Assembly: GCA_016218765.1 (NCBI GenBank)
Contig: JACRCZ010000151.1
Coordinates: 1-64,000, forward strand
DNA: 64,000 bases
From: Deltaproteobacteria bacterium
GTDB taxonomy: Bacteria > Myxococcota_A > Polyangia > DRWM01 > JAAZOP01
Direction: 5' to 3'
Shown: positions 1 to 64,000 of the stretch, piece by piece
How the letters are laid out: every line of letters starts with the position of its first letter
How positions within the stretch are numbered: position 1 is the first letter of the stretch
The notes under the pieces: generated by a model
What the model was told of the DNA's origin: nothing
Database searches by the model: none
Seen by the model: the letters and a program-made list of their open reading frames with translations, nothing else
Translations under genes and position numbers: made by a program

Positions 1-547
1 CCTCGGGCGCCGCCGCGGCCGCCCCGTAGGGCACGAACGGGACCGCCGCGCGGTGCGTCGCGGGCCGTCCCTCCGCAACCGGCGCCACGCCGGGGAACGG
101 GACGAACGGCGGCGGCACCGGGATGACCGATCCGGCCGAAGTCGCGCGATACGCGGCGTGCGACGGCGGCTCGGACGACCGCCGGCCGGGAGACAGGGTC
201 GGAACCGCCGGCGTGGGATGCGAGACGACAAGCGGCTTGGGCGGCGTCGCCCGCAGGTCGAGGTCGCCCAGCGCCGCCTCCTCGTCGGGATCGAGCGGTC
301 CGGCGTCATCGATCAGCGGCGCCGCCGACTCCTCCTCCGGCTCTTCCGTCAGCTCGATCGGGACGTCCTCGTGCGGCTCCTCGCCGCCCAGCACCACGGT
401 GCGCGTCGTGGGGATCCTGGTCGTGGGCTCCGGATCCCGCGCGGGCACACCGGATTCGTCGGACAGCGTCTCGCCGTCCGCCGAGCCCGGGGGCCCGCCT
501 CCGGTCCCACCGGTTCCGCCGGGCCCATTGGGCCCCGACCGCTCCAT
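1..547 (-). CDS. Partial CDS (C-terminus beyond window): acidic, Pro/Gly-rich low-complexity protein of unknown function
   Basis: Minus-strand frame open from ATG at 547 to the window edge (MERSGPNGPGGTGG...DEEAALGDLDLRATPPKPLVV...); 7 bp upstream of the next minus ORF stop, consistent with an operon. Confidence 0.5.
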   Translation of the reverse strand, partial: MERSGPNGPGGTGGTGGGPPGSADGETLSDESGVPARDPEPTTRIPTTRTVVLGGEEPHEDVPIELTEEPEEESAAPLIDDAGPLDPDEEAALGDLDLRATPPKPLVVSHPTPAVPTLSPGRRSSEPPSHAAYRATSAGSVIPVPPPFVPFPGVAPVAEGRPATHRAAVPFVPYGAAAAAPE

Positions 548-554
548 TCAGGCC

Positions 555-1421
555 TCACCCCGCACCGGCCGGCGCCCCCCGAACAACGCCCTCGCCCACG
601 CGCACGGCCCCGGCGCGGCGCATCCATAGTACCGGATGTCCGGGCGCAGGCCAAATGACCAGAACGGTCGAGCCGAGATTGAACGAACCGATTTCCTCCC
701 CGCGCACCACGGGGATCGGCGGATCGAGCGCGACCGGCGCGCCGCCGGCCCGCGCGCGCAGCTCCTCACCCGTCACGAACGTCAACCGCGTCCGCGCCAC
801 GCCGAAGGCCGCCACCAGCACCACGAAGACCGTGCCGCCCCGCGTCGCCTCCAGCTCCAGGATCACCCGCTCGTTGCTCGACAAGACGTCCGGACGCAGC
901 CGGAAGCCGAGACGGTTCACGGGGAGCCGCGTGCCGGGCACCGACTGCCAGCTCCGCACCCGCCCGGACACCGGCGAATGGACGCGATGGTAGTCGTTCG
1001 GCGCGAGGTACACGACGAAGTAGTGCCCGCCGCCGGACACCGCTTCCGCATGGGGCCCGAGCGCCCGGCCGATCGGAAGCGCGGCGCCCTTGACGGGCAC
1101 GACGGGATCCCGGCCGGCGGCGAACGAGCCCACGGCCTGGAGCACGCCATCGGCGGGCGAAACCCACGCCGCCGCGTCGGGGTCCACGGGCCGCGCGTCG
1201 TGCCGCAGCGGACGCGCAAAGAACTCCCCCAGCGACGCGAATCGCTCGAGCGGCCCGTCCACCTCGCTGAGGTCGATGCCGCCGAGCCGGGCGAGAGCGC
1301 GGAACAGCGGCGCGCGAACCGGCACCGGCAGACGTGCGTCCGCCGTACGCTCCAGCAGCGGATACCACACCGGCGTCGCCGCCATCTCGAACGCCCGTGC
1401 GAGGAAATTCCGGTCCATCAT
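555..1421 (-). CDS. psd: Phosphatidylserine decarboxylase
   Basis: MMDRNFLARAFEMAATPVWYPLLERT...GGGHYFVVYLAPNDYHRVHSPVSG...GSFNLGSTVLVIW; the LGST pyruvoyl-cleavage motif is present. The longer 543-aa ORF start is not supported. Confidence 0.93.
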   Translation of the reverse strand: MMDRNFLARAFEMAATPVWYPLLERTADARLPVPVRAPLFRALARLGGIDLSEVDGPLERFASLGEFFARPLRHDARPVDPDAAAWVSPADGVLQAVGSFAAGRDPVVPVKGAALPIGRALGPHAEAVSGGGHYFVVYLAPNDYHRVHSPVSGRVRSWQSVPGTRLPVNRLGFRLRPDVLSSNERVILELEATRGGTVFVVLVAAFGVARTRLTFVTGEELRARAGGAPVALDPPIPVVRGEEIGSFNLGSTVLVIWPAPGHPVLWMRRAGAVRVGEGVVRGAPAGAG

Positions 1422-1572
1422 CGAGCCGGGGCCCCATCCCCGCAAGGCAGGCACGATAGCGTCCCGTATGGCTCTCGGCAAGGGAGCCGGCTTGCCCGGC
1501 ATGCCGACGTCCGGCTTGCGGCGCGGCCCGGCCCGGGCTAGCTTGCAGCGGCGCGGGGGGTCGGAGGGCCGG

Positions 1573-2901
1573 GTGGAAGGCCGCCGCTTCTTTCTCGTCA
1601 CCATGGGCTGCCAGATGAACCGCCACGACTCGGCGCGCATGGCCGAGGCCCTGCGCGGCGCAGGGCTCGAACCTGCGGAAAGCCTGGCCGGCGCCGACCT
1701 GTGCGTCGTCAACACCTGCTGCGTCCGCGACAAGGCCGAGAACAAGGCACGCGCCGCCATCGGCCGCCTGGCCGCGTGGAAACGCCGCCGCCCCGGTCGC
1801 ACCGTCGTCGTCGCCGGCTGCGTCGCCGAGAAGCTCGGCCCCGGCTGGCTGAACGCGTTCTCCCACGTCGACGCCGTCCTCGGCCCCGACCGCCTCGATG
1901 CCCTGACTCGCGTCGCCGCCGGCCCGGCCGGCACGCCGTTCGTCTCCACCGGCTTCACCGCCGGCGCTCCGGCCGACTTCCTCGCCGCCCGCCCCGACCT
2001 CGCGGCCCCCGGCCCGACCGCGTTCGTTACCGTCTCCAAGGGTTGCAGCCAGCACTGCACGTTCTGCATCGTTCCGGCCGTCCGGGGAGGACTGCGCTGC
2101 CGCCCGGCCGTCGACGTGGAGGCCGAAGCCGCGGCGCTCGTCGCCGCCGGGGCCCGCGAGCTCGTGCTCCTCGGCCAGGCGGTCAACGACTACGACGACC
2201 GCGCCGCAGGTTTCGCCGCCCTGCTGCGCCGCGTCGGCGCCGTGCCCGGACTGCGGCGCCTGCGCTACACCAGCCCCCACCCCCGGTTCGTCGACGCGGA
2301 TACCGTGCGCGCCCACGCCGACGTCGCGCCGCTGTGCGAACACGTGCACCTCCCCGTCCAGTCCGGCGCCGATCCCGTGCTCCGCCGCATGGGCCGCCGG
2401 ACCACACGCGAGGAGATCCTGCACCGGGTCGATGCCCTGCGCCGCGCGCGACCCGGCATGACCTTCGGCACCGACGTGATCGTCGGCTTCCCCGGCGAGA
2501 CCGATGAACAGGCCGGGGAAACCGTGTCGCTCGTCCGCGAGGTCGGCTTCACCCAGGTCTTCGCCTTCACCTACTCGCCGCGACCGGGCACCGCCGCGGA
2601 ACGCTTCCCCGACGACGTGCCCGCGCCGGTCAAGGCCGCACGCCTCCAAAGCGTGCAGGAGGCGGCGGGCGCCCTCGCCGACGCCCACCGCCGGTCGCTC
2701 GTCGGCACCACCGTCGAGGTGCTGATCGAGGGTCCGAGCGACCGCGGCGGCGGGAGGTGGCAGGGGCGGACGCGGAACAACGACGTCGTCCACCTGGACG
2801 CCGCCGGCGGCACCACGCCTCCGGGCTCGCTCGTCGAGGTCGTCGTCGGCGAGGCACGGCCGCACTGCCTGATCGGCACGCGGGCGGGAACGGGCCGATG
2901 A
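1573..2901 (+). CDS. miaB: tRNA-2-methylthio-N6-dimethylallyladenosine synthase (MiaB-like methylthiotransferase)
   Basis: FFLVTMGCQMNRHDSARM, VSKGCSQHCTFCIVPAVRG radical-SAM CxxxCxxC, VHLPVQSGADPVLRRMGR, TDVIVGFPGET; GTG start inferred. Confidence 0.93.
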   Translation: MEGRRFFLVTMGCQMNRHDSARMAEALRGAGLEPAESLAGADLCVVNTCCVRDKAENKARAAIGRLAAWKRRRPGRTVVVAGCVAEKLGPGWLNAFSHVDAVLGPDRLDALTRVAAGPAGTPFVSTGFTAGAPADFLAARPDLAAPGPTAFVTVSKGCSQHCTFCIVPAVRGGLRCRPAVDVEAEAAALVAAGARELVLLGQAVNDYDDRAAGFAALLRRVGAVPGLRRLRYTSPHPRFVDADTVRAHADVAPLCEHVHLPVQSGADPVLRRMGRRTTREEILHRVDALRRARPGMTFGTDVIVGFPGETDEQAGETVSLVREVGFTQVFAFTYSPRPGTAAERFPDDVPAPVKAARLQSVQEAAGALADAHRRSLVGTTVEVLIEGPSDRGGGRWQGRTRNNDVVHLDAAGGTTPPGSLVEVVVGEARPHCLIGTRAGTGR

Positions 2902-3302
2902 ACTCCCGAGTCCGCTCGTGGTGGCCGGTCGCCGCGTGGGCCGTCGTCGTTCTCACCCTGTCGTCCATTCCGCGCTTCGCGCCGCCCTCCGCCGGGATCC
3001 CCCACGTCGACAAGCTGGCCCACTTCCTGGAATACGCCGTCCTGGCGCTGCTGCTCGTGCGCGGCCTGTCGTTCGAGCCGCGGACGCGAGCCTGGCCCGC
3101 GCTCGCGCTGGTCGCCGCCGCGGTCGCGGCCATCGCCGTCTTCGGCGCGCTGGACGAGCTTCACCAGTCCGCCATCCCGGGCCGCTCGACGAGCGGCTGG
3201 GACTGGCTCGCCGACAGCGGCGGAGGCGTCCTGGGCGCCGCCGCCGGAGCACGCCTGTGGCTCCGGCGCCGCAAGGCAAGGAGGTCCCATGAACCCGTCT
3301 GA
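2898..3302 (+). CDS. VanZ-like family membrane protein
   Basis: MNSRVRSWWPVAAWAVVVLTLSSIP...VDKLAHFLEYAVLALLL...LDELHQSAIPGRSTSGWDWLADSGGGVLGAA; overlaps miaB stop. Confidence 0.8.
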   Translation: MNSRVRSWWPVAAWAVVVLTLSSIPRFAPPSAGIPHVDKLAHFLEYAVLALLLVRGLSFEPRTRAWPALALVAAAVAAIAVFGALDELHQSAIPGRSTSGWDWLADSGGGVLGAAAGARLWLRRRKARRSHEPV

Positions 3303-3822
3303 ACGCGGTCCGCTCATCCTTCCGTTCCGCGGGGTCCTCCCGCGCGTCCACCCCAGCGTGTACCTCGCACCGGACTGCGTGCTCACCGGCGACGTCGAGA
3401 TCGGCGAGGGCTCGTCGGTCTGGTACTACGTCGTGGCGCGCGGCGACGTGAACCGCATCCGGATCGGACGCCGGACCCACGTGCAGGACCTGAGCGTCGT
3501 CCACGTCACCTGGAAGACCGGCCCCACCACCATCGGCGACGACGTGACGCTCGGACACGCCTGCGTCGTCCACGCGGCGACGATCCACGACCGCAGCCTG
3601 ATCGGCATGCGCGCCGTCGTGCTCGACGGCGCCGAGGTCGGGCCGGACTCCATCGTCGGCGCCAACGCCCTCGTCCCCCCCGGGATGAAGATCCCGCCCG
3701 GCAAGGTGGCCATGGGCGTCCCGGCGAAGATCGTCCGCGACCTCACCGACGCGGACCGCAGGTGGATCCTCGAGCTGGGCGAGCGCTACGCCGTGAACAC
3801 CATCCCGGGGTATCGGGACTGA
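3289..3822 (+). CDS. Gamma-carbonic anhydrase family hexapeptide-repeat protein
   Basis: Left-handed beta-helix hexapeptide pattern, GDVEIGEGSSVWYYVVARGDVNRIRIGRRTHVQDLSVVHV...GHACVVHAATIHDRSLIGM...GVPAKIVRDL. Confidence 0.9.
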   Translation: MNPSERGPLILPFRGVLPRVHPSVYLAPDCVLTGDVEIGEGSSVWYYVVARGDVNRIRIGRRTHVQDLSVVHVTWKTGPTTIGDDVTLGHACVVHAATIHDRSLIGMRAVVLDGAEVGPDSIVGANALVPPGMKIPPGKVAMGVPAKIVRDLTDADRRWILELGERYAVNTIPGYRD

Positions 3823-3827
3823 AAACC

Positions 3828-5195
3828 CTACGGGGCGCCCGGCTCGGGCCTCGCCAGCCCGGCCAGGCATTCGCGCTGCGCCGCGGCGAGGTTGCGGACA
3901 TCGACGTCCAGGTCGTCCTGGATCGACACGCCGATGCGCTCGGTCTCCACCGAGCGGTCCGCGTTGGACCACCAGATGAACATCGCCTTGCCCTTGATGC
4001 GCCGGACGGGAACGGTGCCCCAGAAGCGGGAGTCGTTGGAGTTGTCCCGGTTGTCGCCCATCACGAAGACGTGGCCGGACGGGACGCGGTACCCGCCCTG
4101 GCGCGCGTCCTCCGTGCCGCGCCGCGGATACGGCCGGCCGGGCAGCTCGCCGCCGACCCACAACAGCTCGCCGCCACCGACGTCCCGGTAGCCCGAGCGC
4201 CCCGGCGCCGGCGAGCGGCCGCGGCTCCCGTCGTGGTACTGCCGCACCGCGTACGTCACGCCGCCCAGCCGCTCGACGAAGACGTCGAACTCGGCCTTCC
4301 TCGAGCGCGGATCGTCGCGCTCGGCGGTCATCACGGTGGACAGGGCGCAGCGCGGTACCGTGCGGCCGTTGATCCGCAACGTCCCGTCGTCCTGGACCTC
4401 GAGCCGGTCACCCTCCACCGCCACGATGCGCTTGATGAAGTCCTCGCCCGTCTTGGGCGAGCTGAAGACGATGACGTCGCCGCGCTGCGGCGACGAGTAC
4501 TTCACCGGCAGCCACTCGCTGAACGGAAAGCGGACGCCGTACGCCAGCTTGTTGACGAAGATGTGGTCGCCCACCTCGAGCGTCGGGAGCATCGAGCCCG
4601 AGGGGATCTTGAACGCCTCGACGACCGACTCTCGAAGCACGAACGCCGCCAGCACGGCGAGCCCGATCTGGAGGCCATACTCGACGTAGACACTGTACTT
4701 CATGAAGCCGAGGTGCTTGTCGAACAGCGCCTCCAGGCCGTCCAGCGGCTCGCGAAGCTCGGTGGAGGCGCGCTTGTCGCGCAGCGCCTTGCGCAGCTCC
4801 GCGACGGATTCGCCGACCTCCCGGGCCACGGCCTCGCTCAGCATCCGGCGATACCACGGCCGGCGGATCGCACGGCGGGCCAGCCGCGCGAGCTGCGACG
4901 CGTGGCGGCGGATCTGCCGCCGGCGATAGCCCGGCTCGGCGGCGACCCAGCTCCACAGCGGGATCTTCTCCCGAATGCCGTAGGCGACGTACGCCGCGAT
5001 CGCGAAGCCGAGCAGGAGCTGCCAGGGCGCGATGCCTTCCAGGAAGCCCTGCCGGACCAGCAGCACGTTCACGCCGACCGACAGCGCCAGCGGCAGGAGG
5101 CCGATGTAGACCGCGAACCAGCTCCAGACCCCCGCGGTCCGCAGCACGGGTCGCCAGGCCGGTTCTTCCGCGGGCTTGTCCGCCATCGCCGTCAT
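3828..5195 (-). CDS. lepB: Signal peptidase I with long N-terminal membrane extension
   Basis: FKIPSGSMLPTLEVGDHIFVNKLAYG (catalytic Ser box), GDVIVFSSPKTGEDFIKRIVAVEGD (Lys box), GHVFVMGDNRDNSNDSRFWGTV. Confidence 0.93.
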   Translation of the reverse strand: MTAMADKPAEEPAWRPVLRTAGVWSWFAVYIGLLPLALSVGVNVLLVRQGFLEGIAPWQLLLGFAIAAYVAYGIREKIPLWSWVAAEPGYRRRQIRRHASQLARLARRAIRRPWYRRMLSEAVAREVGESVAELRKALRDKRASTELREPLDGLEALFDKHLGFMKYSVYVEYGLQIGLAVLAAFVLRESVVEAFKIPSGSMLPTLEVGDHIFVNKLAYGVRFPFSEWLPVKYSSPQRGDVIVFSSPKTGEDFIKRIVAVEGDRLEVQDDGTLRINGRTVPRCALSTVMTAERDDPRSRKAEFDVFVERLGGVTYAVRQYHDGSRGRSPAPGRSGYRDVGGGELLWVGGELPGRPYPRRGTEDARQGGYRVPSGHVFVMGDNRDNSNDSRFWGTVPVRRIKGKAMFIWWSNADRSVETERIGVSIQDDLDVDVRNLAAAQRECLAGLARPEPGAP

Positions 5196-5198
5196 CGT

Positions 5199-5405
5199 CT
5201 AGCGCGAGCGGCGGCGGGCCGGCTCTTCCAGCCCGGGAATCGCCACCTGCCCCGGCAGCACGTCCGCGTGCCGCTCGAGCACGAGGTCGATGCCCTCCCG
5301 CACGTACTCGGCCACGGGAACCTTCGTCCGATCGTGGAGCGAGCGCAGCGCTTCGGCCTGCTCCGGCGTCAGGTAGACCGTTGTCGGTATCTTCTTCCTC
5401 GGCAT
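5199..5405 (-). CDS. Small ribbon-helix-helix-type DNA-binding protein
   Basis: MPRKKIPTTVYLTPEQAEALRSLHDRTKVPVAEYVREGIDLVLERH. Confidence 0.7.
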   Translation of the reverse strand: MPRKKIPTTVYLTPEQAEALRSLHDRTKVPVAEYVREGIDLVLERHADVLPGQVAIPGLEEPARRRSR

Positions 5406-5506
5406 CGCATCCCGCCGCCGTCCGTCCCGCCCCGCAGGGACGAGCGGAAACTAGGGAACGCGGGGGGGGAAGTCAAGGAAGGGGGAGGGAGGGAAGGGGG
5501 GAGAAG

Positions 5507-5577
5507 TTGGTCGTCCGGGTCAAGTCGTTGGTTGGTCGTCCGGGCCAAGTCGATGGTTGGGCGTCGCTACCAAGTGG
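5507..5577. repeat. 25-bp tandem repeat (2 full units plus a degenerate third), core ttggtcgtccgggYcaagtcg
   Basis: ttggtcgtccgggtcaagtcgttgg / ttggtcgtccgggccaagtcgatgg / ttgggcgtcgctaccaagtgg. Confidence 0.85.
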
Positions 5578-6158
5578 AGCAGCTCGCCGGCCGCGCGGTA
5601 GAACGGGACGGCAGCCCCGGCCAGGCATCCGGCGAGCACCGGTGCCCAGGCGCCGAGGTGGTCCGCGAGGAACTTCCCGGCCGCGTCGTGGCACACCGAC
5701 GCCTCGTCGTCCGCGCCCCGACCCGCCGCGTAGGCTTCCTTGAAGGCGAGCCACGCCAGGAAACCGAGCTCCGCGGCGACGTGATCCGGAGACTCCGCCT
5801 GCTCCCGCGACGGGTCGTAAAGGAAGGCGCGGTAGAAACCGGCGATGTCGGCCAGCACCTGCCCCTTGCCGCCGGCCGCGGGCAGGACGTCGGTCTCACA
5901 GGAGCGGCACGTCCCGCCCGCGCCGAGGGTCCGGTGGTAGGTCGGCTCGAGATCCGGCGCGGCGAGCGACACGACCCGTCTGGTCCGCTCCCGGAACGCG
6001 TCGGGTACCAGGTCCGAGAGGGCGTTCAGCTCCGCGGCCAGCCCCGGCGCCGGACGCTGGAAGGCCATCGACAGGAACCGGTAGAGTGAAGCCCGAGCCA
6101 ACAGCGGCGCCACGTCCCCCCCCATCCCCGGCAGCCCATTCCCTCCGCACTCGGCCAT
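5520..6158 (-). CDS. TorD/DmsD/NarJ-like molybdoenzyme maturation chaperone
   Basis: LLARASLYRFLSMAFQRPAPG...PTYHRTLGAGGTCRSCETDVLP...DIAGFYRAFLYDPSREQAESPDHVAAELGFLAWLAFKEAYA; adjacent to molybdoenzyme genes. Confidence 0.82.
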   Translation of the reverse strand: MAECGGNGLPGMGGDVAPLLARASLYRFLSMAFQRPAPGLAAELNALSDLVPDAFRERTRRVVSLAAPDLEPTYHRTLGAGGTCRSCETDVLPAAGGKGQVLADIAGFYRAFLYDPSREQAESPDHVAAELGFLAWLAFKEAYAAGRGADDEASVCHDAAGKFLADHLGAWAPVLAGCLAGAAVPFYRAAGELLHLVATPNHRLGPDDQPTT

Positions 6159-6170
6159 CCGTACGCTCCT

Positions 6171-6227
6171 TTCGCCCTTCCCGCCCTTCCCGCCCTTGCC
6201 GCACTCCCCGCCCTCCCCGCACTCCCC
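6171..6227. repeat. C-rich short tandem repeat between gamma-subunit and TorD-like genes
   Basis: ttcgcccttcccgcccttcccgcccttgccgcactccccgccctccccgcactcccc. Confidence 0.8.
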
Positions 6228-7300
6228 TACGGCGGCAGCACGAGCGGTACCCAGTTGGTGCGGAGCTTGCGGGCGCCGACGTTGCGCGCCGAGCCGTCCC
6301 AGACGGCGAACGCGGCATAGGTCCGGCGGCCGCGCGCAGGGGCCTCCTCGGGCGCGGCGGCGAGCGGGATCGCAATCGTCACGATCCACCGCTCGCCACG
6401 CCGCACGCCGTGCCCCTCGGACGCCGGTTGCGGCAGCGCGGTCAGCGTGCCGAATCCCCGTGCGACGGCGTCCTGCACGGCGAAGCCCGGCGGCGGCGGC
6501 GGCGGTCCGCCGTGTCCCGGCGGCGGGCCCGGCAGCGGCGCCATTACGGTGACGGGGTTTCCCGCCGCCCGCGCCGGCGCGTACCGCACTTCCATCGCCT
6601 CGCGCACCGCCGGATCCGCCGCGGCGGCGAACGGATAGTGGTCGATGGCCGCGTTGGGATGGCGGCCCGCCTGCTCCGCGCCGACGTCGGCCGGGCGGTC
6701 CTGCCACGCGGCCTTCCAGAGGCTGATCCGCACCGGCTTGTCCGGCTCGCCCATCTGCGCGCTCGGCACGTCGCCGCCGGCCGCCACCGGAAGCTGCACC
6801 GCCACCGCGTCGCTGAACCGGCCCAGGCCGACCTCGCGGTCCTCCGTCCCGTCCGTCCACTCCAGCCGGAACACGACGCGGCCGCCGTCGATCAACGCCC
6901 GGACCCCGATCGTCGGCGTGCCGGCGACCGCCTGCTTCGGCTCCACGACGTCCTGCGCCAGGAGCGGCACTGCCATCTCCGGCGCCGCGTCCCACGCGGC
7001 GTCGAGGCCGTCCAGCGGCGCGCGATCGGGGACGGCACCCGCCTGGACCTCGGTGACCGGCGGCGGCGGGGGAGGAGGCGCCTTCTTTGCACAGGAAACG
7101 GCGGCGGACAGGGCGAAAGCGGCAAGGACCCGCGAGAAGATAGTCTTGCGAATTCTGGCCGCCGAGGCGCCCCGCCGGCAAGGCGCGAGGAGCGAGCATA
7201 CGCGAACGTATGTGAGCGACGAGCAACGCCGCCGGTGGGGATGGATCGGCGGCCAGAAACGCAAAGGTATCTTCGAGCGGGTCCCAAGGACGGTGCGCAT
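6227..7300 (-). CDS. Lipoprotein with ethylbenzene-dehydrogenase-related heme-b domain (gamma subunit of a type II DMSO reductase family enzyme); true start uncertain
   Basis: KTIFSRVLAAFALSAAVSC lipobox; RISLWKAAWQDRPADVGAEQAGRHPNAAIDHYPF...; ERWIVTIAIPLAAAPEEA...RTYAAFAVWDGSARNVGARK, typical of the EbdC/DdhC/SerC-like family. The N-terminal ~45 codons run through a palindromic repeat. Confidence 0.78.
   Translation of the reverse strand: MRTVLGTRSKIPLRFWPPIHPHRRRCSSLTYVRVCSLLAPCRRGASAARIRKTIFSRVLAAFALSAAVSCAKKAPPPPPPPVTEVQAGAVPDRAPLDGLDAAWDAAPEMAVPLLAQDVVEPKQAVAGTPTIGVRALIDGGRVVFRLEWTDGTEDREVGLGRFSDAVAVQLPVAAGGDVPSAQMGEPDKPVRISLWKAAWQDRPADVGAEQAGRHPNAAIDHYPFAAAADPAVREAMEVRYAPARAAGNPVTVMAPLPGPPPGHGGPPPPPPGFAVQDAVARGFGTLTALPQPASEGHGVRRGERWIVTIAIPLAAAPEEAPARGRRTYAAFAVWDGSARNVGARKLRTNWVPLVLPP
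7126..7284. repeat. ~160-bp long palindromic element with 40-nt imperfect inverted arms and central atacgcgaacgtat hairpin
   Basis: Left arm 7126-7165 ggacccgcgagaagatagtcttgcgaattctggccgccga; right arm 7246-7284 tcggcggccagaaacgcaaaggtatcttcgagcgggtcc; central perfect hairpin 7198-7211. Confidence 0.85.
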
Positions 7301-7382
7301 CGTTCCTCCTCCCGTCAGGTTTCGACCACGTCGTCGGCGGGCCGACGACGCGGCTCGGCGTGACGGCACCGTTCGGGCGCCG

Positions 7383-8513
<1,131 letters not shown>

Positions 8514-8515
8514 CG

Positions 8516-12000
<3,485 letters not shown>

Positions 12001-12003
<3 letters not shown>

Positions 12004-13707
12004 TGGGGTTCCTCCTGGAGACGGCGGCGGGGGCGGCGGCGGCAGGGCCCGCACGAAGGCGACGAGATCGGCGATGGCGGCCGGATCCAGCGCCGCGAAG
12101 GAGACGGATCCGGCGGCAAACGACGGCATCTGGGTTCCCGCGCGACCCAGCGCGATCGTCGCCGCCAGGAACTCGTCCGTCGCCGCCTCGCGGAACGCGA
12201 CGTTGGCGAGCTGCGGCGCGTGCAGCCCCTCGCCCTGGGCGCCGTGGCAGGAGGCGCAACGCTCCGCGAACAGGGCCTTGCCCGCCTCCCCGTCCCCCGG
12301 CGGCAGCGACCACTTCGCCCGCGCCTCGCGATCCTCCGCGCCGCGCCCGCGAAGCCACGTCACGAGGGCGTCGATCTCCGCCGGCCGCAGGCCGCCGTCC
12401 ATCGCCCCCCAGGCCGGCATCAGGCGCCCGGGACGACCCTGCTCGATCGTCTTCACCAGGAAAGCGTCGGAAGCCGCCGCGAGGAAGCCGGGACGGGCGA
12501 CCCCCGGGAACGCGACCGGCAGCGAGCCGAACTGGCGCCCGCGCCCGTCGGCGCCGTGGCAGCCCGCGCAGAAGACGCCGAACAAGGTCTCGCCGTCCGT
12601 GGCGAAATCGCGCTCGCCCAGCCGCGCGGCGCGCACGCGGTCCGGGGGCCAGAACTTCGCGGGTACGTCCAGCGCCCGCAGCGAGAACATGTACAGGTCG
12701 AGCTGCTCGATCTGAGCGTCGTCGAGGCCGAGGTCCGGCATCTGGCTCCCCGGCACCACCCGGACGGGATCGCGGAAGTGCTGGGCCAGCCAGTTCGCCG
12801 TCGTGCGCTCGCCGCCCACGCCGGTGAAGTCGAGCTGCGCGGCGAGGCGCCGGCCGATGGACGTCAGGTCCGGACCGGCGTCCCCGCCGGCGCCGTCGAT
12901 CTTGTGGCATCCGCGGCAGCCCAGCCGATGCGCGGCAATCTTGGCTTCCGCCAGGGGCGCGCCGCCGAAGCGCGAGCGCAGGTACTCCGTGATCGCGGCG
13001 GCGTCCTCCGCCGGGAGCTCGCCGTAGCCGTCGCGCCAGGGGCCTGCCTCGGCGAGCCGGTGGCGCCGCAGGTGGCGTTCGTGCCAGTCCTCGGGCACGC
13101 CGGTGAAGCCCGCGAGCGTCAGCTCCGGTCCGCCGCCGCGCCCGCCGTGCCCGTCGACGGCGTGGCACGTCGGGCAGTCGTAGCGCGCGAAGAGCGCCGC
13201 TCCGCGCGCCGCCAGCCCCTGCGCGGGAACCCGCAGGTGCGTGTGGCAGCCCCCGCAGCCGGCCGCGGCGTAGCGGCGCGGGACCAGCGGGTCGTCCCAG
13301 AACTCCACGTCCCCGTGCGCCGCCGCGCGCTTGGTCGCGCGGCCCTGGCCGCCGTGGCAGACCGTGCAGCCGAGGTCCGCCGGGTCGTGGTGCACGTCGG
13401 GGTGCGCGGCGAAGAGCTTCTCGCCGGCCAGCGGCGTCGCGGTACCCATCGCCACGTGGCAGGTTGTGCAGCGATCGGTGATCCCCAGCGCGGGCTTCCA
13501 GATCTGCTGGATCGCGAGGTCGAGCGGCGCGGCGCCCGCGCCCTCCGCCAGCTCGTTGTAGCGTTCCTGCACGTCGCGCCATTCGGTGAAGCGGCTCCGC
13601 ACCGGGGCGATGGCGAGCACGGCGACGAAGACCACGGCGAGCGCCGCGAAGATCCGGAGCAGGCGGGTCATGCCGAGGTCGGTCTGGCGCACCTGGATGT
13701 CGCGCAT
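12001..13707 (-). CDS. Membrane-anchored seven-heme c-type cytochrome
   Basis: Seven CXXCH motifs (CTTCH, CTVCH, CGGCH, CPTCH, CRGCH, CAGCH, CASCH) after an N-terminal TM segment [26 protein letters not shown]. Confidence 0.93.
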
Positions 13708-13719
13708 CGCCGCCCCCGC

Positions 13720-14439
13720 CTACCAGATGCCGTCGCGCCACGGCAGTGTGAAGCTCCAGCCGGGGCCGCGGAAGAAGACGCCGATCACCGTGAGCGTGAC
13801 CGCCGTGAGCAGGAACCAGGCGAAGATCCAGAACGGCAGCGAGCGCCGGGCGAGCCAGCCGACGAGGCCCCGGCGACGGCTCCAGACGCCGGGCAGGAGC
13901 ATGGCGGCGCCCACGAACCACAGCGGGCCGAGCAGCGGCCACACCGGATGCTGCCCCGCGTACGCGAGAAGCGAGGAGATCAGGCCGAACACCGCCACCG
14001 TCAGCGCGAGCTTCGACGCCCGCCGCCTCTCCCAGAACTCGGGGCGCTCGAGGTTGATGTCGAAGTACGGCACGATCGCCAGCGCGACGACCACGGCGCC
14101 GGGCAGGATGACGCCCGCCACGATCGGCGGGTAGTAGTGCAACAGCTCCTGCAGCCCCAGGAAGTACCAGGGCGCCTTCATCGGGTTCATCGCCTTCGAC
14201 GGGTCGGCCATCGATTCGAGCGGCGCGTCGAAGAGCAGGGCGCAGACCACCAGCAGGAGCGACAGGGCCAGGAAGGCGATCAGCTCGCGCACCACCAGGT
14301 GCGGAAAGGTCATCACCACCGGCTCGTCCGTCGCGTCCACCGCGGGCCGCTGCTCCCCCTGCACCACGAGCAGCCGCACGGGGACCTCGCGGGCCTGCAC
14401 CCCCTCCTCGGGCCGGAACGTGGGGCTCGGATCGCTCAT
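13720..14439 (-). CDS. Cytochrome b C-terminal half (b6f subunit IV-like)
   Basis: [33 protein letters not shown] and multiple TM segments. Confidence 0.88.
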
Positions 14440-15188
14440 CGCTTCCCTCCGCCGTCACGCGAAAGGTCCAGCGGCGGCAGGTAGATCCCCCCGTCCTTGC
14501 GCACGCGCCAGATGTGGATCGCGACCAGCACGACCAGTACCGCGGGCAGGATCACGCAGTGCAGGACGTAGAAGCGCAGGAGCGCGGGCTCCCCGATCTC
14601 CGTGCCGCCGAGCAGCAGGAACCGCGTGTCCTCGCCGATCCACGGCGTGGCCCCCGCCATGTTGGCGCCCACCGTGACGCCCCAGTACGCGAGCTGGTCC
14701 CACGGCAGGAGGTAGCCGGTGTACGAGAGCAGGATCGTCGTGACGAAGAGCACGACGCCGATGACCCAGTTGAACTCCCGCGGCGGCCGGTACGCCCCGG
14801 CGAAGAACACCCGCACCATGTGCAGGAACACGATCGCCACCATCGCGTGCGCCGACCAGCGGTGCAGGTTGCGCAGGAACACGCCCGAGGACACGACGAA
14901 CTCCAGGTCCTTCATGTCGTCGTACGCCTCCGGCACCGACGGCCGGTAGTACAACATCAGCAGGACGCCCGTGATCGTGAGGATGAGGAAGCACGCCGCC
15001 GCCAGCCCGCCGAGGAAGAACGTGCGCGAGAAGGCGATCGCACGCAGGCGGACCTTCACGGGGTGGACGTGCAGGAAGAGGTTGCTGAAGACCGCCAGCG
15101 CCCGGTTGCGGTTGGAGTCCGGGAACCCGTGGCGGACGATCGAGCGCCAGACCCTGTTGCCCGTGAGGAGCCGTCCCAGCGCGCTCAC
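14436..15188 (-). CDS. Cytochrome b N-terminal half (cytochrome b6-like)
   Basis: [74 protein letters not shown]...[34 protein letters not shown] start overlapping the Rieske stop. Confidence 0.92.
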
Positions 15189-15679
15189 GCCGGCACCTCC
15201 AGGACGAAGTCCTCGCCGACCTCCCGCCGCGTGTCCACCACCAGGAAACCCTTGTCGAGCGTCAGCTCGTAGCGCGGCAGCGGACGCGGGGCGGGGCCGC
15301 CCGTGACGCGACCCTCGCGCGAGTACCGGCTGCCGTGGCAAGGACAGAAGATCCGGTCGCCCGCCGCCTCGAACTGCGTCATGCAGCCCAGGTGCGTGCA
15401 GACCGCGGACATCGCGATGAACCCGCGCGCCGTGCGCATGAGGTACAGCTTGCGCCGCGGCAAGGCCGTCACCGAACCCACCGCGAACTCGCCGGGACGG
15501 CCGAGCTTGAAGCGCCGCTCGTCCTCGTACAGCACGTTCGGCGAGAGGTAGCGGAAACCGACGACGCCTGTCCCCGCCACGGCCGCCGCCAGCGCCCCCG
15601 CGCCGCAGAGCGACAGGAACCGCCGGCGGCTCGATTCCTTCTCCTCCAGCGGCTCGTGCAAGTCGTCCATCAACGGCAT
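15185..15679 (-). CDS. Rieske [2Fe-2S] protein with Tat signal
   Basis: [27 protein letters not shown] and [24 protein letters not shown]. Confidence 0.94.
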
Positions 15680-15698
15680 GCTCGACCTCCCGCCCGTG

Positions 15699-17627
15699 TC
15701 ACAGGACGCGCTCGGCGGCCGCCACGAGCGGCTCCTCGTCCTCCCGGTAGAATGCCTGCATCGTGATCAGTCCCACCGGACACCGGCGCGCGCACAACCC
15801 GCAGCGGATGCACGCGGTCTCGTCCTTGATCAGCGCGGCGCCGGAGGGATGGTCCAGGAGCTCCAGCGGCGCGCCGTCGGGAAGGCGGCGCAGGCCGGCG
15901 CCGTCGGGCCGGCGGGCAATTCGGCGCAACGACACCAGATCGATGCAGTGCTCCGGACACACGTCCACGCAGCCGCCGCACTGGATGCACTCGCTGCCCT
16001 GCATCCGCGAGGAGTCGAAGATCGTGTTCACCCAGCAGTGCAGGCAGCGGCTGCCCTCCGCACGCGCGTCCTCCTCCCCCAGCGGACGCTCGACCTCGAC
16101 CTGCCGCTCGCGGCGCTCCACCGGCACCAGCGGCAGCTTCCGCCGCGCCGTCTTCTCGTAGTCCCCGCGCGCGAAGGGGTGGTCGTAGCCGAAGGTGTCG
16201 AAGACGCGCACGCGGTACGGGATCGCGGCGTCGCGCCGCCCGGTCAGCCGCGTATCGATGGCGCGCGCCGCGCGCCGTCCGTCCGCGACGGCGTCGATCA
16301 CGATCCGCGGGCCGAACGCGACGTCCCCGCCGGCGTACACCCCCGGACGGCTCGTCGCCAGCGTCGCGCGATCGACGCGGATCGTGTTCTGCCGCGTCAC
16401 CTCCAGTCCGTGGTCCGCACCCAGGAACGACAGGTCCGCGGTCTGCCCGATCGCGAGCACGACCGTGTCCGCCGGGATCTCCCGCTCCGTCCCCTCCACG
16501 AACTTCGGCGAGAATTTTCCCGCGTCGTCGAACACCCGCGCCACGTCGATCGTCCGCAGCGCCCGCACCCTCCCCCCCTCGCCGACGATCGCCCGCGGGC
16601 CGCGCCGGAACACGACCCGGATCCCCTCCTCCGTCCCCTCCTCCAGCTCGCGCGGATCGGCGGGCATCTCCTCGCGGGATTCCAGCGCCACCAGCGTCAC
16701 GTCGCGGCGCAGGAGCCGGGCCGCCGCCAGCGCCGCGTCGCGCGCCAGGTTGTGGTGCTCCTCGTCGGGAAACGTCGTGCCGCCGAACCGCCGCGCGCTG
16801 CGGGCGACGTCGAACGCCACGCTGCCGCCGCCCACGACCACCACCCGCTCGCCGACCTCGAGCGGCGTGCCGAGGTTGACGTGGGCCAGGAAGTCCACGG
16901 CGGTCAGCACGCCCGGAAGGTCCCCGCCCGGCAGCGGCAGGATGCGGCCCTTGCGACAGCCCGGCGCCAGGAACACCGCGTCGTGGTCGCGCAACAGCGC
17001 CCCGAATTCGACGTCGCGGCCGATCTCCACGCCCAGCCGGATCTCCACGCCCAGCCAGGCGATGAAGTCCACCTCGCACTGCAACAGCTCGCGCGGCAGC
17101 CGGTACTCCGGGATGCCCAGCCGCATCATCCCCCCGGCCACGGGGGCCCCGTCGAACACGACGACCTTGTGGCCCATCAGCGCCAGATCGTGCGCGCAGG
17201 ACAGGCCCGCCGGTCCCGCGCCGACCACCGCCACCTTGCCGGGCCGCTCGGCCTTCGGCCGCGGCCGCTCCACCACCGCGAGGATCCGGCCGAAATCCCG
17301 CGCCGACTCGACCCCGAACTTCTCCGTCACCACCCGCTTGAGCGCCCGGATCTGGATCGGGTCGTCGATCGCCCCGCGGCGGCACGCCGACTCGCACGGA
17401 TGCGCGCAGATGCGCCCGCAGATCGACGCCATCGGATTCGGCGCGCGCGCCAGCGCGTAGGCCTCCTCCAGCTTCCCCTGCGCAATGAGGCTGACGTAGC
17501 CACCCGCGTTCGTGCCGACCGGACAGGCCGCGCGGCACGGAAAGTTGCTCTCCAGGTACGAGGCGTCCTGGGCGTCCCGGCTGTCCCACCAGCTCGGGAG
17601 CAGATCCTGCGCGGTCATCGCTTCCAT
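15699..17627 (-). CDS. GltD-like FAD/NAD(P) oxidoreductase with N-terminal and C-terminal Fe-S domains
   Basis: PCRAACPVGTNAGGYVSLIAQGKLEEAYALARAPNPMASICGRICAHPCESACRR; KVAVVGAGPAGLSCAHDLALMGHKVVVFD; GGDVAFG; C-terminal CIQCGGCVDVCPEHC and CIRCGLCARRCPVG. Confidence 0.9.
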   Translation of the reverse strand: MEAMTAQDLLPSWWDSRDAQDASYLESNFPCRAACPVGTNAGGYVSLIAQGKLEEAYALARAPNPMASICGRICAHPCESACRRGAIDDPIQIRALKRVVTEKFGVESARDFGRILAVVERPRPKAERPGKVAVVGAGPAGLSCAHDLALMGHKVVVFDGAPVAGGMMRLGIPEYRLPRELLQCEVDFIAWLGVEIRLGVEIGRDVEFGALLRDHDAVFLAPGCRKGRILPLPGGDLPGVLTAVDFLAHVNLGTPLEVGERVVVVGGGSVAFDVARSARRFGGTTFPDEEHHNLARDAALAAARLLRRDVTLVALESREEMPADPRELEEGTEEGIRVVFRRGPRAIVGEGGRVRALRTIDVARVFDDAGKFSPKFVEGTEREIPADTVVLAIGQTADLSFLGADHGLEVTRQNTIRVDRATLATSRPGVYAGGDVAFGPRIVIDAVADGRRAARAIDTRLTGRRDAAIPYRVRVFDTFGYDHPFARGDYEKTARRKLPLVPVERRERQVEVERPLGEEDARAEGSRCLHCWVNTIFDSSRMQGSECIQCGGCVDVCPEHCIDLVSLRRIARRPDGAGLRRLPDGAPLELLDHPSGAALIKDETACIRCGLCARRCPVGLITMQAFYREDEEPLVAAAERVL

Positions 17628-17691
17628 CGCCGTACGCCCCACCCCGGCCGGTCCGACGCACACGAAGCGCTCGCCGGGGCGCCCGGGACCT

Positions 17692-17707
17692 TGCGCGTCC
17701 CGTGCCG
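17692..17707 (-). promoter_or_regulatory. Candidate sigma54 -24/-12 promoter for the respiratory operon
   Basis: Minus strand CGGCACGGGACGCGCA; GG-N10-GC spacing; ~65 nt upstream of the GltD-like ORF start, with a sigma54 activator gene adjacent. -12 element not canonical. Confidence 0.4.
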
Positions 17708-17830
17708 TCGCGGGCGGCGGCCGCTCCGGCCGCGCCGGCCCCGGATCCCGCCGCAGGAAGATGCACCATGTCGGCTCGCCGGAACACGGACCACGAAGAG
17801 GGGTGTTACGAAAGGTGACGATCCGCCTTT

Positions 17831-17853
17831 CGCCGTCACGGAAGGTGACGGCG
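17831..17853. promoter_or_regulatory. Perfect 9-bp dyad (cgccgtcac-ggaag-gtgacggcg): candidate activator binding site or transcription terminator
   Basis: Inverted repeat between the sigma54 activator stop and the operon promoter, about 125-160 bp upstream of the candidate -24/-12. Confidence 0.4.
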
Positions 17854-17864
17854 CCGTCGCCGCG

Positions 17865-18833
17865 TTACGGGCAGGTGGGTCCGGTCTCGGTCAGCCCGTA
17901 GAGGCGGAGCTTGACGTAGAGCTGCTTGCGCGAGATGCCGAGCAGCCGGGCGGCCATGGTCTTGTTGCCGGCGGTGTGCGCCATGGCCGAAGCGATCGCG
18001 CCGCGCTCGGCCTCGCGCAGCGACACCGGCCCGAAGGGCACCGCAGCCGCCGGGTCGGCCGCAGGCTCGCCGAGCAGCGGGAGATCCTCCACGCCGACCC
18101 GCCGCCCGGAAGCCGTCGCGCACGCCTGGAACACCACGTTCTCCAGCTCGCGCACGTTGCCGGGCCAGTTGTGGAGCGCGAGGCGATCGAGCGCCGCGAC
18201 CGTGAGCTCGGGCGCGCTCGCCGCACCGCAGGAGATATGCCAGCGGGCGGCGAAGTGCCCGGCAAGGAGGGGAATGTCCTCGAGCCGGTCGCGCAGCGGC
18301 GGGACCCGGATGACCCAGCGCTGGAGGCGGTAGTACAGATCGCGCCGCAGCTTGCCCCGGGCCAGTGCGGCCGCCAGATCCTCGTTGGTGCTGGCGACGA
18401 TCCGCACCTGCACCGGAACCTCCCGGTTCTCCCCGACCGCGCGCACCGCACGCTCCTGGATGAGCCGCAGCAGCTTCGCCTGCGCCTCCACGTCCAGCTC
18501 CGTGATCTCGTCGAAGAACAGCGTCCCGCCCGACGCGGCCCGAGCCAGCCCGATCCGCCGCTCCGTCGCCCCGCTGAACGCGCCCCGCGCGTGGCCGAAC
18601 AGCTCGCTCTCCATGAGGGCCCTGGGCAGCGCGGCGCAGTTCACCGCCACGAAACGGTCCGCCGGATCGCCGCTCTGCCGGTGGATCGCCTGCGCCACCA
18701 GCTCCTTGCCCGTGCCGCTCTCGCCGACGATCAGCGCCGTCTCGCGCCCGCCCGCAGCCAACACCACGCGCTCGTACAACGCCCGCATGCACGACGCGGC
18801 CCCCAGCAGTCCACAGAACCGATCACCAATCAT
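17865..18833 (-). CDS. Stand-alone sigma54-dependent transcriptional activator (AAA+ plus Fis-type HTH, no receiver domain)
   Basis: ALIVGESGTGKELVAQAIH (Walker A), ESELFGHARGAFSGATERR, GGTLFFDEITELDVEAQAKLLRLIQE (Walker B), LALHNWPGNVRELENV, HTAGNKTMAARLLGISRKQLYVKLRLYGL. Confidence 0.92.
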   Translation of the reverse strand: MIGDRFCGLLGAASCMRALYERVVLAAGGRETALIVGESGTGKELVAQAIHRQSGDPADRFVAVNCAALPRALMESELFGHARGAFSGATERRIGLARAASGGTLFFDEITELDVEAQAKLLRLIQERAVRAVGENREVPVQVRIVASTNEDLAAALARGKLRRDLYYRLQRWVIRVPPLRDRLEDIPLLAGHFAARWHISCGAASAPELTVAALDRLALHNWPGNVRELENVVFQACATASGRRVGVEDLPLLGEPAADPAAAVPFGPVSLREAERGAIASAMAHTAGNKTMAARLLGISRKQLYVKLRLYGLTETGPTCP

Positions 18834-18897
18834 CACGCCCGCATTCCCCCCGTGCCCTGCCCGATCTTGTAGCGCAATTCGGTGCGACGGGACAAGG

Positions 18898-18965
18898 GAG
18901 TGCGGGGGGAGTGCGGGGGGAGTGCGGGGGGAGTGCGGGAAGTGCGGGAAGTGCGGGAAGCGCGG
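18898..18965. repeat. G-rich short tandem repeat (gagtgcgggg / aagtgcggg units)
   Basis: gggagtgcggggggagtgcggggggagtgcggggggagtgcgggaagtgcgggaagtgcgggaagcgcgg read directly. Confidence 0.85.
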
Positions 18966-19026
18966 ATCGCGCCGCCACCAGCTACCAGCCACCAGCCGCT
19001 GGCCGACCCGCCGGTGTCGGGAGCTG

Positions 19027-20484
19027 TCAGGGGAGCTGGCTGCCCGCGGTCACGTACGCAAAGTGCGTCGCGTCGCCGTGGCCGAGGGCCTCGGCGCCCG
19101 CGGCGGGGAGGAACACGGCGTAGCCCGCGCCGAGCTGCAGCCAGCGCCAAGGCGTCCACAGCAGCTCGACGTCCAGCTCGTACCCGAGGATGCTCTCCGT
19201 GTTGGCGGGGTCCACCCCGAGCTGCACTCCGCCGGCGTTGGCCCAGCGGCTTCCCGGCTCCGCCAGTCCCAGCAGGTGGGCCGCGAGCGACGCCTTGACG
19301 GGCGCCTCGACCGGCGCGAAGGAGAGCCGCGCCCACCCATCGAAGAGGTTGCGCCAGCCGAAGAGATCGGCGATGCCGTAGAACGGGTGGTTCGTGGGGA
19401 AGAAGTTGTCGAACTCGGTCCAGGAGTCGCCCGGCGCGCCGCCCGTCGCGTACGCGCCGCCCAGCGTGAAGCCGGGGCGTCCCGCGACCTGGAACATGTA
19501 GCCCAGCTCCGCGGCGGCGGCCGCCGCCAGGTGCCGCGCGCCCGCCGCGCGCCCGCCCTGGATCGCCGCTTCCACGTCGTACGAGAGCCCCGTCACGGGC
19601 GTCCCGTGCAGGCGCAGGCCCGCCGACGCGATGTCCCGGTCGCGCCCGACGGACGGCGCCGGATCGGTCGCGCCGGCCGGCGGCTCCGTCGGGCCGTCAT
19701 GTCGGTACAGGCCGGTCACCTCCAGCCCCAGCGGCTCGCCGAGCGTCCACGAGAATTCCAGCCCCGCGAGGTAGTCGCCTTCCGAGCGGACCGAGCGCGT
19801 CTCCGTCACCGGCGGGTCACCCGTCGTCACCGTGTACGAGATCGTGCGCACGACGCGCGTCATCGCGCCGAAGGCGTCCAGGCCGAAGTCGCCCCACTGC
19901 CAGTGGGTGCGCAGGGCGTCGAACGAGCGGCCCGCGGTCGACCAGTTGAAGTTGCCGATCATCCTCTGCGCCCCGTAGGTGATCTCCTGGCGCCCGAGGC
20001 GGAACCAGCCGCAACAGGCGCGCACTTCGAGGAAGCCCTGGTGCAGCCCGGTCGTGGCGCCGTCGTCGGTCCCGACGGCGAACTGTCCCAGGTTCCGTGC
20101 GTCCTGCACCTGGACGAGCACGCGGACGGGGTCCAGCGTCAGCTCGGCGCCGAGGCGCACGCGCGAGCCGACGAAGTAGTCGTCATCGCCTGTTCCCGTC
20201 GCGGTGTAGGGTTCCAGGCGCGTCTCGAAGCGCTCGCGCACCTCCACGCTCGGCCGGAAGAGGATTGCTCCGATGCGGAACGTGCCCGGCGGCAGGTCCT
20301 CCTCTTGCGGCGGCACCGCCGCCTCGGCGACCGCCGGCGTCGTGTCCCCGGCGCCGACGCTCGCCGGCGGTGCTTCCGCCGCCGCGGACGGCTCCGCGTT
20401 TGCGGGTTCTGCCCCGACGAGCATCCCCGCCACGCCCAGCACCGCGACCCGCAATCCGATCCTCCACGTCGTCCCCACCTTCAT
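19027..20484 (-). CDS. Outer-membrane porin, alginate-export (AlgE-like) family
   Basis: Signal peptide MKVGTTWRIGLRVAVLGVAGMLVGAEPANA; RFETRLEPYTATGTGDDDYFVGSRVRLGAELTLDPVRVLVQVQDARNLGQ...RLGRQEITYGAQRMIGNFNWSTAGRSFDALR. Confidence 0.82.
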   Translation of the reverse strand: MKVGTTWRIGLRVAVLGVAGMLVGAEPANAEPSAAAEAPPASVGAGDTTPAVAEAAVPPQEEDLPPGTFRIGAILFRPSVEVRERFETRLEPYTATGTGDDDYFVGSRVRLGAELTLDPVRVLVQVQDARNLGQFAVGTDDGATTGLHQGFLEVRACCGWFRLGRQEITYGAQRMIGNFNWSTAGRSFDALRTHWQWGDFGLDAFGAMTRVVRTISYTVTTGDPPVTETRSVRSEGDYLAGLEFSWTLGEPLGLEVTGLYRHDGPTEPPAGATDPAPSVGRDRDIASAGLRLHGTPVTGLSYDVEAAIQGGRAAGARHLAAAAAAELGYMFQVAGRPGFTLGGAYATGGAPGDSWTEFDNFFPTNHPFYGIADLFGWRNLFDGWARLSFAPVEAPVKASLAAHLLGLAEPGSRWANAGGVQLGVDPANTESILGYELDVELLWTPWRWLQLGAGYAVFLPAAGAEALGHGDATHFAYVTAGSQLP

Positions 20485-20523
20485 CGCTGCCCTCCTGCCG
20501 CACCGCGGCCGGAGCGCTCGTTG

Positions 20524-20539
20524 TCCAAGTTCCGTGCCA
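20524..20539 (-). promoter_or_regulatory. Candidate sigma54 promoter for the porin gene
   Basis: Minus strand TGGCACGGAACTTGGA: full TGGCACG-N4-TTG match, -12 GG instead of GC; about 40 nt upstream of the porin ATG, which has a GGAGG ribosome site. Confidence 0.5.
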
Positions 20540-20773
20540 ACGTCCTTGGTTCCCGCATCCAGGCACTTCGCACCGCGTGGCCCGACCAGCCCCACGACAG
20601 CGTCATGGCCAGAGAGAACCCCCAGGCCGTGTCGCCTGTCGCCGTCCGCTTCGCAAGGAAACCCGGCGTGACCCGTGCGACGATCGACGGCGCGTCGCCC
20701 GCGCAAACCGGCGGCCGGCTGGCATCCGGAGCGCGGGGCATGCTATCCAGGCAGAGTGGGCAGAAGGGGCGCG

Positions 20774-22495
20774 ATGGACCCGACCGGATCGGGGCTTCTG
20801 TGCAGGGTGGCGGCGTGGGCGGCGCTCGCGGTCGTATCGGGGATGGCCTGTGCGCGGGGAAGCGAGAGGCGTGCGGACGGAGCCTCCGTGGTCGTCCCGG
20901 CGGACGCCGGGCGGCAAGCCTCGGGACCCGACGTGGCGAGCCGTCCGAGGCTGTTCGACGAGGCGAGGATCGAGGCGCTGCGGGACGAGTTCCTGGAACA
21001 GGCGGCGGCGAACCGTACGCGCGTGTGCCGGCGTCCGGTGCTGCGGGGAGAGACGCTGCCGGGCCCCGCTGACGACGATCTCCTGGCGATCGTCGCCGAC
21101 ACCGGTCCCGCGGCCGCTTGCCGGGCGGCGGTCTACGAGAACGGACGGGTGCTCGTTCCGCTGACGAGGTTCATCGCCGACTCCGTCCCGGCGGGGACGC
21201 CCCGGCGCTCGCCGCCGCCTGCGCGTCCGCTGGACCAGCCCCTGGGCGAGTTCGGCGAGGTGTTTGAGATGGTCGAGGCGGCTTGCGCCGGGCTTCCCGA
21301 GGCGATCCGGCGTGCGGTGGGCCACGAGGATGCGTGCAACCCCTACCTTCCGGGTCGGCGCGCAATGCCGCGGATGCGCGAGCAGGTGAACGTGGCGCGA
21401 GCCGCCGGGCTTCTCGCCCGGCGGTCGATGCGCGAGGGGCGCTTGGAGGAGGCCGGCCGGCTGTTGATGGACGCGCTGCGGCTTGGCCAGGACTTCGGGC
21501 GCGGCGGCAGCTGGATAGGGCCGATGATCTCGACCGTCGCGATCCGAGTGCTTGCCGGGGACGTCGAGCTGTTGTTCAACGCGCCGTCGGCGTTCCCCGA
21601 AGGGCTGGCCGCGTCTCTGCAGGCAGAGTTGACGGCGCTGCTGTCGTCCGAGCCGCACCCGTCGGAATACTTCGCCGACGACTGCTTGCAGGTCGTGCTG
21701 CAGGACCTGCTGCCTTCGCTGATGCCGGCGGGCTGGACGCCGCCAGGCGGGTGGGACGTGGACAAGGGGCCGCCCAACACCGTCACGGGAGAGGGGGAAG
21801 CGAGCGGGGACGGCGAGGGGAACGACGTCGCCCCGAGAGACGCACGGGCGCTGGCTCTGCTGGCGACGCGGAGCGTCCGGGAGCGGTTCCTCTCCGCGTG
21901 CCCGCGGGAGAGCACGCGCGAAGCTTGCATCGACGGCATCGCGGCCGCGGTGGCCGCGCTGGGCGATTCGTTCAAGACGATGGTCGAGGGGCACGAACTG
22001 CTCGAGGCCGCGCTGCAACCGAACCCCGACGGCGCGGCGCTGCGCGAGCAGGTCGTGCGGCTGCTCGTGGACGCCACGGCGATCACGGCAATGGAGATGC
22101 TCGCCCGATTCCCGCGGGAGACGCAGACGCGCACGTTCTGGCTCGCGGCTTTGCGGCTGCACGCGGCGTTCCGGGCTGCCACCGACGCCGCGGGGAGTTG
22201 CCCGACGCTCGCGGCCTTCGACGAGGAGCCGCTGCTGTCGGCGCGCGGCGACGCACCGGTGGGCCGGCTTCTCCAAGTGGATGCGGGCGAGGCGTCGGAG
22301 ACGTACGTGGTCACGATCGCGCGACCGCTCTGGACGCCGAGGCCGGAGGACGACGCCACCGAGTCGCACCCGTTCCTGCTGCTGCGCTGTCCCGGTGCGC
22401 GCGAGCTGCCGGCGCTGCCGGTCCCGACCGCACCGGCCGAAACGGTGGACGCAGCGTCACGAACGAGCGCGCGCACCGGCGTCGAGGAAGGCTAG
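20774..22495 (+). CDS. Secreted lipoprotein-like protein of unknown function
   Basis: MDPTGSGLLCRVAAWAALAVVSGMACARGSE (lipobox-like); continuous 573-aa ORF with Ala/Leu-rich helical pattern; no family recognised. Confidence 0.6.
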   Translation: MDPTGSGLLCRVAAWAALAVVSGMACARGSERRADGASVVVPADAGRQASGPDVASRPRLFDEARIEALRDEFLEQAAANRTRVCRRPVLRGETLPGPADDDLLAIVADTGPAAACRAAVYENGRVLVPLTRFIADSVPAGTPRRSPPPARPLDQPLGEFGEVFEMVEAACAGLPEAIRRAVGHEDACNPYLPGRRAMPRMREQVNVARAAGLLARRSMREGRLEEAGRLLMDALRLGQDFGRGGSWIGPMISTVAIRVLAGDVELLFNAPSAFPEGLAASLQAELTALLSSEPHPSEYFADDCLQVVLQDLLPSLMPAGWTPPGGWDVDKGPPNTVTGEGEASGDGEGNDVAPRDARALALLATRSVRERFLSACPRESTREACIDGIAAAVAALGDSFKTMVEGHELLEAALQPNPDGAALREQVVRLLVDATAITAMEMLARFPRETQTRTFWLAALRLHAAFRAATDAAGSCPTLAAFDEEPLLSARGDAPVGRLLQVDAGEASETYVVTIARPLWTPRPEDDATESHPFLLLRCPGARELPALPVPTAPAETVDAASRTSARTGVEEG

Positions 22496-22608
22496 GAACC
22501 GTTCGAGAGCGGCGTGAACCTCGCCCCAAGTCGCAGGAACGCGTGCGAGCCACCACCTGGACGCCGCCTCCGTGGCCGACTATCCTTGTACCCGCGGGCG
22601 AGGTGAAC

Positions 22609-24278
22609 ATGCGGACTCGGACGGCGCGACGCGTGACGGCTTGGCTGAGCCTGACCTCAATTGTCGGGTGCGACTGCGCGGCGGCGCAATCGGCGGGGAC
22701 GACGCCTCTACCGAGTCGATGCGGGACGACGGGCGGGGAGTCCGCGACGGGGATGTGGACGCCGACGACGACTCTGGCGCGGATGCCGATGCGGACACGG
22801 ACGGCGATGGCGATTCCGACGATGTGCTGGGCGAGGCCGAGGCGTGGCCCGACGCGCCGCCGACGTGCGGCTGGTACGAGTTGCGCTCGCAGTTCGACGA
22901 GCCGTGCGAGTCCGGCGATTCCTGGGTGCGCGATCCGTTCTACGAGCCGGGCGTCGAGCCTGTCCTGCGCCTGGTCGCCGTTTCCGGCGCAACGACCGGG
23001 CCCGGGTCGTCCCGCGTCATCACCGTCCGCCTTCGGCGGTCCTACCGCCCGGTGGTCCTCGCGCTCGGCTCCTACGAGACAGTCATCTGGGACGTCGAAC
23101 GCGAGGAGGGGGCGCGACTCGACCACATCTACGTCTACGGCTACGACCCGCAGCTCGTGACCGGCGCCGACGACGTGCCGGTGACCAACCACAGCCCAGG
23201 CGGCGACAATCCGGGATACTGTTACCCGTTCTGCGGCGACCACGACACGCGACGCGACGTCGCGAGGATCGAAGCCGAGACGGGTCTCACCCTCCGCTCG
23301 TTCGACGGCTGCTCGGAGGCAATCGGCATCACGCTGGGCGACGTCTGTCGCGAGGAATGCCGCACGTCGGTCGCCTGCGCGGGACGCGAATGCGGTTGGA
23401 GCCCCGACTGCCGGCTGGAATGCGGGATGTGCGCGCCGGGCGCCCGCTGCGACGGCTCCGCCTGCGTCGCGTGCACGCCGTCGTGCGAACGGCGCGAGTG
23501 CGGCACCGACGGCTGCGGTGGCTCGTGCGGCTCCTGCACGGACGATACGCTTTGCGACGGTACCGGCGCCTGCGTTCCGACGAGGACCTTCCCCGGCTGT
23601 GCAGACGTCGCGGCCGAGTCCCACTACTGCCTGACGCTGTCCGGTGGACGCCCCGCGCTTCTCGGTCTCGACAGCGGCAACGTGTGCCCCTTTGGGAAGC
23701 CGGACCTGAACCTCGGCGGCGGTACACCCGAGCACTGCTCCATCGGCTGGGCGGACGGCAGCCTGTTCGTGTGCGTGGACCGCCCCGGACTGCACGGACT
23801 GGTGCGCTACACGGTGCTGACGGACACGCTGGCGGTAGCCCCCGTCCCCTGCGAAGGAGTCGTGTCGTGGCACGGGGGATTGCTCAGCGCCGAGTACATG
23901 TCCTGGCATTCCCCGGATGCACTGGACCACTTCGCGACCTTCGACGACGCGCTGGACGGCGCCGGCGAGACGTGGCCCTGGGGAACTCGCGGGACCCGCA
24001 TGACCGTCCGAGGCGACCTGCTGTACTCGGCCTGGCACTCCGCGAGCGGGATCGAGGTGCAGGCGTTGCCGACGGGCGAGGCCGTGCGGACGATTCGTCT
24101 CGAAGGGTACGATACGTGGATACTTGGCTTGTCCGTAGCCGACGACGGCTTGCTGGTGCTTAACGCGTTCTGGCCCGAGGGCCGCGTCGCGGTCTTCGAC
24201 GAGGCGACGGGCGCCTGGCTCTACGACGTGCACCCCACGGCCGGCGTCGGCGCGCTGCAGTGTTTCGTGGGGTCGTAG
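22609..24278 (+). pseudogene. Cys-rich secreted lipoprotein with Asp/Ala linker, interrupted by an apparent 1-nt frameshift (or assembly error)
   Basis: Signal peptide MRTRTARRVTAWLSLTSIVGC lies in one frame, and DADADTDGDGDSDD plus Cys-rich body (CGTDGCGGSCGSCTDDTLCDGTGACVP) in another. Adding one G to GGGG at 22694-22697 joins them. Confidence 0.65.
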
Positions 24279-24407
24279 ACTCGGCCGCCGCCGGCGCGAT
24301 CGACCGCGGGTCCGGGTCGCTTACGTCGCGCTCTTGAGGATCCCGGCGATCATGTCGTTGCCGCCGCCGGCGGCGCGGCAGCACTCGAAGCTCACGACCC
24401 AATCCAT

Positions 24408-25289
24408 TCATCGGCGCCTCCCGGCGGGGTCGGCCAGCGCCTTGCGGGTCAGGCCCATGGCGCCCTTCAGCGTGCGGTCGAACCATCGGGTCGGAAGCAG
24501 CCGCAAGGCCCAGATCGCAACACGGTAGCGGCCCGGCGAGAGATACCGCGCGCGCGGCCGCCGCTTGCGCAGGACCTTCGCGATCGTCCGGGCCACGACC
24601 TCGGGTCCGGGCGACGTCCGGTCGACCTGGTCGAGCTGCCGCTGGTAGCGGTCGAACGCGGGGCCGTAGGGCGACTCCATGGCGCGGTAGCGGTCGACGG
24701 TCGCCTTGATCGTCGTGGCGAACTGCGTCCGGATCGAACCCGGCTCGACGAGGACCACGCGGACGCCGAACGGGCCGAGCTCCATGCGCATCGCGTCCGT
24801 CAGCGCCTCGACGGCGTGCTTGGTCGCGCAATAGACGCCCTGCAGCGGCACGGTCAGGAGGCCGACGACGCTGCTGACGTTGACGACGCAGCCTTCCCCC
24901 CGCCGCCGCATCGCCGGCGCGAAACGCTGCGTCACCCTTACGAGCCCGAACACGTTCGTCTCGAACTGCGCCCGCAGGTCCTCCTCTGTCACCAGCTCCA
25001 TCGGGCCCATCAGCCCGAAGCCCGCGTTGTTCACCAGCGCGTCGAGGCCCCGGCCTTCGGTCCGCCGATCGACCTCGACGCCGGCCGCGGCGATCGACGC
25101 CGCGTCGTTCACGTCCAGGACGAACGTGTCCAGCCGCAGTCCGTCCGCTTCGCGCCTGAGCTCGTCCAGCGCGGCCGCCTTGCGGCCGGTCGCCAGGACG
25201 TCGTAGCCGAGGCGCGCCAGGTGCAGCGCGGTCTCGCGCCCGATCCCCGTCGTCGCACCCGTGATCAGAACGACCTTGGGTCTCTCCAT
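24408..25289 (-). CDS. Short-chain dehydrogenase/reductase
   Basis: VVLITGATTGIGRETALHLARLGYDVLATGR, LVNNAGFGLMGPME, NVSSVVGLLTVPLQGVYCATKHAVEALTDAMRMEL. Confidence 0.92.
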   Translation of the reverse strand: MERPKVVLITGATTGIGRETALHLARLGYDVLATGRKAAALDELRREADGLRLDTFVLDVNDAASIAAAGVEVDRRTEGRGLDALVNNAGFGLMGPMELVTEEDLRAQFETNVFGLVRVTQRFAPAMRRRGEGCVVNVSSVVGLLTVPLQGVYCATKHAVEALTDAMRMELGPFGVRVVLVEPGSIRTQFATTIKATVDRYRAMESPYGPAFDRYQRQLDQVDRTSPGPEVVARTIAKVLRKRRPRARYLSPGRYRVAIWALRLLPTRWFDRTLKGAMGLTRKALADPAGRRR

Positions 25290-25435
25290 CTCACCCCTGC
25301 CTTCCCGCACCGCCCCGCGGGGCCGCCATGCTGCGCGTCCCGGCGGCGCTCGTCAACGCCGGTCGGCACGCGCACCCGCACGGGAGGTTTCCCGCTGCTT
25401 GAGCGGCGGGGTGCGCCCGGATAAGCTCCGGGCCG

Positions 25436-25873
25436 ATGGACGACGAGTCGCGAAAGAAGAAGCAGCGGGCCGCGGAACCCGCGAGACCGAAACTGCTCGT
25501 GCTGGACGAGTCGGCGATCGATCCCTCGTGCCTGGAGACCTTCCCGTACGAGCACGCGGGCAAGGACGTCGTCGTCGAGATCGACACGGACGAGTTCACC
25601 GCCGTCTGTCCCTGGTCGGGCCTGCCCGACTTCGGCCGGGTGACGATCCGCTACGTGCCCCGCAAGCTCGTCCTCGAGCTGCGCTCGTTCAAGTTCTACC
25701 TCCTCACCTACCGCAACGTCGGCATCTACCAGGAGCACGCCGCCCGCCGCCTCCTCGACGACCTGGCGCACGCCACGCGGCCCAGGTGGATGGAGCTGTC
25801 CCTGGACTACAAGGTCCGCGGCGGCGTCCACACTGTCTGCCGCGCCGCGTCCCGGAGGACTTCCCGGGGCTGA
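25436..25873 (+). CDS. queF: NADPH-dependent 7-cyano-7-deazaguanine (preQ0) reductase
   Basis: TDEFTAVCPWSGLPDFGRVTIRYVPRKLVLELRSFKFYLLTYRNVGIYQEHAARRLLDDL...DYKVRGGVHTVCR. Confidence 0.93.
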   Translation: MDDESRKKKQRAAEPARPKLLVLDESAIDPSCLETFPYEHAGKDVVVEIDTDEFTAVCPWSGLPDFGRVTIRYVPRKLVLELRSFKFYLLTYRNVGIYQEHAARRLLDDLAHATRPRWMELSLDYKVRGGVHTVCRAASRRTSRG

Positions 25874-25956
25874 AGCCCCCGGCAAGACCACCAGGCCCTC
25901 CGGGCTGCCCCCCTCGTGCCCGAAACCGAGACCTGATAACGGATAACCAAGGACTC

Positions 25957-28443
25957 TCAGCCCCTGCTGACCCGCTCCAGCACGAAGTGCAGCCGGTCGC
26001 CCAACCGCATGGCCGATTCCAGCACGCCGATCCGCGCCTCCTCGTCGGCCGAGGCGATCCGCGAGGGCCAGCTCGGCTCGGTCAGGATGCCGAAGGCGTC
26101 GTTCTGGACGCGCCACAGGTCGAAGTCGACGCCGAGGTCGCGGCCCAGGTCGAGCAGCGCGTGCAGCGCCGCCAGCGGCGCGGCGGAAGGCTCCTCGCCG
26201 AAACGCCGGATCTGCCGCAGCACCGCCTCCGTGAGCTTGCGACGCAACGGCTCGTCGGTGACCCGCACGCCCCACTCCAGCGCCTGCGCCGCCAGCCGGT
26301 GCGCGTCCTCGCGCAAGGTCTCCGTCGCCCCGTCCTCGCCCGCCGCGCGCGCCAGCCGCTCGACCACCACCTCCGCCTCCCGCGCCAGCCCGTAGGCCGC
26401 CGCCGAGCGGAACGCGTCGGGCAACGGGTAGTTCGCCTCGGCCAGGTACCCGAGCAGCCGGCCGTGCTCGCGGTAGAAGCGCAGGTGCGCCGTGCGGAAC
26501 GTCTGCAGCGTGTCGTGGACGACGCAGTCGAGGATCCCGCGGCGCTCCTCCAGGAAGGCGTCGCGCAGCGAGAACCACTCGTCGCCCGAAAAGTGCCGCT
26601 CGAGCGTCGTGACGACGTCGGACAAGGACCGCCGGTCGAAGGTCTCGAACAGCGCCCGGCGCAGCTCGCGGTAGTCGCCCGGCGATCCGTCGGCGCGCAC
26701 GCCGCAGCGGAAGTCGTGACCGCCGAAGTACAGCATCGCCAGCGCCACCTCGGTCGAGTCGCGCGTGAGCCGCGACGTCACGCGGAAGCGGCCCGTCACG
26801 AGCCGCGTCCCGCCGTGCTCGGCGGAGGAGCCCTCGAGCCGGCGGACGGCGTAGGCGTACACGTCGCGCTCGTCGGTCGAGTCCGCCTCCAGCATGCGCG
26901 TGATGGCGTGATGCGCGGCGACGCGCCGCAGGTCGACGGCCAGCGGCTGCACCCGCCGGCGGTAGATCGACTCGCCGTCCCCCTCCCCGGGCTGGTTGCT
27001 GCGTCCGGCCGCGAGCGCCCGCACCAGCGGCCCCTCGAGGTCCTCGCCCGACAAGGCCGCGCCGAGGCGCGCGGCGCGGCAGGCGTACTTCATCACCTGC
27101 ACGGCCTCGAGGCCGGCCATGTCGTCGAAGAACCAGCCGCAGCTCGTGAACATCAGCATCCCGTTGCGCTGCATCTCCAGCGCGCGCAGCGCCGCGACCT
27201 GGCCGGCCGGGTCGAGCGTTCCCTTGCCCTGCTCGGCCAGGAAGGCGTCGACGCTCGCGGGAGAGCGGTCGAGCACCACCCGGACGTAGGCGTCCCGCGC
27301 GGCCCACGGGTCGGCGAGCACCCGGCCGCCGTGGCCCTCGAAGACCGCGTCCAGCCGCTCCTTCAGGCCGTCCAGCGCGCCCCGCAGCGCGCCGCGCCAG
27401 GCCTGGCTCCAGTGCGCGGGACCGCCCGTCTTGCAGCCGCAATCGGCGCGCCAACGCTCCACCCCGTGGAAGCACGACCACGACGAACGCTCGCGGATCC
27501 GCACCCGCCGCCGCGGCGGAGACAGCTCGAGGAACCGGGCGTAGTTGACCGGCTCGACACCCTCCTCCTCCAGCCGCCGCAAGGCGTACGCCAGCGCCAT
27601 GTCGCCGAAGCGGTGGTGGTGGCCGTAGCTCTCGCCGTCCGTGGCGACGTGCGCCAGCCTCGGTCCGGCGTCCGGGTCCGCCGTCGCGGCGAGATCGGCC
27701 AGGCGCCCGGCGAAGGCGCCGCCGTCGTACAGGAGGCCGCCGAACGCGATTGCCTGCGCCATCGGACCGTCGTAGAAGAAGAGGGCGACTTCCCGCCCGG
27801 ACGGCAGCTCGCAGCGGTACGCCGCGGCCGGGTCCAGCGAGTGCTCGTCGACCGCCGTCCACTCGTCGTCGTCCGGCAGCGCGACCGCTTCGGCCTGCCG
27901 CGGCGAGAGGATCGCGAAGCGCATCCCCTCCTCGGCCAGCGCCTCCAGGGTCGGCGTGTCGACCGCCGCCTCCGGCAGCCACATGCCCTCGGGCTCGCGG
28001 CCGAAGCGTTTTTCGAAGTCCGCCTTGCCCCAGCGGACCTGCGTGGCGCGGTCGCGGGGCGAGGCGAGCGGCAGGATGACGTGGTTGTAGGCCTGGGCGA
28101 TGGCGTTGCCGTGGCCTCCCAGCCGCGCGACGCTCGCCCGGTCCGCCTCGAGGATCGCGCGGTACGTCGCGGGGTCCGCCTTCTCCATCCACGTCAGCAG
28201 CGTCGGCCCGAAGTTGAAGGAGATGCGCTCGTAGTTGCAGACGATGGCGGTGAGACGTCCCTCGCTGGTCTGCAGTCGCGCGGCCGCGTTCGCCGCGTAG
28301 CACTCCGCCGCGATGCGCTCGTTCCAGTCGTGGTACGGCGCCGCCGAATCCTCGACCTCCACCGCCTCCAGCCACGGGTTCTCCCGCGGCGGCTGGTAGA
28401 AATGGCCGTGGATGCAGGCGTAGCGCGGCTCGTGCGGTTTCAT
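25957..28443 (-). CDS. Glycoside hydrolase family 57 / DUF3536-type protein
   Basis: YACIHGHFYQPPRENPWLEAVEVEDSAAPYHDWNERIAAECYAAN; ISFNFGPTLLTWMEK; GMWLPEAAVDTPTLEALAEEGMRFAILSPRQA; ATDGESYGHHHRFGD. Confidence 0.88.
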   Translation of the reverse strand: MKPHEPRYACIHGHFYQPPRENPWLEAVEVEDSAAPYHDWNERIAAECYAANAAARLQTSEGRLTAIVCNYERISFNFGPTLLTWMEKADPATYRAILEADRASVARLGGHGNAIAQAYNHVILPLASPRDRATQVRWGKADFEKRFGREPEGMWLPEAAVDTPTLEALAEEGMRFAILSPRQAEAVALPDDDEWTAVDEHSLDPAAAYRCELPSGREVALFFYDGPMAQAIAFGGLLYDGGAFAGRLADLAATADPDAGPRLAHVATDGESYGHHHRFGDMALAYALRRLEEEGVEPVNYARFLELSPPRRRVRIRERSSWSCFHGVERWRADCGCKTGGPAHWSQAWRGALRGALDGLKERLDAVFEGHGGRVLADPWAARDAYVRVVLDRSPASVDAFLAEQGKGTLDPAGQVAALRALEMQRNGMLMFTSCGWFFDDMAGLEAVQVMKYACRAARLGAALSGEDLEGPLVRALAAGRSNQPGEGDGESIYRRRVQPLAVDLRRVAAHHAITRMLEADSTDERDVYAYAVRRLEGSSAEHGGTRLVTGRFRVTSRLTRDSTEVALAMLYFGGHDFRCGVRADGSPGDYRELRRALFETFDRRSLSDVVTTLERHFSGDEWFSLRDAFLEERRGILDCVVHDTLQTFRTAHLRFYREHGRLLGYLAEANYPLPDAFRSAAAYGLAREAEVVVERLARAAGEDGATETLREDAHRLAAQALEWGVRVTDEPLRRKLTEAVLRQIRRFGEEPSAAPLAALHALLDLGRDLGVDFDLWRVQNDAFGILTEPSWPSRIASADEEARIGVLESAMRLGDRLHFVLERVSRG

Positions 28444-28609
28444 CGCGCGCGGAGGTTAGTACAACCGTGACCGAGTTCGTAGAGGAATGCGGGTCGTGCC
28501 CCGATCCGAACCGCAGGCTTCAGCCTGCGGCTGGGCCCGCCCTGGATCGGCGGTTGACCCGCAAGGCCGTCGCCGCCACTATCACCCCCCGGACGGGAGG
28601 TGTGCCGCC

Positions 28610-29764
28610 TTGGAAGACCGAAGAAGCGGACGATGGAGCGGGAAAGAACGCCTCGACGGGACGACCACGAGCCGCCGCCGGTTTCTCGAGACGACCGCCG
28701 GAGCCGGCGCCGCCGCCCTGCTCGGCGCCGCCTGCGGCGGCGGGGAGGACTCGCCCGACGCGCTCGACGCCGCAGGCGACGGCCCAGGCGACGGCGCCGA
28801 CGTCCTCGACGTCCCGGAGGCCGGGACCTTCGACGACATCCCGCAGGGACGCGTCGTCCTCGTGCGCGCGGCCACGCCCGCCGCGGCCGTCGCCCGCGGC
28901 ATCGCGCTCATGAACGGCCTGACCTTCATCCGCCCCGGCCAGAGCGTCCTGCTCAAGCCGAACATGACCGGGCCGATCCCGCCCCCCGACACGACGAGCT
29001 GCGCGGTTCTGGCCGAGCTGATCCGCCAGTGCAACGCGGCCGGCGCGGGCGAGGTGATCGTCGCGGAACGCACCTTCGGACCGCTCCACACGGTCGATGT
29101 CTTCGACTGGCCGCTGTGCGACGAGGGGTCGCGCAGCATGCGCGAGGTGATCGAGGAGGCCGGCGCCGTCTTCCGGCCGCTGGACGACGAGCCGTGGGAC
29201 GAGGTCAGCCCCGCGGGCGCGGTCGACTTCGACGAGCCGATCCTGGTGCCGCGCATCCTCACCGAGGTCGATCACTTCATCAACGTCCCCGCGCTCAAGA
29301 CCCACAACATCGCCGTCTTCACCATGTCGCTCAAGAACCTCTTCGGCTTCGTCCACCCCGATACCCGCAACGGCATCGTCCACGGCGACCCGCGCAACGC
29401 CGACGATCCGGCGCGCGAGAAGCGGATGTTCGCCCAGATGAACCTCTGCTTCCACCCCGTGCTCAATGTCATGGACGGGATTCTCGCCCGCACCACCGGC
29501 GGCCCGACGCCGCCCGGTGACGAGGCCGAGACGAACATGGTCCTCTTCTCCAAGGACCGCGTGGCGCTCGACGCCGTCGGCCTCGCCGTGCTGCGGCAGG
29601 TCGGGACGGAGTTCAACATCGAGAGCCGCCCCGTGTGGGAGCAGATCCAGCTCGCCGAAGCGATCCGCGTCGGCATCGGCGTCCGCGGTCCCGACGAGGT
29701 CGAGCTGGTCGGCGAAGGGATCGACGAGCTGGCGGAGATCGAGGCGCACCTGCGCACGGTGTAG
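28610..29764 (+). CDS. DUF362-domain protein with Tat/lipoprotein signal; TTG start inferred
   Basis: TTSRRRFLETTAGAGAAALLGAACGGG; VLLKPNMTGPIPPPDTTS...; HFINVPALKTHNIAVFTMSLKNLFGFVHP; GGAGGTG ribosome site upstream of TTG. Confidence 0.8.
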   Translation: MEDRRSGRWSGKERLDGTTTSRRRFLETTAGAGAAALLGAACGGGEDSPDALDAAGDGPGDGADVLDVPEAGTFDDIPQGRVVLVRAATPAAAVARGIALMNGLTFIRPGQSVLLKPNMTGPIPPPDTTSCAVLAELIRQCNAAGAGEVIVAERTFGPLHTVDVFDWPLCDEGSRSMREVIEEAGAVFRPLDDEPWDEVSPAGAVDFDEPILVPRILTEVDHFINVPALKTHNIAVFTMSLKNLFGFVHPDTRNGIVHGDPRNADDPAREKRMFAQMNLCFHPVLNVMDGILARTTGGPTPPGDEAETNMVLFSKDRVALDAVGLAVLRQVGTEFNIESRPVWEQIQLAEAIRVGIGVRGPDEVELVGEGIDELAEIEAHLRTV

Positions 29765-29812
29765 CGCCCGTTCCCCGAATCGCACCCCCCGCGACGGAGG
29801 GGCTTCGGCGCC

Positions 29813-32491
29813 CTACGCCCGCTCCACCCGCGCCGCGCAGACCTTGTACTCGGGAATCTTCGCGATCGGATCGTAGGCCGGGTTGGTGAGGACGTTGGCC
29901 GCGGCCTCCACGAAGTGGAAGGGCATGAAGAGCGTGCCGCGGTCCACGCGGTCGTTGAGACGCACGCGCGCCCGGACCGCACCGCGACGCGTCACGACCC
30001 GCACGAACCCGCCCTTGGCCACCCGCAGCGCCGTCGCGTCCTTCCCGTTCAGCTCGACGAACCCCTCGGGCTCCAGCCCGTGCAACGCCTTCGAGCGTCG
30101 CGTCATCGTGCCCGTGTGGTAGTGCTCGAGCATCCGGCCCGTCGTGAGCACGAACGGGAATTCCTTGTCCGGCTCCTCGGCCGCCGGCTTGTACTCGATC
30201 GGCGCGAACTGGCCGAGGCCCCGTGTGAACTTCTGCGCGTGCAGGATCGGCGTCCCGGGATGGTCCTCCGCCGGACACGGCCAGCAGACGGCCGCCGAGC
30301 CCTCCAGCCGCGACCACGCGATGCCCGCCATCGAGGGCGTCAGGCCGCGCATCTCGTCCCACACCGCCTGCGTGGACTCGAAGCGCATCGGCCGGCCGAG
30401 CCGCTCGGACACGTCGCACAGGATCCGCCAGTCGCGGCGCGGTCCCCCGGCGCCTTGCCAGTCGGCGCCGGGCGGCGCGACGAACGGCTGGGTGAGCTGC
30501 ACGCGACGCTCCGTGTTCGTGTACGTCCCGTCGCGCTCGGGGAACGCCAGCGCCGGCAGCACGACGTGCGCGAGCTTCGCCGTCTCCGTGAGGAAGATGT
30601 CCTGCACGACCAGGAACTCGAGCTTGCGCAGCGCCGCCTCGACGTGCGTCACGTCGGGGTCCGAGAGCATCGGGTTCTCGCCCATGATGTAGAGGGCCTT
30701 GATCCGCCCCTCCAGCGCCGCGGGGAAGACCTCCGACACGGTGAGCCCCGGCTTGGGCGGGAGCTTCGCGCCCCAGGCCGCCTCGAACTTCGCCCGGATC
30801 TTCTCGTCCGCGACCTGCTGGTAGCCGGGAAGGACGTTGGGCAGCGCGCCCATGTCGCACGAGCCCTGGACGTTGTTCTGGCCGCGCAACGGGTTGACGC
30901 CCGTGCCCGGCCGGCCGATGTGGCCGGTCAGCATGGCAAGGTTGGCCAGCGAGCGCACGTTGTCCACGCCCGTCGTGTGCTGCGTGATGCCCATCGAGTA
31001 CACGATCGAGGCCGCGTTCGCTCCGCCGTACAGGCGTGCCGCCGCCACGATGTCGTCGGCCGGAACGCCCGTGATCTTCGCCGCCCGGTCCGGCGGGTAG
31101 CGCCTCGCGACCTCCGCGAAGGCCTCGAAGCCCTCCGTCCGCTCGGCGATGAACGCCGGCTTGTGCAGCTTCTCCTCCAGGATCACGTTCGCCAGGCCGT
31201 TGATCCACGCGACGTCCGTGCCCGGCCGCTGCCGGCACCACAGCGTCGCCTGCCGCGTGAGCGGGATCTTCCGCGGATCGAACACGATGAGCTTCGTGCC
31301 GCGCGCGACCGCCTCGCGGATCTTGAACCCGAACACCGGATGGTTCTCCGTCGTGTTCGTGCCGGTGATGAGGATCGTGTCGGCGAGCAGCAGGTCGTCG
31401 GCCGGGTTGGTCATCGCGCCGGAGCCGAACGAGAGCGCGAGGCCGGCGACCGTCGAGGCGTGGCAGAGGCGCGCGCAGTGGTCGACGTTGTTGGTGCCCA
31501 TCGTCGCGCGCACGAACTGCTGGAAGACGTAGTTGTCCTCGTTGGGCACTTTCGCCGACGACAGCCCGGCGAAGACCTCGCCGCGCCGCTTGTCGAGGCC
31601 CGCGGCGACGGCGCCGAGCGCCTCGTCCCACGTCGCCTCGCGCAGCCGGTCGTTCTCGCGCACCAGGGGCCGCGTCAGCCGGTCGTTGTGGCCGACGAAC
31701 TCGAACGACCCGTAGCGTCCCTTGACGCACAGCCGGCCGCGGTTGGCGGGGCCCGAGCGATCCCCGCGTGCGCCGACGATGCGGTTGCCCTTGACGCCGT
31801 ACTGGATGCGGCAGCCGACGCCGCAGTAGGGGCAGATGGACGAACCCTCCCGCGCCGGCACCTCGGACTGCCGCGGGGAGAGCGCCCCGGTCGGGCAGCG
31901 GACCACGCACTCGCCGCACGACTCGCAGATCGACGCGCGCAGGCCGCCGCCCCCGAACGGCTCGATCCGCGTCTTGAAGCCGCGGCCGTAGAGGTCGATC
32001 GCGCCGCAGCCGTTGATCTCCGCGCACGCCCGCACGCACTTCCCGCAGAAGACGCACTTGGCGTAGTCGATGGCGAAGCACGGGTTGGAGTCGTCCGGCG
32101 CCGTCTCGCGGTGCAGCGGCCGCAGCAGCCGCTCGCGGATGCCCAGGTACTCCGCCGCCTCGTGCAGTCCGCACTCGCTGCTCTTGGCGCAGACGACGCA
32201 GTCGCCGGGATGGTCCGAGAGCAGGAGCTGCAGGGTCATGGTGCGCACGGCACGCAGCTCGTCGTCGTCCGTGACGATCTTCATGCCGTCGGCCACCCGG
32301 GTCGTGCACGAGGTCGGCAGGCCGCGGAGGCCCTCGATCTTCACGATGCACAGCCGGCACGCGCCGTAGGGCTCGAGGTCCTCGTCCGCGCACAGCGTCG
32401 GGATGTAGACGCCCGCCTCGCGGCAGGCCTCCAGCACCGTCCCCGCCTTCTCCACCGTCACGGGGCGGCCATCGATCGTGAGCTTCTTCAT
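29813..32491 (-). CDS. fdhA: Formate dehydrogenase-type molybdopterin catalytic subunit with N-terminal NuoG-like Fe-S domain (Cys, not Sec)
   Basis: PYGACRLCIVKIEGL, DYAKCVFCGKCVRACAEINGCGAIDL, CESCGECVVRCPTGAL, ICPYCGVGCRIQYGV, DHCARLCHASTVAGLALSFGSGAMTN, TGHIGRPGTGVNPLRGQNNVQGSCDMGALP. Confidence 0.92.
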   Translation of the reverse strand: MKKLTIDGRPVTVEKAGTVLEACREAGVYIPTLCADEDLEPYGACRLCIVKIEGLRGLPTSCTTRVADGMKIVTDDDELRAVRTMTLQLLLSDHPGDCVVCAKSSECGLHEAAEYLGIRERLLRPLHRETAPDDSNPCFAIDYAKCVFCGKCVRACAEINGCGAIDLYGRGFKTRIEPFGGGGLRASICESCGECVVRCPTGALSPRQSEVPAREGSSICPYCGVGCRIQYGVKGNRIVGARGDRSGPANRGRLCVKGRYGSFEFVGHNDRLTRPLVRENDRLREATWDEALGAVAAGLDKRRGEVFAGLSSAKVPNEDNYVFQQFVRATMGTNNVDHCARLCHASTVAGLALSFGSGAMTNPADDLLLADTILITGTNTTENHPVFGFKIREAVARGTKLIVFDPRKIPLTRQATLWCRQRPGTDVAWINGLANVILEEKLHKPAFIAERTEGFEAFAEVARRYPPDRAAKITGVPADDIVAAARLYGGANAASIVYSMGITQHTTGVDNVRSLANLAMLTGHIGRPGTGVNPLRGQNNVQGSCDMGALPNVLPGYQQVADEKIRAKFEAAWGAKLPPKPGLTVSEVFPAALEGRIKALYIMGENPMLSDPDVTHVEAALRKLEFLVVQDIFLTETAKLAHVVLPALAFPERDGTYTNTERRVQLTQPFVAPPGADWQGAGGPRRDWRILCDVSERLGRPMRFESTQAVWDEMRGLTPSMAGIAWSRLEGSAAVCWPCPAEDHPGTPILHAQKFTRGLGQFAPIEYKPAAEEPDKEFPFVLTTGRMLEHYHTGTMTRRSKALHGLEPEGFVELNGKDATALRVAKGGFVRVVTRRGAVRARVRLNDRVDRGTLFMPFHFVEAAANVLTNPAYDPIAKIPEYKVCAARVERA

Positions 32492-35400
32492 GGCGCCCTC
32501 CGTTCCTCACACGTGCAGCCCGTGGTCTTGGTCGTGCCCTTGGAGTCGCTGCACTCGCTCAGGGCGCCTGCGGCGGCCGGTCTCCCCCCCGGCTCCGGGC
32601 ACTCCTTCCCGTAGTCGCAGCGCAGACAGCGCCGCGCCTCCCGTTTCGCCGCAGCGGCGCCGAGCGTGCGCTCGACCTCGAAGAATCCCTGCGCGCGTTT
32701 CCCGGGATCGGCCTTCGGCGCCGGGCCGCGCTTGTCCTTGGCCGGAGGCGCTTCGGGATCGAACTTCGTGTCGAGAGCTCGCTTCGCACGCCACGGGAAA
32801 TTCACGACCGAGGCCGGGTTGAGGTAGCGCTCCATCGCTTCCGCCGCGCGGCGCCCCTGGCCGATGGCCTCGACGACGGTGGCCGGGCCGAGCACCGCGT
32901 CGCCGCCGGCGAAGATACCGTCCAGATCCGTCGACAGCGACCAGCGGTCCGCGACCACCGTGCCGTTCTTCCGCGCCGCAGGCCCCTCGGCGGGAAGCGT
33001 CGGGCGCTGGCCGACGGCGCGGAACAGGTGCCGGCAAGGCAGCTCGAAGAACTCACCCTCCGCCGGGACCGGCCGCCTCCGGCCGCTGGAGTCGAAGGGC
33101 CCGAGCTTCATGCGCTGCAGGCGCAGCGCGCGCGCGTGGCGCTTGCCGTCCTGTCCGTCGGTCAACACCTCCATCGGCGCCGCGAGGAACTCGAAGCGCA
33201 CGCCCTCTTCCTCGGCCTCGGCGATCTCCTCCGGCTGCGCCGGCATCTCGGCCTTCGTGCGCCGGTAGGCCACGGTGACGCTCGAAGCCCCGAGCCGCAG
33301 GGCGGTCCGGGCCGCGTCGATGGCCGTGTTGCCGCCGCCGATGACGACGGCGTCCCCGGACAGGCGGGCGATCTTCTCTTCCGCCGCCCGTCGCAGGAAA
33401 TCGATGCCCGAGCGTACGCCGGCGGAATCCTCGCTCGGAATGCGCAGGGCGAGATCGTCCCAGGCGCCCAGCGACAGGAACACGGCGTCGTGCTTCTTGC
33501 GGAGGCCGGCGACCGTGTGCGTTCCGCCGAGCTTCCATCCCGTGCGGATCGTGACGCCCAGCCGCTCGATGCGCCGGACGTCGCGCGCCAGCTCCTTGCG
33601 GACGAGGCGGTAGGAGGGGATGCCCCAGCGCATCATGCCGCCGGGCTCCTTGGTGGCTTCGTAGACGGTGACCTCGTGTCCCAGGCGGCGCAGGAAGAAG
33701 GCGGCGGTGAGGCCGGCCGGGCCGGCGCCGACGATCCCGACGCTCTTGCGCTCGGCCGCCGGACGGTCGAGGGGGACGAGCCTCGGCTCGAGGCCCTGGT
33801 CGGCCATGAAGCGCTTGACGGCGCGGATCGACACCGGCTGGCCGTCCAGCGTCGTGCGGCGACACCGGGTCTCGCAGAACGCAGGGCAGACGCGCCCGCA
33901 AACGGACGGGAACGGGTTGCGGTCGAGGTGTACCGCCAGCGCCTCGGCCGTCCGTCCCTCCGCGACGAGCGAGACGTAGGCCGGGACGTCGACCTCGGCG
34001 GGGCAGCGGTTGACGCAGGGCGCCAGCGTGAGGTCGGCGCAGACGCCGGCCGAGCAGCGCCGATCGCGGACGTGCTCGAGATACTCGTCCTCGAAGTAGT
34101 GCAGCGTGGTGAGCACCGGGTTCGGGGCCGTCTGCCCCAGCCCGCATAGCGAGCCCTTGCGCACGGCGTTGCCGAGGTCCCGGAGCAGGGCGATGTCCTG
34201 TTCGGAGCCGCGACCGGCGCAAAGCTCCTCCAGCGTCAGGCGGAGCTGGCGCGTGCCCAGTCGGCAGGGCACGCACTTGCCGCACGACTCGCTCTCGGTG
34301 AACTGCAGGAAGTACCGGGCGACGTCGACCGCGCAGGTTTCCTCGTCCATCACCACCAGGCCGCCGGAGCCCATGATCGAGCCGGCCTCGGCGAGGCGCT
34401 CGTAGTCCACCGGCAGGTCCATCCGTTCGGCCGGGATGCAGCCGCCGGAGGGGCCGCCGGTCTGCACGGCCTTGAGCTTGCGCCCGTGGAGGACGCCGCC
34501 GCCGATGTCGTACACGATTTCGCGCAACGTCATGCCCATCGGCACTTCGATCAGGCCGTTGTTGCGCACCTTGCCGACGAGGCTGAAGACCTTGGTCCCC
34601 TTGCTGCGCTCCGTGCCGATGGAGGCGTACCAATCGCCGCCGCGAACAAGGATCTCGGGCACGTTGACCCAGGTTTCCACGTTGTTGATGTTGGTCGGCC
34701 GGCCGAACAGGCCGCTCTGCGCGGGGAAAGGCGGTCGGGAGCGGGGCATGCCGCGCTTGCCCTCGATCGAGGCCATCAGCGCCGTTTCCTCGCCGCAGAC
34801 GAACGCACCCGCGCCCTGCTTGACGTGCAGATCGAAGGAGAAGTCGGTGCCGAGGATGCCGGAGCCCAGGAGCCCGGCTTCGCGCGCCGCCTCGACGGCG
34901 AGGGTCATGTGGCGCACGGCCAGAGGGTACTCGGCGCGGACGTAGATGTACCCCTCCATGGGGCCGCGCCCGCGACCGATGGCCAGGGCGCCGAGGATCA
35001 TGCCCTCCAGCACCCCGTGCGGATTGGCTTCCATGATCGAGCGGTCCATGAATGCGCCGGGATCGCCTTCGTCCCCGTTGCAGATCACGTACCGCACGCC
35101 GTGGCCCGGCGCCTCGCGGCAGAATTTCCACTTCGGCCCGGTCGGGAACCCGGCGCCGCCGCGGCCGCGGAGCCCGGAGCGCGTGATCTCGTCCAGGATC
35201 CGCTCGGGCTCCATCGCGATCGCCTTGGCCAGTCCGGCGTAGCCGCCCGCCGCGAGGTAGTCCTCGATCGACGTCGGATCGATCCGCCCGTTGTGCCGGA
35301 GGGCGATGCGCTGCTGGCGGGCGTAGAACGGGATCTCCGCGTGGTGCGCGATCCTCCGGCCGCTTTCCGGGTCGTCGTACTGCAGCCGCTGGGCCGGCGG

Positions 35401-35727
35401 CTCGCCGGCCAGGACCGCCCGGACGATCTCCTCGGCATCACGCCGGGCGTCCTGCTTGCCCACGCCCTGGCAGAAGAGGCCCTCCGGTTCGGTGATGACG
35501 ACCGGGCCGCGCTGGCAGAAGCCGTGGCATCCCGAAACCATGAGGTCGATGTCCGCCCCCGCCCTCCGCCGGCGGATGGCCTGGCGCATGGCGGCGATCA
35601 CGGCCTCGGCGCCGCTGGCGCGGCATCCGGTGCCGCCGCAGACGACGATGCGATGCGGCGCGGTTCGCCGCGCGCGCAGCCGACTCTGCACCTCGAGAAG
35701 CTGGGCCGGTGTCTGCAGATGGTCCAT
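32488..35727 (-). CDS. Fusion protein: NuoF/HydB-like FMN-NADH domain plus GltD/NfnB-like FAD oxidoreductase domain
   Basis: CGGTGCRASGAEAV...GCHGFCQRGP; SGLRGRGGAGFPTGPKWKFCRE; ESESCGKCVPCRLGTRQLRLTLEELCAGRG; then PCVNRCPAEVDVPAYVSLVAEGR...; SVGIVGAGPAGLTAAFFLRRLGHEVTVYEAT; in one 1079-aa frame. Confidence 0.92.
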   Translation of the reverse strand: MDHLQTPAQLLEVQSRLRARRTAPHRIVVCGGTGCRASGAEAVIAAMRQAIRRRRAGADIDLMVSGCHGFCQRGPVVITEPEGLFCQGVGKQDARRDAEEIVRAVLAGEPPAQRLQYDDPESGRRIAHHAEIPFYARQQRIALRHNGRIDPTSIEDYLAAGGYAGLAKAIAMEPERILDEITRSGLRGRGGAGFPTGPKWKFCREAPGHGVRYVICNGDEGDPGAFMDRSIMEANPHGVLEGMILGALAIGRGRGPMEGYIYVRAEYPLAVRHMTLAVEAAREAGLLGSGILGTDFSFDLHVKQGAGAFVCGEETALMASIEGKRGMPRSRPPFPAQSGLFGRPTNINNVETWVNVPEILVRGGDWYASIGTERSKGTKVFSLVGKVRNNGLIEVPMGMTLREIVYDIGGGVLHGRKLKAVQTGGPSGGCIPAERMDLPVDYERLAEAGSIMGSGGLVVMDEETCAVDVARYFLQFTESESCGKCVPCRLGTRQLRLTLEELCAGRGSEQDIALLRDLGNAVRKGSLCGLGQTAPNPVLTTLHYFEDEYLEHVRDRRCSAGVCADLTLAPCVNRCPAEVDVPAYVSLVAEGRTAEALAVHLDRNPFPSVCGRVCPAFCETRCRRTTLDGQPVSIRAVKRFMADQGLEPRLVPLDRPAAERKSVGIVGAGPAGLTAAFFLRRLGHEVTVYEATKEPGGMMRWGIPSYRLVRKELARDVRRIERLGVTIRTGWKLGGTHTVAGLRKKHDAVFLSLGAWDDLALRIPSEDSAGVRSGIDFLRRAAEEKIARLSGDAVVIGGGNTAIDAARTALRLGASSVTVAYRRTKAEMPAQPEEIAEAEEEGVRFEFLAAPMEVLTDGQDGKRHARALRLQRMKLGPFDSSGRRRPVPAEGEFFELPCRHLFRAVGQRPTLPAEGPAARKNGTVVADRWSLSTDLDGIFAGGDAVLGPATVVEAIGQGRRAAEAMERYLNPASVVNFPWRAKRALDTKFDPEAPPAKDKRGPAPKADPGKRAQGFFEVERTLGAAAAKREARRCLRCDYGKECPEPGGRPAAAGALSECSDSKGTTKTTGCTCEERRAP

Positions 35728-35736
35728 GGCGACTTC

Positions 35737-36297
35737 CTACTTCCGGCCGCGCGCCGCAGCGCCGCCGCGCGCGGGTTTGCGCGCTCCTCGCGCACCGCCT
35801 TCCCTGCTCGCGGAAGCGATCAGGGACTTCGCCTTCTGCGCCGAGAGCTGCCCGTGCACGCGACCGTCGATGGAGATGACGGGCGCCAGGGCGCACGATC
35901 CGAAGCAGGCCACCGTCTCCAGCGTGAACATGCCGTCCGCCGAGGTCTCCTGCGGCCGAACCCGCAGCGTGCCCTGCAAGTCGTCGAGGAGCTTGCCGCT
36001 GCCGCGCACGTGGCAGGCGGTGCCGCGGCAGACCGTCACATTGTGCCGGCCCGGCGCCTTGAAGCGGAACTGCGCGTAGAACGTCGCGATGCCCTGGACG
36101 ATCGCCGAAGGCAGGCGCAGCGCGCGCGCGATGCCGTCCATCGCCTCGCGCGGAACGTAGCCGAATTCCTCCTGCGCCGCCTGCAGCAGCGGGATCACCG
36201 CCTCGCGGCCCCGCCCCGCGCCCCCGCCGGACCGGAACACGGACGTGTCGAGCCACGCTCGTACGCGCTCCACAGTCGCCTCCCGACTCGTTGGCAT
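35737..36297 (-). CDS. NuoE/HoxE-like thioredoxin-fold [2Fe-2S] subunit
   Basis: LLQAAQEEFGYVPREAMDGIARALRLPSAIVQGIATFYAQFRFKAPGRHNVTVCRGTACHVRGSGKLLDDL...TLETVACFGSCALAPVISIDG. Confidence 0.92.
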   Translation of the reverse strand: MPTSREATVERVRAWLDTSVFRSGGGAGRGREAVIPLLQAAQEEFGYVPREAMDGIARALRLPSAIVQGIATFYAQFRFKAPGRHNVTVCRGTACHVRGSGKLLDDLQGTLRVRPQETSADGMFTLETVACFGSCALAPVISIDGRVHGQLSAQKAKSLIASASREGGARGARKPARGGAAARGRK

Positions 36298-36396
36298 ACT
36301 CCGCCTCCCCTGCGACCCGCCCCGCTGGACGAACCCCCTCCGACCGCAGTGCGCCGTTTGTACTCCTGCGTGGGACGGACGACAAGGGGAGGGAGG

Positions 36397-36552
36397 GTGG
36401 GAAGTCCTGGTACTTGGTGGGTCGTCCGGGACGAGTTTCGGGCGAGAGGGGGGAAGTTCTTGGTACTTGGTGGGTCGTCCGGGACGAGTTTCGGGCGAGG
36501 GTGGGAAGCTGTTGGAACTTGGTTGGTCGTCCGGGTTGAGTGGTTGGTCCGG
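36397..36552. repeat. Three tandem copies of a ~52-bp unit containing ttggtNggtcgtccggg
   Basis: gtgggaagtcctggtacttggtgggtcgtccgggacgagtttcgggcgaga... repeated with substitutions; gtgggaag at 36397 and 36501 are 104 bp apart. Confidence 0.85.
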
Positions 36553-36571
36553 AGGCGCGGCGGCGAGCTGA

Positions 36572-38383
36572 TCAGCGCCCTCCGACCCCCGAGGGAGGCG
36601 GGGGCACGGACCCGCGGGGCGGCGGGGACCCGGCGGGAAGCACGACGTGGAACGCGCTGCCGCCGCCCGGCGCCTCGTCGACCCAGATCGCGCCGCCGTG
36701 GGCCAGCACCGCGGCCCGGCAGAACGCCAGGCCCAACCCCGTCGAATAGCGGCGACCCACCCGGCGCGATTCGACCACCGCGAACTTCTCGAAGATCCGC
36801 TCGCGCTCCTCCACCGGAATCCCCGGCCCCGTGTCGCGCACGACGAAGGACAACCCCTGGACGCCGCCGCCGGGACACAGCGCGAGCCGTCCCGGATCCG
36901 CGGGGCCCAGCTCGACCTGCACCCGCCCCCCCGGCGGCGTGAACTTGAGCGCGTTGGCCACCAGGTTCTCCAGCACCCGCGTCACCAGATCGACGTCGAG
37001 CTCGGCCGCCGGCAGGTTCTCCCCGATCGACGCGCCGAGCGCGATCTGCCGCGCGTCCGCCACGACCGACAGCCGCTCGACGACCGCCCGCACCGGATCG
37101 GCCGCGACACAGCGCTCCAGCCGCGGGCGAAGCTCCCCGGCCTCCAGCTTCTGCAGGTCGAGCAGCCCGCCGATGAGCAGCATCATCTCCTCGCAGCCGC
37201 TGCGCGCCTGCGTGAAGTAGCGCTCGATCGGCGAGGGCGGCATCGAAGGGCGTCCGTCAACCGCGGGAAGGGACTCGGGAGCGGGGACGTGGCGTCTCGT
37301 CCAGGCCGCCAGAAGCTCGACCGAAGAGCGCACGACGGTGAGCGGCGTGCGCAGGTCGTGGACCAGCATCCCCGTCAGATCCTCGCGCAGGCGCTCGATG
37401 CGGTCGCGGTTCCGCGCATTCTCGATCGCCTGCGACACGTGGTCGCCCAGGGCCTCCAGCAGCAGCCGGTCATGGTCGTCGAACTTGCCGATCTCGGTGC
37501 TCTCGGCGTCCAGGAAGCCGAACGGCCGGCCGCCGCTCAGGAGCGGCACGCACATCTCGCACTGGATGTGCGGCGCGGCGGGCGCGTAGTTGTCCCACTC
37601 GCGGACGTCGGGCACCAGCAGGCTCGTGCCCGTGCGCACCACCTCGCCCGTGATCCCGTGACCCAGCGGCAGCGCGTGGCCCGGGACGACCGCGAGCGGC
37701 ACGCGGGTGCTCACGGCACAGAGGGTCACCTCCTGGCGCGCGTCGTCGACCAGCCCGACCGCGACCATGTCGTAGCCGAGCTGCTCGCGGATGGCATCGA
37801 CGGCCCGCTGCAGCAGGTCGTCCAGGTGCACGCTGGACGTGAGGATGCGGCTGACGCGGTTGACCAGCGCGAGCTGGTTGGAGCGGTGCCGCTCCTCGCG
37901 GATGAGCCGCGCGTTCTGGATGGCCAGGGCGACCGGGGCCGCGACCGACTCCAGACGGGCGACCATTTCGGGAGGGAACCGCCCCGGCACGCGGCTCTCG
38001 ACGTCCAGCACCGCGATGACCTTCCCGCCCACCTTGAGCGGCACCGCCACCTCGGAGCGCACCCCCGGCAGCAGCTCGACGTAGTCCGGGCACGTGACGA
38101 CGTCGTCGACGACCTGCGGGGCCCCGGTGAGGGCGGCCGTGCCGACGATTCCGGTGGAGAGCGGCTGGTGCGGAGGGACGGGCAGCGTCGTGCCGTCGGT
38201 CATCGCCGCCCAGCCGCGGACCAGCTCGCGACGCCGCGAATCGATGAGGGCGATGCCCGCCATGCATGCCCCCGTCTCCGCCAGCAGCCGGCGCACGACC
38301 GCCTCGGCCACCGCATCGACGTCGCCGGAATGGCTGGCCAAGAGGCCGATCTCGAGGATGTCCTGCGCGAAGGGCTCGGTCAT
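36572..38383 (-). CDS. Sensor histidine kinase with two GAF domains (orphan)
   Basis: Two GAF-like segments; H-box LVHDLRTPLTVVRSSVELL; N-box VLENLVANALKFTPPGG; RDTGPGIPVEERERIFEKF; STGLGLAFCRAAVLAHGG. Confidence 0.9.
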   Translation of the reverse strand: MTEPFAQDILEIGLLASHSGDVDAVAEAVVRRLLAETGACMAGIALIDSRRRELVRGWAAMTDGTTLPVPPHQPLSTGIVGTAALTGAPQVVDDVVTCPDYVELLPGVRSEVAVPLKVGGKVIAVLDVESRVPGRFPPEMVARLESVAAPVALAIQNARLIREERHRSNQLALVNRVSRILTSSVHLDDLLQRAVDAIREQLGYDMVAVGLVDDARQEVTLCAVSTRVPLAVVPGHALPLGHGITGEVVRTGTSLLVPDVREWDNYAPAAPHIQCEMCVPLLSGGRPFGFLDAESTEIGKFDDHDRLLLEALGDHVSQAIENARNRDRIERLREDLTGMLVHDLRTPLTVVRSSVELLAAWTRRHVPAPESLPAVDGRPSMPPSPIERYFTQARSGCEEMMLLIGGLLDLQKLEAGELRPRLERCVAADPVRAVVERLSVVADARQIALGASIGENLPAAELDVDLVTRVLENLVANALKFTPPGGRVQVELGPADPGRLALCPGGGVQGLSFVVRDTGPGIPVEERERIFEKFAVVESRRVGRRYSTGLGLAFCRAAVLAHGGAIWVDEAPGGGSAFHVVLPAGSPPPRGSVPPPPSGVGGR

Positions 38384-38403
38384 CGGACGGAGAATACCAG
38401 AGA

Positions 38404-40323
38404 TCAGCCCTCCCGCTTCGTGAGATCCAGCTCGATGAGGTGCACCCCGTCCTCGAAGGAACGGTGGACCGGCACGCCGGCCTTCTCCAGGACCCGCAGC
38501 ATCGAAGGATTGCCGACCAGCACGTCGCCGACGAAGCGCCGGTAGCCCTGCGCCCGGGCGTGCTCGATGAGGATCCGCAGCATGAAGGACGCCAGACCGC
38601 GGCCCTGGTACTCGTCCGCGGTCACGAACGCGTACTCCGCCGCGTCGCCCCCGGCGCAGCGCAGGTACTGGCCGATCGCGATCATGCGCCGGCTCTCGGG
38701 ACTCGCGCCCAGGACCGCGATCAGGCTCATCGTGTCGCGGTAGTCGATGTTGACGAACTGCCGCACCGCCGACTCGTCCATCCGCCGCACGTCGTTGTGG
38801 AAGCGATGGTAGGCCGAGCGTTCGCTGAGACCGTAGAGGAACGTGCGCACCATCCGCTCGTCGCCCGGATGGGCCGGCCGGATGAAGACCGTCAGCCCGT
38901 CGCGCAGTGTCGCCACCTGCTCCAGGTGGCGCGGGTAGGCCGAGAGGTCGAGCGCCGGCAGCGACAGATCCGCGGGGAGGTGGCGGTTGCGCTGCGCCGC
39001 CTCGAACAGCTCCGGGCGGAAGCGCGGGTGCGCGATCGCGATGAGGGCGAGGGCGCGGTCGCGGATGGAGCGGCCGTGGACCAGCGCGGCCCCCCACTCG
39101 GTGACCACGTAGTGCACGTCGGAGCGGCCGGCGACGACGCCGGCGCCCGGGTCGAGGTACATGCGGATGTTGGAGGAGGCGCCGTCGGGCGAGGTGGAGG
39201 GGAGGGCGACGATGGGACGCCCGCCGCGCGAGGCGGCGGCGCCGCGCAGGAAGTCGTAGCGCGCGCCGAACCCGCCCCCGAAACGTGCGCCGGTGAACTC
39301 GTCGGCCACCTGCCCCGTGAGGTCGACCTGCTCGACGCGCGCCACCGCCACCATGCGCTCCTGCGCCGCGATGCGCGCCGGATCGCTCACCTCGTCCTCC
39401 CCGCGCAGCTCGAGCGCCAGGTTGCCGCGCACGAAATCGTACAGCCGCCGGGTCCCGACGCAGCGGCAGGCGACGGAGACGCCCCGGTCGACCGTCTTGT
39501 GGGCGTTGGTCACGATGCCGGCGAGCATCAGGTCCATCGCCGCCTCGGTGAACATCTCGCCGTGCCAGCCGAACTCGCCCCCGCCCCGCGCGAGGAGGCG
39601 CTCGGCAATCGCCGCCGCGACCCCGTTGTTCCCGAGGCGCAGCGTCGCCCGGTCCGGGATCAGCCGCTCGCAGTGCTCGGCAATCCGCCGCGAGACGTCG
39701 TCGATCGCCGGCGGCGACACCTCGTCCAGCGGATGATCGCCCTCGACAAAGGCGTGCACCCGCTCGACCGGCAGCAGCGTGCGGCCGTTCGTCCGCGGCA
39801 TCGCCGGGTTGATCTCCGCCAGCACGAAGCGCGCATGGTCCACCGCCGCCCGCGTCAGGCCGACCGAGATGCCGAGGTTGCAGGCGCCCGTGTCGTCGGG
39901 CGGCGCGACCTGGACGATGGCGACGTCGAGCGGCATGGCGGCGCTGGCGAACAGCGCCGGGACCTCGCTGCTGCGGACGGGCGTGTAGTCCGCTTGCCCG
40001 TCCGCGACCGCGTCGCGCAGATCGTCGCCGACGTGGAACGCGTGCTGGCGGAAGTGCCCCGAGGGTCGCCCCGGCTCCGGCGACGGCCACAGGCTGCGTC
40101 CCGCCAGGATCTCCACGTCCCACAACCGCTCGACCGTCCGCCGCAGCTCCTCGACCAGGAGCGCGTTGCGCCCGCAGCCGGGACTGACGAACACGCGGTC
40201 GCCGGAGCGCAGCACGCGCAGCGCGTCCGCCGCCGACATCCGGCGCGCCACGTACGTCTCCCGCCAGTCCGTCTCGGCCACCGCGAACCCCCGACCAACC
40301 TCGCGAACGAGCACGAGCCGCAT
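38404..40323 (-). CDS. Acetyl-CoA hydrolase/CoA-transferase family protein fused to C-terminal GNAT acetyltransferase
   Basis: GDRVFVSPGCGRNALLVEELRR...AEINPAMPRTNG...LTGQVADEFTG...HYVVTEWGAALVHGRSIRDRALALIAIAHPRFRPEL then GLTVFIRPAHPGDERMVRTFLYGLSERSAYHRF...EYQGRGLASFMLRILIEHARAQG. Confidence 0.88.
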   Translation of the reverse strand: MRLVLVREVGRGFAVAETDWRETYVARRMSAADALRVLRSGDRVFVSPGCGRNALLVEELRRTVERLWDVEILAGRSLWPSPEPGRPSGHFRQHAFHVGDDLRDAVADGQADYTPVRSSEVPALFASAAMPLDVAIVQVAPPDDTGACNLGISVGLTRAAVDHARFVLAEINPAMPRTNGRTLLPVERVHAFVEGDHPLDEVSPPAIDDVSRRIAEHCERLIPDRATLRLGNNGVAAAIAERLLARGGGEFGWHGEMFTEAAMDLMLAGIVTNAHKTVDRGVSVACRCVGTRRLYDFVRGNLALELRGEDEVSDPARIAAQERMVAVARVEQVDLTGQVADEFTGARFGGGFGARYDFLRGAAASRGGRPIVALPSTSPDGASSNIRMYLDPGAGVVAGRSDVHYVVTEWGAALVHGRSIRDRALALIAIAHPRFRPELFEAAQRNRHLPADLSLPALDLSAYPRHLEQVATLRDGLTVFIRPAHPGDERMVRTFLYGLSERSAYHRFHNDVRRMDESAVRQFVNIDYRDTMSLIAVLGASPESRRMIAIGQYLRCAGGDAAEYAFVTADEYQGRGLASFMLRILIEHARAQGYRRFVGDVLVGNPSMLRVLEKAGVPVHRSFEDGVHLIELDLTKREG

Positions 40324-40590
40324 TGTACCGGAGCGCGGGCCGGATGTCGCGGCAGCATCGCCGGGGGAAGCGAAACCGCCGATGGACACCGATGGATACC
40401 GATGGGGCAGGGCAGGTCGCCGGTGGGCCCGTGCCGCGCGACGCAGATCCCCGCCTCCCCACCTCTCCGGTCGGCCCGCCGTGCGCGAAGTCGAAGGGCC
40501 TCTCCACATCTCCCTGTCCGGATTCGCACTCGACGAACAGCCCGACGACCCCGTGGCGCAGGCCTCGTCGCTCCGACGCACCGGCCTCGC

Positions 40591-41004
40591 CTAGATGTAG
40601 AACATCGGTGCCGCGTCCGCGCCCCAGCGCCGGGCGGCGTCGGCCAGCGACACGGCCAGCTCCTCGCGCACCCGGCCCTCCAGGTGGGCGAACAGCCGTT
40701 CCGCGGCGTCGCCGCCGGAGCCGCCCTCCGGGACGACCACGGTCCTGCCGTCCACGGCCTGCAGCACGTCCAGCACCGTGATCGATTCCGGTGCGCGCGC
40801 GAGCCGGTATCCGCCGCGCTGCCCGCGCGCCGTGGCCACGATCCCCGCCGCCTTGAGGCGGTGCAGCAGCACCGGCAGGTACTGCGGCGGGATGCTCAGC
40901 CGCTGTGCGATCGATGCGCCGGGCAGCGGCTCCCCGGTCGACTGGTCGGCCAGGAGCAGGCAGGCCCGCAAGCCGTAGCGTGCGCCGGCGGAGAACAGCG
41001 CCAT
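40591..41004 (-). CDS. Rrf2-family transcriptional regulator
   Basis: [86 protein letters not shown]. Confidence 0.9.
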   Translation of the reverse strand: MALFSAGARYGLRACLLLADQSTGEPLPGASIAQRLSIPPQYLPVLLHRLKAAGIVATARGQRGGYRLARAPESITVLDVLQAVDGRTVVVPEGGSGGDAAERLFAHLEGRVREELAVSLADAARRWGADAAPMFYI

Positions 41005-41951
41005 CAGGCCTTCACCGGTTCCTGGAACAGCGCCGTCGAGAGGTACCGCTCGCCGAAGTCCGGCAGCACCACGACGATCGTCTTTCCTTCCGAGCCGGCG
41101 CGCCGCGCGACGCGCAGCGCGGCCCACACGGCCGCGCCGGAGGAGATCCCCGCGAGGATCCCCTCCTCGCGCGCCAGCCGCCGCGTGAGCTCCGTCGCGT
41201 CGCGATCGGTCACCCGGATCACCTCGTCGATCACGTCGCGATTGAGGACGCCCGGCACGAAGCCCGCGCCGATGCCCTGGATGATGTGGACGCCCGCGCG
41301 ACCGCCCGAGAGCACCGCCGAGGAGGACGGCTCGACCGCGATGCAGCGCAGCGACGGCTTGCGGGGCTTGAGCGCCTCGCCCACCCCGGTCAGCGTCCCG
41401 CCGGTGCCCACCCCGGCGACGAAGACGTCGATGCGACCCGCGGTGTCCTCCCAGAGCTCCTCCGCCGTCGTCCGCCGGTGGACCTCGACGTTCGCCGGGT
41501 TCTCGAACTGCTGCGGCACGAACGCGCCGGGGATGTCGCGCGCGATCTGCTGCGCCTTCTCCACGGCCCCCGCCATGCCCTTCTCGCGCGGCGTCAGCAC
41601 GATCTGCGCCCCGAACGCCGCCAGCATCTGCCGCCGCTCGACGCTCATCGACTCCGGCATCGTCAGGATCAGCGGGTAGCCCCGCCGCGCCGCGACGAAC
41701 GCCAGCCCGATGCCCGTGTTGCCCGAGGTCGGCTCGACGATGGTCCCGCCCGGGCGCAGCCGCCCGTCCCTTTCCGCCGCCTCGATCATCGCCAGCCCGA
41801 TGCGGTCCTTCACGCTCCGGCACGGGTTCCACGATTCGAGCTTCGCCAGCAGCTCGACGGGCAGGCCCTCCGCCAGCCGCGCCAGACGTACCAGAGGGGT
41901 GCGGCCGACCAGCTCCGTGATGTCGTCGGCGATCCGCGGACGCTCGCTCAT
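41004..41951 (-). CDS. cysK: Cysteine synthase A
   Basis: [16 protein letters not shown]...[20 protein letters not shown]...[33 protein letters not shown]...[16 protein letters not shown]. Confidence 0.94.
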
Positions 41952-43483
41952 GCCTCGCCCTCCCGGAGCCGTGCGACCAGCGCGTCGACCACGCCGCCCA
42001 CCGTGTGCTCCGCCGCCTCGACCCCCACCGGCGCCCCGCAGTCGCGCAGGGCATCCGCCGTCACCGGCCCGATCGCCGCCAGGAGCGCCCGCGAGGCCAG
42101 GCGCGAGAACCGCTCGCCGCCCAGCGCCCTGCGCAGCCCGCGGACCGTGGAAGCGCTGGTGAAGATCGCGGCGTCGATCCCGCCGGCATCGATGCGCTCG
42201 GCCACCTTGGGGTCGAGCGGCTCGTCCGCCAGGCGGTAGGCTTGGACCTCCGCAACCACCGCCCCGCCGGCCCGCAGACCCTCGGGCAGCACGTCGCGGG
42301 CACCCTCCGCCCGCCAGACCAGGACGCGCGCCCGCGAGAGGTCGATCCCCGCGAACGCCTCGAGAATCCCCTCGGCCACGAACCGCCGGGGCACGAGGTC
42401 GGCCCGCACGCCGCGACGCCGCAGCGCCGCCGCCGTGCCCGGCCCGATGGCCGCGATGCGCGCCGCGCCGAACGCGCGCCCGTCCCGCCCCGCGGCGTCG
42501 AGCACCTCGAACAGCGCGTCGACCCCGTTCGCGCTGGTGAGAAAGACCCAGTCGAACCCGTCCAGCCGCGCCGCGGCCTCGCGCAACGGCGCCGGATCGG
42601 CCGGCGGCACGATGCGGAACACGGGCGCCGGCACCACGTCCGCGCCCAGCTCGCGCAGCCGCTCCCCCAGCCCGCCCGCCTGCGCCCGCGGTCGCGTCAC
42701 GAGCACCGCCCGCCCGAACAGCGGACGCTGCTCGAACCACCCGATCCGCTCCCGCAACGCCACCACCTCGCCCACAACGAGCACCGCCGGCGGACGAACC
42801 CCCCGCTCCCGCGCCCGCTCCGCGATGTCCCCCAGCGTCCCGACCACCACCTCCTGCCGCGGCGTCGCCCCGCGCCGAACCACCGCCGCGGGCGTCGAGG
42901 CCGCCCGCCCGCCGGCAACCAGCGCCGCGGCGATCTCGGCCAGACGTCCCACCCCCATCAGCGAGACAAGCGTCCCCGGGACGCTCGCCAGCGCCGACCA
43001 GTCGGTCCCCCCGGCTCCCCGCTCGGGATCGGGATGGTCCCCGAAGAACGTCACCGCCCGCGCCACGCGGCGGTGCGTCACCGGAATGCCCGCCGCCGCC
43101 GGCGCCGCCACCGCGCTCGTCACCCCGGGCACGATCTCCCACGCAATCCCCGCCGCCCGCAGCCGCAGCAGCTCCTCCCCGGCATAGCCGAAGACGAAGG
43201 GGTCGCCGCCCGTCAGCCGCACCACCACGGCGTGCCGACCGCCGAGCGTCGCGAGCAGCTCCGCGATGCGCTCGCGCCCGATCGTGTGGCCCGAGCCGTC
43301 GCCGCGGGCCACGTCGTGCAGCTCCGCGGAGGCCGGCGCCAGATCCAGCAAGGCGCGGTCGGACAGGTTGTCGTGCACCACGGCCCCCGCCCGGCCCAAC
43401 AGCTCGGCGCCGCGCACCGTGATCAGACCCGGATCCCCGGGACCCGCCCCGACGAGGTACACCGTCCCCACGACGCCGATCAC
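41948..43483 (-). CDS. cobA-hemD: Fused uroporphyrinogen-III C-methyltransferase / uroporphyrinogen-III synthase
   Basis: [35 protein letters not shown]...[19 protein letters not shown]...[25 protein letters not shown], then [30 protein letters not shown]...[19 protein letters not shown] start overlaps hemC stop. Confidence 0.92.
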
Positions 43484-44385
43484 CTTCCCAACAGCTCGCG
43501 CGCGCCCCGCTCGATCAGCGTGGCCGCCAACGCCCGACCCAGATCGGACGGCGACCCCACGTCGCCCCGCGTCTCGCCGTCCACATGCCGCTTGCCGTCG
43601 GGCTGCGTCACCGCGGCCCGCAGCCGCAGCGACCGACCGTCCAGAGTCGCCAACGCCCCGATCGGCACCTGACATCCCCCGCCCAACGCCTCCAGCACCG
43701 CCCGCTCCGCCGCCAGACAGGACAACGACGAACACTCCGTCACCGCCGCCAGAAGCGCCCGGCACCGCTCGTCGTCCGCCCGTCCCTCGATCACCACGAT
43801 CCCCTGCCCCGGGGCCGGCATGCAGACGTCCGGAGACAACCGCTCCGCGATGCGGTGCCCCAGCCCCAGCCGCTCCAGCCCGGCACAGGCCAGGACCGTC
43901 GCGTCGAACCGGCCCTCGTCCAGCTTCCGCAAACGCGTCTCCAGGTTCCCCCGCAGCTCCACGAACGTCACGTCCCACCGGTGCCGCGCCAACGCCGCCC
44001 GCCGCCGCGGCGAGCTCGTCCCGATCCGCGCCCCCGCCGGCAGCTCGTCGATGCCGCCCCCCACCAACGCGTCCCGCGGGTCGTGCCGCGGCAACGCCCC
44101 GACCAGCTCCAGCCCCGGCGCCAGGTCCGTCGGCACGTCCTTCGCGCTGTGCACCGCCAGGTCGACGCGCCCGTCCGCCACCGCCAGCTCCAGCTCACGC
44201 ACGAAAACCCCACGACCCTCGAAGCTCCCGAACGGCACGTCCGGACGCTGGTCCCCCTCCGTCTTCACCACCTGCAACACCGTCTCGAGATCCGGGTGCG
44301 CCTGCCGCAACTCGGCCGCCACGCGGTTCGCCTGCCACATCGCGAGCTGGCTGCCCCGAGTCCCGATCACAACACGACCGTCCAT
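43480..44385 (-). CDS. hemC: Porphobilinogen deaminase (hydroxymethylbilane synthase)
   Basis: [22 protein letters not shown]...[26 protein letters not shown]...[12 protein letters not shown]...[33 protein letters not shown]...[11 protein letters not shown]. Confidence 0.95.
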
Positions 44386-44513
44386 GTCGCATCGCTCCCG
44401 CCGACCGCCGGCCCCGCCGGCAGACGGACCGCCACGAGAATGCGTCTCCCAAACGCCTCTGTCCAGATGAAACTTCATGAATTCAACCAAAATAGATGGT
44501 GGATCGATACTAC

Positions 44514-44541
44514 TTGACCAATAGGGTCGCCCTAGTAAGCT
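44514..44541 (+). promoter_or_regulatory. Candidate sigma70-type promoter (TTGACC-N16-TAAGCT) overlapping a GACC-N5-GGTC inverted repeat (possible Rrf2 operator)
   Basis: Locally AT-rich divergent intergenic region: ttgaccaatagggtcgccctagtaagct. Confidence 0.4.
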
Positions 44542-44684
44542 AGCGGCCATGGGATGGGCGCAGTTTGGGGGTTTCGATTCGTGGTTATCGTCCGGGATCA
44601 GGCAGTTGCCGGGCGGGCGGCTCGTTCGAGTGGTGACGCGAGCCGGTCCGGGCGAATCGGCGACGTGGCGGGAGGACGGGGCGG

Positions 44685-44960
44685 ATGGACGACAGCGCAA
44701 GAGTCACCGACCCCCGGGCCGTGGCGCTGGTGGACCTGGATTTGCGGCGCGAGGCGTTTCCGACGACCCTCCTTCGGGCGCTCGAGGCGCTTGGGGCGCT
44801 TCCCGTGGGGGGGCACCTGGAGTTGACGGTCAGCGATCCCCGATCGGTGGCCGATCTGCCGAAGGCGGTGAGGGAAGAGGGGCACGTCGCGTTTCCGGCG
44901 GTCCGGGTGCCGGACGGTTTCCGCATCCGCATCCAGCGGGGCGATTCGACGAGAGGTTGA
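44685..44960 (+). CDS. TusA-like fold small protein lacking the conserved CPxP cysteine
   Basis: VALVDLDLRREAFPTTLLRALEALGALPVGGHLELTVSDPRSVADLPKAVREEGHVAF resembles TusA layout (LDLRGxxCPxP...LKxLxxGxxLEVxxxDPxxxxDxPxxxxxxGH), with FPTT at the Cys position. Confidence 0.55.
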   Translation: MDDSARVTDPRAVALVDLDLRREAFPTTLLRALEALGALPVGGHLELTVSDPRSVADLPKAVREEGHVAFPAVRVPDGFRIRIQRGDSTRG

Positions 44961-44964
44961 CACG

Positions 44965-46335
44965 ATGAGCGGTCGCGGTCCGGCGGGGTCGATCCTGGAG
45001 TGTGTCGGCTCGACGCCCCTGGTCGAGCTCAAGCGGCTGGGGAGCGACACGGGGGCGCGGTTCCTGGTGAAGGTCGAGGCGCAGAACCCGGGCGGCAGCG
45101 TGAAGGACCGCATCGCGATGGCGATGGTCACGGATGCGGAGCGCGAGGGGCGGCTTCGGCCGGGGGGAACGATCATCGAGGCCACGGCGGGGAACACGGG
45201 CGTCGGCCTCGCGCTGGTCGCGGCGGTGCGCGGCTATCGCTGCATCTTCGTCCTGCCCGACAAGATGAGTCGCGAGAAGATCGCGCTGCTCGAGGCGTAC
45301 GGTGCGGAGACCGTGATCGTTCCGACCTCCGTCGCCCCGGACTCGCCGCACAGCTACAACAGCGTGGCCGATCGCCTGGCGCGGGAGATCCCGGGGGCCT
45401 TCCGGCCGAGCCAGTTTTCCAACCCCAGCAATCCCGACGTCCACTACCGGACGACGGGTCCCGAGATCTGGGAGGCGACGGGCGGGAAGCTGGACGCGTT
45501 CGTCGCGGGCGCCGGCACGGGCGGGACGATTTCGGGCGTCGGGCGATTCCTGAAGGAGAAGAACCCGGCGATCCGCGTCGTGCTCGCCGATCCGGAGGGC
45601 TCGATCCTCTCCGGCGATGCTCCGCGGTCGTACAAGGTCGAGGGGATCGGCGAGGATTTCATTCCGGCGACGTTCGACCGGCAGGCGGTGGACGATTTCG
45701 TGCGCGTTCCGGATCGCGAGAGCTTCCGGATCGCGCGGCGTTTGGCGCGGGAGGAAGGCATCCTCTCGGGAGGCTCGTCGGGCACCGCGCTGGCGGGTGC
45801 GCTGCGCTACGCCGAGCGGCTGCCGCGGGGTGCGACGCTGGTCGTCCTGCTCCCCGACACGGGACGCAACTATCTCTCCAAGATGTACTCCGACGACTGG
45901 CTGCGCGAGCAGGGTCTGCTCGACGGGCCTTCGCCGGCGCGCAAGGCGACCCTGGCCGACCTCCTGGCCAGGAAGGCCGGCGGCGGCGTCGTCCTGGCCA
46001 TCGATGCCGGCCGGCCGATTCGCGACGCCATCCGGATGATGAAGGAGTGCGAGGTCTCGCAGCTTCCCGTCACCGCGGACGGGCGCGTGGTGGGCCAGGT
46101 GGACGAGGTGTCGTTGCTCCAGGCGCTCAACCGCGGCGGACAGCCCGGGTCGACCTCGGTCCGCGACGCCATGGGCCTCGCGCCTCCCGCGCTGGAGCCC
46201 GGGGTCTCCGTCGAGGAGGCCTTCCGCGTCCTGCTTTCCGGACACTCGGGCATCCTCGTCGCCGAGAACGGGGAGCCGCGCGGCTTCGTGACGCGCATCG
46301 ATCTGGTCCGCTTCTGGGCCGAGGCCGGGACATGA
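44965..46335 (+). CDS. Cystathionine beta-synthase / PLP-dependent cysteine synthase with C-terminal CBS domains
   Basis: ECVGSTPLVELKRLGSDTGARFLVKVEAQNPGGSVKDRIAMAMV...ATAGNTGVGLALVAAVRGYRCIFVLPDKMS...SGGSSGTALAGAL...C-terminal tandem CBS-like repeats. Confidence 0.92.
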   Translation: MSGRGPAGSILECVGSTPLVELKRLGSDTGARFLVKVEAQNPGGSVKDRIAMAMVTDAEREGRLRPGGTIIEATAGNTGVGLALVAAVRGYRCIFVLPDKMSREKIALLEAYGAETVIVPTSVAPDSPHSYNSVADRLAREIPGAFRPSQFSNPSNPDVHYRTTGPEIWEATGGKLDAFVAGAGTGGTISGVGRFLKEKNPAIRVVLADPEGSILSGDAPRSYKVEGIGEDFIPATFDRQAVDDFVRVPDRESFRIARRLAREEGILSGGSSGTALAGALRYAERLPRGATLVVLLPDTGRNYLSKMYSDDWLREQGLLDGPSPARKATLADLLARKAGGGVVLAIDAGRPIRDAIRMMKECEVSQLPVTADGRVVGQVDEVSLLQALNRGGQPGSTSVRDAMGLAPPALEPGVSVEEAFRVLLSGHSGILVAENGEPRGFVTRIDLVRFWAEAGT

Positions 46336-47507
46336 AGCTCGCCACGCTGTGCATCCACGCCGGCCAGCCGCCCGATCCCGCCACCGGCGCGACCATCGTC
46401 CCGATCTACCAGACGTCCACGTACACCCAGGAAGCGATCGGCCGCCACAAGGGCTACGAGTACTCGCGCACCGGCAATCCCACCCGCAGCGCGCTCGAAA
46501 ACGCCCTGGCGGCCGTCGAGAACGGCTCGCACGGCCTCGCCTTCGCCTCCGGCTCCGCCGCGACCGCCGCGGTCCTCCACCTCCTGCGCCCGGGCGAGCG
46601 CGTCGTGGCCGCCGACGACCTGTACGGCGGGACGATCCGCCTGTTCGAGACCGTCTTCCGCCCCATGGGCGTCCTGTTCGACTACGTCGACGCCGCCGAC
46701 AGCGGCAAGCTGCGCGGGGCGCTCGAGCGTCCCGCGCGCCTCGTGTGGCTCGAGACGCCGACCAACCCGCTCCTGCGGGTCGTCGACCTGCGCGCCGCGG
46801 CGAACGCCGCGCGGGACGCGGGCGCCCTGTTGGCCGTCGACAACACCTTCGCCACGCCGGCCCTGCAGCGTCCTCTGGATCTGGGTGCCGACGTCGTCGT
46901 CCACAGCACCACCAAGTACATCGCCGGGCACAGCGACCTCATCGGGGGCGCCGTGATCGTCCGCGACGACGAGCTGGCGGCCAGGCTGCGTTTCCTGCAG
47001 AACGCGGAAGGCGCCGTCCCGGGGCCCTTCGACGCCTGGCTCGCGCTGCGGGGCTTGAAGACGCTGCCCCTGCGCATGCGGGCCCACACGGAAAACGCGC
47101 TGCGCGTGGCAAAGGTCCTGTCCGAGCACCCTGCCGTCCAGGCCGTGTTCTATCCCGGTCTGCCCTCCCACCCGCAGTACGAGGTGGCGCGCTCGCAGAT
47201 GGCCGGGGGCGGCGGCATGGTCACCGCGCGCCTGCGCGGCGGCCGCGACGCCGTCGACCGTTTCCTGGGCGCGCTCCGCGTCTTCCAGCTCGCCGAGAGC
47301 CTCGGCGGCGTCGAGTCGCTGGTCTGCCACCCGGCCACGATGTCCCACGCCTCGGTGCCCGAGGCCGCGCGCCTCTCGCGCGGGATCGACGACGGCCTCG
47401 TCCGTCTGTCCGTCGGCATCGAGGACCCCGACGACCTCGTGGAGGACATGGTGCGCGCGCTCGACGGGGCTGCCGCGCGGCCTTCGTGTCCGGGCTGTCT
47501 GCCGTAG
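46332..47507 (+). CDS. Cystathionine gamma-synthase/lyase (PLP Cys/Met metabolism family)
   Basis: LATLCIHAGQPPDPATGATIVPIYQTSTYTQ...YEYSRTGNPTRSALENALAAVENG...VHSTTKYIAGHSDLIGGAV...ESLGGVESLVCHPATMSHASVP. Confidence 0.94.
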   Translation: MKLATLCIHAGQPPDPATGATIVPIYQTSTYTQEAIGRHKGYEYSRTGNPTRSALENALAAVENGSHGLAFASGSAATAAVLHLLRPGERVVAADDLYGGTIRLFETVFRPMGVLFDYVDAADSGKLRGALERPARLVWLETPTNPLLRVVDLRAAANAARDAGALLAVDNTFATPALQRPLDLGADVVVHSTTKYIAGHSDLIGGAVIVRDDELAARLRFLQNAEGAVPGPFDAWLALRGLKTLPLRMRAHTENALRVAKVLSEHPAVQAVFYPGLPSHPQYEVARSQMAGGGGMVTARLRGGRDAVDRFLGALRVFQLAESLGGVESLVCHPATMSHASVPEAARLSRGIDDGLVRLSVGIEDPDDLVEDMVRALDGAAARPSCPGCLP

Positions 47508-47511
47508 GGCG

Positions 47512-48738
47512 TCAGGGCGGGGGAACCGGGCAGCCGTCGGCCATGCACGTGGGGTCGTCCTCGCAGCACGGCGGCTGGCACGACGGGCAGCCGGGCGGTG
47601 CGCCGCAGTGCTCGCAGCACACCAGTCCGGGACGGCACGTCGAGGCGCCGGCCCAGCCCGAGCAATCCTGGCCCGCGGTGCGCAGCACGCACGAGTCGTC
47701 CGGCAGGCATCCCGCGTCGTCGTGGAAGTTGCGGGTCGGCCCGCAGTCGCAGCCGGGCATCACGCACGGGTCGAGCAGGTTGGGCGCGCCGCAGAAGTAG
47801 TCGCCGCACGAACAGCCCCAGTCGCCCGACTCGCAGTCGTGCCAGATCCCCCCCGTCGTCTCGCACGCCGCGCGCCGATCGGCGCCCGGGCACCCCGCGT
47901 CCGGGACACAGCCACGCCCGCCGTCGAACGTGCGGAACGGCCCGCAGTCGCATTGCTCGCCGCAGGCGTAGCACTCGAACAGCTCCTCGCCGCACGCGAA
48001 CGGGCACCGGCACTCGGGCTCGCCGTGCCACGTCCCGTCGCTGTTCCGGCACAGCGCCTCGGCCTCGCAGCCGGCCACTTCCACTCCGCAGCCCTCGCCC
48101 GGATGGAAGCGCGCCCCCGGCCCGCAGTCGCACGAGTCCAACGGCGACTCGGTGATGCACGCGTCGGGAACGCCGCACGAGAACCCGCAGTAGCCGGCCG
48201 AGGCGGGGAACCACGAGCCGCCGGTCGCCAGACAAAGCGCCGCGTCGCACGTCGCGTGGACGGCTTCGCACTCCGCGAGGGACGCGAACGGCCGGCCGCA
48301 ATCCGCGCCCGCGCACTCGCACCCGACGACGTCGAAGCACTCCCGGCCGTCCCAGAACGTCCCCAGGTATTCGGCGCAGCCGCCGCCGTCGCACATCCGC
48401 CCCGCGGCGACCTGCGCGGCGCACTCCGCGTCGCCGCCCCCGTCGTCACCCGCCGTGTCGCCGTCCGACGTGCCGTCGTCCACGACCTCGATGACCTCGA
48501 GGATCGCGTCGTCCGGAGCGTCCGCGGCCTCTTCGGAGTCCGCGGCGTCCAAGACGTCGGCCGCCTCGTCCGTCGCCGTGTCGAGCGACGCGTCGCCCGA
48601 CAGCTCGATGCCGCCCGAGCAATGGAGGACGGGGAGGAGGAGGGCGAGGAGGAGCGGTAGAGCGGTGGAGCGGTGGAGCGGTGGCGGGGCAGGGCGGCCG
48701 CGGCTCGTGTCGGAATGGTAGCTCAGCAAACAGTCCAT
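47512..48738 (-). CDS. Cys-rich secreted lipoprotein with acidic linker
   Basis: ALPLLLALLLPVLHCSGG lipobox; acidic DTATDEAADVLDAADSEEAADAPDDA linker; repeated CDCGPGxRFHxGxGC / CDCGPxRxFDGGRGC / CDCGPTRNFHDDAGC blocks. Confidence 0.75.
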   Translation of the reverse strand: MDCLLSYHSDTSRGRPAPPPLHRSTALPLLLALLLPVLHCSGGIELSGDASLDTATDEAADVLDAADSEEAADAPDDAILEVIEVVDDGTSDGDTAGDDGGGDAECAAQVAAGRMCDGGGCAEYLGTFWDGRECFDVVGCECAGADCGRPFASLAECEAVHATCDAALCLATGGSWFPASAGYCGFSCGVPDACITESPLDSCDCGPGARFHPGEGCGVEVAGCEAEALCRNSDGTWHGEPECRCPFACGEELFECYACGEQCDCGPFRTFDGGRGCVPDAGCPGADRRAACETTGGIWHDCESGDWGCSCGDYFCGAPNLLDPCVMPGCDCGPTRNFHDDAGCLPDDSCVLRTAGQDCSGWAGASTCRPGLVCCEHCGAPPGCPSCQPPCCEDDPTCMADGCPVPPP

Positions 48739-48926
48739 GCATGCACCTCAGCGACCCGGACCTTAGCAAGGGGCGTTCCCGCCGTCTGCCGTGCGCCGGT
48801 CCCGGCGCGCCGGCCCCCGATTCGCCCGCTTTCGCGGACAGTTCGGCGGCGCGAGCAGCGGCGGGTCGCCGGCGGCGGGGACGGCGGGAGTGGCACGCTG
48901 CGGCACGGGTGGGCGGCGGGCGAGAG

Positions 48927-50033
48927 CTACCGGTACAGGACGAACGACTGGAACGCCGCCGACTCGTTGTAGACGCGCATGCCGCCGGAACCCTCCAGCG
49001 TCGCGCGCTCGCCCGAGCTCGGCGTGTACTCCAGCTCGGCGTGCTCGCCGGACTCGTTGTCGAAGGTGCAGCGAATCGTCGTGCCGTCCCAGATTGCCCG
49101 CAGGCGACGAAGCGCATCTCGCGGCCGAGTCGCGTCCTCCGCAGCCGTCTCGGCGGCCGTCACGAAGTTGACCGACCCGCTGCCGTCGTTCTGCCACAGG
49201 CTGAGCGATCGCTCCTGCCACTCGAAGAAGCAGCCCCACCACACCATCGTCGAGCCCATCGGCGACGTCGTGTCGGCGAACAGCGCGCCGGTGTAGTTGG
49301 AGCCCGAGCGCGCCGAGCCCTGGAGCCGGAACCGGGCCTCGACGGCGTACGGCGCCGTGGCGGGCTGATCGAGCCACAGGTCCGCGCCGTAGGGCGACGA
49401 CGTGCCGGTCACGACGTCGGCCGTCACGGTCCAGATGTCGCCCCGGCCGTTCCACGTCGCGGACGGCGTCAGGCGGTTCGGCACGAAGGAGTCGAAGGCA
49501 TCGATCCAGCCCAGCGATCCGGGCGCTCCGGGCGCCTCGCAGGCGTCCCCGAGTCCGTCGCCGTCGCCGTCGACCTGCCCGGGGTTGGCCCACGTCGGGC
49601 AGTTGTCGCACGCGTCGTCGAGCCCGTCGCCGTCCTCGTCGTGCCCCACCGGGTCCGTGCAGGTCGGGCCGACGTCGGCGTCTGCATCGGCATCGGCGTC
49701 TGCATCGGCGTCGGCGTCTGCGTCGGCATCTGCGTCGGCATCGGCGTCTGCGCCTGCGTCGGCGTCGGCATCCGCGTCTGCATCTGCATCGGCACCCGTT
49801 TCGACGGGAGTTTCCGCCTCCGGCGTGTCGCCGCCGTCGTCCCCGGGCGGCGTCGTGTCGCCGGCGGTGTCTCCGCCGTCGGCCAGCGCCGGGTCGCACG
49901 ATCCGAAGTAGCAGACGAAGCCCGAGGGGCAGCCGCTACTGCATTCGTTCGACGGCCCGCAGCCGGCGAAGACCACGAGCGTTGCGACCGTCGCGGTGAC
50001 GAGACCCGTGCGCGCTGCCATCGACTTCGTCAT
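48927..50033 (-). CDS. Lipoprotein with (Ala-Asp)n stalk, thrombospondin type-3-like Ca-binding motif and C-terminal lectin/LamG-like domain
   Basis: ATVATLVVFAGCGPSNEC lipobox; GADADADADADADAGADADAD...; DEDGDGLDDACDNCPTWANPGQVDGDGDGLGDAC; C-terminal beta-rich region (domain call tentative). Confidence 0.75.
   Translation of the reverse strand: MTKSMAARTGLVTATVATLVVFAGCGPSNECSSGCPSGFVCYFGSCDPALADGGDTAGDTTPPGDDGGDTPEAETPVETGADADADADADADAGADADADADADADADADADADADADADVGPTCTDPVGHDEDGDGLDDACDNCPTWANPGQVDGDGDGLGDACEAPGAPGSLGWIDAFDSFVPNRLTPSATWNGRGDIWTVTADVVTGTSSPYGADLWLDQPATAPYAVEARFRLQGSARSGSNYTGALFADTTSPMGSTMVWWGCFFEWQERSLSLWQNDGSGSVNFVTAAETAAEDATRPRDALRRLRAIWDGTTIRCTFDNESGEHAELEYTPSSGERATLEGSGGMRVYNESAAFQSFVLYR
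49672..49796. repeat. Hexanucleotide-type repeat encoding (Ala-Asp)n
   Basis: Alternating gcgtct/gcatcg/gcgtcg units read directly. Confidence 0.9.
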
Positions 50034-50114
50034 GCGCCACCTCGCTTCCTGATCCGCCCCGCGGAAGATCAGCACGGAAGGGCGTGGGGTGCAAGCGGGG
50101 GAAGGGGATATCGC

Positions 50115-51620
50115 TCAATCCCCAGGCCCGAACTCGATCGTGGCGTCGCCCGCCGCGGTCGTCTCCACCAGCAGCAGACCCCGGGCGCGGTCCCACGCCC
50201 AGCGGCCGGGAACGCCGGTGAGCGTCGCCGTCGCGCCGTCGGCGTACAGGCGGGCGGGCGCAACGAGCTCCGTGATGCCGGGCGTCGCCGCGAAGTCCAG
50301 CGTCCCGTGGCGCGTCTCCGGGTCCCACGTGAATGCCCCGACCGTTCCCGAAACCGCGCGCGGATAGGCCCGCACCAGAGCCGCGACCGACGGCGTCTCC
50401 ACGCCGCCCCAGCCCGTCACGCTGAACGCCTCCTCGTTCCACACGTCGCGCGCCGTCGAGTACTCCCACGCCGTGCCGTGGAACAAATAGCGGTCGAGCG
50501 ACGCGAAGTTCGCCGCGAGGTACCGCCGCCCGCCGTCCGTGCCCGTCACGCACCCGAACTCGCCGAGCAGGAGCGGCGACCCGTTCGCCTCCGCCCAGGT
50601 CGTCCACGGCAGGAGGTCGGCATCCGTGTCGTAGGTCGCCGCGTCGGGCCCCAGCAGGAACACCGCCGCCGCGTAGTAGTGCGGCGCGAAGACCATCCCG
50701 CCCCCCGCGGGCGTCTCCAGCGCCGTCACCCGATCGGCCGCGTCCACCCCGGACGGCTCGAAGAAGATCAAGGCCCCCGGCGCGACCTCGCGCAGCACCG
50801 TGGCCATCCGCTCGTAGAACGGCCGCAGCACCGTGCGCGACCACTCGCCCACTTCCGCGCTGCCGTCATGAGGTTCGTTCATCACGTCGAAGCCGATCAC
50901 CCCCTCGACCGGCCACAACCGCTCGGCAACCCGCCGCCACATCGCCTCGAAATCGTCCCGCACCCCGCCGCCGTTCGTCCAGAACCGGTCGTAGGCCGCA
51001 TCGACCTCCCCGTCGCCCAGATAACCCTGGAACCAGTTCGCGCAATCCGTCCGCGGCGTCATCGCCGGGTCCGGCAGCGCCCAGAGCGGGAATCCGTCGC
51101 CGCACAACGGCGAGGCGAACGCGTCCTGGTGGAAATCGACAATGACGCGCACCCCCCGCCGCCCGAAACTCTCCGCCATCGCCGCGTATCGGCCGAGGTA
51201 CTCGTCGTCCCACGCCCCGCGCGTCGGCTCGAGCCCCTCCCACGAGAACGTCAGGCGCACCACGTCGAGCCCCCACTCGGCGACCCGCGCCGTGTACGTC
51301 TCGAGCGCCTCGGCGAACGGCGGGTCGCCGGCCTGCTCGGGACGTCCGGACTCGGCGAAGGGGAAGGGGAAGAACGGATCGAACTTCGAGCGGCCCCCGG
51401 CGTTCACGCCGCGCAGCAGCACCTCGCGCCCGAGCGCATCGAGCACGCGGCGACCGTTCACCGTGACGCGCAGGGTGGGAAGCGCGGGGGGAGAGAGAGG
51501 CGGAGTCGAGCCGTCGGCGCAGGCGGCGGCAAGCGCGGCGAGGAGGGCGCAGACCGGAAGTGCAAAATGCAAAACATGCAATGCAAAGTGCAAAACGGCT
51601 GACGTCGAATGGTCTCGCAT
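50115..51620 (-). CDS. Secreted glycoside hydrolase family 5 (cellulase/endoglycoceramidase-like)
   Basis: LLRGVNAGGRSKFDPFFPF...VRLTFSWEGLEPTRGAWDDEYL...VIVDFHQDAFA...VIGFDVMNEPHDG...SPLLLGEFGCVTG. Confidence 0.88.
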   Translation of the reverse strand: MRDHSTSAVLHFALHVLHFALPVCALLAALAAACADGSTPPLSPPALPTLRVTVNGRRVLDALGREVLLRGVNAGGRSKFDPFFPFPFAESGRPEQAGDPPFAEALETYTARVAEWGLDVVRLTFSWEGLEPTRGAWDDEYLGRYAAMAESFGRRGVRVIVDFHQDAFASPLCGDGFPLWALPDPAMTPRTDCANWFQGYLGDGEVDAAYDRFWTNGGGVRDDFEAMWRRVAERLWPVEGVIGFDVMNEPHDGSAEVGEWSRTVLRPFYERMATVLREVAPGALIFFEPSGVDAADRVTALETPAGGGMVFAPHYYAAAVFLLGPDAATYDTDADLLPWTTWAEANGSPLLLGEFGCVTGTDGGRRYLAANFASLDRYLFHGTAWEYSTARDVWNEEAFSVTGWGGVETPSVAALVRAYPRAVSGTVGAFTWDPETRHGTLDFAATPGITELVAPARLYADGATATLTGVPGRWAWDRARGLLLVETTAAGDATIEFGPGD

Positions 51621-51733
51621 GCCGTGAGAGTACACGTTTCCGGACCGGGTGAAGTGGGACGAACAACTGTTGATCTCCACCTCCCCCCGGACTATGCGCA
51701 GATCGGGATACGGGGGTCGAAGGAGGTTCGACC

Positions 51734-53638
51734 ATGGCCGTGCGTCCGCCGAGCGTCATCCTCGAGGACCTGCGACGCCGTCATCCGGAGAAATTCGCGT
51801 CCGAGGACGAGATCTTCGGCAGCGTCCATCCGGGCGACCGCATCTTCATCGGCACCGCCTGCGGCGAGCCGCAACGCCTCGTCTCCTCGCTGGTCCGCTG
51901 GGTCGGCGAGCACCCCAAGGCGTTCCTGGACACGGAGGTCCTGCACGTCTGGTCGCTGGGGGTGGCGCCATACGCCGACGAGAAGTTCAAGGACAATTTC
52001 CGCCACAACTCCTTCTTCATCGCCGACTCGACGCGCGACGCCGTCCGCCGCGGCGCCGCGGACTACACGCCCGTCTTCCTCTCGCAGGTGCCGGGGCTGC
52101 TGCGCAGCGGGCGGGTCCCCGTCGACGTGGCGCTGATCCAGGTCTCCATGCCCGACGAGCACGGACTGGTCAGCCTTGGCGTGAGCGTCGACATCGTCAA
52201 GGCGGCGGTGGAAGCGGCGCGCACGGTGATCGCGCAGCTCAACCCGCGCATGCCCCGCGTGCACGGGGACACCTTCCTGCGGGTCGAGGACATCGCGTTC
52301 TTCACGCTGTGCGACGAGCCGCTGCTGGAGTACGAGGCGCGGGCGCCGGACGACGACGTCGTCGACCGCATCGGCTCGTACGTCGCGCGCCTGGTCGAGG
52401 ACGGCGACACGATCCAGGTCGGGTACGGCAGCGTGCCCAACGCCGTGCTGCGGGCGCTCCAGGGGAAGAAGCACCTCGGCATCCACTCCGAGCTGCTGAC
52501 CGACGGCGTGGTCGAGCTGATCCGCGGCGGGGCCATCGACAACTCGCGCAAGACGCGCAACCGCGGCAAGACCGTCGGCTCGTTCTGTATGGGCAAGGCG
52601 TCCACGTACGAGTTCCTGCACGACAACCCGACGATCGAGTTCCGCAGCGTCGACTACACGAACAACCCGCTGGTGATCGCCGGCCAGCACCGCATGACCG
52701 CGATCAACAGCGGCCTGCAGATCGACCTCACCGGCCAGGCCACCGCCGACTCCCTGGGCCACACCTTCTTCAGCGGCATCGGCGGCCAGGCCGACTTCAT
52801 GCGCGGCGCCGTCCTCGCCCCCGGCGGCACGGCGATCTACGTCCTGCAGTCCACCGCCGAGAACGGCGCCGTCTCCCGCATCGTCCCGTTCCTCGCCGAG
52901 GGCGCCGGCGCGACGATCACCCGCGGGGACATGCACTACGTGATCACCGAGTACGGCATCGCCTACCTCCACGGCCGCAACATCCGCGAGCGCGCCATGG
53001 CGCTGATCGGCATCGCCCACCCCAAGTTCCGGCCCTGGCTCGTGGAGGAGGCCAAACGCCTCAAGCTCGTCTACACCGACCAGGCCTTCATCCCCGGGAA
53101 GCGCGGCGAGTACCCCGAGCACCTGGAGACGCGGCGCACCACCAAGACCGGCCTGGTCGTGGGGCTGCGCCCCGTGCGCATCAGCGACGAGCCGCTGCTC
53201 AAGGACTTCTTCTACTCCCTGTCGCAGCAGAGCATGCACCGGCGGTTCATGTCCGAACGCTGGGACATGCCGCACGAGCGGCTCCAGGAGTTCGTGGTCA
53301 TCGACTACACGAAGGAGCTGACCATCCTCGCCGTGCTCGGGGACGCCGAGAAGGAGACCGTGGTCGGCATCGGGCAGTACGCGATCGACCGCACGGCCCA
53401 CAGCGCCGAGCTGGCCTTCGTGGTCCTGGACGAGCACCAGAACCGCGGCATCGGCGGCGAGCTGGTCGCCTACCTCACGCTGCTGGCCAAGCGCGAAGGC
53501 CTCCTGGGGTTCACCGCCGAGGTTCTGGCGGAGAACCGGCCGATGCTGCACCTGCTGGAGAGGATGGGGTTCGACATGGAGCGGCGCAACGAGGGCGGGG
53601 TGTGGACGCTGCGCATGTCGTTCGGGGACGAGTCATGA
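51734..53638 (+). CDS. Acetyl-CoA hydrolase/CoA-transferase family protein fused to GNAT acetyltransferase (second paralog)
   Basis: GDRIFIGTACGEPQRLVSSLV...IQVGYGSVPNAVLRAL...VDYTNNPLVIAGQHRMTAINSGLQIDLTGQATADSLG...ITEYGIAYLHGRNIRERAMALIGIAHP then GNAT ELAFVVLDEHQNRGIGGELVAYLTLLAKREG. Confidence 0.9.
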   Translation: MAVRPPSVILEDLRRRHPEKFASEDEIFGSVHPGDRIFIGTACGEPQRLVSSLVRWVGEHPKAFLDTEVLHVWSLGVAPYADEKFKDNFRHNSFFIADSTRDAVRRGAADYTPVFLSQVPGLLRSGRVPVDVALIQVSMPDEHGLVSLGVSVDIVKAAVEAARTVIAQLNPRMPRVHGDTFLRVEDIAFFTLCDEPLLEYEARAPDDDVVDRIGSYVARLVEDGDTIQVGYGSVPNAVLRALQGKKHLGIHSELLTDGVVELIRGGAIDNSRKTRNRGKTVGSFCMGKASTYEFLHDNPTIEFRSVDYTNNPLVIAGQHRMTAINSGLQIDLTGQATADSLGHTFFSGIGGQADFMRGAVLAPGGTAIYVLQSTAENGAVSRIVPFLAEGAGATITRGDMHYVITEYGIAYLHGRNIRERAMALIGIAHPKFRPWLVEEAKRLKLVYTDQAFIPGKRGEYPEHLETRRTTKTGLVVGLRPVRISDEPLLKDFFYSLSQQSMHRRFMSERWDMPHERLQEFVVIDYTKELTILAVLGDAEKETVVGIGQYAIDRTAHSAELAFVVLDEHQNRGIGGELVAYLTLLAKREGLLGFTAEVLAENRPMLHLLERMGFDMERRNEGGVWTLRMSFGDES

Positions 53639-55779
53639 GCGACGCGCCCGCCGGCATCTCCCGGCTGTTCGAGCCGCGCGGGGTGGCGGTCGTGGGAGCC
53701 TCGCCGCACCCGGACAAGATCGGAAACCGGATCGTCGCCAACATCCTGGCCGGCGGCTACCGCGGCCGCGTCTGGCCCGTCAACCCCAAGGGCGGCACGA
53801 TCCTCGGCGTCCCCGCCGTGACCTCCATCGATGCCATCGACGGCCCCGTCGACGTCGCCGCCATCGCCATCCCCTCCGACCGCGTCCACGACGCCGTCGT
53901 GGCCTGCGGGAAGAAGGGCATCCCGTACCTCCTGGTCATCACGTCCGGCTTCTCCGAGGTCGGCAACGTGGCCGAGGAGCGGAGGATCGTCGCCGCGGCG
54001 CGCGAGCACGGCGTGCGCGTCGTCGGCCCCAACATCTTCGGCTTCTACTCCGTCACCGCCTCGCTCAACGCCAGCTTCGGCCCCAAGGACATCCGGCCCG
54101 GCCGCGTCGCCATCGTCACCCAGAGCGGCGCGCTCGGCGTCGCCATGATCGGCAAGACCGCCGCCGAGAAGATCGGCCTCTCCGCCATCGTCTCGGTCGG
54201 GAACAAGGCGGACGTCGACGAGGCCGACCTCCTGGAGTACTTCCGGGACCACGAGGGCACCCGGGTCATCCTGCTCTACGTCGAGGGGGTGAAGGACGGG
54301 GAGAAGCTGGTGCGCGGGCTGCGCGCGGCGACGGCGCGCAAGCCCGTGGTCGTGATCAAGTCCGGGCGGTCGAAGCGCGGCGCCGTCGCCGCCGCCTCGC
54401 ACACCGGCTCGCTCGCCGGCTCCGACGAGATCTTCGACGACGTCATGCGGCAGTGCCGCGTGCTGCGGGCCGAGACCGTCAAGGAGGCCCTGGCGCTGTG
54501 CAAGCTCTTCGCGTCCGCGCCCGCGCCGTCGGGCGAGAACGCGGTCATCGTGACCAACGCCGGCGGCATGGGCGTGCTGGCCACGGACGCCTGCGAGAAG
54601 TACGGCGTGCGCCTCTACGACGACCACGAGGAGCTGCGCCGCGTCTTCGCACCCATGATGCCCGCCTTCGGCTCGACCAAGAATCCCATCGACCTCACCG
54701 GCCAGGCCTCGGACAAGGACTACCAGGGCGCCTTCCGGGCCGCGCTGGCGGAGCCGAAGATCCACGCCGTCATCGGCCTGTACTGCGAGACCGCGATGCT
54801 CGACGTGGCCCGCACCACGCCGCTCCTCGTCGAGGCCGACGCGGCGTTCCGCGACGGCGGCAAGCCGCTCGTCTTTTCGATGTACGGCGGCGAGCGGGTC
54901 GAGCAGGGTCTGGCCGCGCTCCGCGGCGCCGGCGCCTCGGCCTTCGACGAGCCCTACGACGCGGTGCAGGCGCTCGGCGCGCTGTTCCGCCACCGGGCCT
55001 GGGCGGCCGAGCCGCCCGAGCCCGAGGTCGTGCCGGAGATCGACGCCGCGCGGATCTCGGCGATCGCGGAAAAAGCCCGGGCCGACGGGCGGCGGTTCCT
55101 GCTGGCGGCCGAGGCCGCCGCGGTGCTCGACGCGGCCGGCATCCCGCGGCCCAAGGCGCGGATCGCGCGGAGGATCGACGCCGCCGTCGGGTTCGCCACG
55201 GAGATCGGCTTCCCGGTGGTGCTGAAAGTCGTCTCGCGCGACATCCTGCACAAGAGCGACGCCGGCGGCGTGGCTCTGGACCTCGACAACGCGCAGGAGG
55301 TGGTCGACGGCTTCGAGGCGATCCTGGCCAATTGCCGCGCGCGGGCGCCCAAGGCGCGCATCGATGGCGTCGAGGTGTGCGAGATGGTGGCCAAGGGGGT
55401 CGAGACGATCGTGGGAGCGCGGCGCGACGCGAGCTTCGGGCCGGTGGCGATGTTCGGCTTGGGAGGGGTCTACGTCGAGGTCATGAAGGACGTGACGTTC
55501 CGGGCGCTGCCGTTCGGGCGGCGCGAGGCGCGCGGCATGCTCAAGGGCATCCGGTCGTACCCGCTGCTCCTCGGCGTGCGCGGCGAGGCGCCCCGCGACC
55601 GGGACACGACGGTGGAGACGATCCTGCGGGTGGGCGCGATCCTCGAGCGGTGTCCGGAAATCTCGGACATCGAGGTCAACCCGCTGGTGGTGTACGAGCA
55701 GGGGAAGGGGGCGCGCGCGGTCGATGCGCGCATCCTGCTGGTCGAGGCGCCCGGCGGCCGGGCCGGGTCGGGAGGCTAG
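53635..55779 (+). CDS. ADP-forming acetate/acyl-CoA synthetase (fused alpha-beta, CoA-binding plus ATP-grasp)
   Basis: LFEPRGVAVVGASPHPDKIGNRIVANI...GFSEVG...VTQSGALGVAMI...AAASHTGSLAGSDEIFDDVMRQ...VVLKVVSRDILHKSDAGGVALDL...EVNPLVV; ATG overlaps upstream stop. Confidence 0.93.
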   Translation: MSDAPAGISRLFEPRGVAVVGASPHPDKIGNRIVANILAGGYRGRVWPVNPKGGTILGVPAVTSIDAIDGPVDVAAIAIPSDRVHDAVVACGKKGIPYLLVITSGFSEVGNVAEERRIVAAAREHGVRVVGPNIFGFYSVTASLNASFGPKDIRPGRVAIVTQSGALGVAMIGKTAAEKIGLSAIVSVGNKADVDEADLLEYFRDHEGTRVILLYVEGVKDGEKLVRGLRAATARKPVVVIKSGRSKRGAVAAASHTGSLAGSDEIFDDVMRQCRVLRAETVKEALALCKLFASAPAPSGENAVIVTNAGGMGVLATDACEKYGVRLYDDHEELRRVFAPMMPAFGSTKNPIDLTGQASDKDYQGAFRAALAEPKIHAVIGLYCETAMLDVARTTPLLVEADAAFRDGGKPLVFSMYGGERVEQGLAALRGAGASAFDEPYDAVQALGALFRHRAWAAEPPEPEVVPEIDAARISAIAEKARADGRRFLLAAEAAAVLDAAGIPRPKARIARRIDAAVGFATEIGFPVVLKVVSRDILHKSDAGGVALDLDNAQEVVDGFEAILANCRARAPKARIDGVEVCEMVAKGVETIVGARRDASFGPVAMFGLGGVYVEVMKDVTFRALPFGRREARGMLKGIRSYPLLLGVRGEAPRDRDTTVETILRVGAILERCPEISDIEVNPLVVYEQGKGARAVDARILLVEAPGGRAGSGG

Positions 55780-55780
55780 G

Positions 55781-56824
55781 ATGGACAGGGTGGTCATCGG
55801 ATCCACGTCGCGCGGGGCGGGCAAGACGAGCCTCGTGATCGGGTTGGGCAAGGCACTTCGCGGCAGGCTGGCCTACCGCAAGCCGTTCGGCGACCGGCTG
55901 GTGTACCGGCGCAAGGTGGCGCGGGACTCCGACTCGGTGCTCCTGACGGGGGTGTTCGGGCTGGCCGGGCCGCCCGAGGAGACGACGATCGGCTTCGAGC
56001 ACTCCAAGCTGCGGTACATGTACGACGAGGACGGCCGGAAGAAGCGGCTGCGCGAGATGGTGCCGCCGGACGAGGCCGACGTCGGGCCGCTGGTGGTCGA
56101 GGCCGGGTACGACCTCACCTGCGGGGCCTCGGTGCACCTGGACGCCGTGTCCCTGGCCCGGTACCTCAACGCGCGCCTCGTGCTCGTGGTCGCGGGCGCC
56201 GAGAGTGCGGCGCTGGACGAGATCGCGTTCGTGAAGAAGTACGTGGCGACGCGCGAGGCGACGCTGGCGGGCGTGGTGGTGAACAAGGTGCGCGACCCGG
56301 ACGCGTTCCGCGAGACGTGGGTGCCGGAGATCGGCAAGTGGGGCGTCACGGTCCTGGGCGTCGTGCCGTACCGCGAGGAGCTGACGCATCCCTCGGTCGG
56401 GTACGTGGCGGACCGTTTGTTCGCGAAGGTGTTGACGGGGGAGGCGAACATCGACCGGCCGGTGAAGAACGTGTTCATCGGGGCGATGTCGGCCGACTCG
56501 GCGCTGCGCAGCGGGCTGTTCAAGCATCCGGGGAAGATGATCATCACGGGGGGGGACCGGACGGACATGGTGCTGGCGGCCCTCGAGGGCGACACGGCCT
56601 GCGTGGTCCTGACGAACAACGTGGTGCCGCCGGCGAACATCGTGGCGCGCGCCGCCGAGCACGGCGTCCCGCTGCTGCTGGTCTCGCAGGACACCTACCA
56701 GGTGGCCGCCCAGGTCGACAACCTGGAGCCGCTCCTCGTGGCCAACGAAACCGCGAAGATCGAGCTGCTGGGGAAGATCGTGGGGGAGTCGGTGAAGGTG
56801 GGGGAGCTGGTGTCGGGAACGTAG
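55781..56824 (+). CDS. P-loop (BioD-like) / DRTGG-domain phosphotransacetylase-N-terminal-like protein
   Basis: VVIGSTSRGAGKTSLVIGLGKAL...LVVEAGYDL...GVVVNKVRD...KMIITGGDRTDMVLAALEGDTACVVLTNNVVPP. Confidence 0.85.
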   Translation: MDRVVIGSTSRGAGKTSLVIGLGKALRGRLAYRKPFGDRLVYRRKVARDSDSVLLTGVFGLAGPPEETTIGFEHSKLRYMYDEDGRKKRLREMVPPDEADVGPLVVEAGYDLTCGASVHLDAVSLARYLNARLVLVVAGAESAALDEIAFVKKYVATREATLAGVVVNKVRDPDAFRETWVPEIGKWGVTVLGVVPYREELTHPSVGYVADRLFAKVLTGEANIDRPVKNVFIGAMSADSALRSGLFKHPGKMIITGGDRTDMVLAALEGDTACVVLTNNVVPPANIVARAAEHGVPLLLVSQDTYQVAAQVDNLEPLLVANETAKIELLGKIVGESVKVGELVSGT

Positions 56825-56873
56825 TGCGGCTGCGCTCGCCCGGCGCGACCGGGTCCGGTAGGGGAGCCACGTA

Positions 56874-56903
56874 GCCCTGAGCGAGCGAAGCGAGTCGAAG
56901 GGC
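56874..56903. repeat. REP-like palindrome gccctgagcgagcgaagcgagtcgaagggc
   Basis: Complementary GCCCT...AGGGC ends enclosing cgagcgaagcgag; immediately downstream of the DRTGG gene. Confidence 0.65.
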
Positions 56904-56925
56904 GAGTGCTCCCGCCTCGCATTGC

Positions 56926-57400
56926 CTACCCATCGATGGCCGGTCGCGTGACCCCCGGCTTCGGCCGGAACAGACATCCCTGGCCGGTGCACTCGTCGGT
57001 GGTCAGCGGGTTCCCGTCGTCGCAAGTGAACGGCACGCCGCGGCAATCGTTTCCGCTCATCCGGTCGCGTCTCGTGCAGAGGTCCCCATCGTCGCAGTCG
57101 TCGGGGCTGGGCGGGCGATAGGGACCGGGCGGGAGGACGATTCCGTCGAACTCCGCGGGGCCGCCGTTCGCAGAGGGCGTCGTCGGCGTGCGCGGCGCAC
57201 GTTGTGTTCCCGCGGAACCGTGGGTGGGGGCCTGCGCCGAGTCGGCCCCGGTTGAGGGCTTCGTCTTCGGCTCGGGATCCGCCGCCCCGATGGCCGCCGC
57301 CGTCCGTCCCTCGGGGCCAGAGCCACCAGACCGCGAAGAGCGCCAAGGCCGCCACGCCGAGGAGGATGACCGCGGTTCGCTTCCCGTTTCCGGATGACAT
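56926..57400 (-). pseudogene. Membrane-anchored Cys-rich protein, interrupted by apparent 1-nt frameshift (or assembly error)
   Basis: MSSGNGKRTAVILLGVAALALFAVWWLWP in one frame; DDCDDGDLCTRRDRMSGNDCRGVPFTCDDGNPLTTDECTGQGCLF to TAG in another. Deleting one base of GGGG 57313-57316 joins them. Confidence 0.6.
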
Positions 57401-57430
57401 GCTCGCCTCGCGCAGCCGCCGTGCGACGAA

Positions 57431-57841
57431 CTACAGGTGGTCGCACGAGTTCAGTTCGACGACCCGATCGGCGCGCCACTGGTCGCCCAGGAGTCCCTGT
57501 CGGCACGAGTCCGTGCAGTCGTGCCGCGCCGCCCCGCCGGTCTCGCCGGCGCAGCGGAGGAGCACGTCGCACAATTGTGAACACGCCGCGGCGGTCGGTG
57601 GGACCACGTCGAAGTGCTCCTCCGGGAACCCGGCGGCCATTCGCGCTCGCAGGCGTTGGTGGTGGGCGGCCTCGGCGGCGCGGCTCTGGGCGAGTCGTTC
57701 TTCGAACGACAGCGGCAATCGGTTCACGCCGGCAGCGGCGGGCACGATGAGGGAGTCGAGTTCCTGGCGCAGCCGCTCCGACTCCGCGATCATCTCCGGG
57801 GTGGCGCTGCGATCGTGCATGTAGTTCCCGCGGTAGTTCAC
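57431..57841 (-). CDS. Hypothetical protein with Cys-containing C-terminal segment
   Basis: MNYRGNYMHDRSATPEMIAESERLRQELDSLIVPAAAGVNRLPLSFEERLAQSRAAEAAHHQRL...CSQLCDVLLRCAGETGGAARHDCTDSCRQG. Confidence 0.55.
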   Translation of the reverse strand: MNYRGNYMHDRSATPEMIAESERLRQELDSLIVPAAAGVNRLPLSFEERLAQSRAAEAAHHQRLRARMAAGFPEEHFDVVPPTAAACSQLCDVLLRCAGETGGAARHDCTDSCRQGLLGDQWRADRVVELNSCDHL

Positions 57842-57892
57842 GTAGGGATCCGGGCCTTCTTCGATGCTCCTTTCTCGGCCGTCCTGCGACCG

Positions 57893-58924
57893 TCAGTCGG
57901 CGGCGACCGCGACGCAGTGACTGAATCCCGGTTCGGGCTCCAGCTCGCAACGCTGATCGGCGAGGCAATCCTCGTCCCGATTGCAGTACCCGCACCCGAC
58001 CGGCAGGCACCATCCGTTGAACTCGAACGTCCCGGGTTCGTTGCAGATACCGTCGTAGCCCACCATGTGGGGGTACGACGTGGCCAAGCTGGTCCGCGTT
58101 TCCTCGTCGGCCCAAAGGTCGGGTCTTCCGATTCCCGTGTCGGTGCAGTACGAGTAGCGCTCCGGATACCAACTCGGGCGCGTGGCGGGGGGCATCGCCT
58201 CGATCTCGTCGATCAGGAAGACACCGTTATCACAGGGACACGCGAGTTCGTATTCAACGTCGATGTCGGGAGGAAGGGTGCCGCGCCCCGTGTCGGCCGG
58301 GCTTCGGCACGCGTAGGTCCAACCCAGGGTCTCGGGGTCATGCGGGCACTCTGGGCTGAAGGACGCGCTGAGCACGAGCCGGTCGCCTGCCGGACTGCAA
58401 GCGGTGCCGATTCCATATCCCTCGGTGCTCGCCTCGGGCGATGAACAGGCGGCATACTCGGGGTCGGAGATCCTGACCCCGCAGAAGACCCATCGGTAGC
58501 TGGCGCATGGCTGCTGGCAAGTGAAGCGCCACGAAGGAACGACATGACTGATGTCGCAAGCGACGATCGGTACCCAATGCCCGCTGTCGTCGCACCCTTC
58601 GATGTGTATCCCGTCGTAGGAACAGCGAAGTTCCACCCCAGGGATGCACTCTCCGAACAGGGGCGCTCGGGGCGCCACCGTGTCCGCCTCACCATCGCCG
58701 TCAGAGTCCTCCACGCCTATCTCGCTGACAGCCTCCTCCCCACCGTCGGGCAAGACGTCCGCTTCGGCGGTCTGGCGGCAGCCGGCGGGTAGGGGAAACA
58801 TGGCGAGCCAAGCAAGCGAGCCGACGGTTGCAAGGCGAATGCGAGCGCGAGGACTTCGGCAGACTCCTCGACGGCTGAGCGCCGTGGCACGACCCCACTC
58901 GATCCGAAGGCATCTCAGCTCCAT
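57893..58924 (-). CDS. Cys-rich secreted lipoprotein of unknown function
   Basis: VGSLAWLAMFPLPAGCRQTAEADVLPDGGEEAVSEIGVEDSDGDGEADT lipobox plus acidic linker; Cys-rich body; GYCNRDEDCLADQRCE C-terminus. Confidence 0.65.
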   Translation of the reverse strand: MELRCLRIEWGRATALSRRGVCRSPRARIRLATVGSLAWLAMFPLPAGCRQTAEADVLPDGGEEAVSEIGVEDSDGDGEADTVAPRAPLFGECIPGVELRCSYDGIHIEGCDDSGHWVPIVACDISHVVPSWRFTCQQPCASYRWVFCGVRISDPEYAACSSPEASTEGYGIGTACSPAGDRLVLSASFSPECPHDPETLGWTYACRSPADTGRGTLPPDIDVEYELACPCDNGVFLIDEIEAMPPATRPSWYPERYSYCTDTGIGRPDLWADEETRTSLATSYPHMVGYDGICNEPGTFEFNGWCLPVGCGYCNRDEDCLADQRCELEPEPGFSHCVAVAAD

Positions 58925-59216
58925 AGTCCCACCTCCAGCTGTTGGCCGGTATCGACGCTCGGTGCCATCATCCCAACGAATGGCGAGCCTCCCTCCGCAA
59001 CCCACGGTCCGCTACACGCCCGACAACTTCCGCCCAGAGGGTAGCGCGTGACCAACAAGCGTGCCAGGGCTGGTGAACGATTGGTGAACGACAGGACTGG
59101 TGGACGACGGGTGAACGACGGCCGGCAAACGACCCCATCAGCGGTGGCGCCGAGTCACGACCACACCTCCGGACCAAGAACTCGATCCGATCAACCCACC
59201 AACAACCAACAATCCC

Positions 59217-59939
59217 CTACTCCCACGCCCTCCTCGTCTCCCGCAGCCAGCGGACGAGCGAGCGGCGGGCGCGGACGGATTCCTCGTAGGCGGTGCCGTC
59301 GAGCGCGGCGAGGTGGGCGGCGACGACGAGATCGGCGGTGCTGCGGCCGTGCGGCTCGCCGAGCAGCCAGTCGCGGTCGTGCAGCAGGCGGTCCAGCTCG
59401 TCCAGGTCGCGCGCCAGCGCGTGCTCGACCTCCGGGACGTCCGCCGCCGCGAGGCCCCGTCCGCGCAGACGCAGCGTCATCGTGGCGACCGCGCCGCGGG
59501 ACGCCAGCGGACGGAAGATGCCCGGGACCCGGCCGACGAAGGCGGCGGCCGCCGCGTCGCGGTTCGCCGGCACCAGCCAGCGCAGCGCCAGCACGCGCCA
59601 CGCGAAGGCCTCCTCCGCCCAGTCCTCCAGCACGTGGCACCACGCGGCCGCCGAGATATCCCGCGGGCGCAGCGGCGGCTGGGGATGGTGGTCCTCCAGA
59701 AAGTCGCGGATGGCCCGGGCGCCCGCGACCGCGCGTCCGCCTGCGCTCAGCCGCGCGTCCTTGCCGCCGACATCCCCCAGCACTCGCAGGGTGATCGGGC
59801 CCGCCGCGGGCGGCGTAAGCCGGTACTCGAGCCCCTTGCTGCGCAGGATGCCGACCAGCGCCCGGACCGACGGATTGTCGGCGCGCCCGGACAAGACGAT
59901 CGTGTCGGCGTCGGCCATCGCGGCATCGACATCCTCCAT
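59217..59939 (-). CDS. Glutathione S-transferase-like protein
   Basis: IVLSGRADNPSVRALVGILRSKGLEYRLTPP...IRDFLEDHHPQPPLRP...LDELDRLLHDRDWLLGEPHGRSTADLVVAAHLAAL. Confidence 0.75.
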   Translation of the reverse strand: MEDVDAAMADADTIVLSGRADNPSVRALVGILRSKGLEYRLTPPAAGPITLRVLGDVGGKDARLSAGGRAVAGARAIRDFLEDHHPQPPLRPRDISAAAWCHVLEDWAEEAFAWRVLALRWLVPANRDAAAAAFVGRVPGIFRPLASRGAVATMTLRLRGRGLAAADVPEVEHALARDLDELDRLLHDRDWLLGEPHGRSTADLVVAAHLAALDGTAYEESVRARRSLVRWLRETRRAWE

Positions 59940-60177
59940 CCGCCGGCGGCAGTCAAGGCCGCGGGGTCGGCGGACGGCGGTCGGCGGACGGCGGTCGGGC
60001 GATGCCGGGTGGCATGGGCAAACGGAGTCTGTCCGTGGGCGCGACAGCGCGGGCAAGCCGGGGCCTATCCATGGCACCCTGACGCAAGCACGACCGCCGT
60101 GATCGGGCCGCGCCGCGCATTCGTGCTATCCTCCCGCCGGGCGTGCGTGGCGCCCCCCGGTGCCCGGAGGGAGGTCG

Positions 60178-62961
60178 ATGATGTCCAGGCGGGGTTCGCA
60201 ACCGTTGTGGCGGCTGGTCGCCCTGGCATCGATGGTCGCGGATTGCGCGACGACGACCTCGCCGGGCCCGGACCAGGTCGCGACGGACGACGGCGGGGAG
60301 GGCGTCGACGGCGAGACGGGCGAGGTCGTCGAGGATGCGCCGGACGGCGACGGCCCGGCCGAGACGGACGGCACCCTGCCGGGCTGCACCGGCACGGTCG
60401 ACTGCGGCGGGGGCCCGTGCGTCGACGGCTTCTGTTGCGACGGCCCGTGCGCGGGCGCCTGCGAGGCGTGCGACGTCGCGGGGCGCGAGGGCGCCTGCTC
60501 CCCGGTGCCGTACGGCGACGATCCCGATGAGGAATGCCTGGACGAGCTGCCGACGGCGTGCGGGAGCGCCGGGTTCTGCAACGGCGCGCGTTCTTGCGCC
60601 ATGTTCGGCGAGGAGACGATCTGCGACGACGGCGACCCGTGCACCACGGACGACGTCTGCACCGGCACCGGCTCGTGCCGCGGCACGACGCCGTCGAGCT
60701 GCGAGCCCGGTCCCGCAGACCAGTGCTGCGAGCCCGCGTGCGACTCGGCCTCCGGCTGCTACACCACAGCCGGCGCCTGCCCCGAGACCTGCGACCCCGG
60801 CCGCCTCATCGTCGGCCGTTCGTGCGCCGGCTGCGGCGCCGCGGCCGCCGAGGGGATCTGCACCGGCGGCGCGACCCACACCTGCGACGCCTCGACCCAC
60901 GTCGCGTGCGAGGAGCTCGACTGCGGGGGTACGACGTGGCGTTGCACCAACGAGGGCGGGGCATGGGCCTGGCGCACGGGCGTGCTGTGCGACGACGGCG
61001 ACCCGTGCACCTTCAGCGACGCGTGCTTCGGCGGGGCGTGCTCGGGCACGAGCTACACCTGCACGGGCGATGCCTGCATGCGGCGTACCTGCGACGGGGC
61101 GGGGGTCTGCGACGAGGACCCCATGCCGCCGTCGGAGCCGTGCGGCACCACGGCCTGCCCGGCGGACTCGTGCTCCGGAGCGACTTTTCACGACTACCCG
61201 GCCGGCTGCACGAGCACCTGCGACGGCGCCGGGAACTGCTCCGCCTGCGCCTGCCTCCCGCGTGACACCGCCTGTGCCGCCGGCCCCACCGACGAGTGCT
61301 GCGACGCCGCGTGCTCCGCGGGCGCCGGCTGCTACACCGTGCCGGGGTCTTGCGGCGGCGGCGACGTCTGCTCCAACCCCAACGTGCTCACCGTCGGCAG
61401 CGTCTGTTCGGGCTGCGGCGCCGCGGGCGCGAACGGCGTTTGCGGCGGCGGCGGGTCGTTCACCTGCAATGCAGCGACGCACGTCGAGTGCCAGAGCGTC
61501 TCGTGCGGCGGGTCGTCGTTCTGGTGCACGCGCGTCGGCGGCGTCTGGCAGTGGCGCGCGGTCGCCGCCTGCGACGACGGCAACGCCTGCACGTGGGGCG
61601 ACACCTGCGGCGGCACGAGCTGTGCCGGGACGCCGGTCACGTGCACGTCCAACGACTGCGTCACCAGGACCTGCAACGGCTCGGCGGCCTGCACCGAGGT
61701 CTTCCGCCCGTCCGGCTTCGCCTGCGGCACGACCGGCTGTCCGCCCGACTACTGCGCCTTCGGCGCGTTCCACGACTACTCGGGCTCGTGCAGCGGCTCG
61801 TGCGACGGTGCCGGCACCTGCGTGCCGTGCTCCTGTCCGGAGATTGTCACGGCCTGCACCGTCGGTCCGACCAACGCGTGCTGCGCGGCCGCGTGCGATC
61901 CGGTGACGGGCTGCGGGACGACCGCGGCCGCGTGCGCCGACGCCTGCTCCGATCCCAACAGCCTGGTCGTCGGCCGCGCGTGCACCGGTTGCGGGCCCAA
62001 CGGCGCGAATGGGGTCTGCGGCGCCGGGACGACACGCGAGTGCCGTGCCGGGAGCTGGGTGCCCTGCCAGTCCGTGACCTGCGGCGGGACGACGTACTAC
62101 TGTACCGACCAGGGCGGCTCGATCCGCTGGCGCGCGGGCGACAGTCGCTGCGACGACGGCGCCCTCTGCACCTACAACGACGTCTGCACGGGCGCGTCCT
62201 GCGCCGGCACGTCGCACACCTGCGACTCGACCCCTCCGTGCGTCACGCGCGCCTGCGACGGCACGATCGGCTGCGCCGTGACGTACAATGCCGGGCTGGC
62301 CTGCGACGACGGCAACGGCTGCACCGCCGGCGAGACGTGCAACGCGAGCGGCGGGTGCACCGGCGGGGCATCCACCGCCGTCTGCGGCGACACCCTGTGC
62401 AACTGCGGCGAGACCGCCGCGAGCTGCCCCGGCGACTGCGGCGTTCCGTGCCCGACCGGCGTCACGCTCGCGACCTGGGACAGCGGCGCCGACGGCTGGA
62501 CCTGGGACGGCCTGTGGCGCCGTACCGGCGGAGAGCTCGTCGGCGGCTCCACCACCTCCTACTGCGGGTCGTACACGCAGAACCTGACCTACGGTCTCGA
62601 CGTCGACCTCTCGGGATGCACCACCGCCGCCACGCTGCGTTTCTCCGTGCGCCTGCGCGACGACGCCAGCTACTCGCCCGACAGCGATCGCTCCGAGAGG
62701 CTGTACGCCGAGTGTTCGGGCAACTCGGGCTCGAGCTGGACACCGCTCACGCCCAATCCGTGGCCGTCGTACCAAACGCCGTGCGCCACGAGCTACTGCG
62801 ACGGCGGGGAGGGACTCGACCGCAGCTTCCCCATGACGGCGCAGGCGATCGCGCTCCCGTCGCAATGCCGCACGAGCCAGGCGCGGTTCCGGTTCCGCGC
62901 CACGGGCACCTGCGTCTGGCGCATCTGGGACTGGCACGTGGATACGGTAACGGTCAATTGA
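60178..62961 (+). CDS. Large Cys-rich secreted lipoprotein with triplicated ~190-aa domain and C-terminal beta-sandwich-like domain
   Basis: LVALASMVADCATTTS lipobox; three blocks GPADQCCEPACDSASGCYTT / GPTDECCDAACSAGAGCYTV / GPTNACCAAACDPVTGCGTT, each followed by the same order of Cys motifs; GGAGGGAGG ribosome site before ATG 60178. Confidence 0.85.
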   Translation: MMSRRGSQPLWRLVALASMVADCATTTSPGPDQVATDDGGEGVDGETGEVVEDAPDGDGPAETDGTLPGCTGTVDCGGGPCVDGFCCDGPCAGACEACDVAGREGACSPVPYGDDPDEECLDELPTACGSAGFCNGARSCAMFGEETICDDGDPCTTDDVCTGTGSCRGTTPSSCEPGPADQCCEPACDSASGCYTTAGACPETCDPGRLIVGRSCAGCGAAAAEGICTGGATHTCDASTHVACEELDCGGTTWRCTNEGGAWAWRTGVLCDDGDPCTFSDACFGGACSGTSYTCTGDACMRRTCDGAGVCDEDPMPPSEPCGTTACPADSCSGATFHDYPAGCTSTCDGAGNCSACACLPRDTACAAGPTDECCDAACSAGAGCYTVPGSCGGGDVCSNPNVLTVGSVCSGCGAAGANGVCGGGGSFTCNAATHVECQSVSCGGSSFWCTRVGGVWQWRAVAACDDGNACTWGDTCGGTSCAGTPVTCTSNDCVTRTCNGSAACTEVFRPSGFACGTTGCPPDYCAFGAFHDYSGSCSGSCDGAGTCVPCSCPEIVTACTVGPTNACCAAACDPVTGCGTTAAACADACSDPNSLVVGRACTGCGPNGANGVCGAGTTRECRAGSWVPCQSVTCGGTTYYCTDQGGSIRWRAGDSRCDDGALCTYNDVCTGASCAGTSHTCDSTPPCVTRACDGTIGCAVTYNAGLACDDGNGCTAGETCNASGGCTGGASTAVCGDTLCNCGETAASCPGDCGVPCPTGVTLATWDSGADGWTWDGLWRRTGGELVGGSTTSYCGSYTQNLTYGLDVDLSGCTTAATLRFSVRLRDDASYSPDSDRSERLYAECSGNSGSSWTPLTPNPWPSYQTPCATSYCDGGEGLDRSFPMTAQAIALPSQCRTSQARFRFRATGTCVWRIWDWHVDTVTVN

Positions 62962-62994
62962 GCGTGAGCAGTAATCCCGGCGGGCTGCCAATCC

Positions 62995-63068
62995 ACCGGA
63001 ACCGAACCGCGCCCTTCAGGGCGCGGCTCCGGCGCCAGGGGCAGCCGCGGGTTGAAGCCCGCGGTTCG
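62995..63068. repeat. Clustered palindromic (REP/BIME-like) element with TTCA/TGAA-loop hairpins
   Basis: cggaaccgaaccgcgcccttcagggcgcggctccggcgccaggggcagccgcgggttgaagcccgcggttcgg: two hairpins inside an outer cgaaccgcg/cgcggttcg stem. Confidence 0.75.
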
Positions 63069-63101
63069 GAGTCGAACGTGCTGCGTCTGGCTCCCGTCTC
63101 G

Positions 63102-64000
63102 ATGCCGTGCCATATTCCGGGCAGCCTGGACGGAGGTGGCTGCCCCACGTTGTTCCGCACCGCCCGCATCTCGCGCCTGGCCCTCGCCGCCGCGCTCGCG
63201 CTCGTCGCGGGGTCATGCGCCGAGCGCGAGCTGCCCGGGGGCTCCGGCGAGCTGCGGCTACGGCTCGGCGGCAGCGGCCTCTCCGACGAGTGGCGTTCGC
63301 TGCGCGTCGTGGCCTTCGACCTGGCGGAACAGGGCTGCATCGGGCCGCGCGTAGCCGAGCCGGGCGCGACCCCGCTGGCCACCAGCGGTCTCGCCCATCC
63401 CGAGTCGCTGCGCTTGACCCTCTCGATCCCGGCCGGCGCCCGGACGATCTACGTCGAGGTCTACCGCGACGGCGACGGCACCGACCTGCTCGGCACCGGC
63501 TGCGCGGAGACCGTCCTGGCGCCGGGCGAGAGCGCCACCGTGCAGGTCGAGATCGTCCTTCTCTCGACCGACGCGGACGCCGACGCGGACGCCGACGACG
63601 TCGTCGACGCAATCGATGCCGACGCCGGCGACGACGCCGGCGGTGACGTCGAGGCGGACGGTGACGACGCCGGCGACGCGGACGGCGACGCGGACGCGGA
63701 CGATGCGGCGGATGTCGACGACGACGTCGCGGACGACGCGGCCGACGTTCCCGCGGAGGACGCGGTCGCAGAGGCGGACGCCCCGCCCGTCCCCGGCCTG
63801 GTGCTGAGCGAGGTCGACTACGACCAGACGGGCACCGACTCGCTGGAATTCGTCGAGCTGTACAACGCGTCGGCGGACCCCGTTCCCTGCGCCGGTCTGG
63901 AGCTGCGGTTGATCAACGGCGTCGGCTCCGCGCTCTACCGGACCCAGCCGCTCACGTGCTCCGCGATCGCTCCCGGCTCCGTGCACGTGGTCGGGTCCTC
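63102..64000 (+). CDS. Partial CDS: lipoprotein with Asp/Ala-rich linker and lamin-tail-like domain
   Basis: RISRLALAAALALVAGSCAERE lipobox; TDADADADADDVVDAIDADAGDDAGG...; LVLSEVDYDQTGTDSLEFVELYNASADPVPCAGLELRLING; open to window edge. Confidence 0.7.
   Translation, partial: MPCHIPGSLDGGGCPTLFRTARISRLALAAALALVAGSCAERELPGGSGELRLRLGGSGLSDEWRSLRVVAFDLAEQGCIGPRVAEPGATPLATSGLAHPESLRLTLSIPAGARTIYVEVYRDGDGTDLLGTGCAETVLAPGESATVQVEIVLLSTDADADADADDVVDAIDADAGDDAGGDVEADGDDAGDADGDADADDAADVDDDVADDAADVPAEDAVAEADAPPVPGLVLSEVDYDQTGTDSLEFVELYNASADPVPCAGLELRLINGVGSALYRTQPLTCSAIAPGSVHVVGS

Follow-up and report, generated by a model that had tools for sequence, protein, structure and literature searches.

The window analysed here (a 64,000-nt stretch of the Deltaproteobacteria bacterium contig JACRCZ010000151.1) contains a nine-gene operon that combines an NXR/NAR-type molybdoenzyme with an anammox-type Rieske/cytochrome b-NAD(P) oxidoreductase (R/b) complex. 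Both halves are of known kinds, and what is new is the joined, transferable unit. The operon may encode one respiratory machine for nitrate-driven quinol bifurcation, a reading that we consider an even bet. All nine genes lie consecutively and tightly packed on the minus strand, and reading frames and domain searches returned the same order and families as an earlier note on this DNA had given them:

15699..17663, minus strand, GltD/PRK12771-like NAD(P)-FAD-FeS oxidoreductase (Pyr_redox_2, Fer4_20 and C-terminal ferredoxin; NF009410, 451 bits; without signal peptide or TM helix)
15185..15679, minus strand, Rieske [2Fe-2S] protein, Tat-type anchored (best PDB match 9rk4, E 1.7e-26; CTHLGC and CPCHGSRY)
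14436..15188, minus strand, b6-like four-helix cytochrome b (Cytochrome_B, 148 bits; ExtP model, 272 bits, cut-off 290; alignment)
13720..14439, minus strand, subunit IV (SUIV)-like C-terminal cytochrome b half (Cytochrom_B_C; 4–5 TM segments by hydropathy)
12001..13707, minus strand, seven-haem membrane-anchored cytochrome c (seven CxxCH; N-terminal TM)
8516..12004, minus strand, alpha, NXR/NAR-type molybdoenzyme with Tat-type N-terminus (881 bits to 7b04_B; C67, N70, D71, C75, C115 and D275 kept)
7383..8513, minus strand, beta, four FeS clusters (371 bits to 7b04_A vs 221 bits for the perchlorate reductase-type chain 4ydd_B)
6227..7300, minus strand, gamma, haem b lipoprotein, start uncertain (62.6 bits to 7b04_C; M155 and K305 kept)
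5520..6158, minus strand, TorD/NarJ-type chaperone (TIGR03482, 56.6 bits, cut-off 152.3; Pfam Nitrate_red_del)

Several neighboring genes overlap by 2–4 nt, and the overlaps at 15188/15185 and 14439/14436 stand as first described, whereas some gene starts had to be corrected. Alpha starts with the ATG at 12004 (8516–12003 is out of frame) and overlaps the cytochrome c stop at 12001 by 4 nt, and the longest frame of the GltD-like gene begins at 17663 (17627 is its likely ATG, and 17707 is no start). The start of beta is at 8513, 2 nt past the alpha stop, and that of gamma is uncertain, with a lipobox Cys near 7093. Based on sequence and hydropathy, alpha, beta, gamma and the cytochrome are predicted to be periplasmic and the flavoprotein cytoplasmic. 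Domain matches, and the lack of a signal peptide or TM helix in the flavoprotein, agree with the bc/b6f-like quinol complex with a cytoplasmic GltD-type subunit that had been proposed.

The alpha subunit matched Kuenenia NxrA (7b04) over its full length (881 bits, 39.6% identity), far better than PcrA (171 bits), EbdA (128 bits) or NarG (117 bits). The FS0 ligands (C67, D71, C75, C115), the Mo ligand (D275) and the substrate residue (N70; numbering follows PMC8387239) are identical in the window and in nearly all of 95 aligned rows. An SRRDFL motif followed by a hydrophobic stretch, judged by eye and hydropathy only, gives alpha a Tat-type N-terminus and, with the 7b04 match, supports the earlier view of an NXR-like type II enzyme with a Tat signal and a putative periplasmic active site. 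As far as its sequence tells, alpha is an NXR-type enzyme of the periplasmic NXR/NAR lineage, with putative nitrite/nitrate interconversion. Because it belongs specifically to this lineage, hydrocarbon, selenate or perchlorate chemistry is unlikely. The beta subunit has the 16 cysteines of a four-cluster protein, and gamma, of the EB_dh (ethylbenzene dehydrogenase, EBDH) type by domain search, carries Met155 and Lys305, the ligands of haem b, which are the same in all 81 rows aligned.

Several enzyme classes were ruled out for alpha: EBDH, perchlorate, selenate and NarG types by the NXR-best scores and kept active-site residues; the ethylbenzene dehydrogenase/hydrocarbon hydroxylase class by a score of 128 bits only and the kept substrate Asn; and the cytoplasmic NarGHI/Nitrobacter-type NXR by an FS0 of Cys and Asp, not 3Cys/1His, and a gamma of EBDH type, not NarI. 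The 39.6% identity is below the ~60% reported between NOB homologues (Nitrospira/Nitrospina/anammox branch) and Kuenenia NxrA, and at the level of the Nitrotoga and Hydrogenobaculum enzymes (PMC8387239). The sister lineage of periplasmic NXRs is described as mostly uncharacterised, with nitrite oxidisers as well as nitrate reducers, and includes the Ca. Nitrotoga NXR (PMC6050957). The NXR-like clade found here should not count as proof of nitrifiers in metagenomes.

For the second half, the best solved relative of the Rieske protein was 9rk4 (96.6 bits, E 1.7e-26; the next, a b6f Rieske, scored 72.9 bits), presumably one of two structures of Kuenenia Rieske proteins in the anammox R/b study. 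The window cluster holds a Rieske protein, a b6-like cytochrome b, an SUIV-like subunit, an NAD(P) oxidoreductase and a multihaem cytochrome c, and can be assigned by these parts to the anammox-type R/b complexes of the Kustd1480–85/Kuste4569–74 type. Both Kuenenia clusters encode a Rieske protein, a b6-like cytochrome b, an SUIV-like subunit, a multihaem cytochrome c and a putative cytoplasmic NAD(P) oxidoreductase, and their complexes have been proposed to bifurcate quinol electrons (PMC12954380). The GltD-Rieske-b6-SUIV-multihaem module and the cysteine pattern of its flavoprotein are common to the window and to Brocadiales-like loci (L142–L146), a label that rests on gene orders matched to the two Kuenenia clusters and on the c_N cysteine; together with the closeness of the Rieske protein to 9rk4, this upholds the anammox precedent invoked in the earlier note. 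A search of Planctomycetota genomes found many R/b modules, including two (L142, L143) with gene orders matching both Kuenenia clusters, and putative R/b-type complexes are widespread outside Brocadiales-like loci.

The cysteine for haem c_N, expected where TM1 of cytochrome b begins, is absent: Phe stands there in the window (RTFFLGG), and Phe, Tyr or Gly in the NXR-linked rows shown, whereas the cysteine is present in L142–L146, L167, L168 and L174. Haem c_N has been described as lying ~250 mV away from the path to NAD(P)+ and as an energetic obstacle (PMC12954380), so without its cysteine the path to NAD(P)+ would be simpler; the loss of this named obstacle was counted for bifurcation. A His before TM1 (xLH) of cytochrome b occurs in the window and nearly all rows and is a candidate ligand of the proposed extra b haem (Kuste4571 His43 and Kustd1481 His62 in the anammox complexes). 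The Rieske motif CPCHGSRY keeps the Ser and Tyr donors, which are associated with high potential (PMC12954380). Hydropathy gives 4–5 TM helices for the SUIV-like subunit, five being the anammox-type number.

The two halves may be connected by the cytochrome c, in which seven CxxCH motifs (spacing 0-34-71-98-184-300-404) form a four-haem core and three single-haem domains; its haem number, the split into two cytochrome b genes and the four-cluster beta had all been read correctly from the letters. The tetrahaem start is generally common to R/b cytochromes. In 17 of the 21 linked loci there are exactly seven haems, with the three extra haem domains at the same spacing, whereas unlinked R/b cytochromes vary (4, 8, 9 or 10 haems where the whole protein could be read). 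Across 16 linked loci, pairwise distances of the cytochrome correlate with those of alpha (r 0.86) and beta (r 0.88), compared to r 0.69–0.75 with GltD, cytochrome b, SUIV and Rieske, which correlate with each other at r 0.93–0.97. One locus (L085) carries the alpha and cytochrome of the main linked group on a core that groups with L035/L130. NXR-linked cytochromes as a single clade were rejected (p-AU 1e-5), as L035 and the unlinked L126–L128 intrude. The cytochrome thus tends to follow NXR more closely than the R/b core, with one clean swap (L085); since the linked cytochromes do not form a single clade, the claim covers only the distance correlation and this swap, and is not one of strict co-descent.

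The arrangement is no isolated case: it is a conserved unit across phyla. An independent MAG of the same genus (L033; alpha 95%) has an identical operon, and the nine-gene layout is repeated in about 20 loci of other genera, spread over several phyla. The order recurs in L033, L035, L036, L038, L041, L085, L094, L076 (partial), L105, L106, L137–L139, L149–L152, L161–L163 and L166, several being truncated at a contig end; the records carry the labels Deltaproteobacteria, Acidobacteria/Vicinamibacterales, Acidimicrobiia and Lentisphaerae, plus Planctomycetota genomes (a phylum sample). In the alpha tree (86 rows), a single starred clade of 25 members holds all 21 linked alphas, the remaining four being two contig-edge cases and two loci without an R/b module (L107, L037), and exclusive monophyly of the linked alphas was not rejected (p 0.37). 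One lineage of all NXR-linked R/b cores was rejected (p-AU 8e-55), and the cores are polyphyletic. Shared descent of window-type cores and their alphas gave an AU p of 0.09 (alpha and core trees are quick LG+G4 searches with SH-aLRT support only). These trees suggest that at least two, probably three, R/b lineages were joined to one NXR lineage. Other R/b modules have no NXR (L126–L128, L140, L154, L155), and one (L130) lies beside another molybdoenzyme.

Outside the nine genes, only sigma-54 activators (five loci) and Rrf2-like regulators (three loci) are conserved, and no conserved nitrogen genes were found flanking the linked operons. Upstream of the operon in the window are:

17865..18992, minus strand, sigma-54-dependent activator, AAA+ plus Fis-type HTH (Pfam Sigma54_activat, 201 bits)
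19027..20484, minus strand, alginate-export-type outer-membrane porin (PF13372, 127 bits)
20524..20539, minus strand, sigma-54 -24/-12-like site about 40 nt upstream of the porin ATG (TGGCACGGAACTTGGA, one mismatch; count not above chance)

Relatives of the activator lie upstream in L033, L105, L138 and L139. The porin has a counterpart in the same place in L033 (87%) and a 31% relative inside the L138 operon, and is possibly part of the same transcription unit as the operon. Its upstream site is near-identical in L033 (TGGCATGGAACTTGG), and no sigma-54 promoter was found directly upstream of the GltD gene.

In the proposed machine, the NXR/NAR-type enzyme would be wired through its dedicated seven-haem cytochrome to the R/b complex, where quinol electrons would be split. 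The first would pass from the Rieske protein through the seven-haem cytochrome, the gamma haem and the FeS chain to Mo, where nitrate would be reduced to nitrite; the second would travel via the b haems and the flavoprotein's FeS clusters to FAD and reduce NAD(P)+. With menaquinone, the electron to nitrate (+420 mV) yields ~490 mV and the electron to NAD(P)+ costs ~250 mV, so the split would pay, whereas with ubiquinone it would not without help. Because NXR enzymes are reversible, with the Kuenenia enzyme oxidising nitrite and working in both directions (PMC8387239), the direction is not readable from sequence. Simple reverse electron flow, as suggested earlier, is a weaker reading than quinol bifurcation.

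In weighing bifurcation, we counted in its favor the NXR and R/b identities, the conserved linkage, the cytochrome distances, the L085 swap and the Rieske Ser and Tyr. Several points were counted against it: the split pays only if the quinone is of low potential, and no MqnA or MenD match reached the cut-off in the 80%-complete genome or in three congeners; a related NXR-type enzyme (L055) is found in Thioalkalivibrio thiocyanoxidans ARh2, a strain of a species that reportedly cannot respire NOx (PMC5328954); and R/b modules occur without NXR in L126–L128. More tentatively, the operon could be a self-contained nitrate-driven, quinol-bifurcating NAD(P)H generator, transferable across phyla and with interchangeable R/b cores, in which the nitrate branch pays for NAD(P)+ reduction.

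The main rival, which we regard as rather unlikely, is nitrite oxidation: NXR would pass electrons through the seven-haem cytochrome to a terminal oxidase, and the R/b complex would feed the same cytochrome from quinol and make NAD(P)H by splitting, so that NXR and R/b would be parallel donors, not donor and acceptor. Nitrite oxidation by Kuenenia NXR, the placing of the Ca. Nitrotoga NXR in the mostly uncharacterised sister lineage and the ARh2 species without NOx respiration agree with it, as does the window genome (5.9 Mb), which has one haem-copper oxidase and only weak matches to NirK below the cut-off; gene absences carry little weight, however, in a genome that is 80% complete. A common soluble cytochrome would also suffice for parallel donors, which leaves the one-operon linkage and the cytochrome distances that follow NXR unexplained. 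We find it improbable that the R/b half serves nitrate respiration as an ordinary quinol:cytochrome c reductase, without bifurcation and with the GltD-like protein as an NAD(P)H-to-quinone input or inactive passenger. Haloarchaeal nar operons do pair a NarGH-type enzyme with a quinol-oxidising Rieske/cytochrome b (to our knowledge without an NAD(P) flavoprotein or seven-haem cytochrome), and the missing c_N cysteine could allow cycling through the b haems and a bc1-like Q_N site. However, all linked cores examined retain the GltD-like gene with its FeS motifs, and GltD distances agree with cytochrome b distances at r 0.96. It is very doubtful that alpha acts on an organic substrate or a different oxyanion (hydrocarbon, chlorate, selenate, arsenite), even though the type II family is broad and gamma is of ethylbenzene dehydrogenase type: alpha is by far closest to NXR and keeps Asn70, which is Ile in ethylbenzene dehydrogenase (PMC8387239). 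That the halves are fortuitous neighbors without a common function is scarcely credible: both modules are also found apart, but the recurrence of the nine-gene order between unrelated flanks in about 20 other loci of several phyla, and the joining of at least two R/b lineages to one NXR clade, contradict chance adjacency.

The literature discusses R/b complexes that include an NAD(P) oxidoreductase for anammox bacteria, and proteins of these organisms need purification from native biomass. The operon names a concrete high-potential partner for the R/b complex, supplies variants that lack haem c_N and makes the proposed formation of NAD(P)H by bifurcation accessible to work in non-anammox organisms. 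If nitrate-driven bifurcation is true, nitrate reduction would be an exergonic partner of a kind not yet proposed for Kustd1480–1485. The literature searched (Kuenenia complexes, NXR-like genes of Planctomycetota, Nitrospinota; most subscription journals lay outside its scope), in the parts available, contained no description of the composite operon and no characterised clade with the same layout around alpha.

Compared to known systems, the window operon resembles Kuenenia stuttgartiensis NXR-ABC (7b04) and the Nitrospira/Nitrospina/Nitrotoga/Hydrogenobacter lineage in full-length homology of alpha, beta and gamma, the 3Cys/1Asp FS0, the Mo-Asp, the substrate Asn, the Met/Lys haem b and a Tat-type alpha. 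It differs in its alpha (39.6% only, outside the anammox/NOB branch as represented by Kuenenia), its lipoprotein gamma and an operon with a complete R/b complex. The split cytochrome b is like ExtP/ExtQ of selenite/tellurite reduction operons, the best NCBIfam models, but the window proteins are below the curated cut-offs and have other operon partners. With Kustd1480–1485 and Kuste4569–4574, the window operon shares the same five part types in one cluster and a conserved His before TM1, the candidate haem ligand; unlike them, it is without the c_N cysteine, has GltD first and a seven-haem cytochrome of another architecture, and the operon partner, HAO-like or none in the Kuenenia clusters, is NXR.

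The R/b-NAD(P) module (Rieske protein, split cytochrome b, GltD-like oxidoreductase and multihaem cytochrome c) has other partners: at two loci (L130 and L141), it is followed by a different molybdoenzyme, the alpha subunit of which matches the window alpha at 23-26%. In a Nitrospinae MAG (L097:1-13584), NXR ABCD precedes a Rieske protein and split cytochrome b with no adjoining GltD, and the same genome encodes an R/b-NAD(P) module at a separate site (L133).

A MAG labelled Thaumarchaeota contains an NXR-type ABCD operon (L087:2639-8674; alpha vs. Kuenenia NxrA, 49.5%), a candidate archaeal NXR. An NXR-type alpha, over which PLSDB has no annotated gene, was also found on a Natronococcus occultus plasmid (L104:9001-12389), followed by beta and TorD; gamma was not detected at this locus.

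In the window, an alginate-export-type porin gene lies directly upstream of the sigma-54-dependent activator gene.

19027-20539, minus: alginate-export-type porin and sigma-54-like site
29813-36297, minus: soluble formate dehydrogenase-like set
29813-32491, minus: its molybdopterin subunit
32488-35727, minus: its NuoF-like subunit with fused GltD-like flavin domain
35737-36297, minus: its probable NuoE-like member
38404-40581: acetyl-CoA hydrolase/transferase gene fused to GNAT acetyltransferase domain
51734-53638: second such fusion

The sigma-54-like site is kept in the same-genus MAG (L033). A relative of this porin sits within an NXR-linked operon (L138), suggesting that the substrate may have an outer-membrane route via the porin. 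The formate dehydrogenase-like set recalls electron-bifurcating formate dehydrogenases.
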